Shown here in pieces: positions 1 through 34,932 of a DNA stretch of 34,932 nucleotides; position 1 is the stretch's first letter; each line of letters starts with the position of its first letter. The translations under genes were made by a program, and so were the position numbers. This DNA is from a bacterium ADurb.Bin243. GTDB lineage: Bacteria; Muiribacteriota; UBA9980. The notes under the pieces were generated by a model that ran no database searches, was not told the DNA's origin, and saw nothing but the letters and a program-made list of their open reading frames with translations. The stretch spans positions 1-34,932 of the forward strand of contig MWBZ01000034.1 of assembly GCA_002069765.1 (NCBI GenBank), given 5' to 3'.

Positions 1-198
1 GTTTTGACCGCCGTTGTCCATCGCCAACTGCATTTTGCTAAGAAGGTTCTCGAATTGGTTTTCAATGCTTTCAGTGACGACGTATTCAGAAATTTCCGAT
101 TTCAGGCGGTTTTCTTGAGACGCACTATACGTTATGACTTTTTCAATAGTCCTATAGATGTCTTTTGATTGACTAAATAGTTTTTTTATCAGTTCCAT
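1..198 (-). CDS. brxC: BREX P-loop protein BrxC/PglY, N-terminal part (cut by window edge)
   Basis: Only the first 66 codons are present; the gene runs off the left edge. It starts at ATG 198 with a GGAG ribosome site 6 bases upstream, 33 bases after brxB. The visible part begins MELIKKLFSQSKDIYR and contains the motif EISEYVVTESIENQF; a Glu-x-x-EYVVT segment near the N-terminus is typical of BrxC, the large (about 1,200 residue) AAA-type ATPase of BREX phage-defence systems, where it is needed for methylation and defence. The Walker motifs lie outside the window, so the call rests on this N-terminal motif and on the brxE-brxA-brxB order upstream. A different BREX ATPase (PglY) of the same superfamily is the main alternative. 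Confidence 0.75.
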   Translation of the reverse strand, partial: MELIKKLFSQSKDIYRTIEKVITYSASQENRLKSEISEYVVTESIENQFENLLSKMQLAMDNGGQN

Positions 199-231
199 AG
201 TTTTCTCCTGTGCGTATTCAAAAAATCTTGA

Positions 232-804
232 TTAGCCGCCTACATGGACGGACCGATAGTTTCCGTCGTCCGGATAAAAGCCTAAAAACTTGAGTTTTGT
301 CTTACCAGTTCTTTCGCCGGGATAGAAAAAAATTGTCGGCGCAACGAATTTTCCTTGGAGTTGGCTTTCGATAGCGCCGATCCTTAAATACGGATGGAGC
401 GCTTCAAGGTCTGTAACAAGTAAAATTGGGTTCGTCTGGTCCTTGATCTCGTCTAATTTTTTGTCGAGTCGCGCGAGAAGCTGGCCTTTCGAAACGGCTT
501 CGGCGAGCGATTGATTTGTTTTGTTCCAATCCGTCGGGGCTTTGCCGTCTGCCGAAAGCCAAATTTTTCTAAGCGGTGAGTTGCTTAAAATATCTTGAAT
601 ATTTTCATAGATCGAAAAAGTATTGACCGTCCATCCCGCGTTATTTAGTTTTGAGGTCCAGGCGTTCATGTGCCGCTTGACATCGATGATCTTCGATGTC
701 GAAAAAACCAAATAATATATAGGTTCGAAACTTGCCTGGCGGAAATCTCGGCCGTGTTTTATTCTCTCTAATAGTTCGTCAAAATCAGCCTTTAATGATG
801 ACAT
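232..804 (-). CDS. brxB: BREX protein BrxB (DUF1788)
   Basis: 190 residues, the usual size for BrxB. The DUF1788 signature is clear in the C-terminal half: LEALHPYLRIGAIESQLQGK (about residues 132-151), then a YPGERTGK segment and the ending GFYPDDGNYRSVHVGG, close to the family's conserved LGFY..D.NYR..H.GG end. The role of BrxB is not known biochemically; it is a core BREX component required for defence. Start ATG 804 lies inside brxA (20-base overlap) with GGGAGG just upstream, so brxA and brxB are probably translationally coupled. No catalytic motif is visible. The identification is firm from the conserved C-terminus and from the position between brxA and brxC. Confidence 0.9.
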   Translation of the reverse strand: MSSLKADFDELLERIKHGRDFRQASFEPIYYLVFSTSKIIDVKRHMNAWTSKLNNAGWTVNTFSIYENIQDILSNSPLRKIWLSADGKAPTDWNKTNQSLAEAVSKGQLLARLDKKLDEIKDQTNPILLVTDLEALHPYLRIGAIESQLQGKFVAPTIFFYPGERTGKTKLKFLGFYPDDGNYRSVHVGG

Positions 805-1570
805 TGGCTAATTCCTCCCACGTTTTATAGTTCCAGCCGATCCTGATCAATTCCCCGGCCGATTGCACGATAAAGTAACCTTTTAACGATAATCTCTTTA
901 GTTCTTCACGTACGTCTTCTTTTTGAAGCCCGAATAATTCCCAGTCTGAATGGCCGATTACTGCGCCGTCTCCGAGGCCGGCAAAGTGCAGATCGTAAGC
1001 AAGAAATGCCATAGCCCTCTGAGTCGGCCTGAAAGAATTGATCTTATAATTACCCTTGCTGGCAGGTTGTATGAGACCGAAGTTAACGCAGCAGCCTAGG
1101 ATATAAGAAGAAACTCTTTTTATTGTGCTTTCGGACCAAGGCTTCACAGTTTTGCCGGTCATGTTAGCTTCAACTACGAAAGACCTTGAATCCTCGTTAG
1201 TCATAAATTCTTGCCCGCCAAGATATTTTCTCCAATATACGCTTTTGACGTAGTCTTCGAAAATCAAGTTTGCTCTCGCGGTAAAAAGATAGAATAATTG
1301 GGACAGTTCATTAGACGGAAGGCTGTTAAGAGTTTTTAAAATAGAAGCCGGATAGTCACCCTCCACTAAATATCTCGGGGCAAAACATTCCGACACGATG
1401 TTCCTGAGGCGTCTTGCGGTTACGCTTGAAAAATTGCCGGATTCAAGCGATACCTGGAATAATTCGGTTGTTTTCATTCCAGGCCGCCAGACGGATAAAA
1501 GCGTTCTTGTTTCTTCGATCAAGCCCAATCCGGCCTGAAGTTGGGTCGTGTATTTTCTTTCCTTGCTCAT
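785..1570 (-). CDS. brxA: BREX protein BrxA (DUF1819)
   Basis: 261 residues, slightly longer than typical BrxA (about 200-250). It shows the DUF1819 pattern: an N-terminal segment reading TTQLQAGLGLIEETRTLLSVW, followed by an all-helical body and a winged-helix-like C-terminal part (residues about 200-255). BrxA from other BREX loci binds DNA and is needed for defence and methylation, but its exact job is unknown. Start ATG 1570 overlaps the brxE stop in an ATGA arrangement, with GGGG upstream, and the end overlaps brxB by 20 bases, so the three small genes form one tightly packed transcription unit. The family assignment comes from the overall pattern and neighbours rather than from catalytic residues. 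Confidence 0.85.
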   Translation of the reverse strand: MSKERKYTTQLQAGLGLIEETRTLLSVWRPGMKTTELFQVSLESGNFSSVTARRLRNIVSECFAPRYLVEGDYPASILKTLNSLPSNELSQLFYLFTARANLIFEDYVKSVYWRKYLGGQEFMTNEDSRSFVVEANMTGKTVKPWSESTIKRVSSYILGCCVNFGLIQPASKGNYKINSFRPTQRAMAFLAYDLHFAGLGDGAVIGHSDWELFGLQKEDVREELKRLSLKGYFIVQSAGELIRIGWNYKTWEELANVIIKG

Positions 1571-2079
1571 TTTGTCCCCGAAAAATAAGGAAATACTTTG
1601 GAGCCTTCGCTAAAAGCCTTTAAATAATAATGCGCTATGGTTTTCCAGCCGGAAGTTTTTTTTACGTCTGACGCCTGCCCCACTAATACAGGGCCGACTC
1701 CGTTATGATCCGTTTTTTTGCTGACGTTTTCCAGATATGCCATTGAAGTTTCTTTGTTTGAAATTGTTTTCATTGCCGCTTCGACGGTCTCCGGATCACT
1801 TAAGAGCAGATGGCATTCTCTTTCTAACATCTCCGGAAGCCGGAATAGATGAAAAACACCCTTTCCTACGCCAATATGCTCGTCATGGATTTTTGATGCG
1901 GCCTCTAGCGTTCCGTGATATCTTGCTAAAAATGGCGTTTTACCGAAAACCGGCGATATATAGGCGCCGCTCGCCGACGAAAAAAAGGAGCTGGCCCACC
2001 AAGCATTCTGATGAGATTCTCCGAGAAAGCCGACACTAACTCTCAAAAGCACTATGCTTGTTTGTACTTTGCTTTCCAT
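1567..2079 (-). CDS. brxE: BrxE-family protein, signature of BREX type 6
   Basis: 170 residues. Recognisable BrxE-family features are an N-terminal LLRVSVGFLGE segment, a WWASSFFSSASGAYISPVF block (residues about 28-46) and the central HDEHIGVGKGVFHLFRLPEMLE stretch (about residues 65-85; split as HDEHIGVGKG then VFHLFRLPE). BrxE has no established biochemical activity and is the marker of type 6 BREX, whose order is brxE-brxA-brxB-brxC-pglX-pglZ-brxD-brxHI. Start ATG 2079 has AAAGGA 9 bases upstream. It is the first gene of the operon and lies downstream of a candidate promoter at 2122-2150. I am confident that it belongs to the BREX operon; the BrxE name rests on memory of the family pattern without a profile search. 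Confidence 0.75.
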   Translation of the reverse strand: MESKVQTSIVLLRVSVGFLGESHQNAWWASSFFSSASGAYISPVFGKTPFLARYHGTLEAASKIHDEHIGVGKGVFHLFRLPEMLERECHLLLSDPETVEAAMKTISNKETSMAYLENVSKKTDHNGVGPVLVGQASDVKKTSGWKTIAHYYLKAFSEGSKVFPYFSGTK

Positions 2080-2109
2080 AACATCATGTCCTTTAAAACA
2101 TATGGTTTT

Positions 2110-2150
2110 ATATAGTGCTATATTATACAGAATAACGCAAAATAAATAAA
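2110..2150 (-). promoter_or_regulatory. Candidate promoter and operator of the BREX operon
   Basis: On the minus strand a perfect TATAAT -10 box lies at 2127-2122. The -35 region (2150-2145, TTTATT) is poor, which suggests weak or activator-dependent expression. Just downstream of the -10 box, around the expected transcription start, is a perfect inverted repeat ATATAG-TG-CTATAT (2110-2123) that could be an operator. The brxE start codon is about 30 bases further on. BREX operons often have a dedicated BrxR-type repressor that binds such repeats; no such gene is seen beside it here. Confidence 0.5.
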
Positions 2151-2248
2151 GAGAAATTTAAAAAATTAATTTAAAATTCCATTATTTGTCGATATATAAA
2201 CTCGATAAAATTGATTAGCATTCTGAAAACAAAGATGGAATTGAAGAA

Positions 2249-4267
2249 TTATTCGGTAGCCCCATTAAGTTTTAACAGCTCTATTATATCTTTATTTTGG
2301 GTTTTAACGGCTTTGTGTAAAGGAGTTTTACCTTCATTGTCTTTTATGTTGACGTCAGCTTTGTTTTCAATTAATAATTTTGTTAATTCTAAATATCCGC
2401 GATTTATGGCATAAAAAAGTGCTGTTCTGCCTGTATTGTTTTTGGCATTAACATCAACTTTTTTTTCAAATAGCAACTTAGTTAATTCAAGATTATTATT
2501 GGCAGAACATTTCATTAGCAGTGTTACTCCATCAGAGTATGTCAAGTTAATATTAGCATTTTTGCTTATCAAAATTTTGCATAATTCTGTACAATTTTTC
2601 TGAATTGCATGTAAAAGTAAGGTTTTTTGATTAGTATCTTTTAAATCAATTTCAAAACCGGAATCAAAAATTACTTGTAATTGTTTCAAATCCTTTATTG
2701 ATAACATAATCAAAAATAATTCTTTGTTGATATCGATAGATTTTATAAAGTCATTTAATTTATTTTCGGCATTACTTATCTCTGGTTGCGATTTTTCAAC
2801 TTTGTCTTTTAATTCTGAAATCAAATTTTTATTTTCTTTGTTAGATTCAATTTCCCTTTCAATATCTTCTATTTCCCAATTTTCTGCTTCACGATATAGC
2901 ACCCATTGTTGAGTAAAATTGTTCGTCGTTGTGATGGTTGTGTATCCTTCATCGACAACGTTTAAACTAAACTTTCCTTCGGATTCAAATGATACTGTAG
3001 TTGTTTTCAAAACAGCATGCCTAGATGAAGGTCCAATCCAATCATAAGAGCCAAGTGGATAAAATATTGGTTTTGCAATTTCATAAACATTAGGATTTAT
3101 TTTAGCAACTATGTAAGCGCTCAATTTCCCGATTTTTCCTAATGGTGGCAGATCCTTGCCTACTGCCTGATTAACAGTCCTAACGGTACTTATTTTGTTT
3201 TCGTTATCGCTAATACTGCGTTTCCACTCCTCGATTTCCTTTTTTTTATTTATCAAATCTTCAAGCAATACAGATAATTTTACTGAATTTTCAGTGGTTG
3301 CATATTTATTTATTTCGCATATAACTTTATAAGCTTCGTCTACGTTACCATTGTCAAAATTAGATTTAATATTTTTGAATTCGTTGAAGGTTTTAGTATC
3401 AACTTTCGAAATAACGGATGTTATGTTAGATTTTGTTTTTGATGGAACATTCTCTGGTACAGTCAAATTATTAGTATTATTTGAAGGGTTATCTATATTA
3501 TTAGTTGAGTTATTTACGTTATAGTTCACATCTGTATCACCTGGTCTAACTCTCGTAAATATTGATTCTGTGTTCAGATTGGCTTTCCCACCAGACACGA
3601 TCGATACAATCAGCGAAAAAATTTTGTCGATTCCTAATGCTTTAGATGCGTTAAAGGCCCAATCATAGTTTTGAACCGCATATATTCCACCTAATATTAT
3701 TGCAAAACCAGTAATAATTGCAATAAGCATTCTTTTGAATTTGAATATATAACTTTTGGTTTGAAAGCGATTACCGCTGGTCGGTGTTGAATTATTTGAT
3801 AAATTCGCAAGATATTCGGCGATATGAGCGAAATTTCTTTCTGTGGCATAATCAGCGGCCATTTTTCCTCGATGATCTTTATCGAAGACATTTACGTTGA
3901 GTTTCACCAGCAGTTCGACAAATGTTAAATTTCCAGCAGAGGCGGCAACCATAAGCGGAGTAATTCCATGATTAGTTTTGATATTTACGTCGGCTCCGTG
4001 CCGAACTAACAGCTCGAAGGCATCGACATTTTTATAATGAATTGCATTACAGATTACGGTAGCGCCATTAACATCTTTTGAATTTACATTATAACAACCG
4101 CTATCAAGAATTTGCCTTAACTCATCAGTTTTATTTTCCATTATCAGCCTAGTAACAAGTTGAAATTGGTCTTGTTTCGAGTCATCAATAGGTTGTATCT
4201 GAACGCCGCATTTATTGCAAAATTTTGCTTTATCCTGGTTGTCGCCGTCGCATTTTGGGCATTTCAT
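2249..4267 (-). CDS. Membrane protein with zinc ribbon and ankyrin repeats on both sides of one TM segment
   Basis: 672 residues, AT-rich compared with its neighbours. Domains in order: a zinc ribbon (C3, C6, C17, C20); ankyrin repeats at about 35-155; one hydrophobic segment at about 180-198 (preceded by KFKR); an Asn-rich linker (about 246-268); a Lys/Glu-rich predicted coiled coil (about 330-360); a beta-rich unknown region (about 380-460); a second Lys/Glu-rich helix (about 465-510); and more ankyrin repeats at about 515-670 (HAIQKN, TPLHKAV and similar). The basic residues before the TM segment suggest that the zinc ribbon is cytoplasmic, which would put the C-terminal ankyrins outside; if so, this is an unusual topology. 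Start ATG 4267 has GGGGAG upstream at a rather long spacing. No enzymatic motif is visible, so a scaffold or sensor role is only a guess. It is separated from brxE by 169 bases and a promoter. Confidence 0.85.
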   Translation of the reverse strand: MKCPKCDGDNQDKAKFCNKCGVQIQPIDDSKQDQFQLVTRLIMENKTDELRQILDSGCYNVNSKDVNGATVICNAIHYKNVDAFELLVRHGADVNIKTNHGITPLMVAASAGNLTFVELLVKLNVNVFDKDHRGKMAADYATERNFAHIAEYLANLSNNSTPTSGNRFQTKSYIFKFKRMLIAIITGFAIILGGIYAVQNYDWAFNASKALGIDKIFSLIVSIVSGGKANLNTESIFTRVRPGDTDVNYNVNNSTNNIDNPSNNTNNLTVPENVPSKTKSNITSVISKVDTKTFNEFKNIKSNFDNGNVDEAYKVICEINKYATTENSVKLSVLLEDLINKKKEIEEWKRSISDNENKISTVRTVNQAVGKDLPPLGKIGKLSAYIVAKINPNVYEIAKPIFYPLGSYDWIGPSSRHAVLKTTTVSFESEGKFSLNVVDEGYTTITTTNNFTQQWVLYREAENWEIEDIEREIESNKENKNLISELKDKVEKSQPEISNAENKLNDFIKSIDINKELFLIMLSIKDLKQLQVIFDSGFEIDLKDTNQKTLLLHAIQKNCTELCKILISKNANINLTYSDGVTLLMKCSANNNLELTKLLFEKKVDVNAKNNTGRTALFYAINRGYLELTKLLIENKADVNIKDNEGKTPLHKAVKTQNKDIIELLKLNGATE

Positions 4268-4342
4268 AATCCGTCAATTCTCCCCTTCAGACTTCTCCGA
4301 TATTTTTTCTTTAAATTCGAACAATTCGATGGTATAATAAAT

Positions 4343-4384
4343 CAAAAAAAACAAAAACCTCTCCCGAAAAATGTCAGAAGAGGT
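4343..4384 (-). terminator. Strong intrinsic terminator between the ankyrin gene and the upstream region
   Basis: Arms AGAGGT (4379-4384) and ACCTCT (4357-4362) form a hairpin on the minus strand that is followed by a T-rich tract of about 14 bases (4356-4343). It lies 76 bases before the ankyrin start codon, so it either ends a short separate transcript or acts as an attenuator for that gene. Confidence 0.7.
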
Positions 4385-4580
4385 GTTTTATGCTTATTAA
4401 TCGTCAACAGCCTTTGTGTTCGACAAGTCTAATAATTTTTGTTGTCGCCCAAATAAAAGATTTTGAATATACTATATTCATTAGACTATCACTGTTGAAA
4501 AATTATAGACTTCAAAAATCTGTATGTTTTCAAAAGCACCAAAATTTCCGACACGGAAAAACATTTTTACCATAAATATT
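4343..4580 (-). ncRNA. Candidate structured small RNA (or attenuated 5' leader)
   Basis: A near-consensus promoter (4587-4616) and a strong terminator (4343-4384) enclose about 235 bases with no ORF that has a ribosome site. The transcript would contain a hairpin TTTCCG-TGT-CGGAAA (4545-4559); a 7-bp pairing (4404-4410 with 4492-4498, TCAACAG/CTGTTGA); nested inside it an 8-bp pairing (4426-4433 with 4480-4487, AGTCTAAT/ATTAGACT); and inside that a perfect 17-base palindrome TGAATATACTATATTCA (4464-4480). Promoter, nested stems and terminator together suggest a functional RNA. The alternative is a leader regulating the ankyrin gene by terminator read-through. Two short ORFs (30 and 25 codons) are present but lack ribosome sites. 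Confidence 0.5.
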
Positions 4581-4586
4581 AACTTT

Positions 4587-4616
4587 ATTATAAACATAAT
4601 ATTGAAATATTGTCAA
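4587..4616 (-). promoter_or_regulatory. Near-consensus sigma-70 promoter of the candidate RNA
   Basis: On the minus strand TTGACA (4616-4611) and TATAAT (4592-4587) are both perfect and separated by 18 bases. It is among the best-matching promoters in the window and points away from gene 4657-5322 toward the terminator at 4384-4343. Confidence 0.75.
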
Positions 4617-4656
4617 GAATTATTTGGGAATTTTTAGCACTGCTTTTGTGATCAGT

Positions 4657-5322
4657 TTATATTCTGCCATGCTTATTACGCCTATCCTTCAAATAATCTG
4701 TAAGTGACCTTACGTCTTGGCTTCTCCTGAATATTTCGGCTTGCGGCTCCGAAAACTGGCTCTTATCGATTTTACGGAAAGTCCTTTTTTCGAACTCATC
4801 CTTCAACGCAACACCGTTTGCATCAAACAAAATTTTTCGTTTGCCGTCCTTATGGCTTTTGGTATAACGAATTGTTGAATCATCGTTATACTCATAATAT
4901 TCGCGGCTTTCTTCACGGCCGTTTTTCAAGTAGTTGAACCGAGCCATTTTAGCGGGGCGGCCGTCCGGCTTATAATAAATTTGGATCAAAGGCTTGTTAC
5001 GGCTTTTGTATAACGAAATTCTTGTGTAATCTATGTTGATGGTGCCATCTGGCATTATCATTATTTTTTCAGCCTTGTTGCCGAATTTATCCCGCATTAT
5101 TTCAAGTTCGCGCGTCAATCGGCCTGTTTTGTCATAACTGGGTCGTATTATGCGGCTGCCGCCACCGGGAAGTTTTTCTTCAAAACAATCTCGTCTGCCG
5201 AGACTTTCGCCATCGAGAGTGCTGTGCTGGCAACGATCATATCTTGAATTTTTATCTGGAAAGCAAGTTTCGATTGCTCTGGCCAGGTTTTTAGTACTGT
5301 AGATTTCGATTGTTTTTATCAT
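4657..5322 (-). CDS. Unrecognised 221-residue protein
   Basis: A charged, soluble protein without signal peptide or membrane segment. The middle part (about residues 60-175) is a series of short beta-hairpin-like units with alternating Tyr, Asp, Gly and Lys, for example YDKTGRLTRELE, MPDGTINIDY, YYKPDGRPAKM and YYEYNDDSTIRY. These recall YD/MORN-like repeats, although no exact repeat can be drawn. The C-terminus is a basic helix. Start ATG 5322 is preceded by AGGAGAGG. It is transcribed divergently from the recombination operon at 5464 and followed by the candidate RNA locus. I do not recognise the family and assign no function; the strong ribosome site and normal codon use support a real gene. 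Confidence 0.75.
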   Translation of the reverse strand: MIKTIEIYSTKNLARAIETCFPDKNSRYDRCQHSTLDGESLGRRDCFEEKLPGGGSRIIRPSYDKTGRLTRELEIMRDKFGNKAEKIMIMPDGTINIDYTRISLYKSRNKPLIQIYYKPDGRPAKMARFNYLKNGREESREYYEYNDDSTIRYTKSHKDGKRKILFDANGVALKDEFEKRTFRKIDKSQFSEPQAEIFRRSQDVRSLTDYLKDRRNKHGRI

Positions 5323-5416
5323 GGATATCCTCTCCTTTTTTAGTCTAACTTATTGTAATCGTAATTTTGAATTCAGCCAACGGTTTCCCGCAGCTTTTTT
5401 TAAAGTGTTATAAGTA

Positions 5417-5449
5417 TTTGTATTCGCATACAAAATAAAATTTTATTTT
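5417..5449. promoter_or_regulatory. Two abutting palindromes upstream of the recombination operon
   Basis: TTTGTAT-TCGC-ATACAAA (5417-5434) is followed, overlapping by three bases, by a perfect 18-base palindrome AAAATAAAATTTTATTTT (5432-5449). A possible -10 box TATAAG lies just before them at 5409-5414. They end 14 bases before the ATG at 5464 and almost touch its ribosome site, so a protein bound here could block the operon. The regulator is unknown. Confidence 0.45.
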
Positions 5450-5463
5450 CAGAGGTGATTTTT

Positions 5464-6420
5464 ATGGAGTTTACAAAAGCAGTAAAGAACCAGAGCAAGC
5501 TGAGGATCGCACTTTCCGGCGCGGCGGGGTCGGGAAAAACCTATTCAGCTCTTCAGCTAGCGAAGGGCATCGGCGGCAGAATCGCCGTCATCGACACAGA
5601 GCGCGGGTCGGCATCGTTATACGCCGGTACATTTGACTTCGACGTAGTAAAAATCGAACCACCTTACTCGCCGGAAAAATATATCGAGGCGATAACTTTA
5701 GCCGAAAAATTAGAATATTCGATAATCATAATCGACTCGCTTTCTCACGCCTGGGCCGGAAGCGGGGGCTTGTTGGATATCCACGATGCAATTCAGAAGT
5801 CCAATAAAGGCGGCAACTCCTTCACGGCCTGGAAAGAAATCACACCCATTCAGAACAAACTTATCGACACGATAACAGGCTCTAAATGCCACATCATAAC
5901 AACTATGAGGGCAAAGCAGGACTACGTCGTCGAAAATAACGGCCAGCGAAACATAGTCAGAAAAGTCGGGTTAGCGCCCGTTCAGCGCGAGGGGGTCGAA
6001 TATGAGTTTACAATCTTCATTGAACTGTCTCAGGAACATGTGGCCGTGGCGAGCAAAGATAGAACGAACCTTTTCGACGGAAAGTATTTCGTACCGTCCG
6101 ACCAGACGGGAAAAATACTTGTTGCCTGGCTCAATCAGGAGCCTGAAATGCAAAAACCGCAAACAAAAATCTCGGAAGTTTTTACTCAATCGGAAACATC
6201 TCAAACTAAATCTCAAATAACAAACGCGACTAACGCAACACCGCAAAAAACATTCACCATACAGGATATTGCTAAATCGCTCACGGCCGAGCTGAAAATG
6301 TGTTTCAATCAAAAGCAAATAACAACGCGCCGCATACTGGAATTATGGCAGCGCTTCGACGGAAAACAGGAAGATATACTGCAACACCTTTCTGGGACGC
6401 AGGAACGGAGGGCCGCATGA
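5464..6420 (+). CDS. Sak4-like RecA-fold ATPase, phage-type recombinase
   Basis: 318 residues from ATG 5464, chosen because AGGTGAT sits just upstream. The core is a RecA/AAA_24 ATPase: Walker A GAAGSGKT at 19-26, an IDTERGSA segment at 43-50 and Walker B IIIIDSLSHAW with Asp91. This pattern matches phage nucleotide-binding proteins of the Sak4 group, which work with SSB in single-strand annealing or strand exchange during phage recombination. The last 110 residues are a Thr/Gln-rich linker and a small helical domain (about 265-318). The gene is first in a rightward operon and overlaps the following nuclease gene by ATGA, which suggests a joint role in DNA-end processing and recombination. 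The element also carries its own SSB gene. A function in replication rather than recombination cannot be excluded. Confidence 0.8.
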   Translation: MEFTKAVKNQSKLRIALSGAAGSGKTYSALQLAKGIGGRIAVIDTERGSASLYAGTFDFDVVKIEPPYSPEKYIEAITLAEKLEYSIIIIDSLSHAWAGSGGLLDIHDAIQKSNKGGNSFTAWKEITPIQNKLIDTITGSKCHIITTMRAKQDYVVENNGQRNIVRKVGLAPVQREGVEYEFTIFIELSQEHVAVASKDRTNLFDGKYFVPSDQTGKILVAWLNQEPEMQKPQTKISEVFTQSETSQTKSQITNATNATPQKTFTIQDIAKSLTAELKMCFNQKQITTRRILELWQRFDGKQEDILQHLSGTQERRAA

Positions 6421-7565
6421 ACAGATACGACCATCTTTCTTATTCCAGTCTAAGTAAATATATTGCTTGCCCGGCGCAGTTCAGGTTATATATGACCGAA
6501 AAAAAATCTCTGCCGACCGAGCCCGCCATCGAAGGAAACAAACGTCATGCAGAGATCGCCAGCCGCCTGTTGGAAGCAACCATCGACCAATCCGGGTTTG
6601 GTGACCGTCTCAAAAACTTCTGCCGCCATATCTTGAAAAGTCCAACAGCCGTGGAGCGCGAGTTCGAACTCGACTTTATTACCAACAGGGTCATAGGTAA
6701 AATAGATGCCTTTTCGATTCATGGAAATCAGGCTGTTATCGTTGACTGGAAAGGCTATCCCGGTTACAACGAAGATCTTCAATTGAAAATCTACTCGTTG
6801 GCGGTCAGAGAACTTTACCCGGAGGTCGAAGTCTGTCACGGGTATTTCTTCTTTACCGGACCGGACTATTACGAACCACACTCGTATTTCTTAGGTGACC
6901 TGAATGCCTTTTCGGGCGAAGTCGCTCGAATCATCGACACCATTTCAGATGATCAGGATTTCAAGCCGTGCCCTGGCCCGCACTGCAGCCGTTGTGCTTT
7001 CTCCGAGCGCTGCGAAGTGGCGGCTAACTTCTCTATTGTAAAAATGGAGTCGCTCAGCGAGGTCATCGAGGCCGCTCGGAGGATATTCGCCGCTGAAGCC
7101 ATGGTTGAAAAAATAAAAGAACGTGTAAAAGCCTGGATGGCTGATCATGGCGTTGATGTCCTGCCGATAGATAGCGATAATAAGTATTATCTAAGTCCTT
7201 CAATCAGCTTCAGGAACGGAAAGATAAAATCAGAAAAAGAACGCGAGGCATGTGAAAAAATAATTCAGATAGCGATATCCGAGAGCCAGGCGCCATCGCT
7301 CAACAAGATAACGAACTCAGAATCGGCCGACGGAAAAATAATTCAGATAGGAAAGGCGGTGAAATCATTGAAGGAAAAGATAAAAATGTCCGACCTTGCA
7401 GATATGATGAAGGCTGCCGGGCTTCTTTCATCAAACGCCACGAATGCCGATGCCAGCGGTGCGATACGCGATAGGCTCGGCACCAATTTCATAATGGCAA
7501 CCGAGGATCAGAAAATCCGGTTGTATCAGGAGCTTACGGATCTTCTCGAACGTAAGGCCGGATAA
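6417..7565 (+). CDS. Cas4/RecB-like PD-(D/E)XK nuclease with a probable Fe-S cluster
   Basis: 382 residues from ATG 6417, which overlaps the previous stop as ATGA and has GGAGG 5 bases upstream. The nuclease core is visible: His44, GKIDAF with Asp97, IVDWK with Asp110 and Lys112, and a QLKIYSL motif around Gln122. One cysteine near the N-terminus (C18) and three or four after the core (C185, C190, C193, C199) match the layout that binds a 4Fe-4S cluster in Cas4, AddB and related phage nucleases. The C-terminal 180 residues are helical and unassigned. Such nucleases resect DNA ends; pairing with the Sak4-like ATPase suggests a recombination or repair cassette. It is not part of a CRISPR locus, since no array or other cas genes are present. 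Confidence 0.8.
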   Translation: MNRYDHLSYSSLSKYIACPAQFRLYMTEKKSLPTEPAIEGNKRHAEIASRLLEATIDQSGFGDRLKNFCRHILKSPTAVEREFELDFITNRVIGKIDAFSIHGNQAVIVDWKGYPGYNEDLQLKIYSLAVRELYPEVEVCHGYFFFTGPDYYEPHSYFLGDLNAFSGEVARIIDTISDDQDFKPCPGPHCSRCAFSERCEVAANFSIVKMESLSEVIEAARRIFAAEAMVEKIKERVKAWMADHGVDVLPIDSDNKYYLSPSISFRNGKIKSEKEREACEKIIQIAISESQAPSLNKITNSESADGKIIQIGKAVKSLKEKIKMSDLADMMKAAGLLSSNATNADASGAIRDRLGTNFIMATEDQKIRLYQELTDLLERKAG

Positions 7566-7590
7566 AGTATAAACGAATACAGGCAAAAGC

Positions 7591-7622
7591 AAAGGCGAGG
7601 TCCGAAGGCGGGCTTCGCCTTT
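7591..7622 (+). terminator. Inverted repeat after the nuclease gene, possible weak terminator
   Basis: AAAGGCGA (7591-7598) pairs with TCGCCTTT (7615-7622) around a 16-base loop. Only three T residues follow directly, so termination would be inefficient and the next gene may still be co-transcribed. Confidence 0.4.
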
Positions 7623-7681
7623 ACTATTTATAAACGAAAGAAACGAATTAGAAAAGGATGACGACTACATCGAGGATGGTG

Positions 7682-8599
7682 ATGGATATGGATACGAGGG
7701 TTACGGATTTACTGAAATTGCTTGAGGAACGGCTGGCTAAGATCGACCGAGACGAACTAATGAAACTATTTGCCGCAAGAATAAAATATCACCATAGTTA
7801 CTCTTTCAATAATATGTTCCTCGCCGGAATCCAACTTTGTCGGCAACATGGGCGTTTATTCGATCTGGACATCTTTTCAACCCTCTGGCTGGCGCCATTT
7901 ACGATATGGAATAAATGGGGTTACCACGTAAAGCGAGGGGCGAAAGCGCTCAACATTCTTGTCCCGTTTATGGCAAAAAAGAAAGCCGCTCAGCAAAGTA
8001 AAAATGCCGAAGAAAACGAGTGGCATGAGAAAAAAGTAGTAGGGTTCGGAATAAGAGCGGTGTTCGACGTAAGCCAGACGGAAAAATTATCGGCAAACGA
8101 AGATGCCCTTCATCGTCGCACTACCATTTCGGCAGCACATACCGGATTTGAAGAATTGATTCGTCAAGTTGAGGCTGCCGGACTGCGCGTGCTATCTGCC
8201 CCATTGAGAGAGTGCGAAGGTGGGCATATCAGCGGTAACGTTATTACGCTCAATATCAATAATACCGTCGAGGCCAGATATTGCACTCTTCTTCATGAAA
8301 CGGCCCACTACTGCCTCGGACATCTGAATGCCGGTAATTTCAATGAACGCTCAGTTGAGGAACTGGAAGCCGAGTCATGTGCATTCGTTATAGGCGCGAA
8401 TCTTGGCATCGACATACCATCGCAATTCTATATTGCCAGCTGGAATGGCGACGGCAAGACTATCAGAAAATCTTTAGCCAGGATCGACGCTGCCGTGAAG
8501 AAAATGATGGCCATATTTGAAATTTCAAATGAAGCGGAGGTAAAAATATGTCCAAATCAGACTGCTTGCGCTGCCCTGCCTGCGGAAGCAGTGAGTTAG
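7682..8599 (+). CDS. ArdC-like antirestriction protein with zinc metallopeptidase motif
   Basis: 305 residues from ATG 7682, chosen because GAGG lies 6 bases upstream; earlier in-frame ATGs at 7658 and 7676 lack a ribosome site. The N-terminal half resembles the ArdC single-strand DNA binding domain (YSFNNMFLAGIQ, then WNKWGYHVKRGAKALNILVP, about 40-95). The C-terminal half has HETAHYCLGH (His205, Glu206, His209) and, about 25 residues later, EELEAESCAF, the usual zinc-ligand layout of IrrE/ImmA-like peptidases. ArdC proteins carried by plasmids and conjugative elements protect incoming DNA from restriction. The last 17 or so codons overlap the next gene and may be a read-through tail. A peptidase that cleaves a repressor (ImmA-type) is the alternative role. 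Confidence 0.8.
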   Translation: MDMDTRVTDLLKLLEERLAKIDRDELMKLFAARIKYHHSYSFNNMFLAGIQLCRQHGRLFDLDIFSTLWLAPFTIWNKWGYHVKRGAKALNILVPFMAKKKAAQQSKNAEENEWHEKKVVGFGIRAVFDVSQTEKLSANEDALHRRTTISAAHTGFEELIRQVEAAGLRVLSAPLRECEGGHISGNVITLNINNTVEARYCTLLHETAHYCLGHLNAGNFNERSVEELEAESCAFVIGANLGIDIPSQFYIASWNGDGKTIRKSLARIDAAVKKMMAIFEISNEAEVKICPNQTACAALPAEAVS

Positions 8600-8754
8600 A
8601 TCGAATTGACGAACGCATTCGCGGGTATAAATTTCTTCAGGAAAGACTCTGCCGCAGATGCAAGCACATAGTTGCGTTCATATTCAAGATAATCGAAATA
8701 AAAATCAAAAACGCAAAGATCACCGACGACCGATACGTTTTCGTAACCGATTAG
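8548..8754 (+). CDS. Small zinc-ribbon protein
   Basis: 68 residues with an excellent ribosome site (CGGAGG, 7 bases before ATG 8548). Two CxxC knuckles (C9/C12 and C35/C38, plus C6) form a zinc ribbon; the rest is basic and rich in Ile and Lys, ending in TDDRYVFVTD. The gene overlaps the 3' end of the ArdC-like gene by 52 bases in another frame. Its function is unknown: zinc ribbons of this size in mobile elements are often nucleic-acid binding or transcription-modulating, but nothing here decides it. Confidence 0.7.
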   Translation: MSKSDCLRCPACGSSELDRIDERIRGYKFLQERLCRRCKHIVAFIFKIIEIKIKNAKITDDRYVFVTD

Positions 8755-8815
8755 GCTCAGTCATTGAGTCTAACGGAGAAACCGTAAAAAATCTTATGAT
8801 TATTGGAGGGAACTG

Positions 8816-8893
8816 ATGAATCCGGTATTACTGAACCTTATCAAAAAAGCCCTGAAATTTATAATAGAACAGGCGAAATCGAAGAAAATTTGA
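8816..8893 (+). CDS. 25-residue cationic amphipathic peptide
   Basis: A very short gene with a strong ribosome site (GGAGGG, 5 bases before ATG 8816); it begins MNPVLLNLIKKALKFII and ends EQAKSKKI. Hydrophobic residues fall every three to four positions and there are six lysines against one glutamate, so it would form an amphipathic positively charged helix. This composition is seen in phenol-soluble-modulin-like and type I toxin peptides, but also in small membrane-associated regulators. It is the last gene before a perfect terminator (8915-8936). A six-codon frame overlaps its start (TGATGA), which may couple translation. Expression and role are inferred only from the ribosome site and context. 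Confidence 0.5.
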   Translation: MNPVLLNLIKKALKFIIEQAKSKKI

Positions 8894-8914
8894 TGTTATA
8901 GGTTTTTCCCACTC

Positions 8915-8936
8915 CCGGCCATAAAGGCCGGTTTTT
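8915..8936 (+). terminator. Intrinsic terminator of the recombination/antirestriction operon
   Basis: Perfect stem CCGGCC-ATAAA-GGCCGG (8915-8931) followed by five T residues (8932-8936). Confidence 0.9.
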
Positions 8937-9007
8937 ACCGACCACTCGTCACAACTATAATCTGGTATAAGTCGATAGAATCAAATTATATTTCAGGAGG
9001 GATTGCT

Positions 9008-9217
9008 ATGGAAGACATTACTCTAATGAACACTTGCAAAGACAGGAATCAGAGTTATTCCGGGTCATCAAAGTCATTTGTAACGTCAAACGAAATCCAT
9101 GCCGACGAAAATAATTTCAATTCGAAAAAGAGCGTCCTCGGGCTCAACTACTACGAGGAGTCATCGCGCTTCAGCGATAAGCCTAAAAACGAAACGCCCG
9201 CCAAAGACAGCAAATAA
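9008..9217 (+). CDS. Small hydrophilic protein of unknown function
   Basis: 69 residues, rich in Ser, Asn, Lys and Asp, with no hydrophobic segment and low predicted structure; it contains a short LGLNYYEESSRF motif (about 44-55). The ribosome site AGGAGGG 6 bases before ATG 9008 is close to ideal and the gene is bounded by its own terminator (9235-9255). Possible -10 boxes (TATAAT 8956-8961; TGGTATAAG 8963-8971) lie upstream, so it is probably transcribed alone. I do not recognise the family; its size and disorder are compatible with an anti-defence or regulatory small protein but do not show it. Confidence 0.6.
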   Translation: MEDITLMNTCKDRNQSYSGSSKSFVTSNEIHADENNFNSKKSVLGLNYYEESSRFSDKPKNETPAKDSK

Positions 9218-9234
9218 CTGCCGGCGGCTATCGT

Positions 9235-9255
9235 GCGCGCGCAAGCGCGCTTTTT
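9235..9255 (+). terminator. Intrinsic terminator after the 69-residue gene
   Basis: GCGCGC (9235-9240), loop GCAA, GCGCGC (9245-9250), then TTTTT (9251-9255). It works on the plus strand only; the convergent gene ends two bases later. Confidence 0.9.
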
Positions 9256-9256
9256 C

Positions 9257-9631
9257 CTATCGGTCGCGCTTCTTTTTACGCTTCATCAAATCCAGTGCCC
9301 TTCTGGCCATGTACCCTGTACCGGCGCTCCCGGCAGCAACCGTTCCGAGCCATACAAGAGGCGCGGACGGAATCCCTGGATGGAAGGCCATTTCTTTCGT
9401 CCAATCGCCAACCCTGTAGCCACCGTACGCTCCGGCCAGTATCGCAGTCAGTGTCTTGAACAGGCTGGTCGTGCCGCTGACGTTAGATGCCACGAGATTT
9501 CCGGTCAGGGCAGGAAGAAGGCTGGCCGTCAGTAGCCGATTTCGGTCAACATAGACCTTACGGCTTCTTATGACGTCGCGTTCGTCGCGGCCTGTACTCG
9601 AAATCTTCATCCGCGGAATACTAAATAACAT
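9257..9631 (-). CDS. Small membrane protein, unknown function
   Basis: 124 residues from ATG 9631 with GAGGTGAT upstream. Two or three Gly/Ala-rich hydrophobic stretches are visible (about 34-54, 58-73 and 91-108), with a basic N-terminal region and a very basic C-terminal tail (MKRKKKRDR). Small Gly/Ala-rich membrane proteins of this kind occur in phages and integrative elements, for example as holin-like or superinfection-exclusion proteins, but I recognise no specific family. It is convergent with the 69-residue gene and lies downstream (leftward) of the primase-helicase gene, possibly at the end of that transcript. Confidence 0.6.
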   Translation of the reverse strand: MLFSIPRMKISSTGRDERDVIRSRKVYVDRNRLLTASLLPALTGNLVASNVSGTTSLFKTLTAILAGAYGGYRVGDWTKEMAFHPGIPSAPLVWLGTVAAGSAGTGYMARRALDLMKRKKKRDR

Positions 9632-9710
9632 TTATCATCACCTCGGTTTATTATAGCCGCAAATTCTATTATTGGCAACGTTACTTTGCAATAACATTCG
9701 AATATTCTAG

Positions 9711-9866
9711 TTAATTTTTGATTCTATTTTTATAAATCGCCGTCATCGCCATCATTGTCGTCAGAATGTCCACTATTACTTTGTTGTGGACAGGCAGATA
9801 AAATACAGGCGTTAATATTTCACCGTCAATGCTGCCGTCACAGTCTATTCTATGGCCAAAAGATCG
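9711..9866 (-). other. Open frame without a clear start after the primase-helicase gene
   Basis: A minus-strand frame stays open from 9866 to the TAA at 9711 and overlaps the end of the primase-helicase gene. It reads, in part, DCDGSIDGEILTPVFYLP and then VIVDILTTMMAMTAIYKNR, the second part being a plausible membrane helix. The first ATG is near the end and no ribosome site is evident. It may be a small membrane protein started at a rare codon, a remnant, or chance; otherwise I see nothing in 9632-9844. Confidence 0.2.
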
Positions 9867-12427
9867 TTAACATCAATGTCGGCGTTTTGACCTCGCTCCG
9901 GCCTGTCACTGAGTTTTAGTATGTGACCGGTAAAATGGAGCAGCATTTTTTCGTGTGCTCCAATGTCGCGGCCTTTCTCAATAGTCAAAAGTCTTCGGTC
10001 CAGAACTACCAAATCGTCTTCGGGGTTCTTTTTCGCCTTGGTCCTCTTTCCTGAATTGGCGTTTACGTCAATGTAACGCGCCTTATTTTTCCTGGGTTCG
10101 TAAAGGCCCCGGCCGGTCAAATCTTCAAGTTCCTTACGGGTGACTTCGCTTATCGTCAGCACGAGGTTGGCGTCGTGGAATATGTCCATTGCCTCTCGTA
10201 TCTGGCCTTCCTTGTTCAATTGTGATCCCATAATCACGGCTACATCCATTTGTTGCGTGTGGTTGCGCACGATTTCAGATATTTTTTGAAGACGCAGTTG
10301 ATTCGTAGCAAATTCTCTTGACATCTGAGATTTAGATTGTCCTGGAACGGCCTTACTGTTGATTTGAAGTTTCTGTATGTAATCGATAAATATGGCGCCG
10401 ATGTTATACCGTTGGCGAAGCCTGGTTATAGCCGCTACGAGATCATTGACGTCATAGTTTTCATCGATTATTTTGAACCTGTTGCTGCTAGCCTGGCATC
10501 GAAGCGTCTCCACCGCTGCCTTTATTCCACAGTTCCATTGCTCGCGCGGCGTTTCCTTCATGTGTTTTATTATGGCGCGCGTGTTGCTGTTCTGATTCAG
10601 CGTGATCTGCGCTTTCCTGTTGATCATCTTGAATTGCAGCGCCTTGGCCGATTCTTCCAGCGTGAAAAAGATAAAGGTTTTATCCGGATACTCTTCGATC
10701 ATGTTGAGAAAAATGTTGAGCATGAGCGTTGTTTTGCCGACGCCAGAGTTGCCGGCGACTATAGTCACTCCACCCTCTTTTATCCTGAACTTTTCCATTT
10801 CTTCTGTGCCATCGAAGCACTCAAAGCCGGTTTTCAAGCCGGTTATGTTTTCGCAGAGCGCCTCGTTCAAAAGGCTGTCGAAGTTGTAATCAAGGCTGTG
10901 TTCAACCTGATCGGCCGAGTATTTCGCTCGTATTTCTTTCAGTCCGGCCTCAATTTTATCGATGTCCCTGTCGTCTAGCCCTTGGATAAGGGTGTTTTCG
11001 ATATCTTTGTTCATGTCAGCGACGATCTTTCGTTCACGATGCGTTTCGAGTTCGGTAGCTACAGTCTCACGGCTATAACCACTCGCTTCGACGGTGGCTG
11101 CAATAAAATCCTCACCATACCTGAAATTGATCGTGTTTATTCCCGCGTAGCATTTTGCCGTCTCGGCCCAGTATTCTGATTTTTGAATATCGTTCGTGAG
11201 GTTGTGTTTTTCAGCTAACCGCTTTGCCTGCCATTTTGCCGCGCTTTCCGGCTCATTCGCGAAAAAACTTCGAAGCGCATTGAGCCCGTTTTCGACGAAG
11301 TATTCATCGGGGTCCTTTACATGCCTTTCAGGTTTTGATAGCGATCTCATTTTTCGCGGGTCGATGACAAAAACTTCGACGTCTGATTTTTCCATCAGCA
11401 GTCCCACGGCTTTATCTGCATTTGCGACTCCCGTGATAATTCCATCCTCCTTGGGCTTGTCGTTATCGAAGCAAATTATCGCTCGATTTATTGAGTATGA
11501 TCGAATTCCTTCGAGGTGCTTCTCAGAAAGGTTTCCCTGACCTACAGCGACAATGTTCGGAATTCCGCAAGCGGTAAGATATATCGCATCTGGATAGCCT
11601 TCGACGACGATGATTGAATTTTGTCTGCGGCAATTATGAAGGTTGAACAGGTCTGTTTTTTCGAGACCGCTTGTGCTATCCCATCTCACGCCGGTGTGCT
11701 CTTTACCATCATGCGTTGTCAAATCTGCTCCGCGAGAGCAAATTGCCCTTTTTATAAAACCAGTTATCCGCCCCCAGCGGTCACGATAGGGAAATGCCAG
11801 CCTGAAGTTGTCGCCGAAATACCCATTCAGATGAAGTTCCTTTATGCGCGATTTTATTATATCGCCATCATTTTTGTGCCTGTCCTGAAGATATTCCCTT
11901 ATTTCGCCCGTCGGCGGAAAATATAGCCATTCAGTGCGTCTCAGGGCTTCGGCATCGTAATGCCGCTCTTCTACAAGGTAGCGCAGTGCCTCCCGGCCCT
12001 GTTGCTCATAAAGCTGCGGTTTGAAATTCTCGACTATTTCTTCGTATAGAGCCGCTTCCGTATAGCGGCTGCCATTATCGCAGTTTGGCGGCTTGATGTC
12101 AAACTTATCGAATTCGGACAACAATTCCGGTCGAAAATTTTCAATTAGCCACTGCATTGCCGACTTGAATTCAACATTCCTTGCCAATTCAACAAGTTTG
12201 AATATGTCGCCGCCGACGCCGCAACTGAAACAGTTGAAGTAATTGCCGCCATGCTTCAGGCCGAAACATCGCCCGTGTTCGGAACCATGGCGGGTAATGC
12301 AGTTGCCGAGTAGTGTGTGTTCATCGATGTGCAAGGTTTCGAACAGGTCAAGCCGTCTTGCCACCTCGGCGATGTCGATCGACTTGAGTTCGTTTTTGAT
12401 GTTTTTGAACAATTGTTTTCTGTTCAT
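9845..12427 (-). CDS. Primase-helicase fusion: CHC2 zinc finger, TOPRIM primase and DnaB-type helicase
   Basis: 860 residues. The N-terminal DnaG-type zinc finger has C43, H47, C66 and C69. The TOPRIM domain shows VVEGYPDA (Glu276) and ICFDND (Asp321, Asp323). The C-terminal half is a hexameric DnaB/RecA helicase with Walker A GNSGVGKT (559-566) and Walker B FIDYIQKL (Asp682), followed by GSQLNKEG and a late Arg-rich segment. The architecture resembles T7 gp4 and Twinkle: it would unwind the fork and make primers on the lagging strand. Start ATG 12427 has a weak AGTATTGAA upstream region with AAGGAG about 8 bases away on the minus strand. It lies downstream of the candidate origin (12,461-12,645), so a replicative role for the element itself is likely. 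Confidence 0.92.
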   Translation of the reverse strand: MNRKQLFKNIKNELKSIDIAEVARRLDLFETLHIDEHTLLGNCITRHGSEHGRCFGLKHGGNYFNCFSCGVGGDIFKLVELARNVEFKSAMQWLIENFRPELLSEFDKFDIKPPNCDNGSRYTEAALYEEIVENFKPQLYEQQGREALRYLVEERHYDAEALRRTEWLYFPPTGEIREYLQDRHKNDGDIIKSRIKELHLNGYFGDNFRLAFPYRDRWGRITGFIKRAICSRGADLTTHDGKEHTGVRWDSTSGLEKTDLFNLHNCRRQNSIIVVEGYPDAIYLTACGIPNIVAVGQGNLSEKHLEGIRSYSINRAIICFDNDKPKEDGIITGVANADKAVGLLMEKSDVEVFVIDPRKMRSLSKPERHVKDPDEYFVENGLNALRSFFANEPESAAKWQAKRLAEKHNLTNDIQKSEYWAETAKCYAGINTINFRYGEDFIAATVEASGYSRETVATELETHRERKIVADMNKDIENTLIQGLDDRDIDKIEAGLKEIRAKYSADQVEHSLDYNFDSLLNEALCENITGLKTGFECFDGTEEMEKFRIKEGGVTIVAGNSGVGKTTLMLNIFLNMIEEYPDKTFIFFTLEESAKALQFKMINRKAQITLNQNSNTRAIIKHMKETPREQWNCGIKAAVETLRCQASSNRFKIIDENYDVNDLVAAITRLRQRYNIGAIFIDYIQKLQINSKAVPGQSKSQMSREFATNQLRLQKISEIVRNHTQQMDVAVIMGSQLNKEGQIREAMDIFHDANLVLTISEVTRKELEDLTGRGLYEPRKNKARYIDVNANSGKRTKAKKNPEDDLVVLDRRLLTIEKGRDIGAHEKMLLHFTGHILKLSDRPERGQNADIDVNDLLAIE

Positions 12428-12460
12428 TTCAATACTCCTTTTTTTATTATTTTTTTTGAA

Positions 12461-12494
12461 AAAACCGTAAGCCGTTTTACGGCGCTACGGTTTT
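12461..12494 (-). terminator. Large branched hairpin / terminator before the primase-helicase gene
   Basis: AAAACCGTA (12461-12469) pairs with TACGGTTTT (12486-12494); inside, GCCG (12471-12474) pairs with CGGC (12480-12483). On the minus strand six T residues follow the stem. It could terminate the transcript of the upstream gene (12652-14241) or sit in the leader of the primase-helicase mRNA. Confidence 0.6.
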
Positions 12495-12495
12495 A

Positions 12496-12525
12496 CTTAT
12501 AAATATCTTTTAAGATATTTATAAG
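12496..12525. repeat. 30-base perfect inverted repeat near the candidate origin
   Basis: Arms CTTATAAATATCTT (12496-12509) and AAGATATTTATAAG (12512-12525) are fully complementary with a two-base centre. No T tract follows, so it is not a terminator; a dimeric DNA-binding protein site or a cruciform at an origin is more likely. Confidence 0.75.
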
Positions 12526-12530
12526 CGTTT
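12515..12530. repeat. 16-base direct repeat ATATTTATAAGCGTTT, copy 1
   Basis: This sequence, which includes the right arm of the 30-base inverted repeat, recurs exactly at 12875-12890 inside the neighbouring coding region. The identity extends to about 23 bases if one inserted A is allowed (TTTTAAG before both). Confidence 0.7.
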
Positions 12531-12567
12531 GTGAGTTGGCTACTGTATTGAATTTTCAAATAACTAT

Positions 12568-12645
12568 TATCACCCGAAAACAACTTTTTCTCTTATTTTA
12601 TCACCTGAAAACAAAAAATATCGTTTTTTTAGCACTTAAAAACAA
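12568..12645. repeat. Three iteron-like repeats with 31-base period (candidate replication origin)
   Basis: TATCACCCGAAAACAA (12568), TATCACCTGAAAACAA (12599) and TAGCACTTAAAAACAA (12630) start exactly 31 bases apart, about three helical turns, so a protein would bind all on one face. Copies 1 and 2 differ at one base in 16, copy 3 from copy 2 at three. Copies 1 and 3 are followed by CTTTTT. The tract is very AT-rich and lies between a possible initiator gene and the primase-helicase gene, the usual place for an iteron origin. They could instead be operators. Confidence 0.6.
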
Positions 12646-12651
12646 CTTTTT

Positions 12652-14241
12652 TTATTTTGCTTTCGGGTTCTGGAACATATCCGAAATAACGTCCTTCAGG
12701 TTGCGCTTTACGTATATTTTTATAGTCTGGCCTTTCAATTTGCGTGGTTGGATTTGGCTGAGCCGCTTTAAATCGGGATCGACCCTGGCAATGATGCCTG
12801 AGTTTACTAAATTACTTATGGATTGAATGAGCTGACCAATGGCCTTACTCGTCTGATTATATTCTATTTTAAGAATATTTATAAGCGTTTCGGTTTTATG
12901 CGCTATGACTTTCATGCCTGGGACTTTCAGTGCGGCGTTACCTTTACTACTGATAAGCAGTTGAGCAAGTAAATAATCGGCCGTAGAACTGTGCCGCAGA
13001 GCGTTCAATATTATAGGAGTCCAACTGAAATAGCCTTCGACGAATAAGTCTGGCCCCTTTTTCCCAGTGTTGACAATGCAGCCAATAAACTTCGCGCTGA
13101 TGTTCAGGATGTATTTTTTGTTGTCCTGGCTCTTTTCTGTAATGAAGCGGCCGAGTTCCTCTTTTATCTGCCTGTTATGGTTTGATTCACCCCCGGCTTT
13201 ATAGTGATATATTACGAACTCCAGAAAGTATAAAGCATCAATGGCCTCATCGATGTCGCGGTAGATCTCTGTCGAACCACTATGGTAACCCAGGTATTCG
13301 ATCATCTTGGCCTTGGTCAGGACAACGCCCAGTCCGTTGAACTTTCTCTGTATATAAAGTTCATGGAGAATAATATGCGCGATTTTATGGCTTAAAGCAT
13401 TTAATTTTATCCTTTTCATTCCGGCGTCAATTATTTCGGCTTCGTCGCCAGCGCAAGAGCTTATTATTTTTTTTGCAGAAATATGGTCTACGTAACTTTT
13501 GAAATTGAAGCGGATAGTCTTGTTTTCTACGGTGCGGCAGATATAGCTGCCATGCAAATATTCTCCGGCCGCCGTCAAAACCTCGAAAATTTCGGCTAAC
13601 GTCAGTTTCCTCTGAAGTTTGTCGGCTGCCGCCTGAAGGATTTTTGCCATTTGCGGCAATTCTCGGAACTTTTTCGAAAACAACGGTTTGATTATTGTCA
13701 TACCGGATTGAATTGCGTGGCGGGCAATTTTGGATATTTTTGTCACGTCAACCACAGTTTGGCCGATGCTTGAACGAATTTTTGAAAGCATCTTTTTGAA
13801 CCGCTTCAATATTGCGATCCATGCATTTTTCAAATCTTCACCGCTACCTTTGAAATAGTGGGTTCTTTCCGTGAACGGTGGCGGAGCAGGACCGGAATAA
13901 CCATTTCGCATAACTATAGGGTTACATATTTCGGCTGTATCGTCTATTGCTACAAACGCTCGGACTTCTTTTCCGGCTATAAAGGCGTCTTCGAAGTTTT
14001 TGATGTTTATTTTTACTTCTGGTAGTTCTTCAGGAATGCTTTCGATGTCTGGTAATGCTTTTACCCATTCCGTTATGTCCACTTTATTTAACGCCTTCAT
14101 CAAATTAACATTAGGGCAGGTTAACTTTTCCGGAAAATCCATGACGGCGTATTTGGTCTTGCCGTCAGCTTTTTTAATCCGAGCCGCGTCAAGCAAATAT
14201 GCAATTATAACGTTGATATAAAAGATTTTTAACTCTTTCAT
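12652..14241 (-). CDS. Possible replication initiator, family not recognised
   Basis: 529 residues from ATG 14241, with GGAG 5 bases upstream (a GTG six bases earlier would sit on the ribosome site). The protein is basic, helical and has no signal or Walker motif. Two segments look like winged-helix DNA-binding units: about 285-345 (YIQRKFNGLGVVLTKAKMIE onward) and about 435-500 (DYLLAQLLISSKGNAALKV followed by TETLINILKIEYNQTSKAIG). The ending is strongly basic. Position decides the proposal: it lies in the replication block, directly next to three 31-base iterons and a 30-base inverted repeat, and upstream of the primase-helicase. Plasmid initiators with tandem winged helices behave this way. 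Without a profile match the initiator role is inference. A 16-base repeat shared with the origin region lies near its 3' end (12875-12890). Confidence 0.75.
   Translation of the reverse strand: MKELKIFYINVIIAYLLDAARIKKADGKTKYAVMDFPEKLTCPNVNLMKALNKVDITEWVKALPDIESIPEELPEVKINIKNFEDAFIAGKEVRAFVAIDDTAEICNPIVMRNGYSGPAPPPFTERTHYFKGSGEDLKNAWIAILKRFKKMLSKIRSSIGQTVVDVTKISKIARHAIQSGMTIIKPLFSKKFRELPQMAKILQAAADKLQRKLTLAEIFEVLTAAGEYLHGSYICRTVENKTIRFNFKSYVDHISAKKIISSCAGDEAEIIDAGMKRIKLNALSHKIAHIILHELYIQRKFNGLGVVLTKAKMIEYLGYHSGSTEIYRDIDEAIDALYFLEFVIYHYKAGGESNHNRQIKEELGRFITEKSQDNKKYILNISAKFIGCIVNTGKKGPDLFVEGYFSWTPIILNALRHSSTADYLLAQLLISSKGNAALKVPGMKVIAHKTETLINILKIEYNQTSKAIGQLIQSISNLVNSGIIARVDPDLKRLSQIQPRKLKGQTIKIYVKRNLKDVISDMFQNPKAK
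12875..12890. repeat. 16-base direct repeat ATATTTATAAGCGTTT, copy 2
   Basis: Exact second copy, 360 bases from the first, inside the coding region of the possible initiator. A second binding site for the protein that recognises 12515-12530 would explain it. Confidence 0.7.
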
Positions 14242-14351
14242 TGACACTCCTTATTATCAGGAAAATTTAGATGTGGGAGGCCATTTTGTTGGCCCCCCGG
14301 CTGTATTCCTCCTCGGTTCACTAACTGCTGTGCTGCTTGACTATTGGCCAT
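14238..14351 (-). CDS. Possible 37-residue overlapping small protein
   Basis: An ATG at 14351 with GGGAG about 10 bases upstream opens a 37-codon frame rich in Gln, Asn and Gly (MANSQAAQQLVNRGGIQPGG onward). It overlaps the end of the OB-like gene by 31 bases and its TGA overlaps the ATG of the next gene as ATGA. The double overlap suggests that it may serve to couple translation between the two. Half of it is also the tail of a longer chance frame, so I am not sure it is a real protein. Confidence 0.35.
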   Translation of the reverse strand: MANSQAAQQLVNRGGIQPGGQQNGLPHLNFPDNKECQ

Positions 14352-14734
14352 ATATTTATGGCTCCCACAGGTAATTGCCCTGTTTCGTGCTTTTTGACAA
14401 GGCTTATAGAATCTACTAATATTTTGGGAGTTATTTTTTTTGCCTCGGGTATATCGTCTAAACTTCCATAAATTTCTGGGATTGGGCAGATAACGCCATG
14501 AATACGAACGGTATCTCCACTGGAAATTCCAAGTTCTTTTGGTGACTTGCAATAGAAGCACGTGAACGTATCGGAATTTCTATTTCCTTCGTGCTCGGGG
14601 CCAAAAACCGACACGAAAAACTTGTGTGCCCCAATTTTAACTCCAGTGCTCGATTCGAAAATACCATATTCCGATCCTCCAAGAGGTAGTTGGCCTGTTA
14701 ATTCAATTATATTTCCCGGTATAAAATTTTTCAT
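14321..14734 (-). CDS. Small OB-fold-like protein of the replication block
   Basis: 137 residues from ATG 14734 with GGAG 6 bases upstream. The sequence is beta-rich with conserved-looking features of an OB fold: NIIELTGQLPLGG near the start, a GAHKFFVSVFGP strand, then SGDTVRIHGVICPIPEIYG, the last a common closing motif of OB strands. There is a single CFYC pair (about residues 59-62). It lies immediately downstream of ssb in the same direction, 58 bases away across a hairpin, so it may be a second single-strand-binding or helicase-loading accessory protein. No family name can be given. Confidence 0.65.
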   Translation of the reverse strand: MKNFIPGNIIELTGQLPLGGSEYGIFESSTGVKIGAHKFFVSVFGPEHEGNRNSDTFTCFYCKSPKELGISSGDTVRIHGVICPIPEIYGSLDDIPEAKKITPKILVDSISLVKKHETGQLPVGAINIWPIVKQHSS

Positions 14735-14751
14735 TTTTTGCTCCTTTTTAT

Positions 14752-14784
14752 GATCGCCGGGAGTTTTTTTACTCCTCGGCGATC
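14752..14784 (-). terminator. Hairpin between ssb and the OB-like gene
   Basis: GATCGCCG-GGAGT (14752-14764) pairs with ACTCC-TCGGCGATC (14771-14784), with a T/A loop. On the minus strand only weak T-richness follows, so it may stabilise or partially terminate the ssb transcript. Confidence 0.55.
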
Positions 14785-14792
14785 GACCTTAA

Positions 14793-15272
14793 CTATTCAA
14801 TAGTCGGCTCAGCCATATCTGTATCCGTCATTCGCTTCGAAGCGCGCTCATTGTTAGTTGCATTCACTGTTGGGTCAACCGTCGATTCACCAGTAAGTTC
14901 ATCTTCGTCGCCAGAGTTTTCTTGAAGAGGCGAGTAGAGCACGGCAACTTCCGTTGTGAAAACTTTGCTGGATTGCATTTCGGTGCCGAATTTGTCCTGG
15001 AACCGTGATGTCTCGAATCGGCCAGATACATATACTTTAGAGCCCTTGCATATCTGTTTGGCAGCGTTTGTAAGCAGCCCCGTCGATACGCATGACATAA
15101 AAGTCACGCCGCTTTGCCTGTTCCTGACGGCAATGCCAAACTCTACCAGTTCTTTTTCACCGCCCTGCTGCTTTTTGATCATTTTAACGACCGGATTGTT
15201 CGTCGCCTTCCCAATAAAAACAATGTTCATGGGGTCAGGGTTGTTTGTGTTGAAATTACTTTGTGCTTGCAT
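14793..15272 (-). CDS. ssb: Single-stranded DNA-binding protein
   Basis: 159 residues. The OB-fold core follows a 14-residue Asn-rich lead: MNIVFIGKATNNPVVKMI, then VEFGIAVRNRQSGVTFMSCV, AAKQICKGSKVYVSGRFETS and an EVAVLYS strand. These correspond to the usual SSB strands (..F..VG.L..D, ..F.VA......, ..KG....V.G.L). It would coat and protect single-stranded DNA during replication and recombination of the element and would be the partner of the Sak4-like ATPase. The acidic C-terminal tail is present but ends TDMAEPTIE and lacks the canonical DDDIPF tip that recruits host proteins. Start ATG 15272 has AAAAGGA upstream. Confidence 0.9.
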   Translation of the reverse strand: MQAQSNFNTNNPDPMNIVFIGKATNNPVVKMIKKQQGGEKELVEFGIAVRNRQSGVTFMSCVSTGLLTNAAKQICKGSKVYVSGRFETSRFQDKFGTEMQSSKVFTTEVAVLYSPLQENSGDEDELTGESTVDPTVNATNNERASKRMTDTDMAEPTIE

Positions 15273-15390
15273 TTGGCCATCCTTTTCAATTCGTAAGTTT
15301 TGCTTTAACGATGCGTCCCCTCGAAACTATGCCTTATAGTTTTTTACTGCGAGCAGTTACGCTGTACATCTATTTTCGCCTACATCGCCG

Positions 15391-17166
15391 TCATGCCGTC
15401 ATGGCTGCGGTGCAAGACTTTGCTACTTCGTCCGTTTCGGGAAGGCTGTCGGCCAAACAGGATTCGGTCGACTCCGAAAGTGATGCCGATGACGGTATTT
15501 GAGGCGGAACGTATTTTATATCTATGTGACTGCCTTTAGATGTTCGCTTTATATCAATCTTTAAGCCAAGTCCTTCGATGTTAACTTTTACTCGATTTAT
15601 TAACCGAGAAAGGTGTGACGCCGTTGCAGGCCAATTTTTATTTTTGGGATCATGCTCCATAGATACGTATATTGAATTCAGCCCGATAAGTAAATCGTTC
15701 ATCATTCCAGACCATTCGCAGTCGATCTGCTGCCGTATAAATTGCATAAGGCAATTTGAAACAGCGTTCGACTCGACCACCTGACGGTTATGCTCCTCCA
15801 TGTTTTTATAGTAGGCGCGAATAAATCTATCGCCGCCTATGTTTATAGCCTCGGCTATGGCGTAGCCGTATCTAGCGAACTCAGCCATACGTGGATATTT
15901 ATTTAACCGAACATTCGGTAATAAACGCATCATACGAGAAAGAGCATCAAAGATAGCTCCCAGAATTTCAGGCAGTTTGCTTTGGAAATGCTCGTCCAAT
16001 TCGCTTTTGGGGATCCGCTTTTCTTCGTCCAGACGTTGGGTTTCAATAAGAATAGATCTGTCCAGAAGGTCTGCGCGTGCAGCCACGCAGTCTATGCCGT
16101 TCATTATTATGCAATCTTTTAACCTGAAAACTATTGCATCTTCGTCGGTTCGCAGTTTACGTCTCATTATTCCGCCGCCAGTTGCTGCCTGACAGAGAAG
16201 GTCGTTTTGCCGCTGAGTCAGCTTCGACAGGTTATCAAAAACAACAGCGTAGTTTTGAAAAAGCGTAAGAGCCGTATCACGGAGTGATACAGATAAGTTG
16301 ACCTGATCTACGCAAGTCGGATCTACAATTTTTTTAATGAATTCGGAATTTGTCGATTTTGCTGACCCTTGAGGGCCACTCATATATAGTATAGGTTTAG
16401 CAACATGGGGAATAAACGCATATATTATATAAACCAGCAGCAATATTTGATGGTCTGGGTCCTGAATAGTTAGGAAATCCAATAAATCTTTGACGTTACC
16501 ACCTGATACTGCCATGACCTGGGCACGCTGAATTTTAGGGTATTTTCTGAATCGTGCCGGTTCCTGTATTATATTCCAACCGTCCGGAGTAATCTGAATG
16601 GCTTTCCACTCGCGATCGCATATAGAATAAATTATTTTTTTATTGTCGCCGGTTATTCGATTGTCAAGCCTTACTAAGCCGAGTGAACTTGAATCATACT
16701 TCGCTTTAGCGGCAAAATCGTCGCGGACAAGTTTTAGAATATCGTTCGGAAGGCTTGAGTGGTGTAATTCCCAATAGCAGGACCGGAGAATATCTTCAAA
16801 AGTCAACCCTTTTATTGGATGGTACTCTTCGTGGCCATTTATTTTTACGATTGCAAATGGATCAGTGTTGTCATCATAAAAGAGGCCGGTCGTTCTTTCA
16901 ATCATGTGTGCGATAAATTCTTTGCTTCTTTTTATGGCTTTGTCATCGTGGCCTATCTCTTCAAGTATCGCGGTATTAACCGGTGTGATTTTAGTTGCAA
17001 TATAACCGATACCCGTCCCAGGTGACGTCTGATCCGGGACGGCCGATGCTTGGTTATTTATTATGCTTGCATCGTCCGGCTTTTCCGCCAGTGGCTCAAG
17101 CGATTTTAGAATTTGGTTATTCTCCGTGTTTTCGTTGGTAGTTACGGGTCTTTTTCGGTTTTTCAT
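15391..17166 (-). CDS. P4/D5-like AAA+ helicase-type ATPase, replication
   Basis: 591 residues from ATG 17166, which has GGAGG 4 bases upstream; an upstream in-frame extension to 17235 overlaps the promoter and has no ribosome site. The middle holds an ATPase resembling superfamily 3 helicases: Walker A GPQGSAKST at about 264-272, Walker B VVFDNLSKL with Asp311, then TGGGIMRRKLRTDEDAIVF and a sensor-like CIIMNGIDCVA. The N-terminal 110 residues are low-complexity, and the C-terminal 150 helical, possibly winged-helix. Proteins of this pattern are common in phage islands and plasmids as replicative helicases, often fused to or next to primases. No primase motif is seen here. It is the first gene of the leftward replication block and is controlled by the operator-containing promoter at 17207-17235. 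Confidence 0.8.
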   Translation of the reverse strand: MKNRKRPVTTNENTENNQILKSLEPLAEKPDDASIINNQASAVPDQTSPGTGIGYIATKITPVNTAILEEIGHDDKAIKRSKEFIAHMIERTTGLFYDDNTDPFAIVKINGHEEYHPIKGLTFEDILRSCYWELHHSSLPNDILKLVRDDFAAKAKYDSSSLGLVRLDNRITGDNKKIIYSICDREWKAIQITPDGWNIIQEPARFRKYPKIQRAQVMAVSGGNVKDLLDFLTIQDPDHQILLLVYIIYAFIPHVAKPILYMSGPQGSAKSTNSEFIKKIVDPTCVDQVNLSVSLRDTALTLFQNYAVVFDNLSKLTQRQNDLLCQAATGGGIMRRKLRTDEDAIVFRLKDCIIMNGIDCVAARADLLDRSILIETQRLDEEKRIPKSELDEHFQSKLPEILGAIFDALSRMMRLLPNVRLNKYPRMAEFARYGYAIAEAINIGGDRFIRAYYKNMEEHNRQVVESNAVSNCLMQFIRQQIDCEWSGMMNDLLIGLNSIYVSMEHDPKNKNWPATASHLSRLINRVKVNIEGLGLKIDIKRTSKGSHIDIKYVPPQIPSSASLSESTESCLADSLPETDEVAKSCTAAMTA

Positions 17167-17206
17167 AGTGCCTCCTGTTTTTAATGTGATTAAGCTTTCT
17201 ATTTTA

Positions 17207-17235
17207 ATTTTATCACAGTGTGATTTGTTTGTCAA
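17207..17235 (-). promoter_or_regulatory. Leftward promoter of the replication block with central operator
   Basis: TTGACA (17235-17230) and TAAAAT (17212-17207) with a 17-base spacer on the minus strand. The palindrome ATCACA-G-TGTGAT (17212-17224) occupies the spacer, so a bound repressor would exclude RNA polymerase. A further half-site TGTGAT lies downstream at 17185-17190. Confidence 0.75.
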
Positions 17236-17236
17236 T

Positions 17237-17282
17237 AGTATTTTAAAAAATACTTGATTATTTTTGAACGATGTGCTATAAT
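17237..17282 (+). promoter_or_regulatory. Rightward promoter of the repressor gene with overlapping palindrome
   Basis: TTGATT (17254-17259), a 17-base spacer and an extended -10 TGCTATAAT (17274-17282). A perfect 18-base palindrome AGTATTTTAAAAAATACT (17237-17254) abuts the -35 box. The site lies back to back with the leftward promoter, as in phage switch regions, and could give autoregulation. Confidence 0.75.
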
Positions 17283-17323
17283 GATAATATAAGTAAAAAT
17301 AATAAGTTTAAGGAGGCTGCTTT

Positions 17324-18466
17324 ATGAATTTCGGCCAGAAGTTAAAAATAGCGATAAGCGATAATAATATCACACAAAAAGAACTAGCAAATGGCACAGG
17401 ATTACATGTGAACACAATAAATTATTATATAAGCGGGGCTCAAAAAAATCCCGATCACGCTTCAATCGAAAAGATATGCACCTTTATGAATTTACCGAAA
17501 GATTATTTCGACACAAAAATTCCAGAAAATTACTATGCTGGAGTTGGCAAACGTATAAAAGAATTTAGAATAATTAAAGGGATTAATGCAGAAGAGTTTA
17601 TAGATGGAACCGAGTTGAGTTTAAATGAACTTAACGATGTCGAAAGCGGTGTTAAAAACGTAAGCAAACTCACATTATACAGATTTCAACAAAAATGGAA
17701 TGTAAACATGACGTGGCTTTTAACTGGCAAAGGCGATCCTGTGAAAACAACTTTTCAAAATGAAGAAAATACTGTACATGTGCTCGGCAATTTAACTGAA
17801 GGTCTAAATATTATCGAAGATGATATAAAAAGTTCCGAAGAAATTATGCCGCCCATGTGTTATTTAAAAGATTATGAAAAAGATAAGTTGTTTTCGTTGA
17901 AGGTTGGTGAGTTATCTCGTCGCGAAAGGGAATATTTCGGCCTACAGCGTTCAGATTATATTATTTTTTTGTTAGACGGAAAATTTATTCATAAAGACAT
18001 AATAGTTATGCGGCATCGGATTAATAACAGTCTTGTTTTGAAAAAATTCAATGATAATGGGCGTTTACAAAAAACTGGGGTCAATCTTCATCTTTTTCCT
18101 GAAAGCCCAAAAATCGAAACTTGCGATGTTTTTATGAAAGGACTGGTGGTAAGCAATAGCATAAGCGGAGGCAACACTAACGCCACCTACGAATACCTTG
18201 GCAGGGTGGTATTTTCGATGAGGATTTATCAAAATTTTGACCGCAATAATCTCAAATCAGGTTTTAGAAAAATTAAGAAAGGCCGTAATACTCGCAAATC
18301 GGACGTCCCGACCACTGAAGACGTTTCCCGAAATAGTCAAGCAGATTTTAATAAAGACGATGTTTCTTTTGGAAACTTAACAGTCGATAAGAAGGTTGGA
18401 CGATATATAAGACTGGACGATGATTCCACAACAGAAAATAATCTCGATAAAGATAACCTCGTATAA
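17324..18466 (+). CDS. Phage-type repressor with two HTH domains and an S24-like C-terminus
   Basis: 380 residues from ATG 17324, preceded by AAGGAGG. The first XRE-type helix-turn-helix covers residues 1-56 (ITQKELANGTGLHVNTINYY); a second HTH-like unit follows at about 70-125 (IKEFRIIKGINAEEF, then WLLTGKGDP, the typical end of CI-type HTH domains). The C-terminal part (about 220-310) resembles the LexA/CI S24 fold: DYIIFLLDGK, KDIIVMRH, LVLKKF with a possible catalytic Lys, and a MKGLVVSN strand. The usual GDSM nucleophile motif is not seen, so self-cleavage is doubtful. The last 60 residues are charged and disordered. Divergent transcription from the replication block with palindromes between the two promoters points to control of the lysogenic state. 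Confidence 0.85.
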   Translation: MNFGQKLKIAISDNNITQKELANGTGLHVNTINYYISGAQKNPDHASIEKICTFMNLPKDYFDTKIPENYYAGVGKRIKEFRIIKGINAEEFIDGTELSLNELNDVESGVKNVSKLTLYRFQQKWNVNMTWLLTGKGDPVKTTFQNEENTVHVLGNLTEGLNIIEDDIKSSEEIMPPMCYLKDYEKDKLFSLKVGELSRREREYFGLQRSDYIIFLLDGKFIHKDIIVMRHRINNSLVLKKFNDNGRLQKTGVNLHLFPESPKIETCDVFMKGLVVSNSISGGNTNATYEYLGRVVFSMRIYQNFDRNNLKSGFRKIKKGRNTRKSDVPTTEDVSRNSQADFNKDDVSFGNLTVDKKVGRYIRLDDDSTTENNLDKDNLV

Positions 18467-18494
18467 ATTGAATTTATCCTCATATTTTCAGAAT

Positions 18495-18539
18495 TTAAAC
18501 GTTAAACGCATTTTTTGTGCTTTAACGTTTAATTTTTTT
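18495..18539 (+). terminator. Strong intrinsic terminator after the repressor gene
   Basis: TTAAACGTTAAA (18495-18506) pairs with TTTAACGTTTAA (18521-18532) around a 14-base loop, followed by seven T residues (18533-18539). Confidence 0.9.
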
Positions 18540-18602
18540 ATGAACAAAACACTACAAAACTGTCGATTCAGGCTCATAAACAAATCTAAAATTTCAAATT
18601 TC

Positions 18603-18818
18603 TTATAGTGAAAGGCTTTTAAAGGCTGCATATCCCTGCATTCTTGTGCCGGGCCGATAAAGAAAATAAAGATTTAGAAGATCATTTTTAAAAGCATAAG
18701 TATTTTCGGCTTTTTTCACCATTATATCTAATTGCATGTAATTTCGCATTATACATGTTTCGGTATCGCTTGCCCGTAAAAAAACACCACAAACATAACA
18801 ACTGCAATTATTTTCCAT
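18603..18818 (-). CDS. Possible small cysteine-containing protein, unknown
   Basis: 71 residues, starting MENNCSCYVCGVFLRASDTE with C5, C7, C10 and a later C22, then a mixed helical part. No ribosome site precedes ATG 18818 and no family is recognised, so it may be a chance frame. It is opposite in direction to the genes on both sides. The rest of 18,540-19,019 is AT-rich non-coding sequence with a short TGCC/GGCA inverted repeat (about 18,920-18,940) and no other clear feature. Confidence 0.3.
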   Translation of the reverse strand: MENNCSCYVCGVFLRASDTETCIMRNYMQLDIMVKKAENTYAFKNDLLNLYFLYRPGTRMQGYAAFKSLSL

Positions 18819-19019
18819 ACAACCAATAAAAAAATATTATCATTCGCCGGCGCATATTGCCACCTAATAATTGCGAAGATTTTTCGCTGGCATAAAATAT
18901 TACTGTGGGCCGCGAGGAGTATGCCGTTTATGGCACGCCTTCTATGAAAAATATCGTTATAAGTAAAAGTAGCGTTATTCTTGCGCGGACTAATAATTCA
19001 TATATTAGGAGGAACTAAT

Positions 19020-19235
19020 ATGTTAGAAACAGTCGTTAACCAGGTCAAGGTCACAATAACGGCAAAGCAGGCTGCTCAATACATCGGCTGCTCATACTGG
19101 TCGTTATGCGAAATGTGCAAAAGGGGCGAAGTGCCTTTCATTTCAGTAGGGAAGAAAAGGTTGTTTCGTGAAGAGGCGCTCCTGCGCTGGATTACCGAGC
19201 GTGAGCAACAGAGCACGGTTCCGAGGGCGGCATAA
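19020..19235 (+). CDS. Excisionase-like winged HTH protein (MerR/HTH_17 type)
   Basis: 71 residues from ATG 19020, chosen because GGAGG lies 7 bases upstream; an in-frame ATG at 18981 has none. The sequence is a compact helix-turn-helix: TITAKQAAQYIGCSYWSLCE, then KRGEVPFISVGKKRLFREEA and LLRWITERE. This is the pattern of the helix-turn-helix 17 family, which includes excisionases (Xis/AlpA-like) that bend the attachment sites and switch the integrase from integration to excision. It is immediately followed by the integrase gene (87 bases), which supports the excisionase reading, although some members act as transcription activators. Confidence 0.8.
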   Translation: MLETVVNQVKVTITAKQAAQYIGCSYWSLCEMCKRGEVPFISVGKKRLFREEALLRWITEREQQSTVPRAA

Positions 19236-19321
19236 TACATAGGCAAGTTGAAATGGGTCCGTGCCGATCGTGGTATGGGCCCATCAACGAAGTTTAATTT
19301 CAAATGCAAAAAGGAGGATTT

Positions 19322-20515
19322 ATGGCAGGGTCAATACAATTCAGAGGTAACAACAGATGGCAGTTGATTTACTCCGCCGGTTACGACGGCAACGGCAAAC
19401 GAATACGGCATTGCAAAACCATCACAGCAACAAGCAAACGCGCCGCTGAAAAAGAATTGGTAAAATACATTAGCGAAATCGACGCGGGTGATCGCCAGGT
19501 AAACAGCAATATCAAATTCGCCGACTTTATAATGCGGTGGCTGACCGAATACGCCGAACCGAACCTTGCGCCCAAAACCGTTCTTGGGTATAGAAAACGC
19601 GTTGAACAGAGGATTATTCCGCTACTGGGCGGGTATAAAATTAACCAGATAACCCCGATGATCCTTATGAAGTTTTATCAAAAAATCGGCCGGGACGGAA
19701 TACGGCTCGACGGCAAATCCGGAAAGTTGTCGCAGCGCTCTATCCTGCATAACCACAGGATTTTATCTGCCGTCCTCCAGAAAGCAGTTGAGTGGCAGGT
19801 CTTACCGTCCAACCCTGCAACTAGAGTTCCCACACCAAGGGTGCCGCGTAAAGAGATGCGCTACCTCAACAAAGCTCAAATTTATAAACTGGTGCGGGCT
19901 CTGGAAACGGAGCCGTTGAAATATAAAGCTGCGATCATTCTGACGGTGGGCTGCGGACTAAGACTCGGAGAGATAATGGGCCTCGAATGGAAGGATATCG
20001 ACTTTGAAAAGCCGAGCCTCGTCGTAAGGCGCACAAGCCAGTACATTCCATGCATTGGTATTATCACGAAACAGCCTAAGAGCGAGAGTTCCATGCGCGT
20101 GATAACGTTGCCGGAACCCGTAGCCAGAGCGTTAAAAATATTCCGCGAATATCAGCAAAAGGAACGTCAGACGATACTAGACCTCTGGCACGACACGGAC
20201 AGGTTATTCGTTCAGTGGAACGGATTGCCGATGCACCCGGAATCAATAAGCAAGTGGTTTTTGAAGTTTCAACGAAGGCATAATCTGTCGGAAATCAATT
20301 TTCACGGACTACGGCACACGTCCGTTTCGATTCTGGCCAATAGCCGCGTTCCTGTGAAAGAAATCAGTGTTCGGACGGGCCACCAGAGCGTCTCGACGAC
20401 ACTAAACTTATACGGCCACATGCTCGAAGGCTCGGACCGGATGGCTGCGGACGAAATAGGAAAGGTCCTTTCAGAGTATCAGGAATTCGATGCAGAAAAC
20501 AAGGGTTCAAAATAA
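19322..20515 (+). CDS. int: Tyrosine recombinase, integrase of the element
   Basis: 397 residues from ATG 19322 (GGAGG 5 bases upstream; an in-frame ATG at 19304 overlaps the ribosome site). Domains: an AP2-like arm-type DNA-binding N-terminus (RGNNRWQLIYSAGYDGNGKR, about 8-27), a core-binding SAM-like domain (about 60-165) and the catalytic domain with Arg214 (GCGLRLGE), Lys250, His328-x-x-Arg331 (HGLRH), His354 (GHQS) and the nucleophile Tyr364 (LNLYGHM). All catalytic residues are present, so it should be active. It ends 94 bases from the 3' end of tRNA-Thr, pointing toward it, which is typical of integrases that use a tRNA 3' end as attachment site. Confidence 0.97.
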   Translation: MAGSIQFRGNNRWQLIYSAGYDGNGKRIRHCKTITATSKRAAEKELVKYISEIDAGDRQVNSNIKFADFIMRWLTEYAEPNLAPKTVLGYRKRVEQRIIPLLGGYKINQITPMILMKFYQKIGRDGIRLDGKSGKLSQRSILHNHRILSAVLQKAVEWQVLPSNPATRVPTPRVPRKEMRYLNKAQIYKLVRALETEPLKYKAAIILTVGCGLRLGEIMGLEWKDIDFEKPSLVVRRTSQYIPCIGIITKQPKSESSMRVITLPEPVARALKIFREYQQKERQTILDLWHDTDRLFVQWNGLPMHPESISKWFLKFQRRHNLSEINFHGLRHTSVSILANSRVPVKEISVRTGHQSVSTTLNLYGHMLEGSDRMAADEIGKVLSEYQEFDAENKGSK

Positions 20516-20581
20516 CTGTCAGCAGATTGTCAGCAGCAACCACTTCTGGCCTTTCCGGCCGGTCTCCCCAAAAACCAAAAA

Positions 20582-20603
20582 CCCCCGCATTCGCGAGGGT
20601 TTT
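20582..20603. terminator. Bidirectional terminator between the integrase gene and tRNA-Thr
   Basis: CCCCCGC (20582-20588) and GCGAGGG (20593-20599) pair with one mismatch around ATTC. TTTT follows on the plus strand, and TTTTT-GG-TTTTT on the minus strand just after the tRNA, so it can end both transcripts. Confidence 0.75.
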
Positions 20604-20609
20604 AGTGAG

Positions 20610-20640
20610 AGCCAACCACGGGATTTGAACCCGCGACCTG
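20610..20640. other. Probable right attachment site overlapping the tRNA 3' end
   Basis: The 3' half of tRNA-Thr, from the T-arm to the end, is the likely att core because the integrase gene lies directly beside it and integration has left a complete tRNA. I saw no second copy of this sequence in the window, so the left attachment site should lie beyond the left edge. Confidence 0.6.
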
Positions 20641-20682
20641 CGGTTTACGAAACCGCTGCTCTACCAGCTGAGCTAAGTTGGC
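20610..20682 (-). tRNA. tRNA-Thr, anticodon CGU
   Basis: 73 bases fold into a full cloverleaf on the minus strand: acceptor GCCAACT/GGTTGGC (one G-U pair), U8 and A9, D-arm GCTC/GAGC, anticodon stem GCGGT/ACCGC around TTCGTAA (anticodon CGT), a five-base variable loop, T-arm GCGGG/CCCGT with TTCAAAT, and discriminator U, consistent with threonine identity. CCA is not encoded. It reads ACG codons and serves as the integration target. Confidence 0.97.
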
Positions 20683-20776
20683 TGGTTGAAGTTATTATAT
20701 CATAAAGCCGATAAAATTTCAACTGATTTTTTTATTTTTTTTTAAAATTTAAAAACTTTAGCGATATTAGTTATTT

Positions 20777-20814
20777 TATCGCCTGGCGTCCGTATAACGG
20801 CCCGTCAGGCGATA
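20777..20814. repeat. Branched inverted repeat after the nucleotidyltransferase gene
   Basis: TATCGCCTG (20777-20785) pairs with CAGGCGATA (20806-20814), with an inner CCGT-ATA-ACGG stem. On the minus strand A residues rather than T residues follow, so it is not a classic terminator; on the plus strand a T tract follows after 9 bases. Confidence 0.55.
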
Positions 20815-20829
20815 GCTGTTTAATTTTTT

Positions 20830-23358
20830 TTACTTTTCTTCGGGTTCGGCGGCCGTCTGCCAGTTTCGTATATTATCGGAATACTGCTTTATCAGGCGGT
20901 TGGAAGCTTCTTCCGTGGCCGTTTCTACATATAAATGGAAGAAAGGCCTGTCCGGATCGGGAATTATCAGGATCCAGTCTTTGTTGTCGTAGTAAACCTT
21001 TACGCCGTCGATCAAATCGATATTGAGATTTTTTGTATATTCGATAAGGTTGCGCATGACGGTGCCTTTGCACTCCCACGGGCACGGCAGCTGCACTTTG
21101 ATAAGCCGCGAAGCCGGGATTTCTTTGACTATATCCGACAGCGGTTTCTTTACTACGGCGAGCATTTCCAGCAGCTTGCAAAGCGTCACCATGCCGTCTG
21201 AAGCGGGCTGGAACATCGGGAAGCCGTAAGTGCCGACTCCGTCGCCGGCGAGCGTGGCTTTTTCGGCGAGCGCGGTTTCCATCATATTTCTGAGCGTCGT
21301 TTTGGTGCGTATCACTTTACAGTCGAATTTCGAAGCCATTTCTTCGATTATCTTGGAAGCCGTTACGGGAACGGTTATGACCGTTTTTTCGGCCGCCGTC
21401 TTCATGACCAGATAGCACATTATAGATAAAAGCATATCGTCGGTTAGGATACGCCCGGTTTCGTCCACCAGATGTATCTTTTCCGTGCTCGCGTCGAACA
21501 TGACTCCGAAATCGGCGCCGAGCGACTGCACTATATTTGAAAGCTGGCGCAGTGAAGTTGAAAACATTTGCGGGTCCTGCGTGAGCCGTTTTTCGTCTAT
21601 GAAAGCGTTGAGCGAGACGGCTTCGACGCCGAGCTGCCCGAGAAGCTGCGGCAGGATGATCGACGCGGCGCCGTAGGCGTAGTCGATGACTATTTTAAAC
21701 GGCGTCTGCCTTATGGATTCGACGTTGATGAATTTGAGAAGGCCTTCGCAGTAAATATCGACGGTGCGGTGCGGGAAATGTATGGTGCCGGTTTCTTCGC
21801 AGCCGGCGCGCGCGAAATCTTCCCTGAAGAAGAACCGCTCGATGGCTTTCTGTTTTGAAACTGAAAGCGCCATTCCGTTCGAATCGTAAAATTTGATTTC
21901 GATCATCTTCGGGTCTAAAGGAGATTTGCGCGTGTGAATGCAGCATTTATGGTTGTTGGCCGGAAGCTGGTAGCGCGCCACGGGAGGCGGCATCACCTGA
22001 AGATCATGCACGTTGCAGCCGCAGGAGAGAATGCCGGATATCAGCGCGCGGTTGATCAGGCGCGAGGTTTTATGGGAATCGCGCGAGGTGGCCACGTTCG
22101 CCTGCTTGCCGAAGAACGCGCCGCACGCGGCGCCTATTTTTGAAGCGAACTCGGGAGTTATTTCGATATTGCCGAGACCGGAAATGCCGGTGGCCCCGAA
22201 GAGGTATTTATTCCATTTTTCGCCCCAGACGAGGCTTGTGGCAAGGGTGGAACCGGAATCGACGACTTTGTGAGGCCATATTTTGATATTGGCCTTCAGC
22301 ATGGAAGATTCGCCGATGTGGCATTCGTCCGCTATGACGACGCCTTCGGATACATAGGCGTTATTGAGGATGCGGCACTGCTTTCCGACGATGCTTTCTT
22401 TTACTACCACGTGCTGGCCGATATAGCAGTCGTTCCAGATTATGCTGCCGGATATTTTTGCGTTGGTTTCGATTATGCAGTTGTCGCCGATAATCGAATT
22501 GGCTATCGAAGCGCCGCGCTTTATAAGGCAGTTTTTGCCCACAACTACGCCGCCGCGGAGCTCGACGTGGTCTTCGATAACCGTGTTTTCGCCGGTTATA
22601 ACGTCTTTTCCGATCACGTTCATGCGCGTGCCGGGGATGTTAACGTCCACCCGGCCTTCGAGCACGTCGCGGTGCGCCAGGAGATATTCGGACAGATCGC
22701 CGATATCCTTCCAATAGCCGTCGGCTATATAGCCGTAAAGCGGCTCTTTATTTTTGAGAAGAAGCGGGAAAAGGTCTTTCGAAAAATCGAAGTCTTTGCC
22801 TTCGGGTATATATTTCAACGCTTCAGGGTCTATTATATAAATTCCGGTGTTTACCGTATCTGAAAAAACCTCGCCCCAGGACGGCTTTTCAAGAAAGCGG
22901 GTGATCCTTCCGTCGCGGTCGGTTATGACGACCCCGTACTGCAGAGGGTTGTCTACGCGCGTCAATACTATGGTGATCATGGCTTTTTTTGATTTATGAT
23001 ATTCGATCGCGCGCGTCAGGTCGAAATCGGTGAGCACGTCGCCGGAGATAACCAGGAACGGCTCTTTAAGATGCTTGCGTGAAAATCCGACCGAGCCGGC
23101 GGTGCCGTAATCCTCGGTGGCGGAGACGTAAGACATTTTAACTCCGAGCGAGGAGCCGTCGGAGAAATATGAAGTGACCTGCTCCGGCTGGAAATATAAT
23201 ATCGATAAAATATCTTTTAGACCGTGCCGTTTTAAAAGCTCGACGATATGGGTCATCATCGGCTTATTCATAACGGGCACCATCGGTTTTATAGTCGTGC
23301 ATGTAATCGGCCTTAGCCTGGTGCCGAAACCGCCGGCCATTATAACCGCCTTATTCAT
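20830..23358 (-). CDS. Sugar-1-phosphate nucleotidyltransferase fused to a phosphohexomutase-like domain
   Basis: 842 residues from ATG 23358 (GGGGG 7 bases upstream; a GTG six bases earlier sits on it). Residues 1-235 are a nucleotidyltransferase with GGFGTRLRPITCTTIKP (10-26 region, Lys24) and SGDVLTDFD (Asp107). Residues about 245-370 are left-handed beta-helix hexapeptide repeats. Residues 385-840 are a phosphoglucomutase/phosphomannomutase fold. The order matches the mannose-1-phosphate guanylyltransferase-like fusions of Cyanobacteria and Firmicutes, which supply activated sugars for cell-wall polysaccharides. In the mutase part the metal loop, usually DGDADR, reads DASTEK (622-627), and the phosphoserine loop reads HTRKSP (475-480), so mutase activity is doubtful. 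It is a host gene, read toward the tRNA. Confidence 0.9.
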   Translation of the reverse strand: MNKAVIMAGGFGTRLRPITCTTIKPMVPVMNKPMMTHIVELLKRHGLKDILSILYFQPEQVTSYFSDGSSLGVKMSYVSATEDYGTAGSVGFSRKHLKEPFLVISGDVLTDFDLTRAIEYHKSKKAMITIVLTRVDNPLQYGVVITDRDGRITRFLEKPSWGEVFSDTVNTGIYIIDPEALKYIPEGKDFDFSKDLFPLLLKNKEPLYGYIADGYWKDIGDLSEYLLAHRDVLEGRVDVNIPGTRMNVIGKDVITGENTVIEDHVELRGGVVVGKNCLIKRGASIANSIIGDNCIIETNAKISGSIIWNDCYIGQHVVVKESIVGKQCRILNNAYVSEGVVIADECHIGESSMLKANIKIWPHKVVDSGSTLATSLVWGEKWNKYLFGATGISGLGNIEITPEFASKIGAACGAFFGKQANVATSRDSHKTSRLINRALISGILSCGCNVHDLQVMPPPVARYQLPANNHKCCIHTRKSPLDPKMIEIKFYDSNGMALSVSKQKAIERFFFREDFARAGCEETGTIHFPHRTVDIYCEGLLKFINVESIRQTPFKIVIDYAYGAASIILPQLLGQLGVEAVSLNAFIDEKRLTQDPQMFSTSLRQLSNIVQSLGADFGVMFDASTEKIHLVDETGRILTDDMLLSIMCYLVMKTAAEKTVITVPVTASKIIEEMASKFDCKVIRTKTTLRNMMETALAEKATLAGDGVGTYGFPMFQPASDGMVTLCKLLEMLAVVKKPLSDIVKEIPASRLIKVQLPCPWECKGTVMRNLIEYTKNLNIDLIDGVKVYYDNKDWILIIPDPDRPFFHLYVETATEEASNRLIKQYSDNIRNWQTAAEPEEK

Positions 23359-23429
23359 AAACACACCCCCATTTAATTATGACCGTATATTTTTATGCAG
23401 CAAATTCGAGCTGAATTTATGTTCAGATT

Positions 23430-23458
23430 AATATAACAAAAATATTTAAAAATCTCAA
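23430..23458 (-). promoter_or_regulatory. Candidate promoter of the nucleotidyltransferase gene
   Basis: TTGAGA (23458-23453) and TATATT (23435-23430) with a 17-base spacer on the minus strand, about 70 bases before the start codon. Confidence 0.5.
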
Positions 23459-23516
23459 GAAAAAAGAATAACCGTAAATAAAATATGCTCACGAAAAATA
23501 AGCTGGTAAAAACAAA

Positions 23517-23546
23517 AAAACGAAGAGGGAGTGGCTCTTCGTTTTC
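23517..23546 (-). terminator. Terminator of the carboxypeptidase gene
   Basis: ACGAAGAG (23520-23527) pairs with CTCTTCGT (23535-23542) around a 7-base loop; a T tract follows on the minus strand (and a shorter one on the plus strand). The remainder of the 23,359-23,657 gap is AT-rich and holds only this and the promoter. Confidence 0.8.
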
Positions 23547-23657
23547 TTGCGGTTAGATCTCTCGTCTTCTATTTAAGAGATTTTTTCAACTTACATATTA
23601 TATTTCGTCTTAATTTGGATTCGCTTTATAGTATTTCCGAAAATATTTTTATTTTTT

Positions 23658-24965
23658 TTAACGTATGCTTATCGTTGAAAGCGTAACGTTTTTTTGCTGG
23701 GGAAATGATCCGCCCGAAATGCCCGCCGGTTTTTCCGCATTGGATTTAACGGCTATACTGGACGCGTTCAGATATTTGTCGCAATCGATAAGCGCCATGG
23801 TGTCGCTGTTTACGTCTTTGCCTTTGAGAACGACTATTATGAGGCTCTTGCCGTTGCTGGAGTAGGCCGTTGCAAGGCACCTTCCGGCGGCTTTCGTGTA
23901 TCCGGTCTTTATGCCTCTGACGCCTTCGGTTTTGCCGAGCAGCTTGTGTCGGTTTGAAAGATTTATCGTGCGGGTCGCCTCGACTATTTTGGTGACTTTT
24001 TCAATTTTAGTTTTAGCTTTAGTTTTAGATTTTCCGGATTTTTTAGAAGAAGCGGCCGCCGTTTTGACGGTGACTTCTTTATGGGTGAGTAGTTTTACGG
24101 AACGTTTTTTAGTTCCGACCACTTTGGCGAAAATCGGATTTTTCATAGCGTAGCTCGAAAGGACTGCGAGGTCATAGGCCGTAGAATAATGCCTGCTGTC
24201 GGGCATTCCGTTGGGGTTCACGAAATTTGAATTTAGCGCGCCTATCTCTTTAGCTTTTTCGTTCATTAACTGAGCGAATTTTGAAACGCTTCCGCTGACT
24301 TCTTCGGCGATTGCCACGCACGCGTCGTTGGCCGAATAAAGCATCGCCATATAAAGCAGATCCATTAAAGTCGTCTGGTCGCCTTCTTTCAATCCAAGCG
24401 CAACGCCGTCGCTTCTGATTATTATATCGTGCTTTATGGTCACTTTTGCGTTGAGATCTTTATTGGAATCCAGAAGAGCGATAGCGGTCATAATTTTAGT
24501 GAGAGAAGCCGGCGCCATTTTTTTGAAGGGGTCTTTGCTGTAAACGAGTTTGCCGGTTGATTCGTCAAGAACGATAAGCGATTGCGCAGTAAGGATATCC
24601 TCTAAAGATTCCGGTTCCTGAGATTCTTCGTCTTTTTTTACAGCCGCTTTTTTTACGGCGGTCTTTTTTGTTTTTTTAACGTTTTTCGAAGCGCTCGCTT
24701 TTTTGAAAACCGAACTTTTCGATAAAATTCCCTGCTTCGAAGAGAAAAGCTCTTCGATCGACTGAGGGTCTTTTTTCAGCTTATTAAGAACTTCGTCTTC
24801 TTTGTGTTTATTCTGCTGGGTTGACAGAAGTTTTTTTAAAGTTTCATCGAGCTCGCCCGCGTTTGCAGGCGCAAGCGAATAATGTGACTGAGCAAAATAA
24901 AATGATAATATGAATATTAATATTACTCTGCTTCTTATAAACTTAACGACTCTTTCTGGATCCAT
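23658..24965 (-). CDS. D-alanyl-D-alanine carboxypeptidase (S11 family, PBP5/DacF type)
   Basis: 435 residues from ATG 24965; an upstream TTG (25004) would add 13 residues without a better ribosome site. An N-terminal signal (VILIFILSFYF, about 14-24) is followed by a Lys/Glu-rich linker (about 40-125). The three active-site motifs of the SxxK family are complete: SLTK (Ser154, Lys157), SAN (211-213) and KTG (353-355). The enzyme trims the terminal D-Ala from peptidoglycan pentapeptides in the periplasm or at the outer face. Oddities are the long Lys-rich N-terminal linker and a Lys/Thr/Ser-rich insertion at about 295-330 before the NRHKLL segment, a place where typical DacA proteins have a short loop. 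No membrane-anchoring C-terminal helix is obvious. Confidence 0.93.
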   Translation of the reverse strand: MDPERVVKFIRSRVILIFILSFYFAQSHYSLAPANAGELDETLKKLLSTQQNKHKEDEVLNKLKKDPQSIEELFSSKQGILSKSSVFKKASASKNVKKTKKTAVKKAAVKKDEESQEPESLEDILTAQSLIVLDESTGKLVYSKDPFKKMAPASLTKIMTAIALLDSNKDLNAKVTIKHDIIIRSDGVALGLKEGDQTTLMDLLYMAMLYSANDACVAIAEEVSGSVSKFAQLMNEKAKEIGALNSNFVNPNGMPDSRHYSTAYDLAVLSSYAMKNPIFAKVVGTKKRSVKLLTHKEVTVKTAAASSKKSGKSKTKAKTKIEKVTKIVEATRTINLSNRHKLLGKTEGVRGIKTGYTKAAGRCLATAYSSNGKSLIIVVLKGKDVNSDTMALIDCDKYLNASSIAVKSNAEKPAGISGGSFPQQKNVTLSTISIR

Positions 24966-25052
24966 TAAAACATTCACCCAACTTTTATTTTTAATTTTGT
25001 TCAAAATTCATTTATGTGTATCGGTATAATTATCCGTGATTTTATATTTGTG

Positions 25053-25081
25053 TTGAATTTAATTGAAAATTATGTTAAGAT
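25053..25081 (+). promoter_or_regulatory. Candidate promoter of the 25122 operon
   Basis: TTGAAT (25053-25058), a 17-base spacer and TAAGAT (25076-25081), 41 bases before the TTG start. Confidence 0.5.
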
Positions 25082-25121
25082 ATCGTTAATTATATGCTGA
25101 AATATCGCTCAGGAGGTTGTT

Positions 25122-26246
25122 TTGTCAACGGAGTCAACTGCTAAAAAAATCATAAAATTCTTCGTAATTTTAATGCCGTTCTTCATGCTGTTTTTCAATA
25201 CGGGTTCTTCGGCGCTTGCCGGAAATGAGGATTTATCCGGCGATACGCTTGAAACGTCGGCGGCCGCGGCGATAAAGGCGCCGCCTCCGCTTTCCGCCGC
25301 GCAGATTTCAAAAATCAGCGACTGCATAGATAAATTTATCGATTACATATGCGCCGGTAAAATGGCGCTTGCGCTCAAACAGTGCGCAACCCCTAACGGT
25401 CCTTTTCTGACGAAAAACTTTTTGGATGAAGTTAAGGGCCTGAAAGGCAAACCTCTCAAAATAAAAGATATAAACGGAGCGCCGGGCGATACGATAAGCG
25501 TGGTGCTTGAATTCGAAGAACAATCTGGCGGCGTAATGACGCAGGAATTTATAATGCAGCACAATATAAAAAGCGATAATTTCCTTATCGCAAATATTTT
25601 TGAAAGGCTTTATGAAGTAATGGGGCCGCAGCAGAAAAGCTGTATGGCAAACTGCTCCTTTTTAGAGACTTCGCTTTTTTATTATCAGCGCACGCTGCCC
25701 GATTTCGCTTTTTCCGCAGGTTTCCGGGGCGACGGCGCACTCAAAATTTTATGCGACGGCGCTTTTTTAAAAACTGTTCCCGACTGCCCTTCTTCCGGCA
25801 AATATTCATGCCGCCTCACGTTCAACCCCGACGTGGACGCTTATGAAATTATGATAGGCTGCTCGCAGCACGGCTCGCTGGCTGAAGTGTCAAAATTATA
25901 TGCCAGCCTCGAAGATTCCGAAAAATTTTACGCGGCTCTCGAAACCAGCGATCTTGCTCTGGCTAAAAAACATTGCGGCGATAGGCTTTTGAAAATGTTC
26001 GAATCGCGCGGGGCCGAAAAAGAAGTCTATGAATACATTAGAAACGATAATATCGGCGAAGCGTTTGCGGGATTCAGAAAGCTGCAGGCGGACGAAAAAT
26101 TTCTCGGCGAAATGTATCCGGCCCTCGCCGACGCTCTTATGCAGATAAACCATGAAACCGAAGCGGTAATGCTTTTAAAAGAAGCGTCCCGGTTCTATCC
26201 CCGATGGCAGCTGATTATAAATAAACTTAAGGAAGGCGGCAATTAG
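25122..26246 (+). CDS. Exported cysteine-containing protein of unknown function
   Basis: 374 residues from a TTG start at 25122 with AGGAGG 5 bases upstream; no ATG is nearby. A typical signal peptide (KKIIKFFVILMPFFMLFF, cleavage after ALA at about 34) shows export. The mature part has two halves: residues about 65-160 look like a small alpha/beta domain of the NTF2-like or lumazine-binding type (helical CIDKFIDYICAGKMALALKQ, then a beta-rich segment), and a cysteine-containing beta region (about 165-245, with CMANC, VPDCPSSGKYSCR and a GCSQHG end). The last 110 residues are helical and TPR-like. Seven or more cysteines suggest disulphides or metal binding. It is followed two bases later by a ferritin-like gene, probably in one operon. 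Confidence 0.75.
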   Translation: MSTESTAKKIIKFFVILMPFFMLFFNTGSSALAGNEDLSGDTLETSAAAAIKAPPPLSAAQISKISDCIDKFIDYICAGKMALALKQCATPNGPFLTKNFLDEVKGLKGKPLKIKDINGAPGDTISVVLEFEEQSGGVMTQEFIMQHNIKSDNFLIANIFERLYEVMGPQQKSCMANCSFLETSLFYYQRTLPDFAFSAGFRGDGALKILCDGAFLKTVPDCPSSGKYSCRLTFNPDVDAYEIMIGCSQHGSLAEVSKLYASLEDSEKFYAALETSDLALAKKHCGDRLLKMFESRGAEKEVYEYIRNDNIGEAFAGFRKLQADEKFLGEMYPALADALMQINHETEAVMLLKEASRFYPRWQLIINKLKEGGN

Positions 26247-26248
26247 CT

Positions 26249-26707
26249 ATGAGCGTTCAGGCCAAAAACGATTTGACGGCTTTGCTTGATTTGTTTATTG
26301 AAAACGAACTTTTATTCGCCGAATATTACGGCGAATGCGCGCGTATTTTTCCTGAAAAATCCCATAATTTCGACACGCTTGCCAGGCATGAAAAAATTCA
26401 TGCGGCAATATTCGAAAAAATTAAACGTTCGGTAATCGAAAATCCGGATAAATGGTCTAAAGGCGATTTCCATATAAGTGTTCTTAAAATAGTCGTCGAA
26501 GACGTAAAAGAAAAAATAAGCCAGTTAAAAGAAGGAAAGCTGAAAAAGGATTTTATAATATCTTACGCGGCCGATCTTGAAAAATCTTTAATTGAAAAGA
26601 ACTTTTTTCGCGCTCTTAAAACGAGCATAAAAGAGTTCGAAATATTTTTTGAAAAGCTCCAGAACGAAACTGCCAATCACCAAAAACTTCTCGAAGGGCT
26701 CGCGTAA
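26249..26707 (+). CDS. Ferritin-like four-helix protein
   Basis: 152 residues, four predicted helices. The diiron pattern of ferritin-like/rubrerythrin proteins is visible: Glu in the first helix (ENELLFAEYYGECA), HEKIHAAIFEKI with Glu/His of an ExxH motif (about 48-51) in the second, and ETANHQKLL with another ExxH near the end. The third-helix ligand is less certain. No signal peptide or rubredoxin domain is present, so it would work in the cytoplasm, perhaps in peroxide or iron handling. ATG 26249 lies two bases after the stop of the secreted protein gene, with GGAAGG upstream, so both are co-transcribed. The functional assignment is from motif spacing only. Confidence 0.6.
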   Translation: MSVQAKNDLTALLDLFIENELLFAEYYGECARIFPEKSHNFDTLARHEKIHAAIFEKIKRSVIENPDKWSKGDFHISVLKIVVEDVKEKISQLKEGKLKKDFIISYAADLEKSLIEKNFFRALKTSIKEFEIFFEKLQNETANHQKLLEGLA

Positions 26708-26729
26708 GCTTCAAAAATAGGCTGTTTAA

Positions 26730-26756
26730 AAGGCTTTTTTTCTTAAAAAAAGCCTT
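26730..26756. terminator. Bidirectional terminator between convergent genes
   Basis: AAGGCTTTTTTT (26730-26741) pairs fully with AAAAAAAGCCTT (26745-26756) around a three-base loop. The right arm includes part of the stop codon of the convergent gene. Confidence 0.75.
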
Positions 26757-28413
26757 ATTTCATCTGATATTCCACTCTGGGATTCAGCGGCTGTATCATA
26801 GGCTTTTTCACGTCTTCGGGCCCCAGGTAAATGGTCTTGTTTTCGGTGAATATAGTCGGTATAAGGCCGTATTGCAGCTGCACTCCGTCGAACGCTATTT
26901 CGCGTTCGCTTGCATCGGCCGAGCTGCCGCATAAATAAATCGCGTAGCGCAGCGAGCCGTCGGTTATAAGCCGTTCGGGAATAAACGATATGAAAACGCG
27001 CACCCACTGATTAAATTTGTCTTCACGAAAGAAAGGCGACCAATAAATGCCGGCTTTTTTTATGGCCCGGTTGCCGGCGGAAGACCTTATAAAAAGCTTT
27101 TCTTTATAGTCGAGCTCTAATTTTTCTTTCTGGTCCCTGTAAAGCGGGAGAGATTTTAAATACTGATCGCTCAGTGAGCCGCTGAATTTATATCTGGCGG
27201 CGCAAACGTTGAAAAGATTATCTATAGTGAGTATAGAATGGCTTAACTCTTCGGGCCTTCCGTTTACCCGGAATGCGCCGAAGCCGATGTGCGCAAAGGT
27301 TTCTTTCGAAGCCCCGCGGTTGTTTATGAATTTGACGTTTGCCGACAGCGTAAGCCCCAGTTCAGCCGAGCGTTCCAGGACCGCCGGGTCTATTTCCTGG
27401 TAAAAAACGGGGTTGCTTCCTACGCCGAAATCGAGCTCGGGCAGGTTAAAGTTGACGGTGTATTCCGTGTCGGCGCTGGTGAGGGTATCGAGATAGCTCA
27501 CATTGAGGTTTAAAGACCTTTTGCGGCCGTTGGAATAAGGCTGGGTGGAAATGTAATCCAGGCGGTAGTTGCTTTTAATTATATCCATGATCGACCTTAT
27601 TCCGGTTTCGGCCTCGTCGCTCGTCACGTTGATGACAGCGGTGTAGGTTCCCTCCTTATCCGGAGCCCATGGAATATCCTGCTGGAACCTGCCCCACCTG
27701 GAGATGATTTCATTCGGTAAGTTGATTTTCAGGAAATTTACAGTCGGCCTGTCGGACTCGTTTATGGCTTTTATATTTTCCAGTACGGCTTCGTCGATAA
27801 AGCACGAGGCGGCCGTAACGTAAACGATATGCTTTTTGCCCATCTGCCCGCATAGCTTTTCAGCCGCGAAAGCGATCAGCTCTTCGGGCGTGCGCGCGTA
27901 ATCGATAGCCTTATCGGAGCCGTCGCCCGCAAGCCGACTTTTATCGCCGGTAAAATTCACCGCGCACATTTCGGAGCAGAAAGTGAAAATAGCCATTTTA
28001 TCCAGAGCCTCGAGATAATCAGCCGCCGTTTCTATTATTTTTTTAGAAAGCCCGCCGTGCGTTCCGCCGGCCAGGCTTGAATCTATAATTAAGGCCGCGC
28101 TTATGGTTTGCGATATTTGAGTTACGTTGACACTCTGCTGGACGCGGTTTTCGTTGAGGACGAAACTGCCCGAAGACAAACCGTTTTGCGATTCGCGGGC
28201 GGCGTTTCTAAAATAAAGGCTTATATCGATTTTGGGAAATTCGGAGGTTTTGACGGTTGTAATATCGAGCAGAAAATTTTCGTTTCCGGCCCCGGCCGTT
28301 TCGGGTCGATACCAGAAAATCAAAAAAAACGCCAGCGCCGCAAGCGCCTTTAAAAAAGCGGCGCAGGTGAATTGCGGAAAATAGCGTTTATTTGAATGCG
28401 TGCCCATTTTCAA
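26755..28413 (-). CDS. Exported protein with a von Willebrand factor A-like domain
   Basis: 552 residues from a TTG start at 28413 (AAAGGA 8 bases upstream; ATG 28407 is the alternative and has worse spacing). A membrane-targeting segment (AAFLKALAALAFFLIFWY, about 18-35) is followed by an Ig-like or carboxypeptidase-regulatory-like region, then a vWA-like fold (about 105-260) with ALIIDSSLAGG as a partial MIDAS (Asp-x-Ser) and HIVYVTAASCF as a central strand. The C-terminal 250 residues are beta-rich. The pattern recalls VWFA-related Acidobacterial-type secreted proteins. It abuts the clostripain-like gene upstream in the same direction (no gap), so the two are probably expressed and act together at the cell envelope. 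The exact role is unknown. Confidence 0.7.
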   Translation of the reverse strand: MKMGTHSNKRYFPQFTCAAFLKALAALAFFLIFWYRPETAGAGNENFLLDITTVKTSEFPKIDISLYFRNAARESQNGLSSGSFVLNENRVQQSVNVTQISQTISAALIIDSSLAGGTHGGLSKKIIETAADYLEALDKMAIFTFCSEMCAVNFTGDKSRLAGDGSDKAIDYARTPEELIAFAAEKLCGQMGKKHIVYVTAASCFIDEAVLENIKAINESDRPTVNFLKINLPNEIISRWGRFQQDIPWAPDKEGTYTAVINVTSDEAETGIRSIMDIIKSNYRLDYISTQPYSNGRKRSLNLNVSYLDTLTSADTEYTVNFNLPELDFGVGSNPVFYQEIDPAVLERSAELGLTLSANVKFINNRGASKETFAHIGFGAFRVNGRPEELSHSILTIDNLFNVCAARYKFSGSLSDQYLKSLPLYRDQKEKLELDYKEKLFIRSSAGNRAIKKAGIYWSPFFREDKFNQWVRVFISFIPERLITDGSLRYAIYLCGSSADASEREIAFDGVQLQYGLIPTIFTENKTIYLGPEDVKKPMIQPLNPRVEYQMK

Positions 28414-29664
28414 TTACCATGTCCTTTGAAGCGAGAATGAGTAGAAATAATCCAGGAAGGACTTCCAGCCGGTTTGCTTTACGATGGCCAGCGAATCGTA
28501 GCTTTCGAATTTAGGCGCGGGGACCGGCATATATAAAGACATGCCGAAGGAATTATATGTTATTGGGATTTTGCCCAGATCGCCTATTGCCGAATTTTTT
28601 ATAGTGGCGTTAGTGAGCGACGCCAGAAATTCGCGGGAGCTTTTTTCGGTGTTTTGATCGCGGATTTCTTCGTTGATGAGCCTTCCGAGGTCGAAAGCGT
28701 CTATGAACTGCCCGTCGAGATAGCGCCTTACTTTTTTTACCACGCTGGATACGAAAATATCGCGGTGCTTATTTTCGTTAAGAGCGCATGTCAGGGCGTC
28801 TATCATTATATTCATTTTTTCGCTTACCATAGATAGTTCGGCTGTTTTTACCGCGGAAAGAGTGGCTTTGATTCCGCTTCCGGCGAGCGGCTTAAAAAAG
28901 CCGTGCCAGCCCGACACGAAAAGGAAGCTGAAACGTTGCGGCGCAGTTATTTTCTGGCTTATTACAGGGTTTAACATTGCGTCGTAAGGCGTTCCGCATT
29001 CTGGTACCAGCTCTTCGGAACCGATTATATTAACCGCGAAATCGGAAAACTCGTATATCAATTCCAGGCACTGAAAATTGTTGGCGTCGAAATGAAGTAT
29101 ATCGATCGGGCGGCCCGCGGCGCGAACTATTTTTTCGAAAGCCGAACGCATATTTTTTACGTTGTTCCAATGATTAAAACTTTTAGCCATCTTATTGTTT
29201 ATGACCATATCCCTGTCGTAAACGGTTATCATAAGGGAACCGTCTTTTATGCCGGCTCCGTATTGGACGGCGAAATCGGAAAATGCCCGGACCGGGTCTT
29301 CGTATGCCGTTATTTTTGAGCTGGAAAGAACGGGCGAAGAAATTTTTCCGGCGTCCGCGTCCTGGCGTATGCCGTAAACTGTTTTTAAGCCTTCTTTCGC
29401 GTTGAAACGCATGGCGGTTATTTTTATAAAATCGTTCTGATTTATATTTTCAAGCCTGTTTATTTCGCGTGAAACGTCATGGCCGCAGTCGTTGAAAAAA
29501 ACGAGATAGGTCCACGCCGGAGCTTCGGCCGCCAATGAAGGCAGGGCGGAAAAAAAGAGCATAAGCAGCGCCGGTAAAATAAAATATGGGCGCATTTTAT
29601 TTCGCCCATTGGTTATGTTGGTTAAGATACGTTTTTTTGAATTTTCTTTTATATATTTTTTCAT
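28414..29664 (-). CDS. Clostripain (C11)-like protein lacking catalytic residues
   Basis: 416 residues from ATG 29664 (GGGGTGGGA upstream); ATG 29595 would give a cleaner signal peptide (MRPYFILPALLMLFFSALPS). The fold is recognisable as peptidase family C11: an N-terminal WTYLVFFNDCGHD strand, a helix-rich middle, and ILHFDANNFQCLELIYEFSD, then IIGSEELVPECGTPYDAML, which matches FDACLMG.LE.AYEL.. and ASEE..PG.GWPYD of clostripains. The catalytic Cys of FDAC is Asn here (N195), although C199 lies close by, and the W-D-H-G motif is replaced by VYDRDM (His to Arg at about 151). It is therefore probably a non-catalytic homologue, perhaps a binding partner of the vWA protein downstream. Confidence 0.75.
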   Translation of the reverse strand: MKKYIKENSKKRILTNITNGRNKMRPYFILPALLMLFFSALPSLAAEAPAWTYLVFFNDCGHDVSREINRLENINQNDFIKITAMRFNAKEGLKTVYGIRQDADAGKISSPVLSSSKITAYEDPVRAFSDFAVQYGAGIKDGSLMITVYDRDMVINNKMAKSFNHWNNVKNMRSAFEKIVRAAGRPIDILHFDANNFQCLELIYEFSDFAVNIIGSEELVPECGTPYDAMLNPVISQKITAPQRFSFLFVSGWHGFFKPLAGSGIKATLSAVKTAELSMVSEKMNIMIDALTCALNENKHRDIFVSSVVKKVRRYLDGQFIDAFDLGRLINEEIRDQNTEKSSREFLASLTNATIKNSAIGDLGKIPITYNSFGMSLYMPVPAPKFESYDSLAIVKQTGWKSFLDYFYSFSLQRTW

Positions 29665-29692
29665 TATATTATCCCACCCCTAATTGAAAAAT

Positions 29693-30139
29693 CTATATGA
29701 AATTTGAAATCAGATTGTTGCGGTTGAAAGGCAGACGGCCTTCTTTGATCATCAGAAGGTTTTCAATGTTTCTGACGAGGGTTTCCCGGCTGAACGGCTT
29801 GGCGATATAACAGTCGGCCCGATATGTGACCAGGCCGTCGTACTGTGCGAAACTTGAATTGTACGCGGTCATGAGCATAATTAAAATATCTTTGGTTTCA
29901 TGGCTTGATTTAAGGTTCTGGCAGATCTCGAATCCGTTCATGATAGGCATGTTGATATCGAGTATCAAAAAATCAGGTATGGAAGCCCGGGCCTCTTTGA
30001 GCGCGCCGGGAGAATTGGAGAAAATCCTGATATCGTATTTTCTCTCTTCGTCGCTTAAGAGCATTGCTTCGATAAGCCTGGCGCTGCAATCATCGGCGTC
30101 AACGAGCATTACCCTATATATTTTTTTATCTTCCTTCAT
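29693..30139 (-). CDS. Stand-alone response-regulator receiver protein
   Basis: 148 residues from ATG 30139 (GGTGA 6 bases upstream; GTG 30148 is an alternative). It is a complete CheY-like receiver: acidic pair Asp16/Asp17 after MLVD, phosphoacceptor Asp61 in LILDINMP, Thr91 in LMTAY and Lys114 in IAKPF. The last 25 residues form a helix and a short tail, with no DNA-binding or enzymatic output domain. No histidine kinase is nearby. It would relay a phosphate signal to an unknown partner. A second, closely similar receiver lies just upstream at 30292-30741. Confidence 0.9.
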   Translation of the reverse strand: MKEDKKIYRVMLVDADDCSARLIEAMLLSDEERKYDIRIFSNSPGALKEARASIPDFLILDINMPIMNGFEICQNLKSSHETKDILIMLMTAYNSSFAQYDGLVTYRADCYIAKPFSRETLVRNIENLLMIKEGRLPFNRNNLISNFI

Positions 30140-30204
30140 AATTATCACCGCTAAACTTTATACCGTAAATGCTTAAAGCTCGATATCACAGGATTATGCT
30201 GATT

Positions 30205-30233
30205 ATGATATCAAAAAAATAAGTGAATGTCAA
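30205..30233 (-). promoter_or_regulatory. Promoter of the first receiver gene
   Basis: TTGACA (30233-30228), a 17-base spacer and TATCAT (30210-30205) on the minus strand, about 65 bases before the start codon. Confidence 0.65.
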
Positions 30234-30291
30234 AGGAAATATAACGATTTAGATGAATAAAAAACGTTACGGAAGGCGGCGAGTTAAAGAT

Positions 30292-30741
30292 TTAAATTAC
30301 TTTCGCGATTATCGTGTTGGTGTGCCCTGGAAGGTGCCTTTGCTTGAGGCTTATTATATCGTGGATATGTTTTATAAAAGTTTCGCACGAAAACGGCTTG
30401 GGCAGATATGAATCGGCGCGGTAGAGCAAAAGTCCGTCGTACCAGGCGTATTTTGAATGATAAGCGGTCATGAGTATGATGGTTATGTCGCTTAAGTTGC
30501 AATTAGCTTTGACTTTCTGGCATATTTCAAAGCCGTTTATTATTGGAAGATTGACATCTAAAATTAAAAAATCGGGGGGCTCCAGAAAAATAGCCTTAAG
30601 CGCTTCAGGAGAGCTCGTGAATTTTAAAACCTCGTAAAAGTTATCGGGATCGGCGTCCAGCATGGCTTCGACCAGATCGAGAGTGCATTGGTCGTCGTCT
30701 AATAAGTAAACCTTATAAAAAGGCCTCTTTGAATCGTTCAC
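30292..30741 (-). CDS. Stand-alone response-regulator receiver protein, paralogue of the next
   Basis: 149 residues from a GTG at 30741, preceded by GGCGGTG at a good distance; this start makes it the same length as its neighbour. A TTG at 30807 is an alternative that would add 22 residues. Receiver residues are complete: Asp15-17 (LLDDD), Asp62 (LILDVNLP), Thr92 (LMTAY) and Lys115 (LPKPF). The similarity to the 29693-30139 product extends through the whole protein, including GFEICQ and the DGL..YRAD segment, so the two arose by tandem duplication. No output domain or kinase is present. Each copy has its own promoter. Confidence 0.9.
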   Translation of the reverse strand: MNDSKRPFYKVYLLDDDQCTLDLVEAMLDADPDNFYEVLKFTSSPEALKAIFLEPPDFLILDVNLPIINGFEICQKVKANCNLSDITIILMTAYHSKYAWYDGLLLYRADSYLPKPFSCETFIKHIHDIISLKQRHLPGHTNTIIAKVI

Positions 30742-30822
30742 TATAAACACCGCCTGACGCCGTGAGAGGGCTATTAAATACTTAAAAAACTCATAACGGT
30801 CATACAACCGCTACCTATATTA

Positions 30823-30851
30823 ATTATATCAAATTTTTTTAGCCGTGTAAA
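30823..30851 (-). promoter_or_regulatory. Promoter of the second receiver gene
   Basis: TTTACA (30851-30846), 17 bases, TATAAT (30828-30823) on the minus strand. It gives a leader of about 75 bases before the GTG at 30741. Confidence 0.65.
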
Positions 30852-30893
30852 TAATTTTATGTTTTTTTTTATCAAATTTTTATAATAAAAAAA

Positions 30894-30923
30894 TTGACTT
30901 TTATGAAATGGGTATGATATAAA
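30894..30923 (+). promoter_or_regulatory. Promoter of the Bat operon
   Basis: TTGACT (30894-30899), 18 bases and an extended -10 TGATATAAA (30915-30923). It is divergent from the receiver promoter and about 80 bases before the start codon. Confidence 0.7.
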
Positions 30924-31001
30924 TATTTATATAAGTTCTGATTGCACGCTTACAAAAACGGCGCATCTTTATTTAACTTTATAATGAAAAGAGTGATAAA
31001 A

Positions 31002-32060
31002 ATGCTGATTAAACGCAAATGTGTTTGCTATTGGCTCTTTCTGGTATTGTTTTTACTGCCGGCGCTTTTCGTTTTCGAAGTTCCGGCGGCGCATGGCGAG
31101 TATAAAATCGAAGCTTCTACCGATAAGCTTAGCGTCATGGAAGGCGAAAGCCTCACTCTCACGGTTACCGTAGCTTCGGACGCCAGCATCGCCGTTCAGC
31201 CAAAAGAACCTGATTTTAAAGATTTTCAGGTCGATGCGCGCCGTCAGTTCAATAAAGTGTCTATAATTAATGGAGTGCAGAGGGTTGAGGCCGGCTATAA
31301 TTACTCGCTGCGCCCGCTTAAAACTGGCAAGCTGACTATCGGCAGGTTCGAGCTTTCTTATGCCGACGCTTCCGGCGCTCAGCGCACCGTACAGACCGAA
31401 CCCATAGAAATCGAGGTCAACGCCGAAAAAGCCGAAGAAGAGCCCGCGCCCGCGCCAGCTGCCGTTAAAAAAGAAGACCAGGCTGAACGCAGCATAATAT
31501 CAAATCATCTTATCGTAATCACGGCTGTAATAATATGCGCCTTCATACTTATATGGTTCGTTATATGGCAGAGCGCAAAAAGAGAAAAAATCATGGCTGC
31601 GTCCGCCAAAAACGACGAATCTAAATTGAGGATTACCCAATACTCCGACGCTTCCGGCATAGCCGGCGCCGGCAAAAATTCGCGGGCCGCTTCCGAAGAC
31701 GACAACGGCCGTCCGGGTCAGGCAAAAGAAAAACTCGATTTTAACGCCGCTTTTCAAAATATCGTTTCAATGAAAAAGGCCGGCGATTACAAAAATATGT
31801 TCGTTCAAATTCCTAAAATTATAAAGCAGGGCGCTCAGGCGGACGGCGGCTGCGGTTTATGCGAACTTACCAATCAGGAATTTATCGGCCGCGCCGAAAA
31901 ACTGCCGCGCTTAAGCTCGCGGATAACCGAAATCAGCGATATACTATCGCTTTGCGATATGGTAAATTACGCCCGGCACACTCCTAGCGATGCTGAAATT
32001 GAAACTGTCATAAAAAATTTAAGCAATATAAGCCGTTTATTTGAAAGAGGTGGCAATTAG
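31002..32060 (+). CDS. BatD-like membrane protein
   Basis: 352 residues from ATG 31002 (GAGTGAT upstream; an in-frame ATG at 30984 has no ribosome site). A signal peptide (YWLFLVLFLLPALFVF) precedes a beta-sandwich (about 33-140: IEASTDKLSVMEGESLTLTV, then YNYSLRPLKTGKLTIGRFEL), the pattern of the oxygen-tolerance BatD family. A Pro/Ala/Glu-rich linker leads to one TM helix (LIVITAVIICAFILIWFVIW, about 168-187) and a cytoplasmic helical tail of about 160 residues. BatD belongs to MoxR-linked operons thought to support envelope stress resistance or protein folding, without known biochemistry. It is the first of at least four genes in one operon. Confidence 0.75.
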   Translation: MLIKRKCVCYWLFLVLFLLPALFVFEVPAAHGEYKIEASTDKLSVMEGESLTLTVTVASDASIAVQPKEPDFKDFQVDARRQFNKVSIINGVQRVEAGYNYSLRPLKTGKLTIGRFELSYADASGAQRTVQTEPIEIEVNAEKAEEEPAPAPAAVKKEDQAERSIISNHLIVITAVIICAFILIWFVIWQSAKREKIMAASAKNDESKLRITQYSDASGIAGAGKNSRAASEDDNGRPGQAKEKLDFNAAFQNIVSMKKAGDYKNMFVQIPKIIKQGAQADGGCGLCELTNQEFIGRAEKLPRLSSRITEISDILSLCDMVNYARHTPSDAEIETVIKNLSNISRLFERGGN

Positions 32061-32063
32061 GCA

Positions 32064-33065
32064 ATGAACAGTGAAATCAAAGAAATTCAAGAGCTGGTCA
32101 GGGCGAAAAGCGAACTGACTTCAAAAATTACCGCCGAAATACGAAAGGTGATAATAGGCCAGGACCATCTTGTAGATTCGCTTCTGATAAGCTTTTTCTC
32201 CAACGGCCATATCCTGCTCGAAGGCATGCCCGGGCTCGCTAAAACAATGGCCATCAAAACTCTTTCCGCGGCCATTAAAACCAGGTTCGCGCGCATCCAG
32301 TTCACTCCCGATCTTCTGCCCGCCGATCTTATCGGCACGCGCATTTATAACCAGAAAAACGGCGATTTTGAAACGTCCAAAGGCCCTATATTCACTAATT
32401 TTCTGCTGGCAGACGAAATAAACCGCTCGCCGGCCAAGGTCCAGAGCGCGCTTTTAGAAGCCATGGAAGAGCGCCAGGTGACTATCGAAAAAGAAACGTT
32501 CAAGCTCACGGAGCCTTTTCTGGTAATGGCCACGCAGAATCCCGTGGAGACCGAAGGCACTTATCCGCTTTCGGAAGCGCAGGTGGACCGTTTCATGTTT
32601 AAGGTGGTAATCGGTTATCCTTCGGGCGAGGACGAAAAACAGATCATCAAAAAGATGGCCATAGAAAAAAATATAAAAGCCGATATAAAAATCGACGCGG
32701 TTACCACGCCCGAAGAGCTTTTATCCACAAGGCAGCTGATAGATAAAATCTATGTGGACGATAACATTTTAACTTACGTAGTTAATCTCATCAACGCCAC
32801 GCGCTCGCCTGAAAGATTCAATATGAAATCCATAAAAGAATATATACGCTTCGGAGCGTCGCCGCGCGCATCGCTTTATCTGGTGGTGGCTTCGCGCGCC
32901 CATGCGTTTTTAAGGCGCCGCGGATACGTCATGCCCGAAGACATAAAGGCCATAGCTTATAACGTTTTGAGACACCGCATAATGCTCACCTATGAAGCCG
33001 AAGCGGAAAACCTCACTACCGACGATATAATCAAAACCATACTCGATAACGTTGAAATTCCTTAA
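32064..33065 (+). CDS. MoxR-family AAA+ ATPase
   Basis: 333 residues from ATG 32064, three bases after the previous stop, with AGAGGTGG upstream. Motifs are standard for MoxR: Walker A GMPGLAKT (54-61), the FTPDLLPADLIG segment (80-91), Walker B LLADEINRSPAKVQ (Asp117, Glu118), the MEERQVT segment, sensor ATQNPVETEGTYPLSEAQ with the Arg finger region DRFMFK, and a C-terminal helical lid (GASPRASLYL). MoxR ATPases act as chaperone-like machines that insert cofactors or mature partner vWA proteins. The DUF58 protein encoded 5 bases downstream is the expected partner. The assignment is very secure; the substrate is unknown. Confidence 0.95.
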   Translation: MNSEIKEIQELVRAKSELTSKITAEIRKVIIGQDHLVDSLLISFFSNGHILLEGMPGLAKTMAIKTLSAAIKTRFARIQFTPDLLPADLIGTRIYNQKNGDFETSKGPIFTNFLLADEINRSPAKVQSALLEAMEERQVTIEKETFKLTEPFLVMATQNPVETEGTYPLSEAQVDRFMFKVVIGYPSGEDEKQIIKKMAIEKNIKADIKIDAVTTPEELLSTRQLIDKIYVDDNILTYVVNLINATRSPERFNMKSIKEYIRFGASPRASLYLVVASRAHAFLRRRGYVMPEDIKAIAYNVLRHRIMLTYEAEAENLTTDDIIKTILDNVEIP

Positions 33066-33070
33066 AAAAT

Positions 33071-33955
33071 ATGATACCAAAAGAATTAATTTCGCAGATA
33101 AGAAAAATTGAAATAAAAAGTAAAAAGCTCGTAGATTCTTTGTTTGCGGGCAATTTCCGCTCGGCGTTCAAGGGCCGCGGCCTCGAGTTCGAAGGCATAA
33201 GGCAGTATATACGCGGCGACGACTACCGCAATATCGACTGGAAAGTCACCGCGCGCATGAACAGGCCTTACGTAAAGATATACCGCGAAGAGCGGGAACT
33301 TGTGGTAATGCTTCTCATAGACGTTTCGGCGTCGTCAGCTTTCGGGTCGCTCGGCCAGAACAAACGGGAACTCGCGGCTGAATTTTGCGCCACGATAGCT
33401 CTTTCGGCGGTTTCATCTGGCGATTCGGTCGGCCTTTTGATGTTTACCGACAAAGTCGAAAAGTTCATTCCGCCCAAAAAAGGCAAAACTCACGCGCTGA
33501 GGCTTTTAAGAGAAATTCTTTTTTTCAGGCCTGTTTCCCGGCGAACCAATATTTACGAATCGCTTTCGTTTTTGAACCGCGTCATAAAGCACCGGTGCAT
33601 AGCGTTCGTGGTTTCCGATTTCGACTGCATGAACGGCCGCGCCGAAAAGATGCTTTCGGTCACGAATCTCCGCCACGACACCATATCGATAGTTTTAAAC
33701 GACGACATGGATATAATCACCGAAGACGTCGGGCTTGTCGATCTTTACGATCTCGAAACCGGGGAAACGCTGAGCGTGGACACTTCCGATAAAAAAACGC
33801 TCGCGGCCCTCGGCGAAGCGAAACTCAAAAAACGCGAAGAATTGAAAAGAATATTCAGAAAATGCAATGTAGATTGCATGCAGCTTTCCACCGGCCATTC
33901 CATACAGAAGCCCATTATGGAATTTTTCAGGCGCCGCGAAGCGGCGGGCAGGTAA
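33071..33955 (+). CDS. DUF58 / vWA-like partner protein of MoxR
   Basis: 294 residues from ATG 33071. The DUF58 signature is complete: RGLEFEGIRQYIRGDDYRNI (36-55) then DWKVTARM, followed by a vWA-type domain with an intact metal site DVSASS (84-89), FCATIALSAVSSGDSVGLLM, and HRCIAFVVSDFD. The protein has no signal peptide or TM segment, so it is cytoplasmic or membrane-associated. DUF58 proteins accompany MoxR ATPases almost universally. The operon lacks the BatA/BatB vWA membrane proteins within the window. A terminator-like hairpin begins at its stop codon, after which the isomerase gene follows. Confidence 0.92.
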   Translation: MIPKELISQIRKIEIKSKKLVDSLFAGNFRSAFKGRGLEFEGIRQYIRGDDYRNIDWKVTARMNRPYVKIYREERELVVMLLIDVSASSAFGSLGQNKRELAAEFCATIALSAVSSGDSVGLLMFTDKVEKFIPPKKGKTHALRLLREILFFRPVSRRTNIYESLSFLNRVIKHRCIAFVVSDFDCMNGRAEKMLSVTNLRHDTISIVLNDDMDIITEDVGLVDLYDLETGETLSVDTSDKKTLAALGEAKLKKREELKRIFRKCNVDCMQLSTGHSIQKPIMEFFRRREAAGR

Positions 33956-33982
33956 AAAGGCTTTTTCGGAGCGGCCTTTTTT
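33954..33982 (+). terminator. Intrinsic terminator or attenuator after the DUF58 gene
   Basis: AAAAAGGC (33954-33961) pairs with GCCTTTTT (33974-33981) around a 12-base loop and is followed by T residues. The next gene starts 30 bases later without a clear promoter, so partial read-through is likely. Confidence 0.65.
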
Positions 33983-34011
33983 ATTATTATAACCGACGGA
34001 GGTAATATTTC

Positions 34012-34932
34012 GTGAAAACTGATACTGATTTCAGGCAGAATATAATCGTAATATCTTTAATAGCGGTGCTTGCCGCGTGCGTTTATAACGCCGCGCAGAT
34101 AAATAAACTCGAAGAGCGCGCCGAATTAAAAGTAAAAGGCGCCCGTGAATTCGCCGGCAAGCTCGCGGCGCAGAAGCTTTATTTAGAGGCCGCGGCGCAT
34201 ATAGAAAAATACCTCGGCGATAATCTCGTGGCGCCCGAAGAAGTCGAATCCACTCTCATATACCTTGCCGACCTTTACTTCGAGCATATCGGAAATTATG
34301 AAAAAGCCATGGCTTTTTATTTAAAGGCACTTTTTATGTTTCCGGCCACGAAATATAAAAACGATATCGAAAGGCGCGTAATTGAATGTAAAGACCGGCT
34401 CGGGCGCCGCCTTGAGGCCGCCAACGACCTCGACGCCATAAACGCGGCCGAAAAAGCCAAACAGCAGAATAAAACGGCCGCCGCGCCTTCCACGGTTGAA
34501 AATTCAGTGGTGGTGGCAAGGATCGGAGAAACGGAAATCACTATGGCCGATTACCTGAGCGAGCTGGATTCGCTTTTTGCGGAAAGCCAGGTGGACGTTT
34601 CGAAGCCTGAAAACCGCGCCCGGCTTTTAAAAGATGTTATCGCAAGAAAGGTGCTGGCCAAAATAGCGCGTTCCAAACGGATGGACAGCGATTCTCAGAT
34701 ATCCAGGCAGCTGAACCTGGCTCGGGAAAAACTCATGATAGATAAGCTTCTGAACGAAGAGGTCTTTTCCAGGACGGAAGTCGATGAAATGTCGATGAAG
34801 CTTTATTACGACGCCAACAAAAATGAAATGAGAACTCCTGACAAGTATAAATTCGAGTTTATAAGCCTTGCCGATAAAACCGAGGCGGTCGCGATCGCTT
34901 CCGGCGGCGACGCGAATAAATTCGCCTCTTAT
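34012..34932 (+). CDS. SurA/PpiC-like peptidyl-prolyl isomerase, partial at right edge
   Basis: 307 codons from a GTG at 34012 (GGAGG 9 bases upstream) with no stop before the window ends. An N-terminal TM or signal anchor (IIVISLIAVLAACVYNAAQ, about 11-29) is followed by a TPR-like helical region (about 45-130) containing LADLYFEHIGNYEKAMAFYL, and then a SurA-type chaperone N-terminal domain: VVARIGETEITMADYLSELD, then VIARKVLAKIARSKRM and MKLYYDANKNEMRTPDKY, which precedes the isomerase domain in this family (typically ends with a K/YxxxxI segment). The isomerase domain itself is outside the window. It would help fold exported proteins and fits the envelope theme of the operon. Confidence 0.75.
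   Translation, partial: MKTDTDFRQNIIVISLIAVLAACVYNAAQINKLEERAELKVKGAREFAGKLAAQKLYLEAAAHIEKYLGDNLVAPEEVESTLIYLADLYFEHIGNYEKAMAFYLKALFMFPATKYKNDIERRVIECKDRLGRRLEAANDLDAINAAEKAKQQNKTAAAPSTVENSVVVARIGETEITMADYLSELDSLFAESQVDVSKPENRARLLKDVIARKVLAKIARSKRMDSDSQISRQLNLAREKLMIDKLLNEEVFSRTEVDEMSMKLYYDANKNEMRTPDKYKFEFISLADKTEAVAIASGGDANKFASY

Follow-up and report, generated by a model that had tools for sequence, protein, structure and literature searches.

The head of a BrxE-bearing BREX operon at a contig end, best read as BrxL-type and carried by a tRNA-Thr-integrated island

The window, meaning the whole stretch of 34,932 nucleotides that was analysed (bases 1-34,932 of contig C34), starts at the contig's own end and belongs to a 5.0-Mb assembly (G000) of 317 contigs that is 96% complete. 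At positions 1-2079 it carries four open reading frames on the minus strand, read from 2079 toward 1, in the order brxE-brxA-brxB-brxC, with brxC present by its start:

1567-2079, minus strand: brxE, the first gene of the operon, coding for a BrxE-family protein of 170 aa (NF033447, and identity to related BrxE proteins)
785-1570, minus strand: brxA, coding for BrxA of 261 aa (PADLOC PDLC02445, 356 bits; Pfam PF08849, 89 bits)
232-804, minus strand: brxB, coding for BrxB of 190 aa (PADLOC PDLC02465, 323.5 bits; Pfam PF08747, 41.9 bits)
1-198, minus strand: brxC, the first 66 of about 1210 residues of BrxC, cut by the contig end (PADLOC PDLC02483)

The original prediction had named these four genes as a BREX operon, and the BrxA, BrxB, BrxC and BrxE family profiles all match. 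The BrxA and BrxB matches exceed the Pfam cut-offs, and the BrxC fragment gives 100 bits over 64 residues (profile positions 4-67 of 1212). The BrxE profile search that the prediction called for returned a family match to NF033447 (148.6 bits for a cut-off of 40); PADLOC gave nothing for BrxE, even with the E threshold relaxed to 10, which we did not count as absence of BrxE. Genes, order and strand are as first described. The overlaps are found for brxE/brxA (4 bp, ATGA) and brxA/brxB (20 bp), but brxB and brxC are separated by a gap of 33 bp. BrxA, BrxB and a BrxC-like protein in one operon are a mark of a BREX system of any type, as is PglZ, and the set of the first three is found here, with BrxC as 66 residues only. 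Four family matches in the conserved order are far beyond chance and confirm that this is an operon of BREX, an anti-phage system.

Looking further into the window, the operon is followed on its upstream side by a set of genes that ends at a tRNA:

2249-4267, minus strand: zinc-ribbon/ankyrin-repeat protein, upstream of the operon (Pfam Ank_2, 148.7 bits; DZR below cut-off)
4657-5322, minus strand: island protein of 221 aa with no family match
5455-6420, plus strand: phage-type AAA/Sak4-like protein (phrog_1366, 299.7 bits; Pfam AAA_24)
6300-7565, plus strand: PD-(D/E)XK exonuclease, Cas4-like (Pfam PDDEXK_1, 59.8 bits; phrog_69)
7658-8599, plus strand: ArdC-like antirestriction/metallopeptidase protein (Pfam Peptidase_M78 and ArdcN; phrog_7245)
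9845-12427, minus strand: fused primase-helicase (DnaG 117.9 bits, DnaB 59.9 bits; phrog_239; Pfam DnaB_C and Toprim)
14793-15272, minus strand: single-strand DNA binding protein (Pfam SSB, 33.4 bits)
17324-18466, plus strand: phage-type repressor with a helix-turn-helix (Pfam HTH_19/HTH_3; phrog_8)
18981-19235, plus strand: small helix-turn-helix protein, a putative excisionase by its size and place (Pfam HTH_17, 36.5 bits)
19304-20515, plus strand: tyrosine integrase (Pfam Phage_integrase, 89.2 bits; phrog_1, 250 bits)
20609-20682, minus strand: intact tRNA-Thr(CGT), the integration target (ARAGORN)
20609-20656: attachment repeat of 48 bp, the tRNA 3' half, in perfect direct repeat with positions 5460-5507 of contig C19 of the same assembly

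Pfam and phrog matches thus place integrase, repressor and replication genes on the same element as the operon, as had been proposed. The gene of the ankyrin-repeat protein, which has an N-terminal zinc ribbon, immediately precedes brxE and shares its strand, and the region 2080-4432 is AT-rich (GC of 0.317 against 0.436 in the BREX genes). Two further large proteins of the island (12652-14247, 531 aa; 15391-17235, 614 aa) are without any family match. In the viral contigs searched, no relatives of BrxE, of the primase-helicase or of the AAA protein were found.

The tyrosine integrase adjoins the tRNA-Thr(CGT). A search of the 5.0-Mb genome gave exactly two copies of the 48-bp repeat, with zero control hits. 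The copy on C19 has on one side DNA that matches the flank of the tRNA in two congeneric genomes and on the other unrelated DNA, the pattern that the two ends of an insertion should show. Within the window, homology to congeneric genomes begins at about 20570, and searches of three congeneric genomes did not detect the island DNA (1000-20560). An integrase beside a tRNA, and the tRNA end directly repeated at either end of the element, are the marks of a tRNA-integrated island, and both are found here; the C19 copy, on a contig unjoined to the window, probably marks the far end of the same island. The proposal that the operon is cargo of a tRNA-integrated element is therefore well supported by the position of the integrase, the exact duplication and the failure to detect island DNA in three congeners. 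Jointly with the reading of the operon given below, and at the same probability, the island would occupy the window from 1 to about 20609 and continue beyond the contig start. Its visible parts add up to about 26 kb, and with the missing BREX genes it would exceed about 38 kb.

In the probable far end (C19:1-5459), the contig edge truncates a gene for a HATPase sensor; with it lie genes for a protein of 398 aa that matches no family and for a cytosine-C5 DNA methyltransferase, and a gene that is AlbA/Schlafen-like (named by sequence reading, with a weak PADLOC match). These genes stand in close order and resemble a second defence cassette. As for the tRNA itself, we rejected the idea that the congeneric tRNA sites are empty, because beside the same tRNA-Thr, at about 14290-14490 of G002:C191 and about 3660-3870 of G003:C596 (loci L044 and L047), the flank reads as the C-terminal end of a different tyrosine integrase, of which C19 retains a degraded copy. 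Given this other integrase end beside the congeners' tRNA, the tRNA-Thr looks like a shared, repeated insertion point.

The operon breaks off within brxC. In the whole assembly, profile searches found no other BrxC piece, no PglZ and no BrxL, all three in searches for which control genomes gave matches, and no PglX, in a search without matching control genomes. That pglX, pglZ, brxL and further brxC are found nowhere in an assembly that is 96% complete is what one would expect if the island carried a decayed or truncated BREX remnant and no working system. We consider this unlikely: the four frames, as far as visible, are open and have normal spacing, the break falls exactly on a contig end in an assembly split into 317 contigs, and the C19 sequence, the probable other end of the island, likewise begins at a contig edge. 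Since the window starts at base 1 of the contig, the break in brxC is the contig end and no artefact of the choice of window; given that the cut falls precisely on this edge, the simplest reading is that its remainder is probably unassembled or unbinned.

As pglX, pglZ and brxL are absent from this fragmented assembly, the type of the operon had to be inferred from its relatives. A BrxA scan of genome contigs yielded 11 relatives, and a BrxE homologue lies directly ahead of brxA in all of them. The whole operon could be read in nine, as brxE-brxA-brxB-brxC-pglX-pglZ-brxL with pglX as one gene or split, and in the same nine BrxL adjoins the operon. A survey of 369 genomes for the BrxE family, an independent route, gave three carriers, one of which (L053) supplied a tenth full operon, and the eleventh is on the conjugative plasmid pTHIMO01 of Thioflavicoccus mobilis (NC_019941.1). 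On a Hymenobacter plasmid a brxE-brxA-brxB start and a pglZ-brxL end are seen, with broken genes. The proteins of the window are closest to those of ten operons, with identities of 59-65% for BrxB and 51-54% for BrxA, and BrxE is 34-43% identical to its counterparts in close related operons. In many related operons pglX is split into two adjacent genes (L026, L027, L028, L030, L031 and L032), and in several a GmrSD-type nuclease lies between pglX and pglZ (the intervening genes tested were GmrSD). A divergent brxE-brxA-brxB-brxC start (L052; BrxA 24% and BrxB 25% identical) was left out of the typing, its contig being too short.

Type 1 is the common BREX type and type 6 a rare one. The original prediction assigned the operon to type 6, taking brxE in first position as diagnostic. 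A genuine type 6 operon would read brxE-brxA-brxB-brxC-pglX-pglZ-brxD-brxHI, and a BrxE-family protein does head the operon here; a 2026 survey moreover states that BrxE is exclusive to type 6, and it places types 5 and 6 within type 1, as subsets of it (PMC12839542). When BrxE was compared with the BREX-6 BrxE model (NF033448), it reached 19.5 bits for a cut-off of 80 and thus fails, and the BrxE proteins of the relatives are likewise below this cut-off. All 11 related full operons carry brxL, and neither brxD nor brxHI was seen in any of them; BrxL was above the TIGR02688 cut-off in the three relatives scanned. The intact PglX proteins tested among the relatives score 584-719 bits with the BREX-1 model, above its cut-off of 500, and 318-424 bits with the BREX-6 model, short of its cut-off of 900. 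PglZ, present in all complete relatives, fits no curated type: it scores best with the BREX-6 model, though below its cut-off (145-191 bits, cut-off 400), and gives 90-101 bits with the BREX-1 type A model (cut-off 270), remaining below both BREX-1 PglZ cut-offs. Among 399 Pseudomonadota genomes no BREX-6 BrxE was found, the controls being silent too, hence there is no type 6 comparator. We rejected the type 6 label on the model cut-offs for BrxE and the relatives' PglX and on the gene content of the relatives, and regard a type 6 operon as very improbable. The rule that brxE in front is diagnostic does not hold here either, given that the complete related operons with brxE first all end in brxL.

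Taken together, these results indicate that positions 1-2079 are the head of a BrxE-bearing, BrxL-type operon, closest to BREX type 1, carried as cargo by an integrative island; we give this reading a probability of roughly 0.8. By the gene content and profile scores of its relatives, the operon is best read as part of a type-1-like lineage, which appears to sit between types 1 and 6, since the relatives' PglZ scores higher with the BREX-6 than with the BREX-1 type A model. The related operons as read here do not fit the claim of the 2026 survey (PMC12839542) that only type 6 has BrxE. We lean towards a broader view, in which a wide BrxL-type lineage headed by BrxE-family proteins, occurring across unrelated phyla and both on plasmids and on islands, would be intermediate between types 1 and 6 and contradict that exclusivity, with BrxE as an uncharacterised accessory. 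The NCBI models already keep the BrxE family (NF033447) apart from BREX-6 BrxE (NF033448), and we therefore do not claim the combination of brxE with a BrxL-type operon as undescribed.

Concerning BrxE itself, the sequence has no match in the PDB. Its predicted structure is confident (mean pLDDT of 92) and has no match among solved or viral structures (best E values of 1.7 and 2.7), so that no function is proposed from the fold. As the first gene, conserved in all these operons, brxE more likely encodes a working part than a passenger.

BREX systems of any type are marked by adenine methylation at specific sites and by restriction of phages. In BREX-1, methylation by PglX marks self DNA and the remaining proteins block phage DNA that is unmarked. 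By analogy with the studied BREX-1 systems, the operon would work as follows. The DNA missing after brxC would most probably hold pglX, perhaps split, perhaps a GmrSD-type nuclease, then pglZ and brxL. BrxE, a putative accessory, would be the first protein translated from the shared transcript. PglX would set a self mark by methylating a short asymmetric DNA site, and BrxA, BrxB, BrxC, PglZ and BrxL would halt the replication of unmarked phage DNA. The island would have been inserted by its own tyrosine integrase into the 3' half of the tRNA-Thr(CGT), and may still be mobile today.

This is largely an ordinary BREX find, of a known kind, and its type label has to be changed. It amends a rule of thumb: brxE heading a BREX operon does not alone make it type 6. 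It also records BREX as the cargo of an island that targets a tRNA. The complete operons gathered here offer material for studying what role BrxE has in type-1-like systems, in which knock-outs and methylation assays already work.

Compared with other tRNA-targeted islands that have a tyrosine integrase, this one shares the integrase at the tRNA 3' end, the duplication of the tRNA 3' half, the repressor, the primase-helicase and the single-strand DNA binding protein, and differs in that the proteins scanned included no recognisable capsid, terminase, relaxase or conjugation protein. With BREX type 6 the operon has in common the BrxE-family gene ahead of brxA and, in its relatives, a PglZ nearest the type 6 model, whereas the window's BrxE and the relatives' PglX fail the type 6 models and the relatives have BrxL, with no BrxD or BrxHI seen. 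BREX type 1 is matched by the brxA-brxB-brxC-pglX-pglZ-brxL order of the complete relatives, by BrxL and by a PglX above the BREX-1 cut-off; the differences are the extra BrxE-family gene in front and the relatives' PglZ, below both BREX-1 cut-offs. The plasmid pTHIMO01 likewise carries brxE-brxA-brxB-brxC-methyltransferase-...-pglZ-brxL on a mobile replicon, but that replicon is a conjugative plasmid and has an extra UvrD-like helicase and other genes between the methyltransferase and pglZ; its BrxA and BrxB are 37% and 45% identical to those of the window, respectively.
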